Shown: in pieces, positions 1-64,000 of the stretch
Position numbering within the stretch: position 1 is the first letter of the stretch
How the letters are laid out: every line of letters starts with the position of its first letter
Assembly: GCA_030068145.1 (NCBI GenBank)
Contig: JAPJBO010000803.1
Location: 40,951-104,950 of the forward strand
Origin: Diplonema papillatum
Taxonomy: Eukaryota; Euglenozoa; Diplonemea; Diplonemida; Diplonemidae
Direction of reading: 5' to 3'
Length of the DNA stretch: 64,000 bases
Notes under the pieces: model-generated
What the model was told of the DNA's origin: nothing
Seen by the model: only the letters and a program-made list of their open reading frames with translations
Database searches by the model: none
Made by a program: the position numbers and the translations under genes

Positions 1-1243
1 CTTGCTCTGCTTCCGACTCGTCCGATTCACTTTCGTCCCCCAGCTGGTCCAGTGCGCTCTGCATCGCCGCTGCGTTGTCCGCCACAGCACCAACAACGGT
101 GATCCCCCCTTCGGTGAGTGTATCCAGAATCTTGTCCAGGCATCCAGCGATAGCTGCAGCAGTCATTGAACACTTCACCTCTATATCACCGTAGTGATAC
201 ACTGTGTTTCCACAGGCGAGGGACACACCAAGAAATGTTCTGCGGCATTTCGTTGCCGCATCCACGAGGAGGCAGACATCTTCCCCGGCAAGTGAGGCGA
301 AGAGCTCTGTCATGAGCTTCTCTGCAAGCAGCGCTGTCTTCTGGCTGAGTTCGCGTCTCGTCATGATGACATCTGCCTTGAGCAGAGAACGAAAGTCCGG
401 CGACTCAATGATGTGGAACGGGAGGTGGTGCTTGGCAAACGTGAAGACAACATGCTCATCCAGTGGCAACCCCCGCACTGTTGGCGAAACAGCAATGCGA
501 CGCTGCTTCGCGGTGCTCGCCTTCTCGTTTGCTGCTGCTTCCGCTTTTCTCTTTCTCTCTTCAGCCCTCTCCCGGATGCCTCGCTTTGCTGCCTCAATCG
601 CCTCGTGGTTGTGGTACGTATCGTAGTGGCGTTTTGGTGTTCCCTTCTCGTTGCGCATCTTTGGCATGTGTGTGCACCCTTCCAAACGACACATGGCTAG
701 CCCGTCTTCGAGAACCTGAAAGTAGACATGGAAGTCCCATGTCTTGCTTGATGCACTAGTGTAACGCGGATCGTCTGGTCGTGCAAGTCCGTCTTGTGTG
801 AGGTTCCCGAGCACTGTGCCTGCAGGAAACCCCTTTGGACCAAAGTTTGGTGCTGGATCTGCGGCAGGTGAAGGCTGGTCGGCAGGGATGTTTTCAGCAG
901 TGATGGGTTGCTCAGCAACTTGCTGTGCCAAAGGTTCTGAAGTTGCACCACCGCTGGCCTGTGTTGTGCCGCTGTTTGTGGCCTGGGGCGCATCAGCCTG
1001 CTGTGCACCACTGCTCGAGGGCTGAAGGAGCTTCTTCAACACCCAGCTGTTGCCACACTTCGAGCACAGGTCGAAGTCACAGGCCTTGCATCCGATACGT
1101 TGGCGCCGATTGCGGGTGCCGTTTTTGTACCCACAAACGTCGCATTCGAAGCCTCCGACATCTTTCGCCGCCCTCTTGTAGCTAACATCCAGCATCTCCA
1201 TTCTTGTCTTGCAGTTAATGCAGCAGCATTGTGCGCTTGCCAT
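1..1243 (-). CDS. hAT-like (DUF659-type) transposase with N-terminal Cys-rich finger and BED-like finger, C-terminus outside window
   Basis: An uninterrupted minus-strand frame runs from the ATG at 1243 to base 1 (414 codons, no stop), so the gene continues beyond the window. Residues 6-63 form a Cys-rich module (CDVC at 34-37, CKAC at 52-55, LCSKC at 59-63) resembling a ZZ/DC1-type finger. A Pro/Ala/Gln-rich linker follows. Residues 185-211 have C-x4-C (C185, C190) and H-x4-H (H206, H211), a BED-like DNA-binding finger. Residues 277-292 (FHIIESPDFRSLL) and the Asp-containing motifs LLVDAA (D328) and VADNAAAM (D389) match the spacing and context of the first two acidic residues of hAT-superfamily transposases; the third would lie outside the window. 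Such enzymes cut and paste DNA at terminal inverted repeats. It could be a domesticated copy, but the open frame and nearby subterminal motifs suggest a recent transposon. Confidence 0.72.
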   Translation of the reverse strand, partial: MASAQCCCINCKTRMEMLDVSYKRAAKDVGGFECDVCGYKNGTRNRRQRIGCKACDFDLCSKCGNSWVLKKLLQPSSSGAQQADAPQATNSGTTQASGGATSEPLAQQVAEQPITAENIPADQPSPAADPAPNFGPKGFPAGTVLGNLTQDGLARPDDPRYTSASSKTWDFHVYFQVLEDGLAMCRLEGCTHMPKMRNEKGTPKRHYDTYHNHEAIEAAKRGIRERAEERKRKAEAAANEKASTAKQRRIAVSPTVRGLPLDEHVVFTFAKHHLPFHIIESPDFRSLLKADVIMTRRELSQKTALLAEKLMTELFASLAGEDVCLLVDAATKCRRTFLGVSLACGNTVYHYGDIEVKCSMTAAAIAGCLDKILDTLTEGGITVVGAVADNAAAMQSALDQLGDESESDESEAEQ

Positions 1244-1441
1244 TTTGCTTGGTGTTACAACCTGGTGTATGAGTGGGGTAAGGCATATCATACATAATAA
1301 TCGATTATAGTCAGTGGCCCACACCTCGTTCAGGACCTGGCTCAAGCAGGACGTGGCTCAAACACACGATACGTCATCGAAAAACGTGGGATAAACATGT
1401 CTTTGTCCTGGAAATGCTGTTTTCTGGACCATCTTCACTGC

Positions 1442-1537
1442 ACCACAATGAAAAAGATTCTAGCCACAATAGCCACAATACTTTGTGGGTAAATGTTGTG
1501 GCTATTCTGCCCACATTGTGGGAAAGTTGTGGGTGCA
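1442..1537. repeat. Cluster of TTGTGGG/CCCACAA motifs upstream of the transposase
   Basis: About 200-300 bp upstream of the transposase start, CCACAAT, TTGTGGG, TTGTGGC and CCCACATTGTGGG occur at least six times in both orientations, ending in GGGTGCACAGTG. Clusters of short inverted motifs near the ends are typical subterminal transposase-binding sites of hAT elements. That this is the element's 5' end is inferred; no 8 bp target duplication could be shown because the other end is off the window. Confidence 0.4.
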
Positions 1538-2624
1538 CAGTGCTGCGTGCGAGGACGATACTCCCCGATGACGTTGTGCTCGATGGTGTGCAGGAACGCG
1601 TCTAATGGGACGCGTCGCCCATCTCCACTAAGTTGAATCGTGCCGCGGGTTTGCAACAGCAACCATCGAAAACAAAATCAACTACATGAACTGTACCCGT
1701 GTGGTCAACAGCAAGATTAGCAGCTTTCTGGCTTCACCTTTTACTCCAACCATACGGAGCAGGTGCACAAAGCTTCACTTCTTGTATTTTTCCAATTTTT
1801 TTTTTGTCTTTTTTGGTTCACGTTGTTAATCTTAGCGAGGCCCAATCTATCTTCTATGTTCATAGTGTTGTAGCAGTCCATTCTGAATTTTATCAGCAGC
1901 GAAATTTGGTCTATCGCCGTCATCGCCGTCTATCGCCGTCATCGCCGCGTGCGGGTCCTTCTCCACGCATGCCCACGTTTCCGCCGTCGCGTGCTTGCGT
2001 GCCACGGTGAGGACGAGTACCGCCGTGGCCGCGCCGGGCTTCTGTCCGCCTTCAGTCGCCGCCTGCCGGACCTTCCCGTGATGCCGTCACTTAGACCGCC
2101 TAGGTCTCTCGCTACCTTTTGTTGGGATGAGTAGACCTTCACTCCTGGTGGACTGAGGACTTTGTACCCACCCGGCGCTACGCCTAAATCGTACTCGCTG
2201 GGGTCGGCCGAGGAAACCCAGAAAAGCCGAGCCAACCCTGTTAGTGGGCCTCTAACTTGAGGAACTCAGTTAGACACGCTTTTTCACGTTTTTTCGTCGT
2301 CTTCTTGCGTTAGTGATAGTTCACACTTTTCAAGTTTTCTCAGTCATACACAGACGTTCATACCGGGTTGTGTGACAGTTTTCTACGATGTGCTGCATGG
2401 CTTTGCTCCATAATCGTCCCCTTTTACGGATGGGACCGCCAAGGCGTGGGCACTTGATTGACCGATAAATGGCCGAAAAAAACGAAAATGGGAAACGGTG
2501 GCGCCTCTTGAGCTCGGGAACTTGTTTGTCACCCCCGCTTCCTTTTGCAGTCTTCCGGTTTATCGGGATCGTGCTTTGCACCAATCTCAAGCAACCGATT
2601 ATCGCCGTCTTCCTCTTTTTTATC
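1538..2624. other. Stretch without a recognised gene
   Basis: I see no supported gene. The only structure is a short tandem of TATCGCCGTCA-like units near 1911-1949. Open frames on either strand here have no recognisable domain. Confidence 0.5.
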
Positions 2625-3367
2625 TCACAGGCTAGGAAGAGCAGAGATGGCTGCGTCGATGACGTGTCCAAAGTTATCTTCTGCCCACTCTCTGTCCGCC
2701 TTACTCAAAGGGGTCGAGTCGCGATGCAGCACAACCTTGGCCCTCAGGAACTCGTCTGTCACGTTGCGATGCCCAACTTCGTGCAGAACTTCTTTGATCG
2801 TCGCACAAACGCCCTGCGAAATCCCGTAGTTGAAATTGTGGGGCAGTTCTTTCACTTTGGGAACGTCTGTGTAAACGTCAATTTCCTTCATCCTTCCGCG
2901 TAGACCCATTTCTTTGTACGCTGCTTCATCTGTCAAGCGTGAAAGATCTTTCGTTTGTCGTTGTTCACGGCGCCTCTGCACCGCACCCGTTCGGCGCCAG
3001 CAACCGTGACCGCTGCTTGCGTAGCGTCGGCTTTTTTGGTGCCGGGTAAAACGACCGGTATGAGGTTGGGATTCCACTTCGGGGATTGTACAGCACCCAC
3101 CCAAGGGTTCTGCACGTCCCACACCTTGTTCAGGCAAGCCAGGAAGAGTGCTTCCTGAGCAGCCGTGACAGGCGCCGCCGAGGCGCGTGTTCTGTCCTCT
3201 TCCTTGAGCAAAGCAGGAACGCTTTGTATGTCGAGCTCGGGGAGTTCTTTCGCTCTCGGAGTGCGGACCCACTGCGAGAAAGTCGTCAGCGACGTGGTTT
3301 TCCCTGGCACGGCATGTGCCGGAATTTTGAAGGTGGGCACTAAATAAAGATTGCCAAGGACACGCAT
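2625..3367 (-). CDS. Unrecognised protein gene, two overlapping frames (frameshift or missed intron)
   Basis: Two minus-strand frames look coding and are complementary. The upstream one begins at the ATG at 3367 (MRVLGNLYLVPTFKIPAHA) and is open to 2933. The downstream one gives a convincing charged C-terminus between about 2990 and the stop at 2625, including DEAAYKEMGLRGR, HEVGHRNVTDEF and AEDNFGHVIDAA. The natural reading passes from the first to the second near 2960-3000, so there is either a one-base indel or a small intron. The N-terminus could lie further upstream: a short intron (a GT after TTACAG near 3425, an AG near 3381) is possible and would add a hydrophobic, Ser-rich leader that might be a mitochondrial presequence. 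I do not recognise the family. It may be a host gene or an ageing pseudogene. Confidence 0.4.
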
Positions 3368-4149
3368 AACAAGTGCCAAGCTACTCCACCACGAATCACG
3401 TCAGGCGACGTCTACAAAAATTACCTGTAAGTAAACGACACCCTGAAGGCAGCAGCGGTAGAAGCGAAGGCGAAACAAGAACAGCGGAACTACGGAAGCA
3501 GCAAATCCATTGCCACACAGCGAGTACATGGAAACAAGATCCGCATGTCGGGTACCAAAGCGAAAGATAGTAACACCGAAATAGAGCCGAAGAAGTCGAG
3601 CGGGTCGCCATGTCGGCTACAATGGCGGAGGGCCAAGATGGGACTTTGTTGTAATCGTGCGCTGGTGTCGCTGCGCGCTACGAAGCAAATGAGGTTTGCT
3701 GCCGGCATGTCTGGGGTGTCGTGCGGTCGGACAACGCGATACTGGATGGTCTTCGATGCCAGGTGAACGCCTGCGGTTCTTTGGTGGAGGCGGTCGAGCA
3801 TCGACGATGACGCCGCCGAAAGCGCTGCCATCGCCGTGTTGTGTTCCCCCCGCTCCCTTGGCAGTCTCCCCCACACCTCCTAACGCCTGGTCCCCCGGAG
3901 TACTCTGCCTTCTCCATTGGACCCATGAGCGGGGCCACCCCTGATCAGGGATCCAACTTTTCCACCCGACATGACCTACTAGTCGGGTGGGTCTGAGGTG
4001 AGTTGGGAACTCCTTGATCTTCCAGACGGTCGGTTGTCTCGCGGATTTCGGCGGCCCTGCTTCATCCTCCGATCTCTCAGCGTTGACATTCAGGGCACTG
4101 GGCAGACGTCACATTCCACTCGCCACCGCTGTGATGAAGCGAAATGAGA
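3368..4149. other. Stretch without a recognised gene
   Basis: Possible upstream exons of the minus-strand gene (for example a frame starting MAALSAASSSMLDRL near 3835) are visible but cannot be joined with confidence. An upstream exon of the + strand PH-domain gene should also lie somewhere to the left of 4438, but I cannot identify it. Confidence 0.35.
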
Positions 4150-4380
4150 ACTCAAAAATGTTAACAAAATTTGACGTGTACATCAGTACTAATCACCACT
4201 TCACGATTTTGGCGAACATGCTTCTTCCTTGGGCCGGTCTTGGGTCCGGTGCAGGCTGACACCGGGTTTTTTGCTCGGTCAGACAAAGTGCTAAAGTCCT
4301 CTGACACGTACCCTACGCTGAAAATGTTTGTCGACAACGAAAAGCAAAAAAAAAAGTAAACCAAAACTACGCATTCTTTT
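4150..4380 (+). repeat. Dispersed repeat family g (TTGTCGACAA core)
   Basis: Contains AACAAAATTTGACGTG followed by GTTTGTCGACAACGAAAAGC and CCAAAACTACGCAT. The same modules in the same order recur near 36030-36130, 57375-57500, 59105-59320 and 60890-60990. The conserved core is the palindrome TTGTCGACAA. Confidence 0.6.
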
Positions 4381-4437
4381 CCGGATCCTCAAACGGACTC
4401 GTCGCGCCAAAACTTCTTTCACAATCTGCAGGTGCCC

Positions 4438-7400
4438 CGCGTCGACGAGATGCTTGAGAGGTTCAAGGGGAAGGAGGAGGACCTCCTCGCGGAAGTGATG
4501 AAGAAGCACACCGACAGCAGCGAGATTCTCTCCGCCGTCGAGACGGCCCCGATGCACGACGAGCCGAACACGACCCTCCCCGTCCACTTGCAGGTATCGT
4601 CTTCCTTCCAACCACTACTTCCGGACGATCTACCACTGTAGTGGTCATGCCTCTCATCTCACCTTTAAAACACTGAGAGATTCATATTGGCCGACTACTA
4701 AGTAAGCGAACTTGCACTCTAATAACACACACTCACCGCGTACTTGTCACACGCGTGACAAGGACATTTGACGAGTACATGTACTTGTCATGAGTTTAAT
4801 TCGCACACCAGAGCGGCGTCTACGGCCCCGACGGCAACCGCACCGAAGGAGAATCAAATGGTAGCTAACTCAAAGAAGGTTCGCGGGCGAGAGGCCCGAA
4901 GAATGGTCGAAAGTGGTCGCCGTTTGCTTCACCGGAAAGATCTGACACGCATCTTTGAAATGCATCCTTCATCGGGCAGAATTTTTGCTCCGGGCTCTCA
5001 ACGGACCATGAAGTTTGCCATGGAGCCCCCCCTTTTCCCAAATTAGCTCACCCTCCACAAGCAATGTACCTATCATGACAAGTAAGGCACTTGTCATATA
5101 CGAAGCGAACTTTAACTCAATAATATACGGAAAGTTCTGCGCACTTAACCATGGTTAAGAAGACGACTGAAAGCACAGACACAAAGATAGCTCAAAGCGT
5201 TTGCAAAATAACACGAAAAGCCTCTAGGCAAAAACCCGTTTTCACATTCCTTCTGATCACATACGTTTGGCTGCGAAACGTGACAAACAGCCCCCCACGC
5301 ATGCCACATTCATTGCGAATGTGTTCGTGGTGTCGGTCGCAGGAGTCTCTGTTGGCTAGCCGACGAGCGTAAAAGAGTGAAAGAGCACGTACAGTAGTGA
5401 GTAGAGAAGAGAACGAGTGTACAATAATGGAGGTAGCACAGACTACCAGACCAGCGGAGGCCACCGCAAAACGATTTTGTCCCTTTATCCCTCAAAACCA
5501 GCACCAATGACAACGCCTCGTTGGAAGCGCTGCCTCTGAAGGACGCAGAGGTGGCCGACCACGCCGACATAGATGACGCGTTCTAGCTGCAGGCGACGCC
5601 TGGAGCTAGTAATACTTAGAAGATTCATATTAGCCACTTGTCATATTATGATAAGTACTCTGACAAGCAATGTACTTGTCATATGAAAAGTAAGGCACTT
5701 GTCATATGATGTCATGACAAGGACAAGTAATACCCGGGAAGTTCCTTCTGATCACATATGTTTGGCTGAAGAAAACATGACATCAATGACTTGGTACAGA
5801 AAACAATACTCCAAAGCCAGAAAAAGACAAGCCACCGCCAAAGCATTTCTTTCCCTCAAAACCAGCACCGACAACGACCCCACGCAGGACAAGCGGCTGT
5901 TCTATTCGGGGTACCTCTGGCAGCAGGTGAACGGGTGGCTGACGACGCGGCAGAAGCGCTGGTGCATGCTCATCGGGCAGCACTTCTACGTGGGGGAGGA
6001 GCCGATCGACGCCTCGTTCGAAGCGCTGCCTCTGAAGGACGCAGAGGTGGCCGACCACGCCGACATAGATGACGCGTTCTAGCTGCAGGCGACGCCTGGA
6101 GCTAGTAATACTTAGAAGATTCATATTAGCCACTTGTCATATTATGATAAGTACTCTGACAAGCAATGTACTTGTCATATGAAAAGTAAGGCACTTGTCA
6201 TATGATGTCATGACAAGGACAAGTAATACCCGGGAAGTTCCTTCTGATCACATATGTTTGGCTGAAGAAAACATGACATCAATGACTTGGTACAGAAAAC
6301 AATACTCCAAAGCCAGAAAAAGACAAGCCACCGCCAAAGCATTTCTTTCCCTCAAAACCAGCACCGACAACGACCCCACGCAGGACAAGCGGCTGTTCTA
6401 TTCGGGGTACCTCTGGCAGCAGGTGAACGGGTGGCTGACGACGCGGCAGAAGCGCTGGTGCATGCTCATCGGGCAGCACTTCTACGTGGGGGAGGAGCCG
6501 ATCGACGCCTCGTTCGAAGCGCTGCCTCTGAAGGACGCAGAGGTGGCCGACCACGCCGACATGGATGACGCGTTCTAGCTGCAGGCGACGCCTGGAGCTA
6601 GTAATACTTAGAAGATTCATATTAGCCACTTGTCATATTATGACAAGTACTCTGACAAACAATGTACTTGTCATATGACAAGTAAGGCACTTGCCACATG
6701 ACAAGTAAGGCACGTGTCATATGAAAAGTAAGGCACTTGTCATATGATGTCATGACAAGGGACAAGTACTACCCGGGAAGTTCCTTCTGATCACATATGT
6801 TTGGCTGAAGAAAACATGACATCAATGACTTGGTACAGAAAACAATGCTCCGAAGCTAGAAAAAGACAACGATACCAACGACCCCACGCAGGACAAGCGG
6901 CTGTTCTATTCGGGGTACCTCTGGCAGCAGGTGAACGGGTGGCTGACGACGCGGCAGAAGCGGTGGTGCATGCTCATCGGGCAGCACTTCTACGTGGGGG
7001 AGGAGCCGATCGACGCCTCGTTCGAAGCGCTGCCTCTGAAGGACGCAGAGGTGGCCGACCACGCCGACATAGATGACGCGTTCTAGCTGCAGGCGACGCC
7101 TGGAGCTAGTAATACTTAGAAGATTCATATTAGCCACTTGTCATATTATGATAAGTACTCTGACAAGCAATGTACTTGTCATATGAAAAGTAAGGCACTT
7201 GTCATATGATGTCATGACAAGGACAAGTAATACCCGGGAAGTTCCTTCTGATCACATATGTTTGGCTGAAGAAAACATGACATCAATGACTTGGTACAGA
7301 AAACAATACTCCAAAGCCAGAAAAAGACAAGCCACCGCCAAAGCATTTCTTTCCCTCAAAACCAGCACCGACAACGACCCCACGCAGGACAAGCGGCTGT

Positions 7401-9691
7401 TCTATTCGGGGTACCTCTGGCAGCAGGTGAACGGGTGGCTGACGACGCGGCAGAAGCGCTGGTGCATGCTCATCGGGCAGCACTTCTACGTGGGGGAGGA
7501 GCCGATCGACGCCTCGTTCGAAGCGCTGCCTCTGAAGGACGCAGAGGTGGCCGACCACGCCGACATAGATGACGCGTTCTAGCTGCAGGCGACGCCTGGA
7601 GCTAGTAATACTTAGAAGATTCATATTAGCCACTTGTCATATTATGATAAGTACTCTGACAAGCAATGTACTTGTCATATGAAAAGTAAGGCACTTGTCA
7701 TATGATGTCATGACAAGGACAAGTATTACCCGGGAAGTTCCTTCTGATCACATATGTTTGGCTGAAGACATGACATCAATGACTTGGTACAGAAAACAAT
7801 ACTCCAAAGCCAGAAAAAGACAAGCCACCGCCAAAGCATTTCTTTCCCTCAAAACCAGCACCGACAACGACCCCACGCAGGACAAGCGGCTGTTCTATTC
7901 GGGGTACCTCTGGCAGCAGGTGAACGGGTGGCTGACGACGCGGCAGAAGCGCTGGTGCATGCTCATCGGGCAGCACTTCTACGTGGGGGAGGAGCCGATC
8001 GACGCCTCGTTCGAAGCGCTGCCTCTGAAGGACGCAGAGGTGGCCGACCACGCCGACATAGATGACGCGTTCTAGCTGCAGGCGACGCCTGGAGCTAGTA
8101 ATACTTAGAAGATTCATATTAGCCACTTGTCATATTATGATAAGTACTCTGACAAGCAATGTACTTGTCATATGAAAAGTAAGGCACTTGTCATATGATG
8201 TCATGACAAGGACAAGTAATACCCGGGAAGTTCCTTCTGATCACATATGTTTGGCTGAAGAAAACATGACATCAATGACTTGGTACAGAAAACAATACTC
8301 CAAAGCCAGAAAAAGACAAGCCACCGCCAAAGCATTTCTTTCCCTCAAAACCAGCACCGACAACGACCCCACACAGGACAAGCGGCTGTTCTATTCGGGG
8401 TACCTCTGGCAGCAGGTGAACGGGTGGCTGACGACGCGGCAGAAGCGCTGGTGCATGCTCATCGGGCAGCACTTCTACGTGGGGGAGGAGCCGATCGACG
8501 CCTCGTTCGAAGCGCTGCCTCTGAAGGACGCAGAGGTGGCCGACCACGCCGACATGGATGACGCGTTCTAGCTGCAGGCGACGCCTGGAGCTAGTAATAC
8601 TTAGAAGATTCATATTAGCCACTTGTCATATTATGACAAGTACTCTGACAAACAATGTACTTGTCATATGACAAGTAAGGCACTTGCCACATGACAAGTA
8701 AGGCACGTGTCATATGAAAAGTAAGGCACTTGTCATATGATGTCATGACAAGGGACAAGTACTACCCGGGAAGTTCCTTCTGATCACATATGTTTGGCTG
8801 AAGAAAACATGACATCAATGACTTGGTACAGAAAACAATGCTCCGAAGCTAGAAAAAGACAACGATACCAACGACCCCACGCAGGACAAGCGGCTGTTCT
8901 ATTCGGGGTACCTCTGGCAGCAGGTGAACGGGTGGCTGACGACGCGGCAGAAGCGGTGGTGCATGCTCATCGGGCAGCACTTCTACGTGGGGGAGGAGCC
9001 GATCGACGCCTCGTTCGAAGCGCTGCCTCTGAAGGACGCAGAGGTGGCCGACCACGCCGACATAGATGAAGCGTTCGCTTTTTGCTTGAAGCACCCGACG
9101 GCGGGGAGCCTCGTGTTTTACACCGACAACGAGGTTGACAAGTTGGTCTGGTGTGTCAAGCTGGAGGTGGCGACGCTGCAGGCGACGCCAGAGAGGGCGG
9201 CTGACGAACAGTCACGGGCGCTGTATCAGAAGGTGTTTTCTGAGTATCCGGCGAGGCTGTGCGTGCCGTACCACAAGGAGGCGGCGACCGTGGTGCCGGA
9301 AAAGCTCACGCAGCCTGTCCTGACGGGATACGTGGTGTGCTCGACAGGAGACTCGTGGCTGGGGGAAAACTGGGCTCGGAGATACGTCACCCTGCACGAC
9401 TGCTTCCTGACCCTCCGCGACGACAAAGCCTCCGCTGCTGGCGTCCGCATCTTCCCCCTGCGCGACGGCGAGCTCGAAGAGCTACCCGCCGATGGGAACT
9501 CGTCCGACGCGACGTTCGCGTTCTACTCCGACTTCGTGCCGCAGCTGGCCATCCGCCCGGACACGCCGGACCAGTACAAGCAGTGGTTCACCGCCTTCTC
9601 CGAAGCCTTCCAGCAGTCGAACCCGGAGCGCACGGCCGCCGAAGCGAGCGAGAAGAAGGAGCCCGAGAAGAAGCAGCAGACCTTGATCTGA
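4438..9691 (+). CDS. Two-PH-domain protein with kinetoplastid-style N-terminal helical motif; exons 4438-4593, 4812-4860, 8853-9691 (5' exon not found)
   Basis: Three exons join in phase with GT-AG borders. Exon a (52 codons) follows TTCTTTCACAATCTGCAG and ends before GTATCG. It encodes VPRVDEMLERFKGKEEDLLA, like the short helical segment near the N-terminus of many kinetoplastid cytoskeletal proteins. Exon b (49 nt) gives SGVYGPDGNRTEGES and ends before GTAGCT. Exon c (839 nt) starts after GAAGCTAG. It encodes a first PH-like domain (YSGYLWQQVNGWLTTRQKRW to LVWCVKLE) and a second (LTGYVVCSTGD to QYKQWFTAFSEAF), each ending with the usual Trp-containing helix, then a Lys/Glu-rich tail and TGA at 9689-9691. 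PH domains bind phosphoinositides or proteins; a scaffold in the flagellum or cortex is only a guess. The true start lies upstream of 4438. The roughly 4 kb intron before exon c is packed with copies of exon c. Confidence 0.72.
5510..8852 (+). repeat. Tandem array of intron plus truncated exon-c copies
   Basis: Units of about 496 bp (some 493 or about 600) repeat head to tail inside the second intron of the PH-domain gene. Each has the intron end with ACTTGTCATATGACAAGT-type inverted motifs, the acceptor region and the first PH-domain codons. Six pseudo-exons end at 6082, 6578, 7086, 7582, 8075 and 8571, with a further partial one at 5510-5585. All copies share a deletion of roughly 115 bp that joins GATGACGCGTTC to TAGCTGCAGGCGACGCC, giving an in-frame TAG. 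The real exon continues GATGAAGCGTTCGCT. Two unit types, with and without an insert carrying GCCACCGCCAAAGC, form a higher-order period of about 1.99 kb (6195 against 8188). Confidence 0.9.
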
Positions 9692-9960
9692 AAAAAAAGA
9701 CAAAAAAAAACAAAAACAAAACGAAAGACACCGATATGCGATTGTCGGAAACTCACACACACAATCCGGTTGATGATCCCAACAGAAAACGTCGAAAGGC
9801 ACCAGACTGTGCATCAACAACCCCGGTTGGCTGTCGGCAACACAAAGACGTGACGAGGAACGGATTGATGGCAGCACAAAAGGAAGGACGGCAAAAGTCG
9901 AAAGCCCCCTCTCAGACTGCACACGTCACAGCCTAGGTTGTTCGTCGGCGCAAAAAGGAC

Positions 9961-10248
9961 CCCTGCGCGACTGCTTCCTGACCCTCCGCGACAACAAAGC
10001 AGTCCGCTGCTGGCGTCCGCATCTTCCCCCTGCGCGACGGCGAGCTCGAAGAGCAACCCGCCGATGCGACGTTCGTGTTCTTCTCCGACTTCGTGCCGCA
10101 GCTGGCCATCCGCCCGGACACGCCGGACCAGTACAAGCAGTGGTTCACCGCCTTCTCCGAAGCCTTCCAGCAGTCGAACTCGGAGCGCACGGCCGCCGAA
10201 GCGAGCGAGAAGAAGGAGCCCGAGAAGAAGCAGCAGACCTTGATCTGA
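9961..10248 (+). pseudogene. Broken copy of the 3' end of the PH-domain gene
   Basis: This 288 bp segment repeats the last part of exon c, from CTGCTTCCTGACCCTCCGC to the stop TTGATCTGA, 270 bp after the real stop. It carries a one-base insertion (AAAGCAGTCCGC against AAAGCCTCCGC) that breaks the frame and a 15 bp deletion after GCCGAT. It has no start or upstream exons, so it is a duplication scar rather than a gene. Confidence 0.85.
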
Positions 10249-10267
10249 AAGAAAAAGAAGAAGAAAC

Positions 10268-10375
10268 AAGGCTGCTCGGAAATCGGTAGCCACTTGACCC
10301 GTAGGCCCGTGGCGCTGCAGTACCGCCGACAACACGTGAAGGAGCTTAGGCTTTCCCTGGTACTTTTTCCAAAGA
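10268..10375 (+). repeat. Dispersed repeat family d, partial copy
   Basis: The segment from GGAAATCGGTAGCCACTTGA through CAGTACCGCCGACAACACGTG to TTTCCCTGGTAC matches 18690-18790 and, inverted, 59658-59760. Confidence 0.7.
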
Positions 10376-10659
10376 AAAAAAAAGGAAGTAAGAATGATTT
10401 AACAAACCAGTTTAAACCCCAGTCTAAAAAGGAAGACGAAAAGCAGGGCTGGCACTTGCTGTCAGGGAAGGGAGAGGGCGCGGGGATGAACGCCGGTGTT
10501 TCAAGCAATCGTTTTATTTTCTTCTTCTTTTCATTTGTTTTTGAGCAGTACATTCGTACTGACGGGAACATTTTCGGAACAACGGTTGCACGTGAAAGAG
10601 AACCCGAAACCACAACGACAAAAAGTGCTAGCACAGGAAACCCTCCTCATCATTGATGA

Positions 10660-10745
10660 TAGCATCAAGTCTTCGAAGAAGACTTGATGCTATCATCAAA
10701 TCATGCATGAGGCAGTGTTCTGCCAAGGCATTGCACTAAGATTTC
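10660..10745 (+). repeat. Dispersed repeat family i
   Basis: TCTTCGAAGAAGACTTGATG, then CAAATCATGCATGAGGCAGT and GTTCTGCC. Related copies are at 34550-34620 and, degenerate, at 35478-35545. Bases 10658-10696 can fold into a hairpin (GATGATAGCATCAAGTC against GACTTGATGCTATCATC). Confidence 0.6.
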
Positions 10746-11010
10746 TCCCCCGGAGAGGTTTTATACCCTGTGTTATCATTTTCAGTGTAAGTTCGCTACG
10801 GGTATTTTCATCACCTTCGACCATTTGATGCCGATCGTCCGTTACTTCGTTTATCAGTGCAAGCCCCAACTCCGGAAATGTTTTACACAAGCCCCAGCTT
10901 GAAAGGAAATGCTCGACAATTCTGCCTGACAAAGAACAGAAGGGATCCGCTGTCACTACGTGTTGAACGGACGTGAAGTCATGCGGGTCTACCCCCTACA
11001 CGACAAATCA
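10696..11010 (-). other. Exon-like dispersed repeat (VDPHDFTSVQHVV) of unknown protein
   Basis: On the minus strand a frame of about 100 codons opens directly after a good acceptor (GATTTGTCGTGTAG at about 11001). It begins GVDPHDFTSVQHVV, continues DPFCSLSGRIVEHFLSSW, and includes LALINEVTDDRHQMVEGDEN before merging into a repeat. The same start recurs at 14540-14580 (VDPHDLTSVQHVVR then stop) and 39714-39850 (in + orientation), with a shared short insertion after QHVV. It therefore looks like an exon, with its 3' splice site, copied around the genome. I do not recognise the protein. It may be one exon of a multicopy gene or part of an unknown mobile element. Confidence 0.4.
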
Positions 11011-11075
11011 CACAAACACAACAGGTCAAAGTCCTGAGTGAGAGAACAACACACGGTGGTGCAAGCGAAGAACAA
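10905..11075 (+). repeat. Dispersed repeat family h
   Basis: GAAATGCTCGACAAT, GACAAAGAACAGAAGGG, CACACAAACACAACAGGTC and AACAACACACGGTGGTG occur in this order here, at 14430-14625, and inverted at 39650-39830. It contains the exon-like minus-strand segment. Confidence 0.75.
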
Positions 11076-11149
11076 GCCAGATTGTGTTTGTATCGTATTT
11101 GCTCCTCTACCTATATTTCCTCCCTTCCATTCGGAGTCGAAGCAGCTAC

Positions 11150-11285
11150 GTCGAGTATTCCTTCTCGAAGATCTCAGAAGATGGATCTATTCCGACGAGT
11201 ACGAACACCTGTGCAAGGTTACTACCCCGTTGCTAACCCGAGACAACACCGTAGCTTCACCCCCTCCCCGCTTGCCCTGTAATCC
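11150..11285 (+). repeat. Diverged copy of dispersed repeat family a
   Basis: Shares CTCGAAGATCTCAGAAGATG, CCGACGAGTACGAACACC, GTTACTACCCCGTTGCTAAC and CCGTAGCTTCACCCC with family a, but with many substitutions. Confidence 0.55.
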
Positions 11286-11384
11286 AAGCCCGTGTGCTGA
11301 GGCCTCACGAAGTTCGTGGCGGACACACGAGAGAGAGTCTTTGCACGGTCAATTCTACGTTTGTTTTGCGTCATCAGTTTTTTT

Positions 11385-11482
11385 TTGTCGTACAAGATCG
11401 CAGATCTTAGAAGATTAATATCGTTACAGGTTGAATAACCCCGTCGCTATCCCGAAAACATCGTAGCTTACCCCTCGCTTGC
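11385..11482 (+). repeat. Dispersed repeat family a, copy directly upstream of the SAP-domain ORF
   Basis: Carries GATCGCAGATCTTAGAAGAT, CGTTACAGGTTGAATAACCC and CCGAAAACATCGTAGCTTAC. Other copies are at 13938-14165, 44550-44672 and 44703-45030. Here it abuts the start of the SAP-domain ORF (16 bp gap), so the family may be the leader or terminal repeat of the element that encodes that protein. Confidence 0.7.
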
Positions 11483-11497
11483 CCACACTTGGAAAAC

Positions 11498-12316
11498 ATG
11501 CCAAAGACGGTGACGGAAGAATACCTGTCCAGCCTGAAGCTGGTAGAGCTGCGAGCGGTCGCCGCGGAGCTCGGCGTCGAGGTCAGGGGCCTGCGGTCCA
11601 AGGCGGAAGTCAAGGCGCGCCTCATAGAAAAGAAGGAAGGCGCCCCCCTCGAGGACAGCGACGACGAATCCACCGGAGAGGACTCTGAAGATGGCGTTGG
11701 GCAGGCACCTGAAACGGGGGCGAGCAACCCGGGCGCAGGGGCACACCTGGCACGCGGGACCGAGGCGAGCGAAGGACTGCGCGCGCCCCCCCCACTCCAC
11801 CCCGAGCCCCAATGGCACACCAGGCCTCCGTTCTCGGAGGGGGAGCTGGCAGACCCAACGGAGTGGCTGCGCGACCCGTGGCGGGCGTTTGAAGAAGCGA
11901 AGCGGGTTTGGGGCCCATCGACCCTGAGGGCGGCGAGTTCCAAGCGCGAAGTGACGCGCGCCTTCGAGGTGATCCGGCAGCTGGTCCCACGGATACAGGA
12001 CCCTGCTATACAGGACACCGTCGCCGGCCTCATCCGGGACGAATGTGCACGAGTATGCACGGGTGTGCACGAGTGTGTACGAATGTGCACGAGTATGCAC
12101 GGGTGTGCACGAGTGTGTACGAATGTGCACGAGTATGCACGGGTGTGCACGAGTGTGTACGAATGTGCACGAGTATGCACGGGTGTGCACGAGTGTGTAC
12201 GAATGTGCACGAGAGTGCACGAGTGTCACACACACGAATGTGCAAGAGTGTGCACGGATGCCTACATGCCTCACTCTACCCGACTCCCAGCCTCAAAGGT
12301 CAACCGGAGACCCTAA
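11498..12316 (+). CDS. SAP-domain-like protein, probable mobile-element ORF running into a minisatellite
   Basis: The frame starts at ATG 11498 (MPKTVTEEYLSSLKLVELRA). Residues 9-45 fit a SAP motif (two amphipathic helices with conserved L-x-x-L-K, E-L and a Gly between them), a DNA-binding module. An acidic segment (DSDDESTGEDSED), a Pro/Gly-rich linker and a helical region with DPTEWLRDPWRAFEEAKRVW follow. From about 12044 the frame reads through a 40 bp minisatellite as CARVCTGVHECVRM repeats, which is clearly not original protein, so the real C-terminus has been lost. Gag-like or ORF1-like proteins of retroelements are one possibility. Confidence is good for a real coding segment up to about 12040 and low for function. 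Confidence 0.5.
   Translation: MPKTVTEEYLSSLKLVELRAVAAELGVEVRGLRSKAEVKARLIEKKEGAPLEDSDDESTGEDSEDGVGQAPETGASNPGAGAHLARGTEASEGLRAPPPLHPEPQWHTRPPFSEGELADPTEWLRDPWRAFEEAKRVWGPSTLRAASSKREVTRAFEVIRQLVPRIQDPAIQDTVAGLIRDECARVCTGVHECVRMCTSMHGCARVCTNVHEYARVCTSVYECARVCTGVHECVRMCTRVHECHTHECARVCTDAYMPHSTRLPASKVNRRP
12044..12227 (+). repeat. 40 bp minisatellite, about 4.5 copies
   Basis: Unit GTGCACGAGTATGCACGGGT plus GTGCACGAGTGTGTACGAAT. GAGTATGCAC recurs at 12051, 12091, 12131 and 12171, an exact 40 bp period. Each unit itself contains four GTGCAC/GTGTAC sub-units of about 10 bp. Confidence 0.95.
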
Positions 12317-12512
12317 AACACCGACAATACACGCCGCAACAAACGCTAATAAAATCAGTTAGGGGACTCCACAAGGTTTCACAACGGAGTGACACAACAC
12401 CCGAGACGAGCTGCACCCTCTCACTTTTCTCAACCCCCCGCCATACTCAAGCCTCTACGGTCAACCGGAGACTTTAAAATACCGACCTTCTAACCCACAA
12501 ATAACGCTACAA
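12290..12512 (+). repeat. Dispersed repeat family b (CCGGAGAC...AACGCT)
   Basis: GGTCAACCGGAGACCCTAAA, TTAGGGGACTCCACAAGGTT, CAACGGAGTGACACAACACC, CCTCTCACTTTTCTCAACCC, then a second GTCAACCGGAGACTTTAAAA and ATAACGCTACAA. Near-identical copies are at 41950-42105 and 57570-57758; short versions are at 12790-12870 and 38925-38990. Confidence 0.85.
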
Positions 12513-12584
12513 TGCCTGCGTCTGTCACAGCTCCTGCCCGCTTGCCGCGCGCCGCACTACTCGAGTGAAGGTGAACGCTGCAAA

Positions 12585-12722
12585 GGGGGGGGGTCGAATA
12601 ATAACACTGTGTTATTATTCGATTTGCCGAAAAATAAAAAAAGTTGCGGGTGGCCGAACAGTGTTTTTAGACAACCAGACGTGTGTCAAATAACTGTTAT
12701 TATTCGACCCCCCCCCCCCCCC
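12585..12722. mobile_element. 138 bp MITE-like element with G/C-run inverted ends
   Basis: The left end is a run of nine G then TCGAATAATAACA; the right end is TGTTATTATTCGA then a run of C. These form inverted repeats of about 22 bp. Directly inside the left end TCGAATAATAACAC is followed by TGTGTTATTATTCGA, a second near-perfect palindrome. There is no coding capacity. The short length, strong terminal inversion and lack of ORF fit a miniature inverted-repeat element. Related TCGAATAAT motifs occur at 58320-58545. Confidence 0.65.
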
Positions 12723-12789
12723 ACACGAAACTAAGATTTTCCCCCCGACAGCCGTAGTTCAAGTGTATAATCATACCTGCATCCCTCAT

Positions 12790-12875
12790 ACTACCCGCCT
12801 CACAGCCTCAATGGTCAACCGGAGACCCTAAAAACACCGAACCTCTAAACCACAATAAACGCTAATAAAATCCTC
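12790..12875 (+). repeat. Dispersed repeat family b, short copy
   Basis: Shares CCTCACAGCCTCAATGGTCA, CCGGAGACCCTAAAAACACC and CACAATAAACGCTAATAAAA with the family; the middle part of the long version is absent. Confidence 0.7.
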
Positions 12876-13161
12876 ACTCCTATGCCTGCGTCTGTCACCG
12901 CTTCTGCCCGCTTGCCGCGTGCCGTATGGTTGGAGTGAAAGTGAAGCCAGAAGGCTGCTGATCATCTTGACCACATGGCTCTAAAACGCTTCGGAAAATC
13001 CAAAGAAAGTGGTCGAATGCTTCGTTTAGGCTGGAATAATGGCCGCAAAATGCGAAAAAAACAAGGCGAAATCACATCCACAAAGGCAATTCGGACAGAA
13101 GATCCTTCAGAAACCCAAAAACGCAGCCACAAAAAAAAAAAAAACAGCCCGACTAGAAGTG

Positions 13162-13730
13162 GTGCCTGCTGACGACTTGTGCCACCGAAATGGAAGCATA
13201 GGACTTCTGCAGGACTCCTGTATGGGCCTGCTAGTCATCACCAATAATAACCAGGGTGTCGGCTTGTCCGCTTTCTGAAGCCATCTCGAAAGATGGTGAA
13301 CTGTGCCTGCTGACGACTTGTGCCACCGAAATGGAAGCATAGGACTTCTGTAGGACTCGTGTATGGGCCTGCTAAATCACCAATAATAACCAGGGTGTCG
13401 GCGTGTCCGCATTTCTGAAGCCATCTCGAAAGATGGTGAACTGTGCCTGCTGACGACTTGTGCCACCGAAATGGAAGCATAGGACTTCTGTAGGACTCGT
13501 GTATGGGCCTGCTAAATCACCAATAATAACCAGGGTGTCGGCGTGTCCGCATTTCTGAAGCCATCTCGAAAGATGGTGAACTGTGCCTGCTGACGACTTG
13601 TGCCACCGAAATGGAAGCATAGGACTTCTGTAGGACTCGTGTATGGGCCTGCTAGTCATCACCAATAATAACCAGGGTGTCGGCTTGTCCGCTTTCTGAA
13701 GCCATCTCGAAAGATGGTGAACTGTGCCTC
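13162..13730 (+). repeat. 140 bp tandem repeat, about 4 copies
   Basis: GTGCCTGCTGACGACTTGTG starts units at 13162, 13303, 13443 and 13583, with a truncated fifth at 13724 (periods 141, 140, 140, 141). Units contain ACCAATAATAACCAGGGTGT and the short inverted repeat CCATCTCGAAAGATGG. The minus-strand frame MLPFRWHKSSAGTVHHLSRW is a by-product of this repeat. Confidence 0.95.
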
Positions 13731-13867
13731 GGGACTGAAAGAATCTCACTGGTCCATTTCATCGCTCGTCTTTTAAATCGAAAGACGCGGCATTTGTATG
13801 GCTACCTGAAGAGAGTCATCGTGACCCCACGGCCTGACCTGAAATCACTCAGCGTTCGACTAACTCA

Positions 13868-13912
13868 TTTCTCTCTCTCTCTCTTTCTCTCCGTCTCTCT
13901 CTCTCTCTCTCT
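13868..13912 (+). repeat. (TC)n microsatellite
   Basis: Interrupted CTCTCTCTCT tract just upstream of a family a copy. Confidence 0.9.
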
Positions 13913-13937
13913 TTGTTTGGTTGTGTTTAATTTTTTT

Positions 13938-14165
13938 TTAGTCGTATAAGATCGCAGATCTTAGAAGATTAATATATCCGACGAATACCTAACACTCGTT
14001 ACAAGGTTAAGTAACCCCGTCGCTATCCCGAAAACATCGTAACTTCACCCCTCGCTTGACGATTGTGACAAACACACCGAATCACTGCCTGACCTTTCTA
14101 CTTTCGATTTATGCATCATCCGCAACGGTGAAGACGAAGCAGCAGACAGAGCCAGTATACGCGTA
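13938..14165 (+). repeat. Dispersed repeat family a, long copy
   Basis: Begins at TTAGTCGTATAAGATCGCAG, includes AGATTAATATATCCGACGAA and CCCGAAAACATCGTAACTTC, and continues through ACGATTGTGACAAACACACC to AGCCAGTATACGC. The same order is found at 44703-45020 with about 90 bp of extra sequence between the two halves. Confidence 0.8.
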
Positions 14166-14627
14166 TTAAGAAACATGAAATGCTGAAGGAAATGAGAAGC
14201 TCGCCACCGCAAACCGTGTGCGAAAAAAAAAAAGGGGAGATGTCATCCTCTTGCATCGGGCCGTACCGTTAACCGCAAATAGGTCTCCTAGCCTCGAAGC
14301 CGCTGGCCGACAGAACAATGTACCGTAATTGGAATATAATGTTGAACCGGTAAAACCTGGGACACGTCCCAAAATGAGGGTGGGTGTCCCAGGTTTTACC
14401 AGGTTCGGCACTTTTTTTTTATACATAAGCGCCAGCTTGAAAGGAAATGCTCGACGATGCTGCCCGACAAAGAACAGAAGGGGTCCCAAGTGCTGTAACT
14501 ACCGAACCACGTGTTGCACGGACGTGAGGTCATGTGGGTCTACCCCTACACGACAAATCACACAAACACAACAGGTCAAAGTCCTGAGTGAGAAAACAAC
14601 ACACGGTGGTGTAAGCGAAGAACAAAT

Positions 14628-14808
14628 TTGCGACTTTGCGTGCTTTGCAGAACATCGCGACCATGGTGCTTGCCCGAGCCTAGGGGTGCTCAATACTCAG
14701 CTCGACCCTAGATGCCGCTGTCATAGGAGGCTGCAGGACCACCACTGGTGCAGTACACACAGGAGGCTACCTGGGAGACCCCCCCGGGTGTCCCAGGGTT
14801 TACCCGGC
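14628..14808 (+). repeat. 180 bp direct repeat, copy 1
   Basis: From TTGCGACTTTGCGTGCTTTG through GCTCGACCCTAGATGCCGCT to CCCCCGGGTGTCCCAGG. Almost identical to 15529-15706 about 900 bp away, both within the TA-flanked element. Confidence 0.9.
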
Positions 14809-15528
14809 TCGGCACGTGTGGCCCTATTTACGCTCTTTTTGGGCAAAATCCAAGATCCTATTTACGTTTTTTTGCACTTTTTCCGCCTGCTTTTTGCACC
14901 CGTTTTGGATCGTAGCCGGACTGAGGCATGTCGGACTCTTCGCGCTTTCGCTTTCGTTCTGTCGTCTGTGCTAAGGAGGTTGTACCAGCACTGCCGCTAA
15001 GATCATCACCATCATCACAATTGGAAGTTTGTCAGGCGCAAGTTCCAACAGGAACTCGAATGGTGTTGTGTCAACGCTTGCCAACATACAGCTAATACTT
15101 TCAGAGGCTCCTAGCTTGGTCACAAAACATTTCTGAATAGTTCTTCATCGAACGAAGAAATCGAGCCGCATGCTATGTCTGTTTTGCGTTCCGGACTGTG
15201 GTAACTCGTCTCTTGCACTCAGATGAATGATCATATCATATGCGGCCCTCTATGGCGGTCATCGAAGTAATGGAGTATTTATCATCCCCTTCTTCGGCTC
15301 GCGTAGCGAGCCGAAAAAAACGCCAATTCCCCCACTCGCGTAAGCCCGAAGAAACGGGTATGTGCAGACATCCAAGCCAGCTTGCTCCCCCCTCCACCAG
15401 TTCTTCGAAAGACCTGCATGGGCCTGCTTGGGTGGCCTTCGGGTGGCATCTTGGACACAAGATATGTGCTGATAACGTACGCTTTAGGGCCACACCTGCG
15501 GCTCGGCACTTTTTTTTTTTTTTGGGGT

Positions 15529-15706
15529 TTGCGACTTTGCGTGCTTTGCAGAACATCGCGACCATGGTTCTTGCCCGAGCCTAGGGGTGCTCAATACTCA
15601 GCTCGACCCTAGATGCCGCTGTCATAGGAGGCTGCAGGACCACCACTGGTGCAGTACACGCAGGAGGCTACCTGGGAGACCCCCCCGGGTGTCCCAGGTT
15701 TTACCC
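15529..15706 (+). repeat. 180 bp direct repeat, copy 2
   Basis: Second copy of the 14628-14808 sequence, preceded by a T run of about 14 and GGGG. It differs at only a few bases, for example CAGTACACGCAGGAGG against CAGTACACACAGGAGG. Confidence 0.9.
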
Positions 15707-15839
15707 GGTCTGTCATTTACCCGTTCCAGCTTTAGTCCAGTTCAACATTATTCCAATTACGGTAGGCAAGGGGAATCAGCAAACTGGATCCGTTTAACTT
15801 CGCGGGTGTGCATTTGTTGTAGCACACCCGCTTTTCGGG

Positions 15840-16035
15840 TGTGACTCGGGCACTCTCTCTTACCTCCAGCCCCTGAGGCTGGACCTCACAGTGCACACCG
15901 CTGTCCTGTCCACAGGCACTCAGGTTCAGCATCCTGGTGTGTTGAGCAGGTCACCCATTTCCAAGCACGTTCTTGCAATCCCCCACCCTCGGTGTGACTC
16001 GGGCACTCTCTCTTTAACTCCAGCCTCTGAGGCTG
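15840..16035 (+). repeat. Dispersed repeat family c with CCAGCC-GGCTGG hairpin
   Basis: GTGACTCGGGCACTCTCTCT then CTCCAGCC....GGCTGGACCTC occurs twice (15839-15888 and 15992-16040), forming a stem CCAGCC/GGCTGG with a 5-6 nt loop, with TTTCCAAGCACGTTCTTGCA and ATCCCCCA between. Parts recur at 16255-16415, 37965-38200, 39235-39465, 58565-58590 and 59455-59490. Confidence 0.7.
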
Positions 16036-16599
16036 GACCTCAGCATTCCCAAACTGAGCGACTCGTGCTAGCAAGGAGTTAACCAACATGGCTCGTCGAG
16101 GAAATACGGGACTCTGTCACCCTCTGTGGATACCCCATTCCAGGAGACTTACCTTCGACGCCAGTTGTGTCCCAAGCAGCTTGCGCCACATTCCGGATAT
16201 CCGTAGAACACCGGTTCAGGCTTGAGGTCTGCCCTGTTCACTCGCCGTTACTGGGAACATCGCTGTTGCTTTCTTTTCCAGCGCTGAGTGTCTGCAGACA
16301 CTCAGATTCTGCACCCTGGCCTGCCTGTTGTGACACGGTGCAGACGGGGGACCAGTGCGGTGTGTTGAGCAGGTACCCATTTCCAAGCACGTTCTTGCAA
16401 TCCCCCACCCCCCACCCCCATCTTTCTATCCTCAAGAGAAAAAAATACAAGGACATTTTCTCTCGCACTTCGTTCATGTTAAACCTTTTCTTCGTTCGGT
16501 GCCTTCCCTTTGACTTCGGGATCCGAAAAGCCGTTCGATGCAGGGCAAACAGCCGAGCCGCCAACGCATCATCGTCGTGTGGTCTCTCATTCCAAGTAG

Positions 16600-16835
16600 A
16601 CGCAATCAAAAACGAAGTTCGCTATGGTCTTAGTTGTCAGAAGCTTGGCCAGTCAAAGACAACGTGTGCAAACATGGTCACTCATCCCAAGTAGGCGCAA
16701 TCAACACGAAGTTCGCATGGTCTCTCATTCCAAGTAGGAGCAATCAAAACGAAGTTTGCTATGGTCTTAGTTGTCACAAACTTGCCCAGTCAAAGACAAC
16801 GTGTGCAAACATGGTCTCTCCTGGGCCAGCCAAAG
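16600..16835 (+). repeat. Short-unit direct repeat of about 140 bp
   Basis: AAAACGAAGTT, GCTATGGTCTTAGTTGTCA, CCAGTCAAAGACAACGTGTG and CAAACATGGTC occur twice in the same order (from 16610 and from 16748), with an intermediate partial unit at 16678-16735 containing TCTCATTCCAAGTAG. Confidence 0.85.
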
Positions 16836-17180
16836 ACGAAGTGTCAGCGTCCCTTTCACCACCCGAATCCGACTGCAGCACACTATGAAACGTAACATCC
16901 GCTAGAGTGCGCACTAAAGAAAGCGCCTTCTTATTACTAAGCTGACAGCCGAGCCGCCTCATCATGTGGTCTCGGCGCCTCCATTGAACGACGATCCCAC
17001 GCAGAAACTCCAGGTGCGGCGTTGACGTGCAAATCGCCAACCCTTGCTCACTCCCCAACTCTGAACATCTCAGGAATACAAATCACAAAAAAAAAGGAAC
17101 ATCAATACCTGGGCCTCGAAAAAAAAAAAAAAAAACCACAAAAAATCAAACACACACGACACTAAGCAAGAAGAGAGGGT

Positions 17181-17200
17181 CCATCCTCCCTTTTCGCAAG
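17181..17200 (+). promoter_or_regulatory. Candidate spliced-leader acceptor of the glutaredoxin gene
   Basis: The pyrimidine tract CCATCCTCCCTTTTCGCAAG ends in AG about 50 nt before the ATG, the arrangement expected for trans-splicing. Later AGs in the purine-rich leader could serve instead. Confidence 0.4.
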
Positions 17201-17249
17201 AAAGAAGAAGAGAAGAAGCGCAAAAAAAAAAAAAAAAACACAAGCGAAG

Positions 17250-17786
17250 ATGTTGAGGGCAACAGCAAGAGCAGCCGTGGCGCGTGCGTTGGTCGCGGCG
17301 CCGGTGCAGAAGTTGAGTGTTGGTGGCAGCAGCAGCAGCAGCAGGAGCAGTATGCGGCTGCCTGCGCTCGGGGCGGTGGGGGGGCAGAGCCGCTGGTGCT
17401 CCGGGTACACAGAGGCCGACAAGAAGGAGATCATGGACGAGATGCGCAACGACATCAAGCAGAACAAGGTGGTGCTGTTCATCAAGGGAGAGCCCGAGGC
17501 CCCCCGGTGCGGGTTCAGCGGCAGGACGGTCGACCTGCTCTCGCAGTACGGCGTCGCCTACACGGCGTACAACGTGCTCGCCCACCCCGCGGTGAGGGAG
17601 GGCATCAAGGAAATCTCCGGCTGGCCGACCATCCCGCAGCTCTTCGTCAACGGCGAGTTCGTCGGCGGGTGCGACCTCCTCGTCGAGATGCACGGCAGCG
17701 GTGACCTCGCGGACCTCTTCAAAAACGCCGGTACGCCTTTTGTGTCAGACGATCTCAGTCCACAGACGGTCTATAACCTGCTATAG
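17250..17786 (+). CDS. GRX5: Monothiol glutaredoxin, mitochondrial Grx5 type
   Basis: Starts at ATG 17250 after a purine-rich leader. Residues 1-50 are Ala/Arg/Ser-rich with almost no acidic residues (MLRATARAAVARALVAAPVQ), a typical mitochondrial presequence. The domain then runs from YTEADKKEIMDEM with KGEPEAPRCGFS (active-site CGFS, Cys87), GWPTIPQLFVNGEFVGGCD (cis-Pro TIP motif and the GG-C-D glutathione-binding loop) and EMHGSGDLADLF. Family members bind a [2Fe-2S] cluster with glutathione and transfer it in mitochondrial iron-sulfur assembly. The C-terminus is uncertain: the conserved domain ends at FKNAG, exactly where GCCGGTACGC could be a splice donor (about 17732). The unspliced frame adds TPFVSDDLSPQTVYNLL and stops at the edge of the 11 bp minisatellite. 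Either a short last exon lies downstream or the tail has been replaced by repeat. Confidence 0.9.
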   Translation: MLRATARAAVARALVAAPVQKLSVGGSSSSSRSSMRLPALGAVGGQSRWCSGYTEADKKEIMDEMRNDIKQNKVVLFIKGEPEAPRCGFSGRTVDLLSQYGVAYTAYNVLAHPAVREGIKEISGWPTIPQLFVNGEFVGGCDLLVEMHGSGDLADLFKNAGTPFVSDDLSPQTVYNLL

Positions 17787-18225
17787 ACTGTCTATCGACA
17801 GTATCGACCGTCTGTAGACATTATTGACAGTCTACAGACATTATCGACAGTCTACAGACAGTCTACAGACAGTCTATCGACAGTCTATCGACAGTCTATC
17901 GACAGTCTATCGACAGTCTATCGACAGTCTATCGACAGTCTATCGACAGTCTATCGACAGTCTATCGACAGTCTATCGACAGTCTATCGACAGTCTATCG
18001 ACAGTCTATCGACAGTCTATCGACAGTCTATCGACAGTCTATCGACAGTCTATCGACGGTCTATCGACGGTCTATCGACAGTCTATCGACAGTCTATCGA
18101 CAGTCTATCGACAGTCTATCGACAGTCTATCGACAGTCTATCGACAGTCTATCGACAGTCTATCGACAGTCTATCGACAGTCTATCGACAGTCTATCGAC
18201 AGTCTACAGACAGTCTATAGACTGT
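17780..18225 (+). repeat. 11 bp minisatellite (GACAGTCTATC)n
   Basis: About 30 almost perfect copies of GACAGTCTATC from 17869, framed by looser CAGACATTATCGACAGTCTA variants. Because 11 is not a multiple of 3, all three frames are read in turn, giving the artificial SIDSLSTVYRQ peptide. It begins at the end of the glutaredoxin coding region and ends with an inverted unit (GACAGTCTATAGACTGTC, 18210-18227). Confidence 0.95.
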
Positions 18226-18539
18226 CGCACACTAGTTATACGATACCTTAAAGGAGTGAACTTGCACTCTATAAGGCAACGCAAGTTTCTCCCGCTGCTT
18301 TCGGCACTTCGACAATTACTATTACGGAGACAGTCTAAAAGTACTACCGCAGATACGACACGCACACTCTCTAAAGGCAAAGCAAGTGACCCGCCCCTTG
18401 AGCCCGCTGTCTCCTGCTGCTACGGCAGTTGGACAAGTACTACTACTGTAACACCCGTTCCACGAAAACATGTCACCCCTTTTCCGTCTGAAAAGCAGCC
18501 CGTCATGGGTCAATTTTTTTAGAAATTCGGGAAGTTAAC

Positions 18540-18800
18540 GGTCAACCACAGCTTGCAAAGCTTGAGTCGGAGGCAGCACAGTGTCACAACCCCGTCCGCT
18601 CTGCCCTGTGGCTGACCGTCTCGACGAGCTTGTGTTCAGCGCAAGCGCCAAGCCCCAAAGTTTCCTAAGGCCACGCCTTGATGCTTTGGCTTTGGAAATC
18701 GGTAGCCATTTGACCGTAAACCCGTGGCTCTGCAGTACCGCCGAACACGTGAAGCTTGGCTCCCGTGTAGCAGGCTTTCCCTGGTACCTTCTATCAGGGC
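18540..18800 (+). repeat. Dispersed repeat family d, long copy
   Basis: CAGCTTGCAAAGCTTGAGTC, CACAACCCCGTCCGCTCTGC, GCATCAAGGC (reverse) and GTAGCCATTTGACCGTAAAC match 59658-59905 in inverted orientation over about 250 bp. A short piece is also at 10268-10375. Confidence 0.85.
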
Positions 18801-18869
18801 GGAGGGAAAAAAGGAAGGGGGTTCTTAAAGTTCCCAAATGCTCATAGTTACTCCAGCTGGTAATGGCAC

Positions 18870-19411
<542 letters not shown>

Positions 19412-19450
19412 GACTGGGAGAAAAAGTATCACACGAACTAATCCATCAAA

Positions 19451-21310
19451 ATGTCTGCACCTCCAAGTGGTGGTCCTGGGCAACGCAACACCTCCAACGA
19501 GGCAGTGCGGCCAACGCAGACCGGGACGGAGGCCCCATGGCAGTGGGTGCCAGCGAAAAGGAGCCGGCAGGCTGCAGAGCTGCGGGGCGAAGACTGGGAT
19601 GTCCCAGTCGTCAACGTGCAGGAGCTGCGGGACGGTGACGCAGCCGGAGTGGCCATCGCAAGCCGCTCGGAGGCCAAGAAGGCGATCGGCGACGGCAAGA
19701 AACACGCAGCGCGTGCGGTAGTCGTGCTGGGCGCGGTGCAGGAACTGGCGGGCCACGCAGGACAGACCTGCCCTATCGTCGTCAGGCGCGGAACACGCAT
19801 CGAGACGACGACCGGCACGGTATTCCAAATGGGAGAGAAGGAAGTCGGTTCCAAGCTGACGTGGAAGCGCGTGGCAATGCCAGGCGGCGATCAAGTTCAA
19901 TCATCATCTCACATCGGCAGCCGTCAAACATCAACACATTTCGGCGGCCTTCAGAGGCTGTCGATATGCGTCCCTCGCCAGCACACGACGGCAAGCGAGT
20001 GGGGGGAGGCAACAACGAACCTGAGGGCCTACCTCGGGCAGTTTGCCTCGGAGCTGGGCGTTAGCGAAGGCGACGTCCTGATCACGGGAGTGGAGACGCG
20101 AGGCAGGGCCGAGGACCCGGCGCGCTCTCTCGGCGCGCTGATGCGCGTCCCACAGGAACAGGCGAAAAAGCTGGAAGCCGCATCGGGCCACCGCGGAGTT
20201 TTCGTCGTCCCGAAACTGGACGCAGGAACCGTGGTCTGGCTGACAGCGGGCACAACGCTGGCAGAGGCGAAGGACCTGGCGAACAGTCTGCCCACGCAGG
20301 TGCAGAGACTGGCCGTCAACAGACGGGGACTCGGGCTCCGGGTGACGGCAGGAGCTGAAGAAGAGGTGCGATCCGCAGTGGGAGAGAGGTCAGCACCGAG
20401 GGTAAGTGGGAAAACGTGGGATGTGTTCGGTTTCCCGAAGCAGACGACGGCCGCCCAAGTCGAAGGGTTTCTGAGGAAGGCGGGATGGGAAGGGGTGACC
20501 ATGATCAAGGTCATCCCAAAGAGAGGCAAGGCGCTCGCTGTCGTCAGGGGCCCAGATCCGCCGGCGTGGGTCTTCAGTATCACGGATTCGGATCTGCGCA
20601 TCGACGTGTCCACAGCCCGACCGATTGCCGAGGCAGAGCAGAGGTGGGTACAGACACCCGCCCAGGAGAAGAGGCAGGATCCCGCAGAGGCGGGCTCAGC
20701 TAGGGAGCGGGAAAGGTACACATGGGCCGAGTTCCTGGCGTGTTACGGGAAAAAGCGAGGGCGAGCACTCTGGCGAGAATCGACCGGACAGCCATCCGCA
20801 GAGGAGAGTCGACCAAGCGGCAGTAAAGGTGGCAAAGAACGAAAGGAAAACGGTACCGAGAAGGGGGGCAAAGGTGGGAAAGGCGGTGGCGGCGGGAGTC
20901 CAGCAGCCTGGACGGCACACCCAGCCGCCCCCGAGCAAAACCATGACGCGACAGAGATGGCACAGCTACGTGCGCAGCTCAGCGAGGCCCTGCAGCGGAT
21001 TGAAGCGTTGTCGAGACAGCTGGAGGAAGTGCAGGCCAAGCAGGTGGGGGTACGAAAGTCGCCATCGCCGCGACGCGAGCCAAGCATGGACAACGATGAG
21101 GACAAGAAGAAGAAGAAACCCGCAGATGCCAAGCAGGAGGGCCGGAAGACAGGCACCAAGAAAAGGGCGAGGTCCGGCACCGAGTCGGCGTCACGAGAGC
21201 GAAGTGAGACGAAACCCCCGGCAAAGATGCACAGCGCCGCCTCCACCTCGGCAAAGAAGCCGGACAGACAATCGACGCTGGTCGGTTTCATGTCGTCGGC
21301 TGCCAAGTGA
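19451..21310 (+). CDS. LINE-A ORF1 protein, RNA-binding chaperone-like
   Basis: 619 codons from ATG 19451. The middle part, roughly residues 318-380 (KTWDVFGFPKQTTAAQVEGF to ALAVVRG), has the beta-alpha-beta look of an RRM-type fold, as in ORF1 proteins of several LINE clades. A Lys/Gly-rich stretch (KGGKGGGGG) follows, then a predicted coiled coil (MAQLRAQLSEALQRIEALSR onward) and a strongly basic tail ending LVGFMSSAAK. Such proteins coat the element RNA and help target-primed reverse transcription. No CCHC knuckle is seen. The stop TGA at 21308 is followed by 12 nt in the same frame and then the ORF2 ATG, so read-through or reinitiation could link the two products. Confidence 0.85.
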   Translation: MSAPPSGGPGQRNTSNEAVRPTQTGTEAPWQWVPAKRSRQAAELRGEDWDVPVVNVQELRDGDAAGVAIASRSEAKKAIGDGKKHAARAVVVLGAVQELAGHAGQTCPIVVRRGTRIETTTGTVFQMGEKEVGSKLTWKRVAMPGGDQVQSSSHIGSRQTSTHFGGLQRLSICVPRQHTTASEWGEATTNLRAYLGQFASELGVSEGDVLITGVETRGRAEDPARSLGALMRVPQEQAKKLEAASGHRGVFVVPKLDAGTVVWLTAGTTLAEAKDLANSLPTQVQRLAVNRRGLGLRVTAGAEEEVRSAVGERSAPRVSGKTWDVFGFPKQTTAAQVEGFLRKAGWEGVTMIKVIPKRGKALAVVRGPDPPAWVFSITDSDLRIDVSTARPIAEAEQRWVQTPAQEKRQDPAEAGSARERERYTWAEFLACYGKKRGRALWRESTGQPSAEESRPSGSKGGKERKENGTEKGGKGGKGGGGGSPAAWTAHPAAPEQNHDATEMAQLRAQLSEALQRIEALSRQLEEVQAKQVGVRKSPSPRREPSMDNDEDKKKKKPADAKQEGRKTGTKKRARSGTESASRERSETKPPAKMHSAASTSAKKPDRQSTLVGFMSSAAK

Positions 21311-21322
21311 AGGTGGGCAGAA

Positions 21323-24300
21323 ATGGTCGGAGGCGGGGATGTGGAGAAGGAAGGTGATCTCAGATGGATCGAGCGGATGGCACGAGACATGGGTGCGAGA
21401 CTAACCCGGGTCTCGGGGGACGGTAATTGCCAATTTACGGCGATTGCGGAAAGCTACGGCGGGATAAACGCACGCGCTCTGCGGGAAAGGGTGGTTCGCA
21501 ACATAGAAGCGAATACAGCGAGATACTGGGACCACCTCGGAGGTGAGGAAATGGCGCAATATTTGAGGAGGATGGGAACCAACCGCACCTTCGGGGACGA
21601 GCTGACCCTGCACGCGGCGGCGCAAGTCCTGCATTGCAACATTTGGGTAGTGAACGCAAGCCACCGTGACACAGTAAAGCGGTGGAGGTCAGACGGGGCG
21701 GGCCGAACAATAGTGGTGACATACATGCCACTGCACTACGACTGGCTCCAACTCCCGGTACAAAGCGAATATGTATTGGAACAAGCAGAAGCCAATGCGA
21801 TACCGATCGCACGGCTACTACTAGTTGCGCCCCGACAAGTTGGTGCAGCGCAACCGGACCCACCGCGACCAAGCCGGCGCCGTAAGAGCCCGACCGCCGG
21901 GCCGCAACGGCAGCAACACGAAACACAGAGCCCCGGACGAGCGGAGGAACAGCCGAAAGGTAACAGGCCAGTGAATCCACAAGCTCGGCCGCGAGCGGTA
22001 TCCGTTGACGCGCAATGTCGGCAGCAAAGGACGGCGGAAGGCGGAAATGGACAGTTAGATGAGGTGGCAGGCTTACTGGCGGCGAAGCGTGTGCTGATAG
22101 AGGAAGACGGAAATTGCCAGTTTGCAGCGCTTGTAAGAGGAAGCAAGTTGAGTCTCGCGGCGGCGTCGTTACGACAGAAAGTAACGTGGCAGCTCCGAAG
22201 TCTGCCACCTGCAGCTCTCCCCCTCGAAGGCCAGACGCGCTCCGAATACCTATACAACATCGCGCAGAACGGCGCGCACGGGGATCACACCACGCTACAG
22301 GCAGCCGCGGAGGTACTGAAGGCAAGTATATGGGTCCTCTCAACAAGGGACCTAACGCAACTACGGCGAGAGGGGAGGGCGGAGAACCCATCACGGGTAA
22401 TCGTGCTGACCCACCGCACACAACATTATGACGCGCTCAGACTTCCCTACCTAGCTTTGAGGTTTCTGGCTTCCTTAGCCCCCGAGACAACCCAAGCAAG
22501 TGTGGAGGAGCTGACACTCGCTGTCATGCCTCGACCAGCAGCCGGGGTGGACAAACCGCGCAAAGCGAGCACGATTGTCCTCGCCACGGTGAATCTGGGT
22601 TCCCTGAACTCAAGGTGTCGCGCGGTGGCAGCGCTACCGGCGGACATAGTAGCCTGTCAAGAGACGCGGGTGGGCCCGGAGGGTAAAAGAACGTGTGAAA
22701 TGTACCTAGGAGCATACGGCAAGCAATGCTTCTGGGGGGAAGACGTCCCGATAGTCGTCGGCGCGAACGGGATAGGGCAGCGCGCGCCAGGCGGCACAGC
22801 CGTCATAACACGCAGCAGCATGGTAGCGTCGAAGGCGCACCCAAAGACAGCGCTGGAGACAAGATTAGCGGAAAGCACTCGGGTGGCCCACGCCGTGGTA
22901 GCAACGGGGAATGCCCGCTCGGTATTGCACGTAATTTCGGTGTACGCACAAGTAGGAAAGGAGTCAGGTGTTGTCAGGGAGCGGGAACGGTTCCTGTCTG
23001 ACGTATTTGAAATGGCGGCGGGGCTCGGGCAGGTGCCGGTAGCCATCGTGGGGGACTTCAACACAACGATAGAAGAAAGTCTCTCCCTAATGAGTGCCTG
23101 CCGAGGTGGGTGGACGGACGCGGCGGCAGCGGCTGCAACGAATGCGGCACAAGAGCCGCCGCCAACCTGCTGGGCAGGAGCGGCAGGCACGAGGATAGAC
23201 ATGTGTTTCCTGAACGCAGGTGCATCGCAGGCACTCGTCGAGGTTCGAACTGCAGACCCGCAACAATACGAGATACCGACCCACTGTCCACTGTTCGTAA
23301 CTCTCGACATGCGGACAGCGTCAATTCCGAAGCGGACGCATTGGATTCCCGCCCCCTTTCCGAAGAAGGCGCCGCTTAAGAACCCGAGGGAAGAGCAGGG
23401 TGCCCTTAAAGCGGCGCTGAGCCAGAGGCGCTCGGTGGACGGGGCGGAAGCGGTTCTGCGTAACGCCTCCGAAGTGGCAGAGACGTACCTATATGAAATG
23501 CACAAGCACGGCCTCCAGAAAAGTGAAGCGAAGGCCTGCAAGGGCAGGGCAGAAGGGCACTCGGTACGAGAAGCCCATGTTTCAGCCCGGCAGGCGGTCT
23601 CAGCGAGGGGAGCAGGAGATAGGACCACCAGACAACGGGACAAAGTGCTTGGAATGCTACGGACGGTGATTGTCGAGGCAAGCCACAGGCTGAGCGAGGG
23701 GCAGCCAGGAGAGATGACGTTGGCAGAGCGCAATGCGAGAAGTGCGCTACAGCGGAAAGGACCGAGAGAGGACCTGTCGCGGCATCTGTCCGCGGCCCAC
23801 GGAGAAAGCGGAGGCGACGAGTTGGAGCGCCTGATGAAAGCTGTGGAGGCGTTGGAAGGATCTCAACGCGAGGCCGTCGCCGCGTTGAAGCAGCAACGAA
23901 CAAGAAGGTGGAAAGACCGGATGCAGATGGCCTGGAACAGCTCCGACAAAGGCGACGTGTACCGGTTTCTTGCGGGGAGCCGAGAAAGCCCATCGATCTA
24001 CCTGCGGCGGCGAGACGGAACTTTAACGGCGTGTCCAAAGGAGATCGACGATCTGTTGAGGGGACCCGAAGCATGGGGAGGCATTTTTCAGAAATACACG
24101 AGCATCCGGGAACCGCAGTGGGAAACCTTCAAGGCACAATACGCGAGGTATCTCCCGGCCCCACAGCGAATGGACTGCAAGGCAATCAGCGCGGCAGATG
24201 TGAAGGCGGCGCTTAAGAAGATGAAGAGGAACTCTTCACCCGGACTGCACGCGTGGAGAGTTTTCGAACTGCAGCAACTGCCCACGGAGATCCTGCAACT

Positions 24301-27300
24301 CATGGCTGAGGCGATGAATGCGGTCGAGACCGAAGGGCGGTGGCCAGAGCAATTGATGCACGCGATCCTGCACCTATTGCCGAAGCCAGGGAGCACGGGC
24401 GACCCCTTGTCGCAGCGACCAATAACGATCACACCGGTGCTGTATAGAGTATGGGCAGCAATACGGGCCCGGGAGGCGTTGGAATGGATGGATAACGTTG
24501 TGCCGAGCGGCCTCCACGGATGCCGGAAGAAGCACGGGACGGACGACCTGGTCTGGCACCTGGCAGCTCTCATCGAGGAAGCACACCTGACAGGAGAACC
24601 ATTGTACGGCCTGGCCCTCGATTTTAAGAAGTGTTTCGACACGGTGCCGATCGATATCGCCTTCCGGCTAGCAGAGGAGCTGGGGTTTGACCCAACCGTG
24701 TTGCGAACCTTGCGCGCAGCATACTCCGGCATGCAGCGCCACTTCCGCATGGGACCCGTGGTGGGAGAAGGCTTCGTGCCAACAAACGGGATCATGCAGG
24801 GATGCCCGTTGAGCGTGGTGCTGATAAACGTGCTCATAAGCGTCTGGATGCGGCACGTAGCGGACATAGAAGCAGCGATTCCGCTATCATATGTGGATGA
24901 TGTGTACGCGTTGCTGAAGAGCCTCGCGCAGTTGCAAGAAGCGGCAGATCGATCGGGGACGTTCGCGGGGCTAACCGGAATGAAAGTGTGCACGCAGTTG
25001 AAGTCCCTGTGGTTCACAACAGCACGGGACGCCCCGGAGGAAATCTCCTACACGGAAAGTAATGGAGCCGGAGAGGCAGTTGCTCGACCGGAGACGATAG
25101 CAAAGCAAACGACGTTTGACGTACTGGGTGTTATGCTGACAACGGAGCAGGTACCACCAAGCAAGCCGCTCCCGCAGTCCAAGCGCGTGGCGGAACGAAC
25201 CAAGATGGTCGACACCGTGTTAAAGAGAGCGGCCTGCCTCCCGCTCCCCGCCGGTGCGCGCGACCTCGCAGTTAGCATGACGGCGGGGGCGAAACGGTAT
25301 TACGGGGCAGCGGTGACGACGATCGGGAAGCAGGAAGTCGAACGCTTGAGACGGAAGGTTACCGAGTCAGTGTGGACGGGGCCGCCGCGACGTGCGCAGG
25401 AAGCTGTGCTGCACGTGCTGCACCACGGGCACAGGCTAGACCCGGGCGTTGTACCGGCTTACAGACGGATCACGACCTGGGCCGAACAGGTCAAGAAGTG
25501 GGGATACGCACAGACAATGTCTGAAACAGCATGGGTACACAAAGAAGAGCTCGCAAAGCTGCATGGGCCCTTTGCCTTCATGAAAGAGGCGCTGGACGGC
25601 ATTCGATGGCGATGGGTGACACCAACGAGCATTGCGTATATAAATGAAGTTGGGGAGGGTGTTGTTCACGACGCGGCGCAGGAAGGAAGCACACGCCTCC
25701 TACAGCACGACCTAAGACATGCATTACGCCTGCGCGAGATGGTTCGCCTTGCGGCGAGGAGAGGAAATGACTTTGGAGGAGTTGAAAGCGGGGTGGATTT
25801 TGCGGCAACCAGGAGGCTATTAGAGAAGCAGGATTCATCTCTCACTGCCTACCAAGCCGGGTTGCTGAGGTCCGTGATCGCAGGAGCCACGCCGGTCACC
25901 GGGCGGACGGGGCTGAGCGAGAGAGGGTGCCCGTATTGCGACACGCAGGAGCGCGAGACGGTCGAACACCTATTCTGGAAGTGCCCGGCCTGGGAGCAGA
26001 TACGCGCAAAGAACGGGGATCTGAATGCTGCACAGCTAAGTTGGCCGCCGTGCTTGCGATTGTGCGGAGTAGCTCCAGCAAACACGGACCTTCTGCCCAG
26101 GGAACGGAAAGAGCTACTCCAACTGATGGAGTCGCTACACCTCTTCTTCGTGGCGGTCCTAACGGCACGCCAAGGGGCGGATGAGATGCTGGACAGGTCC
26201 ACACGACACCATCGGACGCTGGAATATCCACGACAATGGAGACCCACAGAACCACACGAGTTGGTGGTGCCCGACATCGCGCCCACAGCGGTGTCCGCCA
26301 AGTGGAAGTACGGTCCGGAGATGTGGATGGCGTTCACTGACTGGCTGCGAGGCCTGAAGTGGGCGCCGCCTGGGCATGAGTTAGGGGTGAGTTTCATGGA
26401 GCTCGCAGTAGACTTCGAGCTGCGCACCGGTTGTCGGCTCCCGAAGCTCAAGAACAGGTATTACTCGGCGGTGCCGCTGCCCCCAGCGCACAAGACCACC
26501 ACAGCGCGGCAGGTGCTGCCAGAAGGTGCGACAAGGGGCATAGAAGTGTACTTCGACGGAGGAGCTAGGGCAAATGGAACTGCATTCGCCGTGGCGGGCG
26601 CAGGAGCGGTCCTTTACAGAGGGGGAGTAAAGGACTCGCAAATAGTGCTCCCCCTGCCAAGTGTGCGCAGCAACAACGTAGCCGAGTATGAGGGAATGAT
26701 AGCGGGGCTGCAACTTTTGGAAGAGGCAGAAGGGACGGAAGGAGAACAATGCACCGTCCGCGGTGACTCGGCCCTAATTATTGGGCAAACCAATCGAGAG
26801 ATAGCCTGTTCGGAAGACCTGAAACCATTTTTAACGCGAGCGATCGCGAAAATGGTAGCCCTGCGGCAGCGGCTCACGCTGCGAGTAGAGCACGTGAAGC
26901 GCGAGGAGAACGTGGACGCCGATGCGTTGAGCAACGCAGCGATGGACATTGTGCAGAGACAGCGCCCGACGCGAACGCAGCAGGAGGCAAATCTCGCAGT
27001 CTTTCGGGCCTCCGGACTCGGAAAAGCGATGAGTCTGAAAGAGTTAGGTAATGCCTACAAGAAGGTAACAGGACGGCCGTGGTTTTACGGCCACGAATGT
27101 GCGACCACAATCCTGACCTCCGTCGGGGGAACAATTGTCAGGGGGGCTTCGCGGCGTGCGCAACTCTCGGAGGCGACTGACACGGTCATCCTCGGCATCC
27201 GAGAACACGTACGGACGCTAAGGCCGGCGCGGACTGAGACCACATTGTTCCCTCAACATCTAGAATGGGCAGCAACCTATGTCCCAGAGAAAGCATACCC

Positions 27301-27703
27301 CGCACGATGGGCGCAAGGGAAGACCGACTGGAAGGCAAGAGCCGAGATGGTAGACAAGGTCCCGGGTGCAGGAGCGTGCAGAGGGGCGCGACCGAAGAAG
27401 GCCCCGAAGGACGCGGTGAACACGGCTCGCCCAGGCGAAATATGCGCACTACATAGGAAGCCCCGATGCAAGGGATGTGCGAAGAAGCGCCTGCCAGCGG
27501 AGACCTGTTGCCGGTATAAACAGCACCATCATGATGGAGATGGCCTAAGGCCGCGGGTGCAATTCTGCACAGCCCACAGACTGGAGCGCTGCGGCGAGTG
27601 TGAAGCTGACAATGAAGGAATCGCGAGGTGCTGTTCGAGGCACCACCCCCAGTTGAAAACGGACCCCTACTCGCAACCTGCGGGAGCATCGGCGGTTACT
27701 TGA
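21323..27703 (+). CDS. LINE-A ORF2 polyprotein: OTU-OTU-AP endonuclease-RT-zinc finger-RNase H-Cys/His tail
   Basis: 2126 codons with no interruption. OTU-like domain 1 has D33-G-N-C36 and H138-Y139; a second is shorter, with D262-G-N-C265 and H368-Y369. An EEP/AP-endonuclease starts near residue 417 (N424, E447 in CQETRV, GDFN with D578 and N580). RT: fingers near 970 (KMKRNSSPG), LDFKKCFD with D1100, MQGCPLS, and YVDD at 1190-1193. A C-x2-C-x9-H-x4-C finger lies at 1536-1554. RNase H has D1745, E1788 and D1815. The last 100 residues hold many Cys and His (CALHRKPRCKGC, CCRYKQHHH, CTAHRLERCGEC), a presumed nucleic-acid-binding tail also present in LINE-C. The enzyme nicks target DNA, primes on it and copies the element RNA. 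The OTU pair may process polyprotein or ubiquitin; that is inference. Confidence 0.95.
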   Translation: MVGGGDVEKEGDLRWIERMARDMGARLTRVSGDGNCQFTAIAESYGGINARALRERVVRNIEANTARYWDHLGGEEMAQYLRRMGTNRTFGDELTLHAAAQVLHCNIWVVNASHRDTVKRWRSDGAGRTIVVTYMPLHYDWLQLPVQSEYVLEQAEANAIPIARLLLVAPRQVGAAQPDPPRPSRRRKSPTAGPQRQQHETQSPGRAEEQPKGNRPVNPQARPRAVSVDAQCRQQRTAEGGNGQLDEVAGLLAAKRVLIEEDGNCQFAALVRGSKLSLAAASLRQKVTWQLRSLPPAALPLEGQTRSEYLYNIAQNGAHGDHTTLQAAAEVLKASIWVLSTRDLTQLRREGRAENPSRVIVLTHRTQHYDALRLPYLALRFLASLAPETTQASVEELTLAVMPRPAAGVDKPRKASTIVLATVNLGSLNSRCRAVAALPADIVACQETRVGPEGKRTCEMYLGAYGKQCFWGEDVPIVVGANGIGQRAPGGTAVITRSSMVASKAHPKTALETRLAESTRVAHAVVATGNARSVLHVISVYAQVGKESGVVRERERFLSDVFEMAAGLGQVPVAIVGDFNTTIEESLSLMSACRGGWTDAAAAAATNAAQEPPPTCWAGAAGTRIDMCFLNAGASQALVEVRTADPQQYEIPTHCPLFVTLDMRTASIPKRTHWIPAPFPKKAPLKNPREEQGALKAALSQRRSVDGAEAVLRNASEVAETYLYEMHKHGLQKSEAKACKGRAEGHSVREAHVSARQAVSARGAGDRTTRQRDKVLGMLRTVIVEASHRLSEGQPGEMTLAERNARSALQRKGPREDLSRHLSAAHGESGGDELERLMKAVEALEGSQREAVAALKQQRTRRWKDRMQMAWNSSDKGDVYRFLAGSRESPSIYLRRRDGTLTACPKEIDDLLRGPEAWGGIFQKYTSIREPQWETFKAQYARYLPAPQRMDCKAISAADVKAALKKMKRNSSPGLHAWRVFELQQLPTEILQLMAEAMNAVETEGRWPEQLMHAILHLLPKPGSTGDPLSQRPITITPVLYRVWAAIRAREALEWMDNVVPSGLHGCRKKHGTDDLVWHLAALIEEAHLTGEPLYGLALDFKKCFDTVPIDIAFRLAEELGFDPTVLRTLRAAYSGMQRHFRMGPVVGEGFVPTNGIMQGCPLSVVLINVLISVWMRHVADIEAAIPLSYVDDVYALLKSLAQLQEAADRSGTFAGLTGMKVCTQLKSLWFTTARDAPEEISYTESNGAGEAVARPETIAKQTTFDVLGVMLTTEQVPPSKPLPQSKRVAERTKMVDTVLKRAACLPLPAGARDLAVSMTAGAKRYYGAAVTTIGKQEVERLRRKVTESVWTGPPRRAQEAVLHVLHHGHRLDPGVVPAYRRITTWAEQVKKWGYAQTMSETAWVHKEELAKLHGPFAFMKEALDGIRWRWVTPTSIAYINEVGEGVVHDAAQEGSTRLLQHDLRHALRLREMVRLAARRGNDFGGVESGVDFAATRRLLEKQDSSLTAYQAGLLRSVIAGATPVTGRTGLSERGCPYCDTQERETVEHLFWKCPAWEQIRAKNGDLNAAQLSWPPCLRLCGVAPANTDLLPRERKELLQLMESLHLFFVAVLTARQGADEMLDRSTRHHRTLEYPRQWRPTEPHELVVPDIAPTAVSAKWKYGPEMWMAFTDWLRGLKWAPPGHELGVSFMELAVDFELRTGCRLPKLKNRYYSAVPLPPAHKTTTARQVLPEGATRGIEVYFDGGARANGTAFAVAGAGAVLYRGGVKDSQIVLPLPSVRSNNVAEYEGMIAGLQLLEEAEGTEGEQCTVRGDSALIIGQTNREIACSEDLKPFLTRAIAKMVALRQRLTLRVEHVKREENVDADALSNAAMDIVQRQRPTRTQQEANLAVFRASGLGKAMSLKELGNAYKKVTGRPWFYGHECATTILTSVGGTIVRGASRRAQLSEATDTVILGIREHVRTLRPARTETTLFPQHLEWAATYVPEKAYPARWAQGKTDWKARAEMVDKVPGAGACRGARPKKAPKDAVNTARPGEICALHRKPRCKGCAKKRLPAETCCRYKQHHHDGDGLRPRVQFCTAHRLERCGECEADNEGIARCCSRHHPQLKTDPYSQPAGASAVT

Positions 27704-27762
27704 AACTGAAGGAGGCGTGGACGCCCCTCGCTCAGGGAGGCACCACGTGAAAACAGGTCTAC

Positions 27763-27912
<150 letters not shown>

Positions 27913-27978
27913 GACACAATGGGCTATATTCCGCGCAGGGATTTCCCACAACCGAGTTTTAACACACCGACGCATCGA

Positions 27979-28115
27979 TATTTGTTGAACGCTTACGCCC
28001 GCCACTAAACCCAGATTCACCAGTGTTTCGTGTGGGCTACAGCACATTTACCTCCTTTGATCTATCGCAGTCTCCTCAAGCATTTCCTACAAAGCGGGTG
28101 CTTAATACACTGCTT
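27979..28115 (+). repeat. Dispersed repeat family e
   Basis: TTTGTTGAACGCTTACGCCC, ACTAAACCCAG, GTGTTTCGTGTGGGCTAC, TTTACCTCCTTTGATCTATC and CTCAAGCATTTCCT recur at 38757-38872 and inverted at 59935-60065. Confidence 0.85.
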
Positions 28116-28119
28116 CAGT

Positions 28120-28200
28120 GGCTTATATATGGGTCTGGTGCTCGGACCAAGTCCGAGCAACAGTGATTATATATGGGTCTGGGGCTCGGGGCCACCCCCA
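28120..28200 (+). repeat. Local direct repeat TTATATATGGGTCTGG
   Basis: GGCTTATATATGGGTCTGGT GCTCGG and GATTATATATGGGTCTGGGG CTCGG lie about 43 bp apart; between them GCTCGGACCAAGTCCGAGC is a near-perfect 19 bp inverted repeat. Confidence 0.8.
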
Positions 28201-28216
28201 GGGCATTAGCTTCCCA

Positions 28217-28248
28217 TTCCAAATTCCGTCAGCTGACGGAATTTGGAA
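28217..28248. repeat. Perfect 32 bp palindrome
   Basis: TTCCAAATTCCGTCAG is followed without spacer by CTGACGGAATTTGGAA. No ORF or repeat family explains it. Confidence 0.9.
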
Positions 28249-28860
28249 ATCCGGGCGGCTCAAAAAATAAAAAAAAAGTGCAAAAAACGACCTTCGATGA
28301 ATAAAAGTCGTGGGGGTCCTGTGGAGCGTGGGTTAAGCCAGCTGTGCCAGGAAGCTGGCTGGCGGTCAGGGGCTGGCCATCGGTGGGTCGCCGCTGGGCA
28401 TGGTGGGACTGGCAGAAGTTTGGGGCTGCCGCCGGTGCTGAGCCGAGTGAGAGAGTCGAGGCTCAGAAGCAGCCCAGAATTCTTGACAGATTCTCTCCGA
28501 GTTGACACAAGTGCCTTGTTCCGTGTGATCTCCGGTCTGCATCTACTCGTGCCAATGATTTACCAGCACACACTATCTGAGTGGTGGATGGACAGGGGGT
28601 TATGCACGGCAGCGGTTGGGTGAGGTAACTCACCCAAAAAAAAAATCGAAAATCGGGTGGGAGGTTGGGTTGATTTACACTACCTCGGATTGGGTTGGGC
28701 AGGAGTTTGGTGTCTGTAATCTTGGGTTGGGCAGAGGTTTTGGGTGTCTGTAGTGAGAAATATTTCTCCTATTCTGAAGGGTGAGACCTATCATCAATAG
28801 GCTAGGTGTCGTCTGAAGGAGCACACTGGCTGCATAAGGTCCTGTTGGCATACTTTCAAA
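28249..28860. other. Stretch without a recognised gene
   Basis: G-rich on the + strand (GGGTTGGGCAGG repeated twice, 28690-28745: TTGGGTTGGGCAG then TTTTGG/TTTGGTGTCTGTA). The plus-strand frame 28243-28623 shows no domain. Confidence 0.4.
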
Positions 28861-28890
28861 ATAGTAGTAGTCGTAGTAGTAGTTGTCATC

Positions 28891-30762
28891 TCACCCCCGC
28901 AGATACGGGAGTAAAACGGAGCAGTGTTTGCATTCAAACAATTCAAGTGCGGCGGCAGCAGAAACTGTCAAGCCGTGACAGCATTCGGATGAGGTGTACC
29001 TTTCGCAAAGGTGGCATCTCAGTGTGGGGTACAGCGGATTATGGGCTGTCAGCGGAAAATGACAATTGATGCAGTGTTCTGCGCAGGCTTTGACATGGCA
29101 CCGCGGCGCCGAGCAGACCAGTTCATCGATGTAGCGAAGGGCCAGAATGCGTCGTTGTCTTCTTGCAGCAGCTGTTGTTGTCGTCTTCTGTCGTCGTCCG
29201 GAGCCTTGCCCCCGGGGCCGTATGAGCTTCCGTACTTTGCGCGGCGGCTCTTCGACGTTCTTGAGTGTGTTCGCGACGACTTCTTTCACCTTTGCGTCCC
29301 AGACCTCCCGGTCCTCCATCCACTCCCGGATTTTTGTCCGGTCCCTTTCCGCGAGATCGTTGCAGATTACTCGTTCGAAAGACAGCAGTGGTCGCCCCAC
29401 TCGTCTCGCCCGAAGCTGGTCCGCGAACATCAAGCCAGCAATCGGCTGATCAGAACGCATGCAGTGCGCCGCAAACCGCAGGCGCTTCTCTTGCAGCACC
29501 GCCTCGATCCTCGGGAAACCGACCATCAGCTCTGAGTTCTTCATGCGCGTGTCACGGCTGTACACTTTGATCCCCTTCACGTAGCGGACCATACACGTGT
29601 ACGCCCCTATCACGTCTGCACGTAACTCGGTCCCCACCACCCATGCTTCCGCTCCAGCCAGGAAGATGCTGAGAACCAGACACCGAAACAGCCAAGCCTT
29701 CGTTGCCATCGCCAGCGTTGACCGCCACGTTGCTTTGAGCTTGTGTAGGGCGACCCACGCTAGTTGCTTGTTTCGCAGGAAGTCGGTCTTGCTGGACTGC
29801 AGCATGCACCCAAGGTACTTGTAGTCCCGAACTTCCCGCAGGAGTCCTCCTTCTGGGCGTTGCACGTGTCTGGGTATCGGATCTCCGATTACCATCACCT
29901 CAGTTTTCCCTTGGCCGTTGTTTACCTTCAGTCCAAATTGTTTCGCCGTGAGGTGCAGACGCCGCAGCATTTGGGTTGCAGCTCTCGATGTTCGTGCCAG
30001 AACTGCTATGTCATCCATGAAGTCGAGGTCTTTCACTCGAGTCTTCCGGCTCCCTCGTCCCACCACGTAGCCACAACTTCCGTCGGTTGAGGCTCGATCG
30101 ACTTCTCGCATTATTGCGTCGATTACCAGGATGAACAACGTCGGTGCAAGAGTGTCGCCTTGAAGAACTCCTGCACAGATCTCGATCGCTTCGGTGAGGC
30201 CGTGAGGAGTCCGGATCGCCGTTGTCGCGCCCCGGTACGTCGCAATGATCGCTTGTGCCAGCCGTTCGGGCACCGAGTATGCTACCAGAAGCTTCTCAAG
30301 TTGCGACCAGAACACAGAATCGAATGCCGACGAGAAATCTACGAAGACGCAAAACAGCGCTCCTTCCTTCTCGCCACGGACGTTGTCGATTATTGTACGA
30401 AGACATAGAACATGTTCGCCAGTCGATCTTCCTGGACGGCCCCCATTTTGGGCGTTGCGCATGCGACCAATTCTGCCAATTTCGTCGTCTAGGGCCTGTC
30501 GGACCCGTTCCCGCAGCACACCGTTGTAGAGCTTCGCACAGCATGATGCAAGTGTAATCTGGCGGTAACACGCCAGGTCTAAGCGGTTGCCTTTCTTGAA
30601 GAGGAGTTGTGTCTCCGATGTTTTCCATGCTGCCGGCATACTTCCGTCGTACGCGGCGACACAAAATTCAGTCAGCTTATCGGAGAGCTCGGGGAGCTTG
30701 AGGATCTCGTTTGGTATTCCGTCTGAACCTGTAGCTTTTCCTCCCTTCAGCTTCTTTGCCAC
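28891..30762 (-). CDS. LINE-B reverse transcriptase part of ORF2
   Basis: 623 codons, open from MAKKLKGGKATGSDGIPNEI, the usual RT fingers start. Catalytic motifs are intact: VFVDFSSAFD (D142), AGVLQGDTLAP, and DFMDD (F248-D251), followed by thumb motifs (KYLGCML). The C-terminal region has Cys/His clusters from about residue 555 (RCHVKACAEHC, LRCHLCERY, FECKHCSVL), a possible zinc-binding tail. The N-terminal half of the protein (endonuclease) lies upstream and is no longer in one frame with this part. The coding start given is simply the first Met of the fragment. Confidence 0.88.
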   Translation of the reverse strand: MAKKLKGGKATGSDGIPNEILKLPELSDKLTEFCVAAYDGSMPAAWKTSETQLLFKKGNRLDLACYRQITLASCCAKLYNGVLRERVRQALDDEIGRIGRMRNAQNGGRPGRSTGEHVLCLRTIIDNVRGEKEGALFCVFVDFSSAFDSVFWSQLEKLLVAYSVPERLAQAIIATYRGATTAIRTPHGLTEAIEICAGVLQGDTLAPTLFILVIDAIMREVDRASTDGSCGYVVGRGSRKTRVKDLDFMDDIAVLARTSRAATQMLRRLHLTAKQFGLKVNNGQGKTEVMVIGDPIPRHVQRPEGGLLREVRDYKYLGCMLQSSKTDFLRNKQLAWVALHKLKATWRSTLAMATKAWLFRCLVLSIFLAGAEAWVVGTELRADVIGAYTCMVRYVKGIKVYSRDTRMKNSELMVGFPRIEAVLQEKRLRFAAHCMRSDQPIAGLMFADQLRARRVGRPLLSFERVICNDLAERDRTKIREWMEDREVWDAKVKEVVANTLKNVEEPPRKVRKLIRPRGQGSGRRQKTTTTAAARRQRRILALRYIDELVCSAPRCHVKACAEHCINCHFPLTAHNPLYPTLRCHLCERYTSSECCHGLTVSAAAALELFECKHCSVLLPYLRG

Positions 30763-30956
30763 CGCCTGGACTTCAAGAACCGTCGGCGGTCCAGTCTCCC
30801 ATCTGTCCGGACGGGACGACCCAGTATCCGTCTCATGTTCCCAGCCGGTGGCTCGTCTTCCGCATGTGATCGGCGGACGTCAGCGAAATGTCGATGGTAC
30901 TGTTCCAGCGAAAGGGGCGGTAGCTCGCTTTTCTTGCGCTTTAGTGCTTTCAACGC
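30709..30956. repeat. Duplicated LINE-B segment, copy 1
   Basis: The 248 bp from TTTGGTATTCCGTCTGAACC to GCTTTAGTGCTTTCAACGCT repeat 31340-31583, differing by an extra GGACG after CTGTCCGGAC and a few substitutions. Confidence 0.92.
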
Positions 30957-31339
30957 TGGAAACAATTTGCGCCCGTAACAGCTGGAACGATGCCGTGCCT
31001 GAATATCCGCACGACGTACCCTATGTTCAGTGGGAGTTGAGATTCTCTGTCAAGATGCTAGCCGCCGCCATAGGGCGGGCTATTGCCAAAAGGAGGAGAG
31101 CCCGCGAAACAACGTGCCAACACACGCCTGCCAGGCGGTCTCGTCCGCCAGTCAGAACGCCCCCGGCTGCGCCACCATCGGTGCAACAATCATCTTTGAC
31201 AGGGCCACGGCTCGCTCCGCGCCCACGGCGCAACGACTTGCGCCCGCCGTAGTAGTACGGGATAGTAGTGGGGCGACCGGATACTCCTCGGAGAGATGGT
31301 CCCTGCACTCTAACTCGTCTCTCTCTCTCTCTCTCTCGT
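30957..31339. other. 383 bp insert between the two LINE-B copies, ending in (CT)n
   Basis: Unlike LINE-B on both sides. It ends in CTCTCTCTCTCTCTCTCG, flush with the second copy. No coding or inverted ends seen. Confidence 0.6.
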
Positions 31340-31583
31340 TTGGTATTCCGTCTGAACCTGTAGCTTTTCCTCCCTTCAGCTTCTTTGCCACCGCCTGGAC
31401 TTCTAGAACCGTCGGCGGTCCAGTCTCCCATCTGTCCGGACGACCCATTATCCGTCTCATGTTCCCAGCCGGTGGCTCGTCTTCCGCATGTGATCGGCGG
31501 ACGTCAGCGAAATGTCGATGGTACTGTTCCAGCGAAAGGGGCGGTAGCTCGCTTTTCTTGCGCTTTAGTGCTTTCAACGCTGA
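31340..31583. repeat. Duplicated LINE-B segment, copy 2
   Basis: Second copy of 30709-30956. This one is continuous with the endonuclease part, whereas copy 1 is continuous with the RT part. Confidence 0.92.
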
Positions 31584-32846
31584 CCATGCTGCTTGAGGGT
31601 GTGGTTTTGAGTTCTCTTCGAAGAATCTCAGTAAGAGCGCCATCTGGTTTGCCGCGGCGTTGTCGTAGGCGTTGTACGCCGCCGCAGGTACCCAGCCCGG
31701 GTTTAATTGTGGGCGAGGGAGTCGGGGTAGTCTTCTCGCAAGCTCGCTGTAACGCTGACAGAAGTCGTCGTATGTTGTTGAACTGCTCAAGGCGGTAGCG
31801 AAACGGTCTCGGAGTGTTGCATCGCGTCGGATTGCCCCGAAGTCAAGCTTGCCTTCCTGCGGCGCCCTAGGGGCTGCGAATTTCACGCGAAGGTCGGCGT
31901 ACACGAGCCGGTGGTCCGATGTAAGCCGAGGTGATAGCGTTGCAGGATCTGTCGTCCGGACTCGTCGTACGCTGCTGGTGTATCTGGCTCGGACGAAGAT
32001 GTGGTCGATTAATCTTTCTCTCCATGTCGCCAATGCAGTGTGCTCCCGTACTGTTGCGGCTGATACTAGTTCATGATACTCCGCAAAACTAGCTAGCCTG
32101 CGGGTAGCTTGCCGCATTTGTTCACTCCATGCTCGTCGCCTTTGCTGGTATGGTGCATATCGTGCATTGCCTTCGCCGCGGTTTAGCGCTGCATTGTAGT
32201 CCCCAGCGGCGACCAGATACTGCATGTCACGGGTTTGTTCCAGGGTAGTTTCAAGATTTGTGTAGTGCCGAGTCTGCGTTGTGTCGTTGTGCCCTGAGTG
32301 GGGTGCGTAGTTGTTGATCACGTAGCCGTAGCCGCCCGCCGCCTCCAATTTCGCCCACATGATGCGCTCGCTCGCGACACCCATTTCGACCCAGGCGATC
32401 TGGGGCGACATGAGCATCGCAATTCCACCTAGTTGGGGGTGCGCCGGTGCTGCTACCAAGTGCAGCCTCCAACCCCATCCGGCGTCGCGAGTAAACATCC
32501 CTTGCCCGTCTCCACGAATCTGGTGTTCCTGCAGGCAAAGGATCTTCACGTCGCTCTCAATGCAGTAGAGCACTAGGTCTGCGGTTTTGCGTCGGTCCGT
32601 CAGCGTGCGACAGTTCCACGTGCCAACGCGAGTCGAATCGTTTGCTGTAAACACAGCCGTTCTTGGTCTGTCTGTCGTTCGCAATTCTTTGGCTCGACCA
32701 GGACCAAAGGTACTCCTTGCAGCACGAAACAGAGTTCTCCCAGCTAGCGTTCGCCGTCTCCGAGTTAGCCGTGCCTCTCTGCTCCGTCTGCCGCGTCTCA
32801 CTGGGCGTCTGCCCAAGACAGGTTGGGGAATCGGCAACCGCAACAT
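31340..32846 (-). CDS. LINE-B AP-endonuclease part of ORF2
   Basis: From about residue 70 (TRVGTWNCRTL) this frame has EEP-type endonuclease motifs: LCLQEHQ (catalytic Glu), AAGDYNAAL (the GDxN motif), and LTSDHRLVYADLRV (the SDH motif near the end). A linker with PPLSLEQYHRHFADVRRSHA leads to the RT start AKKLKGGKATGSDGIPNE, where the frame runs off at 31340 into (CT)n and foreign sequence; the frame itself stays open to 31152. Upstream of residue 70 the peptide is Arg-rich and may be leader or ORF1 remnant. Confidence 0.82.
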
Positions 32847-33009
32847 TCTGGAAACCAGAAGTGCAAGTTATCAGTGTCGCCATCGAGAAGGCCCCCCCAT
32901 TGACACCTGATACTTTCAGGGATTTTCCCCTTTAGTGAAAAAAAAAAAATTCACTAAAAAAAAAAAATTCCCAAAATGGGCTTGGTGAAAAAGCTTTTTT
33001 AACTAAAGG

Positions 33010-33240
33010 GATTTTGCGTTGCTGGGTGTAGGTGGTCAGGGCGCGGGTTGTGGTGGACAGTGTGGGCGGGCGTGGGTGGTGGGCGCTGGTGGTGGAGTGG
33101 GTGCGTGTTGTGTGTGGTCGGGGCGTGGGTTGTGGGTGGTAAGGGCGCGGGTTGTGGTGGACAGTGTGGGTGGGCGTGGGTGGTGGGCTGGTGGTGAAGT
33201 GGGTGCGTGTTGTGTGTGGTCAGGGTGTGGTTTAAGCGGC
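33010..33240 (+). repeat. G/T-rich degenerate minisatellite
   Basis: Repeats of GTGGTCAGGGCGCGGGTTGT, GGACAGTGTGGGCGGGCGTG and GGTGGTGGG with a period near 108 bp (GGACAGTGTGGG at 33055 and 33159). Runs of GGG on one strand could form G-quadruplexes. Confidence 0.85.
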
Positions 33241-33414
33241 CCAACAACAGGTCTGTATGATGCGGACCGTATCCAAGGCGGAAATCGAGTCAACCAGTGT
33301 CCGGATTTGACGACCGGATTCAACGACCGGATATCTGGCGTCCAATTTGACGAGATTTATGGCGGCAGCTCCATCACCTGGTGTCCACCGGAACAAGTTC
33401 TTGTCTCCTTTCAG

Positions 33415-33568
33415 GCATAGCGCCCACAAAATCACAAATCAATTCATCACATTGTTTGCTCAGGGATTGTCGGCCGTGACCCTGCGGACCATGTACCTTG
33501 CTGGCGATCTCGACAACGCCCCGGAAGGAGCTAAGCGCAAGAGGCGCAAAATTGGCCTTTCAGCATGA
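33415..33568 (+). CDS. Possible terminal exon of an unrecognised gene
   Basis: After a good acceptor (TTCTTGTCTCCTTTCAG) the frame encodes HSAHKITNQFITLFAQGLSA, then LAGDLDNAPEGAKRKRRKIG and LSA before TGA. Composition is protein-like and a basic cluster near the end could be a nuclear localisation signal. No upstream exon is recognised and no family comes to mind. Confidence 0.28.
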
Positions 33569-33939
33569 ACCCTTTGTGATTTCTACTTACATCTTCTACT
33601 TACATCGTTCACGGCATCATGTGTAGCTGTTCTGCATGTTCTCTGAATCCGTTTCCTGCTTGATCTGAAGAGGAGCAAGAGGGTAGGGAGTGAGCTAGCA
33701 CCCCAAACTTGAGTGGGGTGAAGGGCCAGAGGGACCCCCGCTTATGGGGCTACGAGGTCAACGACGCGTACCACACACAGACAGACACAGGCACGTGTCG
33801 ACTGGCACCCACACCACACCACACCGGCAGAAAAACTTTTCTGCCGGAGTGAAATTTTTTTTCACCACGGGTTTGGCCCGAAACTGGTGAGTGGAAAAAC
33901 CCCTGGATACTTTCAAAAAAAAAAAAAAAAAAAAAAAAA

Positions 33940-34127
33940 CGCACAACGAAGTGTCCGACATCCGTCACGCATACCCCACCGACCCGCCACAACTGAAGGG
34001 ACTGCTCGCGGACTTTGCAAAGAAACGAAGAGACTCGATCCGGCACGTGGCGAAACGCGTGAAGGTCCTGTGCGACGACCCGTTAGCGGCACGGTGGTCC
34101 TCGCTAGTTTTGAGATATCTCGAGTAA
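33940..34127 (+). CDS. Possible coding remnant after a poly-A run
   Basis: Directly after a run of about 24 A the frame reads VSDIRHAYPTDPPQLKGLLA, then DFAKKRRDSIRHVAKRVKVL, and ends RWSSLVLRYLE with TAA. It looks like protein sequence but has no start of its own or recognised family. It may be an exon end or a retroposed fragment. Confidence 0.22.
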
Positions 34128-34549
34128 ATCAGCACTGCGTCTTGTGTGGGGGGCAACGAAAGAGGAAGAAGTGGAAAGAGAAGGGATCGGAGCGGTAGGG
34201 AAAAGGGAGAGTGAATGACTAACAATATCAACGGAAGGAGAAAAAAAAGAGAAAAAAAAAAAACGCTAACCCAAACAACTTCCGCCGGTAGAGAAACCTC
34301 GCCTAAAGAAATCAACTGCCTTCGGGTAGGCTAGTCTGACACTAGTTGTCGTCGGGAAAAAAAAAAAAACACGCACCCACAGGCGTTCCTTTCCGCTGCC
34401 CGAAGACCGGCGTCACTCACGGTGAGGTTCAAGGGTACGAGCAGTCGTAGGGAGAGGGAATATTCCAACACGGAGGGCTGCGTCTGTCAATCGACGGTCG
34501 CTCCTCGTTTTGCTTCTCGGATTCCCCGTTCTCACCCCCCGTCCCCTCC

Positions 34550-34622
34550 GTCTTCGAAGAAGACTTGATGCTCGCGTCAAATCATGCACGAGAGGCAGTG
34601 TTCTGCCCAAGCATAAGCAAGA
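34550..34622 (+). repeat. Dispersed repeat family i, second copy
   Basis: GTCTTCGAAGAAGACTTGAT, GCGTCAAATCATGCACGAGA and GGCAGTGTTCTGCC as at 10660-10745. Confidence 0.7.
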
Positions 34623-35740
34623 TCCCCCTTCCAGGCCTCCAGGCCTCCATTTCTTCTTTTGACGGGGCCGCCTTAGCGCTTCCCTACTTCGGCTGCCCTG
34701 CTCTGCCAATCTGTCTGCCTGGTGGATCGAGCTGCGTGTTGTAGGGCAGCGCTATCGTTAGTTCGGCGTGTGAGCAGCCTAGCGAAGCTGATCCCCCCTG
34801 CGTGTGACCATTTTTGGCCCTCCGCACTCATCCATGACCAGCTTGAATGGTGTGCTCCGCCACCTTGCGTCCTATCCACAAAACCAGCATAAGATATCCT
34901 GGTATGCAGGTGGTGTGGATACTCGAGCACCATGATACCCACAATACCACTAGTATACCGTGCTAGTGGGACGGTGTGGTTGTGTGTACACACATCCACG
35001 AGCATGGTGCTGTGGTTTGTAGGGACCACCAGCCCTGCTCCATGTGTCCAGGACCAGGGATGTGGTCCAGATGGGCAGCAGCCGGTGCACTTTTGCCGCA
35101 GGCAAGAAAAACAGTGCTCTGGCCAACGCTGCCATCTAGCCGTTACTGGTGAACCTGACTCGCGAGTGCCACCAGAAAGAAATGAAGGTGGTACGAGTGA
35201 GATCACGAGATCACTAGTAGCTGACCTCGTGAATTGGCGTTGGGTGATGCGTCGTGTAGATTGAACTTGATATGCAGCAACAATCTGTGACGATAGACTG
35301 CACAAGCCGCTACAGACCACCTCTTTGCACGCGTCGTGTCATGCTTCGGTCGCTTCTTGCCCCGCGTACTGTTTGTCTCCGGTGCGCTTCACGTCCGCTG
35401 TGGTGTCAGACGAGCCCGAGGAAAACGCATTTCCTTTTCTCCCTCGCTGGTGGTCTCCGCGGATGCAACCCCCCTACTTGATGCACGCGTCAAACATGCA
35501 CGAGAGACAGGGTTCTGTCTAAACATTAAACTAAGACCCCCCCCCCCCCCCCCACACGAAACTAAGATTTTCCCCCCGGAAAAAGAAAAATAACCCCATA
35601 CCGAGGTGACAGTTTCCAAGCCCGTCCCCGTTTAACTGCTGTTTCGCCACAGATGGCATTTGTAGGGTGTGTAGGTGCATGCCGGGGAACCTCAATGGTT
35701 CCGTTTTTCATGCCCACAATGAGGGCCACTTGCGCCGTTC
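34623..35740. other. Stretch without a recognised gene; minor repeats
   Basis: Holds ATGCAGCAACAATCTGTGAC GATAGACTGCACAAG (35271-35305), whose inverse occurs at 60533-60570 and 60722-60755. It also holds a degenerate family i copy (35478-35530) and a run of about 17 C followed by ACACGAAACTAAGATTTTCC (35536-35577), also found at 12708-12745. No gene seen. Confidence 0.4.
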
Positions 35741-35741
35741 T

Positions 35742-35935
35742 CTAGCAATCTTGCGGGGGCTGCCCTTCAATGTATGGCGCAGGGCTAACGAAACGTAGGC
35801 CAGCGTGTTTTTGGCGGTTGATCAGAATTCCTTACCTTGCAAACGACACAGGGTAAATCCAATACAAGTGGGAATTGATCAACCGGCACGCGCGAAGCGC
35901 CTGTCGTGTTTCCCCCATTGATGATGCGGCGGTGC
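35742..35935 (+). repeat. Dispersed repeat family f (GATCAGAATTCCTTACC)
   Basis: CAATCTTGCGGGGGCTGCCC, TTCAATGTATGGCGCAGG, GTGTTTTTGGCGGTTGATCA, GAATTCCTTACCTTGCAAAC and GATCAACCGGCACGCGCGA. Further copies at 37138-37310, 37795-37925 and 39915-40360. Confidence 0.85.
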
Positions 35936-36102
35936 ACAATCCTCCGTTCGAACATGACGTGGGCGGCATGGCGGGAGTAAGACAACTCTATGCCACCACG
36001 AAGTCCAGAAAATTGGTATCGAAAGAAACCCCAAAATACCGTCCCCAAAAGGCATGAAAAGTAAATAATGTTGTCGACAACTAAACGCAAAATAATAAGC
36101 CA

Positions 36103-36290
36103 AAACTACGCAGTTGTTTGTCGGTGGGTCCCCCGAGGCTGGTGGGGTGGCTCTGCGATGTTGTTCTTCTCGATCGGGGCGCAGATTTCCCACTGCTTCT
36201 TCCCCTCTAGGTCCTCGCGTCCGGTTGTTCCGCGAGCCGCCGTCGAAGAAAACCGCCAACTTCTTGTTGCGTTAGTGGGGATTTGCATGC
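36103..36290 (-). pseudogene. RNase H fragment, copy 1
   Basis: Minus strand reads KLAVFFDGGSRNNRTRG, then jumps (internal deletion of about 30 bp against the other copies) to EGKKQWEICAPIEKNNIAEP. This is the start of a ribonuclease H fold: the FDGGSRN Asp and the NN-x-AE loop. It is closely followed by GATC-rich and family g sequence. Confidence 0.75.
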
Positions 36291-36312
36291 AAATGAGTAC
36301 CACACCAAGCCA
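36277..36312. repeat. Family j module with ATTTGCATGCAAAT palindrome
   Basis: GTTAGTGGGGATTTGCATGC AAATGAGTACCACAC. The same module stands at 36616-36650, 37536-37572 and 37663-37700, and a variant at 51497-51535, each time beside CTTGTTGCGTTAGTGGG (reverse: CCCACTAACGCAACAAG). Confidence 0.8.
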
Positions 36313-36364
36313 GCTTTTCGCTACGTGACCCCAGAAGGGTCACTCTTTCGCGTTCCCGGTCATT

Positions 36365-36612
36365 TGGGAAACGACAAGTTCGCTGTCCCCCCGAACTACC
36401 AGCTCTCCGCTCAGCCTCGGTTGGTCGGTGCAGTCGGTGCAGTGCCTTGACTCGCGGCCGTGTACTCTGCGATGTTGTTCTTCTCGATCGGGGCGCAGAT
36501 TTCCCACTGCTTCTTCCCCTCTAGGTAGTACGCAGCTCCTGCACCCGATACGGCCCCTCGCGTCCGGTTGTTCCGCGAGCCGCCGTCGAAGATAACCGCC
36601 AACTTCTTGTTG
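36365..36612 (-). pseudogene. RNase H fragment, copy 2
   Basis: Minus strand: FDGGSRNNRTRG, SGAGAAYYLEGKKQWEICA, NNIAEYTAASQG, then after a frame break GELVVRGDSELVVSQMTGN. These are the successive Asp, Glu and Asp motifs of RNase H (RVT_3 type). The frame break lies at the CGACTGCACCGAC tandem near 36430-36440. No start or further domain is attached. Confidence 0.8.
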
Positions 36613-36699
36613 CGTTAGTGGGGAGTCATTTGCATGCAAATGAGTACCACAGCAAGCCAGCTTTTCGCTACGTGACCCCAGAAGGGTCACTCTTTCGCG

Positions 36700-36950
36700 T
36701 TCCCGGTCATTTGGGAAACGACAAGTTCGCTGCTACCAGCTCTCCGCTCAGCCTCGGTTGGTCGGTGCAGTCGGTGCAGTGCCTTGACTCGCGGCCGTGT
36801 ACTCTGCGATGTTGTTCTTCTCGATCGGGGCGCAGATTTCCCACTGCTTCTTCCCCTCTAGGTAGTACGCAGCTCCTGCACCCGATACGACCCCTCGCGT
36901 CCGGTAGTTCCGCGAGCCGCCGTCGAAGAAAACCGCCAACTTCTTGTGGT
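36700..36950 (-). pseudogene. RNase H fragment, copy 3
   Basis: Same order as copy 2 (KLAVFFDGGSRNYRTRG, SGAGAAYYLEGKKQWE, NNIAEYTAASQGTAPTAP), offset by about 337 bp, with a small deletion after GCTGGTA that removes part of the third motif. The right end joins unrelated sequence at CTTCTTGTGGTGC. Confidence 0.8.
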
Positions 36951-37137
36951 GCATTCGGCAGGCGAGTTGACGAGGTGTCGCACCCGTGCTGGCACTGATC
37001 CTGGAGACACACACCCCCCTCCCGCATCAAACCTCCTTGCGAGGCTTACAGCCATCGGGAAACAAAGACAGTCAGCGCGGTTGAGCGAGTCGCAGGCCAC
37101 AAAAATAGGTGGGGGCTCCGAGTTCTTTTTTAGTACT

Positions 37138-37350
37138 AACAATCTTGTGGGTTGCCCTTCAATGTATTGTGCAGGCTAAAAAGACGTAGGCAGCGTGTTT
37201 TGGTGGTTGATCAGAATTCCTTACCTGAATACACACACAGGGTAAATACAAGTGGGAAAACGATCAACCGGCACGCACAAACAGAACGAAGCGCCTGTCT
37301 TTTCTATAGCACGGACAATCTTGCGGGTTGCCCTTCAGTGTATTGTACAG
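37138..37350 (+). repeat. Dispersed repeat family f, copy
   Basis: AACAATCTTGTGGGTTGCCC to GATCAACCGGCACGCACAAA, then a second CAATCTTGCGGGTTGCCCTT at 37317. Confidence 0.85.
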
Positions 37351-37544
37351 GCTAAAAAAAATTAACAACGGTCACACGGATGACCCCAAAACCCCCGGAA
37401 TTTCAAGCGAACTTTAACTCTAAAAAGACGTAGGTATAGGGGGTGCCCTACATTGGACGAGCACACTTTCACACAAAACTTCCCAAAAATTCTCCAAGGT
37501 TTCCCAAAATTCCCAGAATTTCGTCTTCTTGTTGGGTTAGTGGG

Positions 37545-37700
37545 AGTCATTTGCATGCAAATGAGTACCACACTAACGAAGTTCACCACGTTTTAACACA
37601 GTTTTTGTACCGAAGCAACCACGTTTTTACACAGTTCTTCACAGTGTTCGTCTTCATGTTGCGTTAGTGGGAGTCATTTGCATGCAAATGAGTACCACAC
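37545..37700 (+). repeat. Two further family j modules
   Basis: GTTAGTGGGAGTCATTTGCA TGCAAATGAGTACCACAC at 37536-37572 and again at 37663-37700, separated by AC(C)ACGTTTTTACACAGTT duplicates. Confidence 0.8.
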
Positions 37701-37794
37701 TATGCAGCACACAAACGTTCCCAAGGGCGACAGGTCATTCCATGTGAAAGACATGGGATTTCTTGTGAAATCTGGTGGCTGTTCAATGTAGCCG

Positions 37795-37925
37795 GCCACC
37801 CCAAGGCAGCGTGTTTCGGCGGTTGCTCAGAATTCCTTCCCTGCAAACGACGCAGGGGTAAACACAAGTGGGAAAACGTTCAACCGGCACGCACGACTAA
37901 AACGAAAGCTCCTGTCTTTTTCAAC
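37795..37925 (+). repeat. Dispersed repeat family f, copy
   Basis: GTGTTTCGGCGGTTGCTCAG AATTCCTTCCCTGC to CGTTCAACCGGCACGC. Confidence 0.8.
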
Positions 37926-37964
37926 CGATTGCTCAGGCTCGGTTGTAGGGGTGTTCTTCGCGAT

Positions 37965-38205
37965 TTTCGCCTGTGCTCTGGTAGCACACGGGTGGGGGTC
38001 TTGGCTGTGACGAGCTACGAACAGCCGCCTGGCAAACCGGTCCCACACCGCTGTCCTGTCTGCAGACACCGCCGGTGATGATCCGCCTTACGTGTCCGTG
38101 GCTTGAAAGGACCGAAACACGGCGCAGACGGGACCAGTGCTGCTGTTGAACGCATATCCATTTCCAAGCACGTTCTTGCAATCCCCCATCCACCACGGCA
38201 CTGTC
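37965..38205 (+). repeat. Dispersed repeat family c, copy
   Basis: CTGTGACGAGCTACGAACAG, CACACCGCTGTCCTGTCTGC, GGACCGAAACACGGCGCAGA and TTTCCAAGCACGTTCTTGCA. Close match to 39235-39460. Confidence 0.85.
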
Positions 38206-38756
38206 TCCGCACCTTCGTGCGTGCGTGCCGCGTACCCAGAGGCAAACAAGTTTCTTCGTCCCCCCCCCCCCCACCCCCTTTTCCCCCATCCCCGTTTTCT
38301 TTCTCCTTCTTTCTTCTCTGTCATTCCTTTCCTTTCCTTCGCTCTTTCCTTAGGTTCCTTTTCCTCTTGCACTCTAGTTTGATGCAGGCATGACACGCGC
38401 GGAACTCACCTGCTCATTGGTAAGTTTCAGGTAGCACGCCGCCAACTCTTACCAATTCCCAGCACCGACTACTTGTACCGCAAACCCAAACGCGAAGAAA
38501 TCAGCGGGACTGGCAAAGTAAATGTGACTACATTAGCTTTTCCTCAGGCTCCTAAACTAAGAAAATACGAGCTTGTCACCCGCACAACCGCGGCTGATTC
38601 AAAACTGATGATGATGCCGATGGGAAGAGAGAGAGAGAGAGTTGTTTTCGTTGAACGCAGTTCCTGATCGGGTTTTCCGGAAGGCTGCATTCAGGACGCA
38701 AGTGAAAACGCCTACGGTTTTGCGGCGACGAGCTTCTCATTTTCCTCCAACATTTC

Positions 38757-39000
38757 ATGTTTGTTGAACGCTTACACCCGCCACTAAACCCAGCTTACCT
38801 GTGTTTCGTGCGGGCTACCGCACGTTTACCTCCTTAGATCTATCGCAACCGGCAGTCTCCTCAAGCATTTCCTGCAGGTGCATATACAAAAAAGTGTATA
38901 GGCATACCTACTACCCTCATACTACCCGCCTAACAGCCTCAATGGTCAACCGGAGACCCTAAAACACCGAACCTCTAAACCACAATAAACGCCAAAAAAA
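38757..39000 (+). repeat. Family e copy followed by short family b copy
   Basis: 38757-38872 matches family e (TTGAACGCTTACACCCGCCA). 38925-38990 matches the short family b (CCTCAATGGTCAACCGGAGA, CACAATAAACGC), ending in an A run. Confidence 0.8.
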
Positions 39001-39234
39001 AAAAAAAAAAAAAAAAAGCACGCAAAGACGTGGAGGGCCCAAGAACGCACCCCTAACCTGGAGAGATCTTGGTGTCGGTCACAAATTGTTACGAAACCTG
39101 GCTTGCCAAAAAAAGCAAGCAAGCAAAGTGTACACGAAAAGAAGCCATGCATGAACCCATTCGACGAAGGTCACCCGAGTTTTTTTAACTGATTTCTCAG
39201 ACACGGTTGTAGGGGCCTTCTCCCCGTGACGGAT

Positions 39235-39470
39235 TTCGCCTGTGCTCCAGTAGCACTGGTGGTGGTCCTGGCTGTGACGAGCTACGAACAGCCGCCTGAC
39301 GAACCAGACTCACACCGCTGTCCTGTCTGCAGACACTCAGGTTCCGCGCTGATGATGGTCCGCCTTATGTGTCCGTGGCTTAAAGGACCGAAACACGGCG
39401 CAGACGGGACCAGTGCTGTGCTGAGCACATACCCATTGCAAGCACGTTCTTGCAAACCACCCTCGCCCAA
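39235..39470 (+). repeat. Dispersed repeat family c, copy
   Basis: GGCTGTGACGAGCTACGAAC, GCTGTCCTGTCTGCAGACAC, CGAAACACGGCGCAGACGGG and GCAAGCACGTTCTTGCAAAC. Confidence 0.85.
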
Positions 39471-39639
39471 TATCGGTGGACCACTCTTCCTTGGCAGACT
39501 GGCCTGCCCCGTCTGCTGGCGAAGAATGCAGGCGATGCACCCCTCCCGCGCTTGTTATGGAACGTAGCTGCTTTGACTCCGAATGGAGGGGAGGAAATAT
39601 TGAGGTAAAAGGGAAAATGCAATACAAACGCAATCTGTT

Positions 39640-39860
39640 TTGTTCTTCGCTTACACCACCGTGTGTTGTTTTCTCACTCAGGACTTTTGACGCGTTGTGT
39701 GCATTTGTCGTGTAGGGGGTAGACCCGCATGACTTCACGTCCGTTCAACACGCGGTTCGGTAGTTACAGCACTGAGGATCCCTTCGGTTCTTTGTCTGGC
39801 AGCATCGTCGAGCATTTCCTTCCAAGCTGGCGCTTATGTAAACAAAATGGTCTGGTCCCA
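39640..39860 (-). repeat. Dispersed repeat family h, inverted copy with exon-like segment
   Basis: Read on the minus strand it matches 10905-11075. On the + strand GTCGTGTAG is followed by a frame giving VDPHDFTSVQH, then after an insertion DPFGSLSGSIVEHFLPSWRL, as in the exon-like repeat. Confidence 0.75.
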
Positions 39861-39914
39861 CTTAGTCACGGCCTTGGCTAGCCAAAGTTGAAGTGCGAAT
39901 ATGTCGACCATCCC

Positions 39915-40370
39915 CTGCCCTGTTTCGGCGGCTGATCAGAATTCCGAATTTGAACATGGAACAGGGTAAATGCAAGCGGTCAACCGGCACGCACCGGCAA
40001 AACGAAGCACCTGTCTTTTTAGTACTAACAATCTTGTGGGTTGCCCTTCAATGTATTGTGCAGGCTAAAAAGACGTAGGCAGCGTGTTTTGGTGGTTGAT
40101 CAGAATTCCTTACCTGAATACACACAGGGTAAATACAAGTGGGAAAACGATCAACCGGCACGCACCGGCAAAACGAAGCACCTGTCTTTTTAGTACTAAC
40201 AATCTTGTGGGTTGCCCTTCAATGTATTGTGCAGGCTAAAAAGACGTAGGCAGCGTGTTTTGGTGGTTGATCAGAATTCCTTACCTGAATACACACAGGG
40301 TAAATACAAGTGGGAAAACGATCAACCGGCACGCACCGGCAAAACGAAGCACCTGTCTTTTTCAAACTGC
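39915..40370 (+). repeat. Family f in tandem, period about 180 bp
   Basis: One short unit (39915-40015) and two near-identical units: CCTGTCTTTTTAGTACTAAC at 40011 and 40181, and GGTGGTTGATCAGAATTCCT at 40090 and 40262. Confidence 0.9.
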
Positions 40371-40404
40371 AATAGCATGTGATCATCACGTGTTTTGTGC
40401 TTTT

Positions 40405-40785
40405 TTCGTGGCATGCGACACACTATACGTGATCAACGTAATTATGTGAACCGGTTAGCGACTGGGCGGCGCTCTCTTGCAAAACGTGTTCCTTCAAAAA
40501 GAACCCATTCGACGACGGTCACCCGGAGACTCTAGCATCCAATTCGTGGTTATAATTTCATGTCGTGCCTGTTCACATGTTATGGCACACGTTGCATGGC
40601 GTGCGACACACAATACGTGATCAACGCATTCTTGTAAACTGGTTAGCGACTAGGCGGCGCTCTCTTGTAAGAAGTGTTCCTTCGAAGAAAAGAACCCATT
40701 CGACGAAGGTCACCCGGAGACTCTAGCATCCAATGCGTGGTTATACTTTCATGCCGTGTCTTTTTCACATGTTAAGACACATGTT
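40405..40785 (+). repeat. Two-copy direct repeat of about 187 bp
   Basis: CATGCGACACACTATACGTG, GGTTAGCGACTGGGCGGCGC, CATTCGACGACGGTCACCCG and GACTCTAGCATCCAATTCGT recur 187 bp downstream with few changes. CATTCGACGAAGGTCACCCG also occurs at 39157-39176 and in 41690-41715. Confidence 0.88.
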
Positions 40786-41162
40786 GCCAAGTGAAGCGCC
40801 GCAGCACGTGGCTTGCGCCCGTCTTTTCTGCCCCCTCCCAACCCCCCCCTCTTTTTTCTTGCAATGCCTCTTCTCGCCCGCAGCCTGATTTCTTTTTCAC
40901 ATTGATTTCGCCTCGTCTCTTTCTTCGTGGGAGCCCCCCCCCCCCCGGGGTGCCTGCCGATATTTTTTCCTTTCTTCTTTTTTTTGCTTTGGTATTGTTC
41001 GTGGTGCCTTCGTGCTGGAGGACTGTCCAGATCGTTCCGGGGGGCTTCTTTTTTGCGGGCAACGACGAACTTGCAGAACTCAGAAAAAATATCACAGCCT
41101 CTACGTAGAGCCATGGTGCGGACAATGGACCGGTGCGCTATACAGGGCAACTCCTGCCCAGC

Positions 41163-41383
41163 TAGTGCTCGTCTGCCTTGATGGCACTTGCACTTCACGG
41201 AACTCAATGCTCAACTTGAGAAAGCGAGCGGAAATAGAACTTGGCTCGGAAATGACCAGTTTGACCTCATCCTCATCATCGTTGACTCTCCCGACGGACG
41301 ACGTCATAAAGCAACACTAGCTCGTGAACAGTGCTCGCCTGCCTTCATGGCACTTGCACTTTACAGAACTCAATGCTCAACTT
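41163..41383 (+). repeat. Target repeat of LINE-C, two copies
   Basis: GCTCGTCTGCCTTGATGGCA to AATGCTCAACTT (41166-41217) and GCTCGCCTGCCTTCATGGCA to AATGCTCAACTT (41331-41383), separated by GAGAAAGCGAGCGGAAATAG and GACTCTCCCGACGGACGACG. The same chain, inverted, is at 56104-56265, where LINE-C interrupts it. Confidence 0.85.
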
Positions 41384-41393
41384 CATCATCATC

Positions 41394-41474
41394 AGGAGTT
41401 CTCGAAGCTCGCATCCCCGACAGGGAAGCCACGGCGATCGAACTCGGCAGGCCGCGAACAACTCTACGCTCGAT
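41394..41474 (+). mobile_element. LINE-C remnant: extreme 3' end only
   Basis: GGAGTTCTCGAAGCTCGCAT, CCCCGACAGGGAAGCCACGG and AACAACTCTACGCTCGAT match the last 80 bp of LINE-C (minus strand 52490 to 52408). It is joined after a CATCATCATCA filler to the same target sequence, a strongly 5'-truncated insertion. Confidence 0.85.
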
Positions 41475-41559
41475 CACGAAATGGAATGTCTGACTTCTTC
41501 CCAGGTGTACCATGCATACCCGGGTGCATCTACAGCATGTGCTGCGTACTAGCTACTGC

Positions 41560-41665
41560 ATGTAGCAGTATCAGCAGCAGCAGCAGCAGCGGCAGCAGCT
41601 GCAGCAACAACCCGTCCCGAAGCCGCAAAGCAATGTACACGAACGAAGCCATGCAGCCCCACCCC
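41560..41665 (+). repeat. Fragment resembling the poly-Gln part of PFR exon 1
   Basis: AGCAGCAGCAGCAGCGGCAG, then CAACAACCCGTCCCGAAGCC and AATGTACACGAACGAAGCCATG. The segment CAACCCGTCCCGAAG also follows the CAG run in PFR exon 1 (42553-42567). Probably a short duplication. Confidence 0.5.
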
Positions 41666-41939
41666 CAGTACGGATTAGCTTTAAAAGAACCCATATCGAC
41701 GAAGGTCACCCGGAGACTCTAAAATCCCGGATTCTCAAGCGAACTGTCTAACTCCAAAAAAAAAAAAAAAAAAAACGCTAAGAAAATGTGTTATTTCTGT
41801 CTAGCTCCACTATGCTGCCTACACACTCGCAGACAGCAAGCAACCATACATCCACACAAAAAGGAAGAATTGAAGATTAGAGTCGAAACTGCCTGGCTTT
41901 TCACGCCGTAGCAGAACGACCACACCCTACCCAATCCCA

Positions 41940-42110
41940 AACACCCCCTAAACGCGTTAGGGGACTTCACGAGGTTTCACAACGGAACGACTCATCACCC
42001 GAAACGAGCGGCACCCTCTCACTTTTCTCAACCCCCTCCATACCCAAAGCCTCTACGGTCAACCGGAGACTTTAAAATACCGACCTTCTAATCCACAAGT
42101 AACGCTAAAA
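41940..42110 (+). repeat. Dispersed repeat family b, copy just upstream of the PFR start
   Basis: AACGCGTTAGGGGACTTCAC, CCTCTCACTTTTCTCAACCC, CTACGGTCAACCGGAGACTT and TAATCCACAAGTAACGCT. It ends about 100 bp before the PFR ATG. Confidence 0.9.
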
Positions 42111-42149
42111 ACTGCCAGGGCGATTTACATATATTTCTTACACATACAC

Positions 42150-42204
42150 CTACCCCCACCCTCCCGATACCCCCCCCCCCAATCATCTTTTCTTTCTTGA
42201 CAAG
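42150..42204 (+). promoter_or_regulatory. Polypyrimidine tract and spliced-leader acceptor of the PFR gene
   Basis: A long pyrimidine stretch (CCCCCACCCTCCCGATACCC then C run, ATCATCTTTTCTTTCTTGAC) ends with AAG at 42204, three bases before the ATG. This is what trans-splicing would need and gives a 5' UTR of only three bases plus the leader. Confidence 0.55.
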
Positions 42205-42207
42205 ACA

Positions 42208-42321
42208 ATGAAGGCAGACTCGGATATGCTGCGGGAGTTCTACTTCAGCGCCGGGCAGAACTACACCGCGTTCAAGACGAAGAAGCAGAAGGGAGCCCCC
42301 GTTTCGCCTGCGAAGGCGCCC

Positions 42322-42354
<33 letters not shown>

Positions 42355-45300
42355 GTGGAGGAAGCTGCGGCGGTGAGGCCGGCGGCGGCGGCGGACGAGG
42401 AAAGCGCGGAGCAGGCTCCCGGGGGTCAGCAGGAGGAGCAGCGGGCGGCGAAGAGAAAGGCGTCGACTGAGGCAGTCGAGCCGAAGAGGGGCAGTGCGGC
42501 AAAGCCGGAAGACCGCGGCAGCAACCAGCAGCAGCAGCAGCAGCAGCAGCATCAACCCGTCCCGAAGCGGCAGACAAGCAGCCGGAGTGCGGTGAGGGTA
42601 CCCGGAGCCGCGCTGGCGGCTTCGAACCCGGGGCCAGTAGCCGGCGGCATGGCGCTCGAAGCGGCGTCGACGGAGTACATCCTCTTCCTGAAGCAGCAGC
42701 AGGACCTGCAAAAGCACCACAACCGCCTCGAAGAAACGCTCGCCTGCTTCGAAACCGCGAGGAAGGACCAGCAAAAGGAAGTCACCGGCCTCCGGAAGCA
42801 GGCGGCCGAGCTGCTGCGGGACTTGGAGGGCGGGTCCGACTGGAACCTGACTTCGAGGTACAACGTGGACAACCTCGTGAAGGACGCGAGCCTCAGCTTG
42901 CACAACACGCAGCTCACTCCGTTCGATGCGGAAGCGCAGGTACAATCTTTCTGTCCAAAACGTTGGAAAATCTCCTCCCTTTCGACATGGGAAGACTTGC
43001 GATATGAGGCAGTCATATCGCACGTCTTCCTTATATCCCACTTTCAAAGATGATGGCATTTCTTCCTGCCATCCCACCCTCAGCAAGTTTTGATTTTGTG
43101 TCCTTCCCACTTTCAAACAAGATTTGTGCCCTCATATCCCAAGCTCTCAACATGGTGAGAGCTTCGATACCGCGCGCAGGGACCAGCAAAAGGAAGTCAC
43201 CGGCCTCCGGAAGCAGGCGGCCGACCTGCTGCGGGACTTGGAGGGCGGGTCCGACTGGAACCTGACTTCGAGGTACAACGTGGACAACCTCGTGAAGGAC
43301 GCGAGCCTCAGCTTGCACAACACGCAGCTCACTCCGTTCGATGCGGAAGCGCAGGTACAATCTTTCTGTCCAAAACGTTGGAAAATCCCCTCCCTTTCGA
43401 CATGGGAAGACTTGCGATATATCGCACGTCTTCCTTATATCCCACTTTCTAACCCGTATTTGGCCACTTTTGATGATGACATTTCTTCCTGCCATCCCAC
43501 CCTCAGCAAATTTTGATTTTGTGTCCTTCCCACTTTCAAACAAGATTTCCCTCATATCCCAAGCTCTCAATATGGTGAGAGCTTCGATACCGCGCGCAGG
43601 GACCAGCAGAAGGAAGTCACCGGCCTCCGGAAGCAGGCGGCCGAGCTGCTGCGGGACTTGGAGGGCTGGTCCGACTGGAACCTGACTTCGAGGTACAACG
43701 TGGACAACCTCGTGAAGGACGCGAGCCTCAGCTTGCACAACACGCAGCTCACTCCGTTCGATGCGGAAGCGCAGGTACAATCTTTCTGTCCAAAACGTTC
43801 CCTTTTGACATGGGAAGACTTGCGATATGAGGCAAGTCTTCCTTATACCCCCACTCAAACTTATAAAAAACCCCGGATCCCTAAGTGAACTTGCACTCTA
43901 AAAAGTACGCGAAACGTCTGCCAGTCTGTACTATGAAATCAAACCGCAGGTGTTGGAGCTGCAGCAGCAGGTGGCGAACCTGAAGAAACTGAAGCAGGAC
44001 CACCAAGACAAGGAGCACTTCGACCCGCACAAGGTGGCCGTCAACAACGGCCTGCGCAGACTCGACCGGGTGGAGAAGGAGGCGAGGAGCGGCCAGCTCA
44101 ACGTCGCGAAGCTCGCCCGCGTCCCTGACACCCTCCTGATCCAGCTGGAACACCTGTTCGGAACCCCAACGCTGCACTCCCTCCTGGAGTCCCACGAAAC
44201 CGCGATGGAGCACCTGCTCTTCAAACTCGACAGGGCCCGCGAACAAAGGGAAGAGGCCCTCGAAGACGGCGAGATGCAACTCGCCGAAAAGCACTACTAC
44301 GCCATCGTCGACCTGTACGACGAGCTGCAGGGAGAAGTGCTCGAGAAGCTGCACATCGTCGACAAGACGCTCAAGGAAACAGCCGTCTTCGACAAGGTGC
44401 GCGACACGTACCAGCTGAAAGCCGGCGACGAGATCAAGAAGTATGCACACTTCTTTTACCGGCGAGCACTTTTCTTCTCCCTGCACATGCACAGGTGGGA
44501 TAGTAAAATGGCCATTTCAACCCAGCAGCGACAAAATGTCTATTTTTTAGTCGTCATTAAGATCGCAGGTCTTAGAAGATAAGTATATCCGACGAATACC
44601 TAACACTCGTTACAAGGTTAAGTAACCCCGTCGCTATCCCGAAAACATCGTAACTTCACCCCTCGCTTGGGGGAAAACACGCAGTCTTTTATCCCCCGAG
44701 GTTTTATTAGTCGTATAAGATCGCAGGTCTTAGAAGATTAATATATCCGACGAATACCTGACACTCGTTACAGGTTGAATAACCCCGTCGCTATCCCGAA
44801 AACATCGTAACTTTACCCTCTCTCGCGCGGGAAGCCCGCGCGCCTTTGAATGCGAGAGCCCAGGACACAGCTTTATTTTTACGTTAATCAAGTACTGCAG
44901 CGACTCCGCGCATAAGTAGACGATTGTGACAAACACACCGAATCACTGCCTGACCTTTCTACTTTCGATTTATGCATCACCCGCGACGGTGAAGACGAAG
45001 CAGCAGACGGAGCCAGTATACGCAGTAGGAGGAGGATGTATTATCCCGCAATCGAACCAGGTTGTAATACCTAAGCACACACACCTTCTCCGGTAGCTCC
45101 CGGCTCAGCCGACATCCGCGGCCTTCTTAAAAGGAGAAGGGAAATGATCACGGACACAATATCCGTCACTTTGTCCCGAGGGCTGATTTTTGCACGAGGG
45201 ACCATTGGCGGAGAATCCTGTAAACCGTAATTTTCTTAAACCGGTGAAATTAAAACCCGGACGAAAACCACTTTTTTGCCCGACTGCAAACATACTTGTA

Positions 45301-48300
45301 TTGGTGCGAGATGCCGTCCCAGGGCCAACTTCGCTTTGGGACGTCAACTCGTATTGATGCGAGATGCCGTCCCAGGGCCAACTTCGCTTTGGGACGTCAA
45401 CTCGTATTAGTGCGAGATGCCGTCCCAGGGCCAACTTCGCTTTGGGACGTCAACTCGTATTGGTGCGAGATGCCGTCCCAGGGCCAACTTCGCTTTGGGA
45501 CGTCAACTCGTATTGATGCGAGATGCCGTCCCAGGGCCAACTTCGCTTTGGGACGTCAACTCGTATTGGTGCGAGATGCCGTCCCAGGGCCAACTTCGCT
45601 TTGGGACGTCAACTCGTATTGATGCGAGATGCCGTCCCAGGGCCAACTTCGCTTTGGGACGTCAACTCGTATTGGTGCGAGATGCCGTCCCAGGGCCAAC
45701 TTCGCTTTGGGACGTCAACTCGTATTGGTGCGAGATGCCGTCCCAGGGCCAACTTCGCTTTGGGACGTCAACTCGTATTGATGCGAGATGCCGTCCCAGG
45801 GCCAACTTCGCTTTGGGACGTCAACTCGTATTGATGCGAGATGCCGTCCCAGGGCCAACTTCGCTTTGGGACGTCAACTCGTATTGGTGCGAGATGCCGT
45901 CCCAGGGCCAACTTCGCTTTGGGACGTCAACTCGTATTGGTGCGAGATGCCGTCCCAGGGCCAACTTCGCTTTGGGACGTCAACTCGTATTGGTGCGAGA
46001 TGCCGTCCCAGGGCCAACTTCGCTTTGGGACGTCAACTCGTATTGGTGCGAGATGCCGTCCCAGGGCCAACTTCGCTTTGGGACGTCAACTCGTATTGGT
46101 GCGAGATGCCGTCCCAGGGCCAACTTCGCTTTGGGACGTCAACTCGTATTGATGCGAGATGCCGTCCCAGGGCCAACTTCGCTTTGGGACGTCAACTCGT
46201 ATTGGTGCGAGATGCCGTCCCAGGGCCAACTTCGCTTTGGGACGTCAACTCGTATTGGTGCGAGATGCCGTCCCAGGGCCAACTTCGCTTTGGGACGTCA
46301 ACTCGTATTGGTGCGAGATGCCGTCCCAGGGCCAACTTCGCTTTGGGACGTCAACTCGTATTGGTGCGAGATGCCGTCCCAGGGCCAACTTCGCTTTGGG
46401 ACGTCAACTCGTATTGATGCGAGATGCCGTCCCAGGGCCAACTTCGCTTTGGGACGTCAACTCGTATTGGTGCGAGATGCCGTCCCAGGGCCAACTTCGC
46501 TTTGGGACGTCAACTCGTATTGATGCGAGATGCCGTCCCAGGGCCAACTTCGCTTTGGGACGTCAACTCGTATTGGTGCGAGATGCCGTCCCAGGGCCAA
46601 CTTCGCTTTGGGACGTCAACTCGTATTGGTGCGAGATGCCGTCCCAGGGCCAACTTCGCTTTGGGACGTCAACTCGTATTGGTGCGAGATGCCGTCCCAG
46701 GGCCAACTTCGCTTTGGGACGTCAACTCGTATTGGTGCGAGATGCCGTCCCAGGGCCAACTTCGCTTTGGGACGTCAACTCGTATTGGTGCGAGATGCCG
46801 TCCCAGGGCCAACTTCGCTTTGGGACGTCAACTCGTATTGGTGCGAGATGCCGTCCCAGGGCCAACTTCGCTTTGGGACGTCAACTCGTATTGGTGCGAG
46901 ATGCCGTCCCAGGGCCAACTTCGCTTTGGGACGTCAACTCGTATTGATGCGAGATGCCGTCCCAGGGCCAACTTCGCTTTGGGACGTCAACTCGTATTGA
47001 TGCGAGATGCCGTCCCAGGGCCAACTTCGCTTTGGGACGTCAACTCGTATTGGTGCGAGATGCCGTCCCAGGGCCAACTTCGCTTTGGGACGTCAACTCG
47101 TATTGGTGCGAGATGCCGTCCCAGGGCCAACTTCGCTTTGGGACGTCAACTCGTATTGGTGCGAGATGCCGTCCCAGGGCCAACTTCGCTTTGAGACGTC
47201 AACTCGTATTGATGCGAGATGCCGTCCCAGGGCCAACTTCGCTTTGGGACGTCAACTCGTATTGGTGCGAGATGCCGTCCCAGGGCCAACTTCGCTTTGG
47301 GACGTCAACTCGTATTGATGCGAGATGCCGTCCCAGGGCCAACTTCGCTTTGGGACGTCAACTCGTATTGGTGCGAGATGCCGTCCCAGGGCCAACTTCG
47401 CTTTGGGACGTCAACTCGTATTGGTGCGAGATGCCGTCCCAGGGCCAACTTCGCTTTGGGACGTCAACTCGTATTGGTGCGAGATGCCGTCCCAGGGCCA
47501 ACTTCGCTTTGGGACGTCAACTCGTATTGATGCGAGATGCCGTCCCAGGGCCAACTTCGCTTTGGGACGTCAACTCGTATTGGTGCGAGATGCCGTCCCA
47601 GGGCCAACTTCGCTTTGGGACGTCAACTCGTATTGGTGCGAGATGCCGTCCCAGGGCCAACTTCGCTTTGGGACGTCAACTCGTATTGATGCGAGATGCC
47701 GTCCCAGGGCCAACTTCGCTTTGGGACGTCAACTCGTATTGGTGCGAGATGCCGTCCCAGGGCCAACTTCGCTTTGGGACGTCAACTCGTATTGATGCGA
47801 GATGCCGTCCCAGGGCCAACTTCGCTTTGGGACGTCAACTCGTATTGGTGCGAGATGCCGTCCCAGGGCCAACTTCGCTTTGGGACGTCAACTCGTATTG
47901 ATGCGAGATGCCGTCCCAGGGCCAACTTCGCTTTGGGACGTCAACTCGTATTGGTGCGAGATGCCGTCCCAGGGCCAACTTCGCTTTGGGACGTCAACTC
48001 GTATTGGTGCGAGATGCCGTCCCAGGGCCAACTTCGCTTTGGGACGTCAACTCGTATTGGTGCGAGATGCCGTCCCAGGGCCAACTTCGCTTTGGGACGT
48101 CAACTCGTATTGATGCGAGATGCCGTCCCAGGGCCAACTTCGCTTTGGGACGTCAACTCGTATTGGTGCGAGATGCCGTCCCAGGGCCAACTTCGCTTTG
48201 GGACGTCAACTCGTATTGGTGCGAGATGCCGTCCCAGGGCCAACTTCGCTTTGGGACGTCAACTCGTATTGGTGCGAGATGCCGTCCCAGGGCCAACTTC

Positions 48301-51300
48301 GCTTTGGGACGTCAACTCGTATTGATGCGAGATGCCGTCCCAGGGCCAACTTCGCTTTGGGACGTCAACTCGTATTGGTGCGAGATGCCGTCCCAGGGCC
48401 AACTTCGCTTTGGGACGTCAACTCGTATTGGTGCGAGATGCCGTCCCAGGGCCAACTTCGCTTTGGGACGTCAACTCGTATTGGTGCGAGATGCCGTCCC
48501 AGGGCCAACTTCGCTTTGGGACGTCAACTCGTATTGGTGCGAGATGCCGTCCCAGGGCCAACTTCGCTTTGGGACGTCAACTCGTATTGATGCGAGATGC
48601 CGTCCCAGGGCCAACTTCGCTTTGGGACGTCAACTCGTATTGGTGCGAGATGCCGTCCCAGGGCCAACTTCGCTTTGGGACGTCAACTCGTATTGGTGCG
48701 AGATGCCGTCCCAGGGCCAACTTCGCTTTGGGACGTCAACTCGTATTGGTGCGAGATGCCGTCCCAGGGCCAACTTCGCTTTGGGACGTCAACTCGTATT
48801 GGTGCGAGATGCCGTCCCAGGGCCAACTTCGCTTTGGGACGTCAACTCGTATTGGTGCGAGATGCCGTCCCAGGGCCAACTTCGCTTTGGGACGTCAACT
48901 CGTATTGATGCGAGATGCCGTCCCAGGGCCAACTTCGCTTTGGGACGTCAACTCGTATTGGTGCGAGATGCCGTCCCAGGGCCAACTTCGCTTTGGGACG
49001 TCAACTCGTATTGGTGCGAGATGCCGTCCCAGGGCCAACTTCGCTTTGGGACGTCAACTCGTATTGATGCGAGATGCCGTCCCAGGGCCAACTTCGCTTT
49101 GGGACGTCAACTCGTATTGGTGCGAGATGCCGTCCCAGGGCCAACTTCGCTTTGGGACGTCAACTCGTATTGATGCGAGATGCCGTCCCAGGGCCAACTT
49201 CGCTTTGGGACGTCAACTCGTATTGGTGCGAGATGCCGTCCCAGGGCCAACTTCGCTTTGGGACGTCAACTCGTATTGGTGCGAGATGCCGTCCCAGGGC
49301 CAACTTCGCTTTGGGACGTCAACTCGTATTGGTGCGAGATGCCGTCCCAGGGCCAACTTCGCTTTGGGACGTCAACTCGTATTGGTGCGAGATGCCGTCC
49401 CAGGGCCAACTTCGCTTTGGGACGTCAACTCGTATTGGTGCGAGATGCCGTCCCAGGGCCAACTTCGCTTTGGGACGTCAACTCGTATTGGTGCGAGATG
49501 CCGTCCCAGGGCCAACTTCGCTTTGGGACGTCAACTCGTATTGGTGCGAGATGCCGTCCCAGGGCCAACTTCGCTTTGGGACGTCAACTCGTATTGGTGC
49601 GAGATGCCGTCCCAGGGCCAACTTCGCTTTGGGACGTCAACTCGTATTGGTGCGAGATGCCGTCCCAGGGCCAACTTCGCTTTGGGACGTCAACTCGTAT
49701 TGGTGCGAGATGCCGTCCCAGGGCCAACTTCGCTTTGGGACGTCAACTCGTATTGGTGCGAGATGCCGTCCCAGGGCCAACTTCGCTTTGGGACGTCAAC
49801 TCGTATTGATGCGAGATGCCGTCCCAGGGCCAACTTCGCTTTGGGACGTCAACTCGTATTGGTGCGAGATGCCGTCCCAGGGCCAACTTCGCTTTGGGAC
49901 GTCAACTCGTATTGGTGCGAGATGCCGTCCCAGGGCCAACTTCGCTTTGGGACGTCAACTCGTATGGGTGCGAGATGCCGTCCCAGGGCCAACTTCGCTT
50001 TGGGACGTCAACTCGTATTGGTGCGAGATGCCGTCCCAGGGCCAACTTCGCTTTGGGACGTCAACTCGTATTGGTGCGAGATGCCGTCCCAGGGCCAACT
50101 TCGCTTTGGGACGTCAACTCGTATTGATGCGAGATGCCGTCCCAGGGCCAACTTCGCTTTGGGACGTCAACTCGTATTGGTGCGAGATGCCGTCCCAGGG
50201 CCAACTTCGCTTTGGGACGTCAACTCGTATTGGTGCGAGATGCCGTCCCAGGGCCAACTTCGCTTTGGGACGTCAACTCAAGTACGGAAGAATCGACCCT
50301 CCCCGACAAGTACCGGCCGACTTTGCCAAATGCGATGGCGAATTAATGCGCAGTGTGTGTCTACGGGTAGAACCGCTATCTCATCCGCCAAACTGCTGCT
50401 TTCCTTTCATAAAAGCTGCGTGCACATTTCTAGACTGTTTCTCTGAGCAATTCTCACCACGATTATCGAGCCGTTCGACACTCCATTAATGCTGTCCCCT
50501 CTTAGTGCCCAACAATTGCACTCGCTGCTTTCCGTCCATGAAAGCCGTTTGCACAGTCTCGAGCGTTCTCATTAAAGCCATCCCCTTCTTTAATGCCCAG
50601 CAATTGCACTCGCTGCTTTCCGTCCACGAAAGCCGTTTGCACAGTCTCGAGCAATAACCACCACTCTCATTCACCAGCTGCTGCTTTCCATAAAAGCTGC
50701 ATGCCCATCCTCAGCATGAAAATCGAACCGTTCGAACACGTCCTCATCCCCTTCTTTTAATGCCCAGCAATTGCACTCGCTGCTTTTCCTTCCATGAAGT
50801 TTGCCCGCACAGTCTGAAGCAAACCCACCACTATCAGGATCAAGGGCGACAAGGAGGCTTTGAAGCAGAAGTGCGAGCAGGACACGCAGAAGCTGTTTTC
50901 CCTGCGGGAAAAGATCGAGGACGTGGAGAAGCAGATGGTGCTCAAGATGGCGGAGGACTGCCGCAGGAGCGACGAGTCGCTCCGCGTCAACGGCAGCAAG
51001 ATGGAAGCTTGCTGGATGCAGGTATCGCCCCTATACCACCAGTTCTCCATCTTTCGGGTCCCAACAAGTGTACTTAACCTCAAATCCCTTTCCAGTAAAT
51101 CAAGATCGGGCTGTGCTGCGTCCTCAAGGATTGGCACATCTCCCTTTCAGTGGTTGACACCCTAAGCCTCGCACACGTGTTAGACTCCTTGGTCCGTGTT
51201 TCAACGGGTAGTAGAAGATCGCTGTGTCTGACATGAGCCTGCGAGCGTTTAACCACGTCAGGCCAGCGGGAGCAAGGACGTTGTCCGAAGACGCCACTTA

Positions 51301-54300
51301 CCCTTCGCTGACGATGCCGCGGGTCACCTCCTCAACTCATTCCTATCCTGGTCGATCCGAGCAAAACAGGGGGGTTTAGTGGGAGGGCTGGTTGGTGTGA
51401 TCTACTGTTCATCAGAAGTCTTCGCAACTTTTCACAATCAGTGTTGACCCATAGTTTTTGCACAGTTCTGCAAACATCTGCAAAGTCTGCGTGGTACCCA
51501 TTTGCATGCAAATGGCACCCCACCAGCGCAACAAGAAAACAACAAGTTATTTGTGCACGAGGGCGGCAACCGGATCATATGGAAAACATGCCCAAGTTGT
51601 AACAAGTCGTGAAAAGTCCGAACAAGAACACAATAAGTTGTGGAAAGAGTTTGTAGTTGTATCGTTTTCTCCCCCTCTAGCCTCCTTTCTAAATGAGCAC
51701 AAGGCATCCCCTTGCGTATTTTGAGTCGTTACTCGCAAGCCGACGGCCCAACACAGATCGAAGCCTGCGAGCGGGAGTTGTACGTTTTGGAGAGGGAACG
51801 GCATCGCGAAGTGAAGAAGCGTGTCGAAGACAAGGAGAAGGACGAGCAGCGCCGGATGGAGTTCGAACGGTTCTGCCAAGTTTGCGACAGCCACACGGCG
51901 CACCTTGACATGACCATCCGCAACTGCGAGAGCATGATCCACATCTCGAACCTCACGGGCGACTTCGTGCAGAGTGGGTTCACCAGCCTCGCGTCCGACT
52001 TCCAGGCCAAGTCTTCGTCTTACGGAGGCACGGCCCTCGCCCTGCACAAAGAGCACTTGACCATGTTCCGCGGCCTGTTCCTTGCCCTCGGGGATCTCAC
52101 GCATAAAAAGGTCTGCACTTTTTTTTAGAGTTAAAGTTCGCTTGAAATTCCGGGGTTTTAGGGTCTCCGTGTGACCGTTCATGAATGGGTTCTCTTAGAG
52201 CAAGAAAGGGCTATGTGGTTACGGGTTGTATATTTAGTGCACGCTTTCGTTATGGGTTATGGCTAGCCATGTCCGGGACTGTTGTGACCGACACCAAGTA
52301 CATTCCTTCGTGGAGTGTAGTCTTGGGCCCCCCACGTTCTACAAGTTGAGCATTGAGTTCTTTGAGGTGCAAGTGCCATCAAGGCAGGCGAGCACTGTTC
52401 ACGGGCTATCGAGCGTAGAGTTGTTCACGGCCTGCCGCGATTGCTTCGATCTTCGTGGCTTCCCTGTCGGGGATGCGAGCTTCGAGGACTCCTGCAGGGG
52501 TCGCTTCCGCCTCCTTCTGGGAGGCGCGTCTTTGGGCTCGCCGGTTGGCGTGCGCGGAAGGGTTGTTTGTATGGGGATGATGTTCCCCGTTGATGACGTC
52601 GGTGATGATGACGGTGATGAAGGCGGGGAGGTTGGTGAGCTGGCGAGGCACCGCGCCGTTCGCGTGCGTTGCCGCGTCGCTGCTTTCTTGGCCGGGCGCT
52701 TCGGCCCCCGGTGGGTGGTCGGTCGCGGGGTCTCCTGCAGGATACGCTTCCGCCCCTTCCTGGGCGACTCGGACAGTTGCTCAGCCGCAGGCGAGCGCGG
52801 CGTGGCCGCGGGCGCCGGCGTGTTCGTGTTGGGTGGTGCGGCGGGCTTCGTAGCCTTCGGTTCGTCGGCACTGTGGTGCCCTTTGCCGCAGCACGCGGCG
52901 GGTCGTCGCTCTGCGAGCGTCGGCAGCTGGCGGCACCCTTCGCACGGGCCGCGGTTGTGTTCGCGGCACCCGTGGTGCCCTGCGGCACAGCACGTCTTCG
53001 GCGTGTTGCAGACCGCGCACCTGGACATTCGGTGTCGGTCGCAGATCGCGATGGGTAGCCCGTCGTCGGCGGCGTGGTGGTGCCGACAGCACGCCTGCAC
53101 GGTGGGCCCCTGTTTGTCTCCGAGGCGGCGGCAGACCTCACACTTCCCCTTGTAGTGCGCGACGCACTTCGTCGCGTTCCTCTTGTCGACCACCGCGCCC
53201 AGAAAATGGACGGGGTCCGGGTTTGCGGCAGGTCTCTGGGGGGCGGGCCACCGGCCTGCCCTCGCGCGTCGTTCGTCGTTGTACACGCCCCCCTCGCGCG
53301 TCGTTCGTCGTTGTACACGGGCCCATTGTCGTAGGCTCCGTTCCCCTTCAACTGTTCCTGGACGATTCCTCCTGCGGGCATCCGGTGTCGGGGTCTGGGT
53401 TCCAGGCCCGGCAGGCTGGGCAGTCCAACAAAGGACAGTGCCGTCGTCACCGCCTTTATCGATCCGGGCAGGCAGCCGCCGAGCTCTTGCTGGGCCGCCA
53501 GCTTCATGACGGCACTGATCATGCATCGCATGCCGTTCGCTTTCTCGCGAAGCGTTTTCGCCTCCTTCTTGGGCAGCCGTACGTCCAAGCCGGAATACAA
53601 CTCGAAGTCGACAGCGAGCTCAACCGATGCTACGTCGCCGGTCGATGACCACTCAAGTCCCGCGAGCCAGTCCACGAGGGCGAGGAAGGTCCGTTCGTCC
53701 CAGTACCGTAACCACGCCCAAGCCGGGGCGATCCGCTGATACGGGAAATCGTACCTTCGCACCGGATTCTGCCCGCAAAGCTCCCACGGAGTTCTCGCTT
53801 TGCGGTCCTTCCATTCTTGGTTGACGTGCCTCGCACGTTCTGCCAGGATCTCCGCCATGAGGGATTGAACCGGCCCGACCAGATCTCTCGTGCGCGTCGT
53901 AGCAATTCCGTGCTCGAGGAGGCACCTGGGCCAGTCCCTCTTTTCCGCGGCTACGATCGCCGCGTACTCTGCTTTCGCGCGGATCGGGGTGTAGGCACCG
54001 CACCGCCAGAAGATGTGCGCCTCGTCCTCGACGCTCCCGTTGCCGCAGCTCGTACATGCGGGGTCACCTCCCTGATGCATCCGCGAAGTGTGCTGCGCCG
54101 TGTTGACGCCTCCGGCGATCGCCACTCTGATGAGCCGCGCGGTCTGGGGTGGGCAGGCCCGCGATTTCCACAGCGCGTTGGTGGCGTCAAGGTCGACGTC
54201 GGCGATGCCGGCATAACTGCCGCGCCTCGCGACGAGTCTCGCCCGCAGCCGCGTCTTCAGGTCGGAGCGGATATCGTGGTTCCGCTCTGCTGGGGACTTG

Positions 54301-57300
54301 CCCAATGGCAAGTACGGTTCACCGTTTCGTTTTACATCGTCGAGGGGGCCGCCTGCCCAGTCGTGACCGCACGGCTCCAGTCCGTACTTCACAGCGATTC
54401 CTACGGGTCCCAGCGCCGCCGTCACGCGGGGCCCGTACATCTCCCGTATCTTTGCTGCTTGTGGTACGAGGTGCGGGAGTCTCTGGCATGCGGTGTAGAA
54501 TTGCCCCGTTATGCTGTAGGCCATCCGGGTCGCCGGATCCGTCAGATGCGCCTTCTCGAGGATTCCCAGAACTGCCTCGGGTGCTCGCTTCGGGTTCTTC
54601 GTCCCCCATACCGCCGACATGACTCCGGTCGTCAGCTTCTCAACGGATTCCTTGGTCGTTGGGGCGAAGGGTACTCTCGCCAGCGCGGCTGGGAGGATCG
54701 CGGATTGTACTAAGAGCACTCTGCTCGGTTGCGGAATCGGGACGTGACGTAGGTTGTGGGCGGTGCTGGTGGCGGTCTCGAGCCTGGCCGTGTCGTTGTG
54801 GTCGCGCCCCTTCCGTGAGGTGCTCAGTTTGGCCCCAAGGCATTTTAGCGCTGTCGCCTGGGGAAACTTCCTCCCCGTGCTCCGGAGCTGAAGTCGCGAC
54901 ACGTAATCACGGACGGTCGTGAACACAAACGTCTTGTCCATGTTCAACGCCATGCCGGTGAGCCGGCAGAACTCGTCTACTACGTCGACTCCCTTCTGGA
55001 GGGCTGCTTCCGAGATCCTCGTCATCAGATTCGCATCATCCGCGTACGATTCAGTGAGCAATCCGGGTGCTTCTGCCTTCACCGCCTTCATTGGGATGGA
55101 GAGCAACGCGTTGATGAGGATGACTGAGATCGGGCAGCCCTGGAGGATCCCGTTCGTCACCTCGAACTCGTCCCCGACTCCCAGCGGCAGTTTGAAACGC
55201 CTTACGAGCACCCCGTATATTCCCCGCAGTGGCGTCATAATTCGTTCATGCAGCCCGAGTTCCTGCATCAGGCGCATCGTCAGCTCGTGCGGCACGCGGT
55301 CGAAGCACTTCGAGAAGTCAAGGGAGAGCCCGTAGAGCGGGTCTCCGCTTAACAGGGCATACTCGATCTCCATCGCCATCGTCATCAGAGGGTCTTCTCC
55401 GCGGTGGCCAGGGCGGAATCCGTGTTGGCCGTCCTCGATCCAGCCTTCCTGCCAGGTCACTATGTCTTTGAGCCGTCGACAGGCCCAGAGACGGTAAACA
55501 CAGGAGGTCACCGTGATCGGTCTCATCTTCACCGGGTCGTTGTCGTCACCTTTCGGCGTCATGGTGACCAGGGCTGTTTGCAGTGCCCGTGGCCATTCGC
55601 CGGTCCTCTCAACCAGATTCAACAGCTCCGCGAGGGCGTCCAGCATCGGGTCAGGCAACGCCTTCAGCTCTGCCATTCTCCACCCGTCTACTCCACACGC
55701 CCCTTTGGCACTCTTTTTCATCAACAGGGCACGCAGGTCTGCGCCCGTTATCTCCTCCACCTCCATCGGCTGCCGGTGGATGTAGCTCTTGAAGCGGTCG
55801 GCAAAGAGGTTGTATAGCGGCTCCGGCTGCTCCTTGTAGGATCGGAATATCGGATCCCACGCGCTCTGCAGGACGGCATCCATCTCATCGACGTTCGCCG
55901 TGACCCGGTCCGTTCTCAGCGTCGTTGCTTCTCGTCGCGGCTGCCGCCGGCACCAGGCGGCAAGCCCTCGCCGGTCCGTGTCGGCGCGGTTCACCGCCTC
56001 CCTGACGTACTTGCCGTGGCGGGCTGCCATGCCTTCTCGTCCGAGCCGGTTGTTGCGGTCCCGGACTGCCCGCAGCAAGGTTCCACATTCCTGAGCGGTC
56101 GGGAAGTTGAGCATTAAGTTCTCTAAGGTGCAAGTGCCATCAAGGCAGGCGAGCACTGTTCACGGGCTAGCGTTACTTTACGACGTCGTCCGTCGGGAGA
56201 GTCAACGATGATGAGGATGTGGTCAAACTAGTCATTTCCAAGTCAAGTTCAATTCCCGCTCGCTTTCGCGGTGCGAACTTTCCGGGCCGGTTTGGCTGTT
56301 TCCGGGTCGACGATGGGGAAGAAGTCAGGCATTCCTTTTCGAGTTGAGCAGGGGTTACCTTGTAGCCCGTACCGGTCTGTTGTCCGCGTTTATATGTATT
56401 TTCTCGCAGTGTGGTGTTTGGGTTTCGCGGCACTTGCGGTGCTTCACGTGGTGCGGGTTGTTTCCGCCCTAAAATAAGGTTTTTTTTTTGTGTTAACAAT
56501 GCATTGTTGGTACTAAGAATTAGTAGTTGGCAGCGTACTAAAAGCAACTCACCAAATCAGGTGAAAAGCCGCTAGTGCGCACAAACAAACGGAAGCGCCA
56601 TTTCCTGTTTTTGTATAAGCACCTGCTTGGTAGGGAGTACGTGAGACCGCCCTTGCGAAACCTCGAAGGAGCATAGTGTGGTACTCATCAGCATGCCGAG
56701 GACTCCCCACTGTGTTGCAATAAGATTCCAGTCTCAAATGGTGTGATCCACAGTAGAAAACTTAACTTCCCATGAAACTGACTATGAACTTCCGAAGTCC
56801 ATGTACACCTGGGTCCCACTCCCGCATTGTGGGAGTGGCACTCCCACATTGAGGGAGTGGCACTCTCGCATTGAGGGAGTGGCACTCCCGTGAGGGAGTG
56901 GCAATCTCGCATTGATTGTGGGAGTGGCACTCTCGCATTGAGGGAGTGGCACTCTCGCATTGAGGGGGTCCCACTCCCGCATTGTGGGAGTGGCACCCCC
57001 GCATTGAGGGAGTGGCACTCCCGTATTGAGGGAGTGGCACTCTCGCATTGAGGGGGTCCCACTCCCGCATTGAGGGAATGACACTCCCATATTGAGGGAG
57101 TGGACTCTCGCATTGAGGGGCGCATTGTGGGAGTGGCACTCTCGCATTGAGGGGGTCCCACTCTCGCATTGAGGGAGTGGCACTCTCGCATTGAGGGAGT
57201 GGCACTCTCGCATTGATTGTGGGAGTGGCACTCTCGCATTGACGGAGTGGCACTCCCGTGTTGAGGGAGTGCCCTACTTGCTTTGATCATAGGTGTCACG

Positions 57301-58217
57301 GCAAGTTTTGGCAGCCGCTGCTTAACAGTGCATGCTAATCCATGTGGTTCATGTGCTCAAAAGAACTCAGAGCTTAACAAAGTTTGACGTGGGCGCTTTA
57401 GATTTACATCTGAATGACTCCTCAACACAAAACAAGTTGTCGACAACTAACAAGTAAAAGAATAAAACAAACTCACGCAGTTCTTCGCTCACGGGATCAA
57501 CACAAACTGACTGAGCGAATTTCGCCGGAAACACAAACACAAAAGGCTTTTCACGCCGTAGCAGAACGACCACACCCTACCCAATCCCAAGCACCCCCTA
57601 AACGCGTTAGGGGACTTCACAAGGTTTCACAACGGAGTGACACAACACCCGAAACGAGCTGCACCCTCTCACTTTTCTCAACCCCCCGCCATACTCAAGC
57701 CTCTACAGTCAACCGGAGACTTTAAAATACCGACCTTCTAATCCACAAATAACGCTACAAAACGCAGGAGAAGAAGATCGAAGACGTCGACAAGCAGATC
57801 CAAGCGTCGCACATCAACCAAGAGCTCTGCGCGGACACGCTCAATCCGAACGCGAAGCGCTTCAGCGATTTGAAGAAGGAGCTGCTGCGGGTGCGAGACG
57901 ACTTGGAGCAGGACGTGCGGGAGCTGAAGGAGAAGGCGGCGGAGGCCCTCGAGAAGTTCAAGCTCTCCGAAGAGGCCCTGCGGGACGCCGAGGTGGCGTT
58001 CATCCACCCTGTGATCGAGCATCAGGAGCAGTCGCTGGCCACCCGGGCGAAGATGGTCGAGTTCAAAGCCCTGGCCATCGGCCACGTCGACTCGGTGCCC
58101 ATCCGGAACGAGATCGAAGACCTCAAGCGGCAGATCGCGTCGACCAAGCAGCAGGTTGAAAACGTCAACGCCAAGTGCATCCCGACGGCCGCCATGCTCC
58201 CGGCGATAAAAGCCTGA
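42208..58217 (+). CDS. PFR: Paraflagellar rod protein (PFR1/PFR2 family), five exons over 16 kb
   Basis: Exons 42208-42939, 43950-44440, 50838-51021, 51757-52110 and 57768-58217 join in phase with GT-AG borders into 736 codons plus stop. Residues 1-150 are low-complexity (Ala run 39-48, Gln run 107-114) and not typical of the family. From about residue 150 the chain is helical and follows PFR proteins in order: LLRDLEGGSDWNL (202-214), AREQREEALEDGEMQLAEKH in exon 2, EALKQKCEQD in exon 3, REVKKRVEDKEKDEQRRMEF and HKEHLTMFRGLFLALGDL in exon 4, and IEDVDKQIQ, LNPNAKRFSDLKKELLRVRD, AFIHPVIE and RAKMVEFKALA in exon 5. The codon split between exons 2 and 3 restores Lys408. PFR proteins build the lattice beside the axoneme in euglenozoan flagella. 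The introns hold exon copies, a satellite and LINE-C. Confidence 0.93.
43165..43380 (+). pseudogene. Partial copy of PFR exon 1 plus donor, copy 2
   Basis: GACCAGCAAAAGGAAGTCAC through GAAGCGCAG and GTACAATCTTTCTGTCC repeat the last part of exon 1 and the start of intron 1. The left junction (ATACCGCGCGCAGG) differs from exon 1. If the CAG there were used as acceptor, the reading frame would shift by one, so inclusion would break the protein. Confidence 0.9.
43578..43800 (+). pseudogene. Partial copy of PFR exon 1 plus donor, copy 3
   Basis: Third copy, about 413 bp after copy 2, identical at nearly every coding base (GGGCTGG for GGGCGGG is a difference). Units include the intron piece with CTTCCTGCCATCCCACCCTC. 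Confidence 0.9.
44550..44672 (+). repeat. Dispersed repeat family a in PFR intron 2
   Basis: TTAGTCGTCATTAAGATCGC AGGTCTTAGAAG through CATCGTAACTTCACCCCTCG. Confidence 0.85.
44703..45030 (+). repeat. Dispersed repeat family a, long copy in PFR intron 2
   Basis: Second copy 150 bp downstream. The middle carries an extra TCTCGCGCGGGAAGCCCGCG (inverted GCGCGGG/CCCGCGC) to CTCCGCGCATAAGTAG not present at 13938-14165. Confidence 0.85.
45308..50279 (+). repeat. 53 bp satellite, 94 copies, inside PFR intron 2
   Basis: The unit is GAGATGCCGTCCCAGGGCCA, ACTTCGCTTTGGGACGTCAA, CTCGTATTGRTGC. From the first unit at 45308 to the last at 50237 the distance is exactly 93 x 53, so no unit has gained or lost a base. 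Nearly all variation is one G/A site near the end of the unit; rare others include TTGAGACG near 47190 and TATGGGTG near 49965. CGTCCCA and TGGGACG in each unit can pair as a 7 bp stem. Long open frames across the array are by-products. Confidence 0.98.
50500..50830 (+). repeat. Short interspersed repeat in PFR intron 2 (three copies)
   Basis: AATGCCCAGCAATTGCACTC GCTGCTTTCC(G)TCCA(C/T)GAA occurs from 50505, 50590 and 50758, with GCCGTTTGCACAGTCTCGAG after the first two. It runs up to the exon 3 acceptor. Confidence 0.85.
52343..52407. repeat. 65 bp direct repeat flanking LINE-C, left
   Basis: AAGTTGAGCATTGAGTTCTT to TTCACGGGCT, the same orientation as 56104-56168 with three mismatches. Confidence 0.92.
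52408..56103 (-). mobile_element. LINE-C: 5'-truncated non-LTR retrotransposon in PFR intron 4
   Basis: Minus-strand element of 3.7 kb related to LINE-A (same RT layout, finger, ELAVDFEL motif and Cys/His tail) but lacking OTU and endonuclease domains (5' truncation) and RNase H. It ends in AACAACTCTACGCTCGAT with no poly-A. The 65 bp direct repeats on both sides are a target duplication or a pre-existing tandem. Confidence 0.9.
52425..56156 (-). CDS. LINE-C reverse transcriptase ORF, frameshifted C-terminus
   Basis: 1243 codons open, the first 18 or so read from the flanking repeat (MLACLDGTCTLENLMLNF). RT motifs are intact: MKKSAKGACGVDGWRM near 146-161, LSLDFSKCFD with D280, ILQGCPIS, and YADD at 371-374. 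The finger C-x2-C-x9-H-x4-C follows (CTSCGNGSVEDEAHIFWRC). After about residue 990 the frame is wrong: a 32 bp tandem duplication (53261 and 53293, CTCGCGCGTCGTTCGTCGTT) shifts it. The correct Cys/His tail (CVAHYKGKCEVC, CCRHHHAADD, CDRHRMSRCAVC, CCAAGHHGC) continues in the neighbouring frame between about 53250 and 52850. No RNase H motifs are present where LINE-A has them. Not functional as it stands. Confidence 0.9.
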   Translation of the reverse strand: MLACLDGTCTLENLMLNFPTAQECGTLLRAVRDRNNRLGREGMAARHGKYVREAVNRADTDRRGLAAWCRRQPRREATTLRTDRVTANVDEMDAVLQSAWDPIFRSYKEQPEPLYNLFADRFKSYIHRQPMEVEEITGADLRALLMKKSAKGACGVDGWRMAELKALPDPMLDALAELLNLVERTGEWPRALQTALVTMTPKGDDNDPVKMRPITVTSCVYRLWACRRLKDIVTWQEGWIEDGQHGFRPGHRGEDPLMTMAMEIEYALLSGDPLYGLSLDFSKCFDRVPHELTMRLMQELGLHERIMTPLRGIYGVLVRRFKLPLGVGDEFEVTNGILQGCPISVILINALLSIPMKAVKAEAPGLLTESYADDANLMTRISEAALQKGVDVVDEFCRLTGMALNMDKTFVFTTVRDYVSRLQLRSTGRKFPQATALKCLGAKLSTSRKGRDHNDTARLETATSTAHNLRHVPIPQPSRVLLVQSAILPAALARVPFAPTTKESVEKLTTGVMSAVWGTKNPKRAPEAVLGILEKAHLTDPATRMAYSITGQFYTACQRLPHLVPQAAKIREMYGPRVTAALGPVGIAVKYGLEPCGHDWAGGPLDDVKRNGEPYLPLGKSPAERNHDIRSDLKTRLRARLVARRGSYAGIADVDLDATNALWKSRACPPQTARLIRVAIAGGVNTAQHTSRMHQGGDPACTSCGNGSVEDEAHIFWRCGAYTPIRAKAEYAAIVAAEKRDWPRCLLEHGIATTRTRDLVGPVQSLMAEILAERARHVNQEWKDRKARTPWELCGQNPVRRYDFPYQRIAPAWAWLRYWDERTFLALVDWLAGLEWSSTGDVASVELAVDFELYSGLDVRLPKKEAKTLREKANGMRCMISAVMKLAAQQELGGCLPGSIKAVTTALSFVGLPSLPGLEPRPRHRMPAGGIVQEQLKGNGAYDNGPVYNDERRARGACTTTNDARGQAGGPPPRDLPQTRTPSIFWARWSTRGTRRSASRTTRGSVRSAAASETNRGPPCRRAVGTTTPPTTGYPSRSATDTECPGARSATRRRRAVPQGTTGAANTTAARAKGAASCRRSQSDDPPRAAAKGTTVPTNRRLRSPPHHPTRTRRRPRPRRARLRLSNCPSRPGRGGSVSCRRPRDRPPTGGRSARPRKQRRGNARERRGASPAHQPPRLHHRHHHRRHQRGTSSPYKQPFRARQPASPKTRLPEGGGSDPCRSPRSSHPRQGSHEDRSNRGRP
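56104..56168. repeat. 65 bp direct repeat flanking LINE-C, right
   Basis: AAGTTGAGCATTAAGTTCTC to TTCACGGGCT. Continues into GACGTCGTCCGTCGGGAGAG and further sequence also present, inverted, at 41217-41318. Confidence 0.92.
56812..57272. repeat. 22 bp tandem repeat, about 20 copies
   Basis: Unit GGGAGTGGCACTCTCGCATT GA with variants (CCCGCATTGA, GGGGTCCCACT, TTGTGGGAG). GGGAGTG and CACTCCC give overlapping short inverted repeats. A small related patch is at 61258-61325. Confidence 0.95.
57370..57500 (+). repeat. Dispersed repeat family g, copy
   Basis: AACAAAGTTTGACGTGGGCG, TTAGATTTACATCTGAATGA, then AAGTTGTCGACAACTAACAA and AACTCACGCAGTTCTTC. Confidence 0.8.
57565..57760 (+). repeat. Dispersed repeat family b, copy at the acceptor of PFR exon 5
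   Basis: TTTTCACGCCGTAGCAGAAC, ACGCGTTAGGGGACTTCACA and CAGTCAACCGGAGACTTTAA to ACAAATAACGCTACAA, then AACGCAG and exon 5. The repeat ends 7 bp before the splice junction. Confidence 0.9.
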
Positions 58218-58309
58218 GAGCAGACGAACTGGCAAACTGTGTGCGCGACAAAAAAAACCTGCCTATTCATCCTCGAAGTGAAGCTTGTCCAAGCACAAAA
58301 TCTGAGTTC

Positions 58310-58550
58310 TGAGCTATTCGATTCGTCGAATAATCATGGAACAGTTTTCGGGGGGTGCGAATAGTTGCAAGGTCGTACAAAACTAGAGGAAACAGTCTCA
58401 ACGACGAGGTATTATTCGATCATTTCGTCGAATAATCATAGAACAGTTTTTGGGTGACCATGACAAGTCGAACAGTTGCAAGGTCACACAAAACTAGAAA
58501 AACCAGTCTGAACGACAGCGTCAATTCACTGAGCTATTATTCGATTCGTG
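58310..58550 (+). repeat. Two-copy repeat of about 125 bp with TCGTCGAATAATCAT
   Basis: GTCGAATAATCATGGAACAG, AGTTGCAAGGTCGTACAAAA and CAGTCTCAACGAC recur from 58430 with small changes. The TCGAATAAT/ATTATTCGA inverted motifs resemble the MITE ends at 12585-12722. Confidence 0.85.
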
Positions 58551-59104
58551 TTACCTGCACGGTGAAGCCCAGCCTCAGAAGCTGGAGTTAAAGAGGGTGT
58601 GCCCCCAAAGTACATGTGCATCCCGACAGCTGCCGTGCCATCGCCGATAAGAGCCCATACATAGAGCACGCGAAAAGCGGTCTGCCCAGCACGCGCACGT
58701 GAAAGAGAGTACGTGTGCAAGCGAAAACGTGGCAATTGTGTCGTCGAAGTGTGGAAGCCCTTGCATGATATGTGCGATCGATAGAAACGCAAGAGCTACC
58801 CAATTCACTGCAGCCGCGCTTACCCGCCCGTCAAACGGTCTACCGGAGACCGAAAAAATACCGGCTTAAAAACTCGAAAACAGTCTAAAGAAACACGAAC
58901 CAGTCTAAAAAAGAAATTTCCCGCGGCGATGGGTGACCTTTTCCAAGGACCATCCTCCTGCCCCCACTCCCGTCTATCTGTTGAGTGCTTCACCCGGCGA
59001 GCTACGAGGGTGTAACCACGTATTTTGTATCAGAAAAAGCCCAAAAACGCGAAAGGACGGTGCTACGGCATGATTCGGCAACCGGTGCTAAACGTGCACA
59101 CAGT
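58551..59104. other. Stretch without a recognised gene
   Basis: Contains a family c hairpin piece (CCCAGCCTCAGAAGCTGGAG, 58567-58586) and CATCCCGACAGCTGCCGTGC CATCGCCGATAA at 58619-58650. The latter resembles the end of PFR exon 5 (CATCCCGACGGCCGCCATGC TCCCGGCGATAA, 58181-58208) and is probably a short duplicated scrap. Confidence 0.5.
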
Positions 59105-59320
59105 GCATGCTAATCCAAGTGGTTCACGTACTTAAAAGAATTCAATGCTCAAGAGTACGACAACTCTATGGCACCATAAAGTCCAGAAAATCCATGGTGA
59201 AGAAAGAAAACCAAAAATACCGTCACTAAAAGGCATGAAACAAGACGCTGAAAGTAAATAATGTTGTCGACAACGAAAAGCAAAAAAATATACCAAAACT
59301 ACGCATTTCTTCAGTCGTGC
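59105..59320 (+). repeat. Dispersed repeat family g, copy
   Basis: CATGCTAATCCAAGTGGTTC, AAAGAATTCAATGCTCAAGA, GACAACTCTATGGCACCATA, and AATAATGTTGTCGACAACGA. The second half matches 35980-36115 as well. Confidence 0.8.
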
Positions 59321-59649
59321 AAACCCCCGTGTCCATCCACGGTGTGCTCTGCGGAGTTTACTTCGCAGCACTGCCGCCGTGAATAGACGACGCGTCGGTG
59401 CACCCACCATCGATCTGAGTTTTCTATCTGATTGCTCAAACACGCGCTTTTCTAACTCCAGCTTCGGGGCTGAGGCTGGACCCCACTACTTGCAGGGGTA
59501 GCGATCGCCTGTTTCATTGAAAGTATGAAAATACTGCAAGGAATAGTCGAATGTGGTGCACCTCGGGAGAGTTCGTGCCGCCCACGATTGCGGGAGTGGG
59601 AAGCCCATTGAAGTTTGCAGCTTCTCCCCCCTTTTCTTTTTTTTGGAGA

Positions 59650-59910
59650 CATTGCTACCAGGGAAAGCGCCTGCTACACGGGAGCCAAGCTTCACGTGTT
59701 CGGCGGTACTGCAGAGCCACGGGCCTACGGGTCAAGTGGCTACCGATTTCCCAAACTAAAGCATCAAGGCTTGGCGCACCTTGGGGCTTGGCGCTCGCGC
59801 TAGCACGAGCTCGTCGTGACGGTCAGCCGCAGGGCAGAGCGGACGGGGTTGTGGCACTGTGCTGCCTCCGACTCAAGCTTTGCAAGCTGTAGTTGACCGT
59901 CACGTTCCTG
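59650..59910 (-). repeat. Dispersed repeat family d, inverted long copy
   Basis: CCAGGGAAAGCGCCTGCTAC, GAGCCAAGCTTCACGTGTTC to CTTTGCAAGCTGTAGTTGAC, the reverse complement of 18540-18800. Confidence 0.88.
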
Positions 59911-59929
59911 GACCAGGAGCGGCCTTTTT

Positions 59930-60065
59930 CTTTTTGTATAAGCACCTGCTTTGTAGGAAATGCTTGAGGAGACTGCCAGTTGCGATAGATCAAAGGAGGT
60001 AAATGTGCTGTAGCCCACACGAAACACAGGTAAATCTGGGTTTAGTGGCGGGCGTAAGCGTTCAA
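59930..60065 (-). repeat. Dispersed repeat family e, inverted copy
   Basis: AGCACCTGCTTTGTAGGAAA, TGCGATAGATCAAAGGAGGT and GGCGGGCGTAAGCGTTCAAC. Confidence 0.85.
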
Positions 60066-60487
60066 CAAAAAAGACCCACTTTGTAGTTGTATTGTTTTCT
60101 CCCCCTCTAACCTCCTTCGAAATGAGCACAAGGGGCCTCGAGTATTTCTTAAGAGTACATCTGTACTGACGGGAACATTTCCGGAACAACGGTTGCACAT
60201 GAAAGAGAAACAGCGAAGCCAGGCAAATCAACCGGTCGGGGGATGCTTAGCAGCCAATGGCCTGATGGCTGAGTGCACACCTAAGCAGGGCTGCATCCTC
60301 GTGTTGTAGCCGTGTTGTGTATAAGGCTTCGTGGGGGCCTGGTCAACCACCTCATCACAAGGCGCAAACCTTTCTTGACAGTGATTGGACAGTCGGGATT
60401 GCCGGGGGCGGGTCTCCATGAAGAAGAGAAAAGTAAAGCAAGACCTGCCCCCTGCGCCTGCTGTCTCCGGCTGCTTCGGCAGACGAC

Positions 60488-60513
60488 ACATACTTACTAC
60501 TACTACTACTACT
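60488..60513 (+). repeat. (TAC)n microsatellite
   Basis: CATACTTACTACTACTACTA CTACTACTGAG. Confidence 0.9.
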
Positions 60514-60721
60514 GAGCGAAGAGGTAGTCTGTAGCGGCTTGTGCAGTCTATCGACACAGATTGTTGCTGCATAACAAGTTCATAACAAGCTTTTAGCAGG
60601 CTTATTTCCAAAGTACGACGAGAGCGTGGACTGCGAGCCACGGCGCTTCACTTTTAGCTGTCGTCACGGTGGAACGCTTCGAACAAAATGAGCAGATATC
60701 ACTGCTCTCTTGTACTCCGTT

Positions 60722-60990
60722 GTGCAGTCTATCGTCACAGATTGTTGCTGCATATCAAGTTCAAACTACCACTGCTACTCAACCCCGAACAGGATTCTCC
60801 TTTACCTTGCATCAAATAGGTGTCACGGCAAGTTTTGGAAGCCGCTGCTTAACAAGTGCATCCATGTGGTTTATGTACTTAAAAGAACTCAATGCTGAAC
60901 AAAATTTGACGTGGGCGGCTTTAGATCTACATCTGAATGACACCTCAACCACAATATGTTGTCGACAACAAACAAGTAAAAGAGTACCGT
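60722..60990 (+). repeat. Family g copy with upstream CAGATTGTTGCTGCAT motif
   Basis: GCAGTCTATCGTCACAGATT GTTGCTGCAT (also 60543-60570), then AGGTGTCACGGCAAGTTTTG G, AATTTGACGTGGGCGGC and ATGTTGTCGACAACAAACAA. The order is as at 57285-57445. Confidence 0.8.
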
Positions 60991-62235
60991 CTTCGGAAAA
61001 ATATTGGATAGGAAAATATTTGGATAGGAAAATTATTTGGATAGGAAATATTTTGGATAAAACGGCCGTCCGCGGAACATTTGGACATTTTTCCGGAATT
61101 TTTGTTTCGAATTTATGTCTCCTCTGAGTGCCCGCACAGCAGTAGCTGCTTTACCCGGACGGGATTTTCTGTTCAGCTCTCTTGATGTACACCCCGGACT
61201 CCCACTCCGGATTGCGGGGTAGTAGTTTTGCGGTCCTTTGTGCGGTCGGCCTCACTCCCTCGATGCGGGAGTGGGACCTCCTCAATGCGGGAGTGGCCAC
61301 TCCCGCACTTTTTCACTCCCGCATTGACTTAGTATATGGCTGCTGAAGTCCGGGGTGTAAGAAATGGTCAAATAAGAAGGCTACGCATCAGTGCCATGCA
61401 GCAAAAAACGAACCAGGGATATCAATCAGATATACCGCACGAGCAACACCGCAGAACGCACCGCAGAAAAGCGCGGGAGTTCAGCTCGTGGGAGGAAAGA
61501 GACCTTGAAATAGGTGAGCTTGTTGCCGTCTAGGACTCACGGGAGAGATGCAGAAGTGGAACAGCATGCCAGGCAAAAAGAAGGTTTCGCGTGCAACGGC
61601 CACTCGCGCTCGTACGCTGTACGGGAAAAACTAACTCCATTGCGCACTCTCTCTCTCTCTCTCTCGGAAATGTCAGCGCGGTAGCGATGACAGCGAGAAC
61701 ACATATAGGTGGGAGGGGAGAGGCCCTGGGACTGCTAAGGCGTGACAACCCCGCCCCTGTCCCTCCCAGGGAGCCACCCCGAAACTAGCCTGCCCACCTG
61801 ACGGTGGGGACCCACCTGACGGTGGAGGCCCGCACCCTTTGACTTGTTTTATGTGTTCTCTCTCTCTCTCACGCTCTCTCTTTCTCCCCCCGTCTACCCC
61901 TCTTGTTTCTTTCTCTTCTTCTGCCTCCTCTCACCGTCCTTCTCTCTCGCACACTCTACTTAACTGGAATTATTTCCCTTTTCTTGAATCTGTCGTATTG
62001 CGACCGCGTCAACGGTTTGGCAGCCAATCCTAGACTTTGAGAAATAGACCTGCACAACTGCCAAGGCTGCTTCGTTTGCACCCGCAAAAAGGCCAAAAAA
62101 AACACGAAAAAAGGTTTGAAAAAAGGAGAGCCAGCGACAAGCTTCCGACCAACACCTTCTCTCTAAACATCCAACCCAGCCCACCATTTCCGCCGAAAGT
62201 CAACGACACCGACAGTGACGGCAATGAAACCGAAG
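60991..62235. other. Stretch without a recognised gene; simple repeats
   Basis: Includes ATTGGATAGGAAAATATTTG GATAGG repeats (61004-61050), a patch of GCGGGAGTGG units (61258-61325), (CT)n tracts at 61642-61666 and 61855-61875, and CACCTGACGGTGGGGACC in tandem at 61796-61830. Open frames at 61336 and 62037 have no domain and poor support. Confidence 0.45.
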
Positions 62236-64000
62236 CGACTGTGTTTTAAGTCGAGTTTGGTCTGTGTTTTAAGTCGAGTTTGTGTTTTAAGTCGAGTTTG
62301 GTCTGTGTTTTGAGTCGAGTTTGGTCTGTGTTTTAAGTCGAGTTTGTGTTTTAAGTCGAGTTTGGTCTGTGTTTTAAGTCGAGTTTGTGTTTTAAGTCGA
62401 GTTTGTGTTTTAAGTCGAGTTTGGTCTGTGTTTTAAGTCGAGTTTGTGTTTTAAGTCGAGTTTGTTATTTAAGTCGAGTTTGGTCTGTGTTTTAAGTCGA
62501 GTTTGTGTGTTAAGTCGAGTTTGTGTTTGAAGTCGAGTTTGGTCTGTGTTTTAAGTCGAGTTTGTGTTTTAAGTCGAGTTTGTGTTTTAAGTCGAGTTTG
62601 TGTTTTAAGTCGAGTTTGTGTTTTAAGTCGAGTTTGTGTTTTAAGTCGAGTTTGGTCTGTGTTTTGAGTCGAGTTTGGTCTGTGTTTTAAGTCGAGTTTG
62701 TGTTTTAAGTCGAGTTTGGTCTGTGTTTTAAGTCGAGTTTGTGTGTTAAGTCGAGTTTGTGTTTTAAGTCGAGTTTGGTCTGTGTTTTGAGTCGAGTTTG
62801 TGTTTTAAGTCGAGTTTGTTATTTTAAGTCGAGTTTGGTCTGTGTTTTAAGTCGAGTTTGTGTGTTAAGTCGAGTTTGTGTTTGAAGTCGAGTTTGTGTT
62901 TTTAAGTCGAGTTTGTGTTTTAAGTCGAGTTTGTGTTTTAAGTCGAGTTTGTGTTTTAAGTCGAGTTTGTGTGTTAAGTCGAGTTTGTGTTTGAAGTCGA
63001 GTTTGGTCTGTGTTTTGAGTCGAGTTTGTGTTTTAAGTCGAGTTTGTGTTTTAAGTCGAGTTTGTGTTTTAAGTCGAGTTTGTGTTTTAAGTCGAGTTTG
63101 TGTTTTAAGTCGAGTTTGTGTTTTAAGTCGAGTTTGTGTTTTAAGTCGAGTTTGGTCTGTGTTTAAGTCGAGTTTGGTCTGTGTTTTAAGTCGAGTTTGG
63201 TCTGTGTTTTAAGTCGAGTTTGGTCTGTGTTTTAAGTCGAGTTTGTGTTTTAAGTCGAGTTTGGTCTGTGTTTTGAGTCGAGTTTGGTCTGTGTTTTAAG
63301 TCGAGTTTGTGTTTTAAGTCGAGTTTGGTCTTGTTTTAAGTCGAGTTTGTGTGTTAAGTCGAGTTTGTGTTTTAAGTCGAGTTTGGTCTGTGTTTTGAGT
63401 CGAGTTTGTGTTTTTAAGTCGAGTTTGTTATTTAAGTCGAGTTTGGTCTGTGTTTTAAGTCGAGTTTTGTGTGTTAAGTCGAGTTTGTGTTTGAAGTCGA
63501 GTTTGGTCTGTGTTTTGAGTCGAGTTTGTGTTTTAAGTCGAGTTTGTGTTTTAAGTCGAGTTTGTGTTTTAAGTCGAGTTTGTGTTTAAGTCGAGTTTGT
63601 GTTTTAAGTGAGTTTGGTCTGTGTTTTGAGTCGAGTTTGTGTTTTAAGTCGAGTTTGTGTTTTAAGTCGAGTTTGGTCTGTGTTTTAAGTCGAGTTTGTG
63701 TGTTAAGTCGAGTTTGTGTTTTGCGTCGAGTTTGGTCTGTGTTTTGAGTCGAGTTTGTGTTTTAAGTCGAGTTTGTTATTTAAGTCGAGTTTGGTCTGTG
63801 TTTTAAGTCGAGTTTGTGTGTTAAGTCGAGTTTGTGTTTGAAGTCGAGTTTGTGTTTTAAGTCGAGTTTGTGTTTTAAGTCGAGTTTGTGTTTTAAGTCG
63901 AGTTTGTGTTTTAAGTCGAGTTTGTGTTTTAAGTCGAGTTTGTGTTTGAAGTCGAGTTTGGTCTGTGTTTTAAGTCGAGTTTGTGTTTTAAGTCGAGTTT
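62236..64000 (+). repeat. Mixed 18/23 bp satellite reaching the window end
   Basis: Two interspersed units, AAGTCGAGTTTGTGTTTT (18 bp) and AAGTCGAGTTTGGTCTGTGT TTT (23 bp), with G/A change (TTTGAGTCG) and small-indel variants. A higher-order block (TTATTTAAG unit, then GGTCTGTG, then TGTGTTAAG, then TGTTTGAAG) recurs at about 62465, 62820, 63428 and 63775. The array is cut by the window edge. Confidence 0.96.

Follow-up and report, generated by a model that had tools for sequence, protein, structure and literature searches.

The locus raises the question of whether a gene of the paraflagellar rod (PFR) family, its exons standing apart between a satellite, exon copies and retroposons, is real and intact, and of how its introns came to hold so much. 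The window analysed, 64,000 nucleotides (C803:40951-104950) of the Diplonema papillatum assembly, was scanned with Rfam and for tRNAs without a match, and paralogs and repeats were searched for in the assembly as a whole (271.4 Mb, 2,910 contigs). The published account of the D. papillatum assembly gives 280.3 Mb, 6,181 contigs, an N50 of 190 kb and GT-AG introns (PMC10161547). The gene model comprises five exons:

42208..42939, + strand: exon 1 of the PFR-like gene (splice and frame check, paralog matches, alignment to C285)
43950..44440, + strand: exon 2 (splice and frame check, paralog matches)
50838..51021, + strand: exon 3 (PF05149 profile positions 8-65)
51757..52110, + strand: exon 4 (PF05149 profile positions 67-184)
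57768..58217, + strand: exon 5, including the stop (PF05149 profile positions 185-285)

Joined, the exons give 2,211 nt, or 736 codons without an internal stop, with GT/AG borders at all four introns and phases 0, 2, 0 and 0, so that the original prediction of a full PFR-family protein in these phases stood, as did its expectation that no non-PFR family would match better. PF05149 Flagellar_rod was the single Pfam match to the whole protein at E ≤ 0.01 (4.9e-66, 223.6 bits against a curated cut-off of 23.4), pairing residues 404-688 with profile positions 1-285 of 287. Scanned singly, exons 3, 4 and 5 tile the profile with neither gaps nor overlaps, and because these matches adjoin, the placement of junctions 3 and 4 is exact to the codon. 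Omission of exon 4 lowers the score to 95.8 bits, less than half; by itself this exon also has a weak Ribosomal_L33 match (3.8e-4) under the family cut-off. Scanned alone against Pfam, exon 2 showed no PFR match and exon 1 nothing below 0.01, and a PDB sequence search with the protein returned no PFR relatives, its ten matches being at chance level (best E 0.47). Junctions 1 and 2 fall beyond the Pfam domain or just at its border.

Across the genome, 20 contigs carry 30 exon-level matches to PF05149; two of these matches are the window gene itself, and some matches of equal score may be assembly duplicates. By protein search the window gene's own exons occur once, and contig C561 carries two PFR genes in tandem; the predicted single-copy appearance thus holds for the exons and fails for the family. 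Single-frame paralog matches on C561 (two), C285, C235 and C653 span junction 1 at 26-28% identity, the C653 match containing a stop; the frames jointly cover residues 118-329 of the window protein, and on these contigs there are matches to residues within 118-400. Junctions 2-4 are spanned by one 583-aa frame on C381 (residues 276-707, 27% identity). In a global alignment to the canonical paralog C285, 35% identical over 512 residues with the N-terminal part included, junctions 2, 3 and 4 are free of gaps; a 3-residue gap lies at junction 1, which is for that reason supported but not proved to the codon. On frame, homology and junctions, with junction 1 placed within a few residues, the gene is real, apparently intact and of the PFR family.

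The reading that we prefer, and hold to be highly probable, is that of a diplonemid PFR-family gene whose transcript would undergo trans-splicing at its 5' end and lose four GT-AG introns by cis-splicing. The product would be a structural flagellar-rod protein of 736 residues, which diverges from its canonical PFR paralogs and has an N-terminal extension of its own. We infer the splicing of the gene, its flagellar-rod function and its branch-point use. The trophic flagella of D. papillatum are described as having no rod (PMC5845003, PMC8061765), which counts against this reading.

The N-terminal extension (residues 1-147, 42208-42648) is low in complexity, as had been predicted for the first ~150 residues, and gene-specific. 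It precedes the start of the canonical paralogs, which aligns with Met148, and since the canonical models begin near that methionine, residues 1-147 are a private extension. Their GC content by codon position (.73/.57/.83, against.63/.30/.88 in exons 2-5) is coding-like but weaker, and their codon-usage score is 0.13 against a maximum of 0.12 in 500 shuffles, the rest of the gene scoring 0.38-0.40; Met148 could be the true start. Upstream of the ATG lie:

41865..42111, + strand: older SINE-like copy (family A), just upstream of the gene, 93.5% identity
42117-42118, + strand: candidate spliced-leader acceptor AG, read from the sequence (alternative at 42203-42204)

Use of the AG at 42203-42204 would leave a 5'UTR of 3 nt, and that at 42117-42118, the sole other AG in the stretch that separates the ATG from the upstream retroposon, one of 89 nt; a 5'UTR of ~70 bp has been reported for D. 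papillatum (PMC10161547). The AG at 42117-42118 has the A of a CTAAT branch motif 27 nt ahead of its end. The tract at 42204 is the richer in pyrimidines. Both are candidates, neither of them proved.

The introns contain the following features:

43161..43354, + strand: copy 1 of the last 194 nt of exon 1, followed by donor and intron start (intron 1)
43581..43774, + strand: copy 2 of the last 194 nt of exon 1 (intron 1)
43864..43904, + strand: 3' end, 45 nt ahead of the intron 1 splice site, of a dispersed repeat belonging to retroposon family B
45294..50279, + strand: 53-bp satellite, 94 copies, 4,986 bp (intron 2)
52122..56156, - strand: antisense LINE with ORF 52425-56156, RVT_1 7e-23, 3' end 11 nt after the donor, 5' limit provisional (intron 4)
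56817-57271: minisatellite (intron 4)
57545..57757, + strand: SINE-like element (family A), truncated at its 5' end and flanked on either side by ACAAAA (intron 4)

All of the contents originally predicted for the introns, namely two exon copies, a satellite of ~5 kb and a LINE, were recovered, the LINE with a reverse transcriptase domain. Intron 1 is built on a 415-bp unit present in 2.5 copies, in which the exon parts differ at 3-6 of 194 nt without indels and the intron parts show many gap columns; between copies 1 and 2, substitutions number 5/194 in the exon part and 5/207 in the intron part (p=1). A genome search finds the exon copies at this locus only and the 41-nt repeat end near the intron 1 acceptor at many places. 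The 53-bp satellite is likewise local, 43 of its 44 genome matches lying in the intron 2 array and the other being a 33-bp match on C981. Terminal inverted repeats pairing the intron ends were sought in all four introns: intron 1 scored 31 against a shuffle maximum of 25, probably from its internal 415-bp repeats, introns 2 and 3 fell under the 95% level of shuffles, and intron 4, which just reaches that level in 500 shuffles (21 versus 21), was not accepted. Taken together, the introns were probably once shorter and then grew, intron 1 presumably by tandem duplication of the end of exon 1, intron 2 by a private satellite, and introns 1 and 4 by retroposon insertions.

The SINE-like family was described from 31 aligned copies (30 fetched, including that in intron 4, plus the upstream copy), the genome search having scored 40 of 1,927 first-look candidates. 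The copies share a single common 3' end; several reach a common 5' end at a full length of 368 bp and others are truncated. Direct repeats at the ends of 28 of the 30 fetched copies (L029 and L030 out) averaged 3.36 nt, against 1.64 nt for re-paired flanks and a maximum of 2.61 nt in 200 shuffles, with the mis-anchored L034 and L035 counted as zero and the flanks of L031 and L032 being identical. Some ten of the 28, those two mis-anchored copies among them, have no direct repeats. Short length, a common 3' end, 5' truncation and a short target-site duplication, missing from several copies, agree with a SINE. An 8-bp target duplication considered for the upstream copy was rejected, as other copies show that these bases belong to the element.

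What is new here is the recent SINE-like element 10 nt ahead of exon 5, with a branch-point-like CTAAT. This copy, 217 bp long, is ~99% identical to other copies, and it sits between what would have been the earlier branch region of intron 4 and the CAG at its end. Without it, the empty site would offer an A/C-rich acceptor tract in which CTGAC stands 39 nt before the end of the intron; in the filled site, the CTAAT carried by the SINE stands 26 nt from the intron end. An insertion within the acceptor could impair splicing. The SINE 3' end (CTAAT plus A/C-rich tail) resembles the acceptor tract of these PFR genes, from which we infer that splicing to exon 5 can continue.

The 3' ends of the two retroposon families in PFR introns, A and B, were then surveyed in 19 modelled PFR introns (28,977 nt). 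All six ends found lie within 45 nt of a splice site: five, in sense orientation, stand 10-45 nt off the 3' splice site; the sixth is antisense, 11 nt from the 5' splice site. Under uniform placement each end would have a 3% chance of lying so near. The count of 6/6 is biased in that acceptors were where both families first came to notice; once the two prompting cases are set aside it becomes 4/4 (p about 8e-7, uniform placement), and with the strongest matches only, 2/2 (9e-4). The fair count is 4/4 or fewer, the C561a match being a 25-nt piece with a projected end. YTRAY, the branch signature of Thakur et al., found in only 2-16% of introns (PMC12621601), occurs in 5/19 PFR introns, in three of those five within a retroposon 3' end.

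At the PFR loci, chosen for their exons, 2/3 ends are followed by coding-like sequence; elsewhere this was seen after none of 29 other SINE copies (random flanks, ~1%) and after 1/13 family-B ends in SINE loci (one too short to score), in a test that includes the same-flank pairs L031/L032 and L030/L036. Homing of the SINE to exons found no support in the 0/29 result or in CAG motifs, which lie within 14 nt of the 3' end in 7/28 anchored copies against 5.2 expected. On the simplest reading, the introns were formerly short, and insertions within short introns necessarily end close to a splice site. Median introns measure 41-42 nt in D. japonicum and S. specki and 74 and 107 nt in two other species (PMC12621601); for D. 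papillatum, PMC10161547 gives the median only as 'below 1 kbp'.

Intron positions also differ between the window gene and its paralogs. C561a, C561b and C285 have a 543-residue core in common, interrupted by phase 0 introns after residues 186, 250 and 305; C235 has introns after residues 177, 250, 289, 336 (phase 1) and 358; and C381 has one credible intron, after residue 71, a second of 39 nt proposed by the aligner not being credible. The introns of the window gene correspond to residues 102-106, 263 (phase 2), 325 and 443, and none of the four coincides with the eight positions in the canonical paralogs and C381, a comparison that leaves out the weaker models C238, C30, C883 and C653 and the unmodelled paralogs. 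A tree of seven paralogs had no supported branches.

Among C561a, C561b and C285, whose models end at exon 4 with a possible further last exon outside, sequence identity is confined to exons. Exons 1, 2 and 4 (192-714 nt) differ by 0-4 nt each, yet identity extends just 1-8 nt into most introns, and BLAST leaves nearly all of the intron sequence unaligned. Intron 3 of C561b and C285 is exceptional (87%, the 30 nt ahead of exon 4 being identical), as are a stretch of 26 nt past exon 4 that is identical between C561a and C285, and short simple repeats. In exon 3, C561a departs from the other two at 20-21 of 165 sites, almost all of them third positions. Gene conversion that acts exon by exon and is stopped by unlike introns would account for the pattern; an effect of assembly is a possible alternative. 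A tentative and rather doubtful proposal for the genome at large is that the 3' splice signals of introns are time and again supplanted by retroposon 3' ends, after which the introns become swappable around exons homogenised by gene conversion. A-rich target choice would favour sense insertion into A/C-rich acceptor tracts, the element's branch-point-like motif and tail would substitute for the old signals, and introns might be exchanged around identical exons; an example may be the three canonical PFR copies, most of whose exons show 0-4 mismatches.

Against the preferred reading of a working gene stands that of a decaying one, in which the retroposon load, foremost the SINE within the acceptor of intron 4, has already destroyed splicing or is in the course of doing so, the canonical paralogs carrying out the function. 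The near-identity of that SINE to other genome copies marks it as recent, the LINE 3' end region is up to 99% identical to other copies, and the C653 paralog carries stops. We nevertheless consider decay quite unlikely, as the 736 codons hold neither stop nor frameshift, the coding signature by codon position is still intact, and the insertion spares CAG|G and adds the branch-point-like CTAAT. It is highly improbable that the exon copies of intron 1 are alternative exons, each adding a 65-residue repeat: both are open, in phase and without an indel over 194 nt, with the donor intact, but their exon and intron parts are equally substituted, the in-phase acceptor would be GAG rather than CAG, and the CAG within the copies is out of phase. 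Such repeats are moreover reported in dozens of D. papillatum gene models (PMC10161547), and in the one worked example of that paper the array lies upstream of the gene and is absent from the mature mRNA.

The introns themselves might instead have been gained in the manner of introners, by retroposons that inserted in exons and supplied the splice sites. The unshared intron positions and the clustering of 6/6 ends at 10-45 nt from splice sites would fit such gain, and both are explained by insertion into short pre-existing introns. The spacers of 10-45 nt vary among introns and are not element sequence, and at loci not chosen for exons almost no ends precede coding-like sequence (0/29 and 1/13). 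Introners are recognised by element copies that make up introns at numerous loci and themselves carry the splice sites, and here the splice sites lie outside the element. We regard intron gain by this route as very unlikely, and growth of pre-existing introns in a PFR-family gene remains our preferred account.

The prediction of a diplonemid-like genome agrees with what is published for D. papillatum, including GT-AG introns and exon-1 repeats in intron 1 (PMC10161547). That source reports introns in ~41% of genes, transposons inside introns, very long introns and repetition of the 3' end of exon 1 within intron 1, so that of the unusual architecture originally claimed, the expanded introns are present but are not new: the architecture is known in kind for D. 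papillatum, and the gene is ordinary in kind for its genome. In the same source, U2 genes are said to form rows with as many as 27 members, and an SL-5S-U2 repeat is called exceptional; in our search, which had 2,120 first-look candidates, 27 of the 46 U2 matches listed lie on C1335, and 5S adjoins U2 in one (L068) of three U2 loci scanned of four fetched, the other two holding ~1.5 kb on each side. The literature passages searched gave no description of the gene's structure. The locus offers a worked example of a flagellar structural gene kept in frame while repeats overrun its introns, in the sister group of the intron-poor kinetoplastids. Its unshared intron positions and the retroposon ends clustered at splice sites make diplonemid intron growth and turnover directly testable, and these ends and the exon-confined homogenisation are two side observations that merit a genome-wide test.

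Compared with known systems, the gene resembles introners (PMC9860276) in the tie between mobile elements and introns and differs in that its element sits inside an intron with flanks of its own. With the repeat-bounded genes of D. papillatum (PMC10161547) it shares exon-1 repeats in intron 1, intron transposons and very long introns; it differs in kind of gene, the main text of that paper having no mention of PFR genes ('PFR' and 'paraflagellar', 0 occurrences). Like the window gene, the canonical PFR genes of this genome (the C561 pair, C285 and C235) have a PFR domain, an N-terminal region alignable over ~512 residues and GT-AG introns, those of C235 also including two of 5.3 and 4.4 kb, but their introns, at residues 177-358, have none in common with it, the N-terminal extension is absent and the C561 pair stands in tandem. 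The likeness to kinetoplastids lies in the paraflagellar rod proteins, which we take to belong to PF05149 there too. Kinetoplastid PFR genes are not known to contain introns, whereas the window gene has four. Of the contrast originally drawn, the tandem arrangement has support in the literature: the PFR genes of T. brucei form invariant tandem arrays (PMC1855330), in contrast to the window gene, whose exons occur once, though the C561 pair is tandem.

A core of 543 residues was common to three canonical PFR paralogs in the same genome, namely the tandem pair C561a and C561b on contig C561 and the gene on C285 (L059, L060 and L061). Among these three genes, exon identity reached 99-100%, with the exception of exon 3 of C561a, and most of the introns occupying the same positions could not be aligned with one another. 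The paralog locus on contig C653 (L065) carried in-frame stops and aligned poorly through its middle, and is probably a pseudogene.

Besides the PFR gene, the window contained further LINEs and several tandem repeats:

5513-9076: tandem array, seven copies of a 496-bp unit
12039-12226: 40-bp array
18867-19409: CA repeats (n = 272)
19451-27703, plus strand: LINE with a first ORF of 619 aa and a further ORF of 2126 aa
28891-32846, minus strand: second LINE, with an endonuclease ORF (564 aa) and a reverse transcriptase ORF (623 aa)
62240-64000: tandem array of an 18-bp unit closing the contig (GC 0.38, strong skew)

Within the plus-strand LINE, the 2126-aa ORF encoded OTU protease, endonuclease, reverse transcriptase and RNase H domains. 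The end of the contig coincided with that of the window (64000).

Both ends of the antisense LINE in intron 4 of the PFR gene (window 52122-52411 and 56104-56488) matched many places across the genome, where the two adjoined each other and the long ORF was missing from between them. This arrangement looks like that of a shortened version of the intron 4 LINE, which would form with it something like an autonomous/non-autonomous pair.
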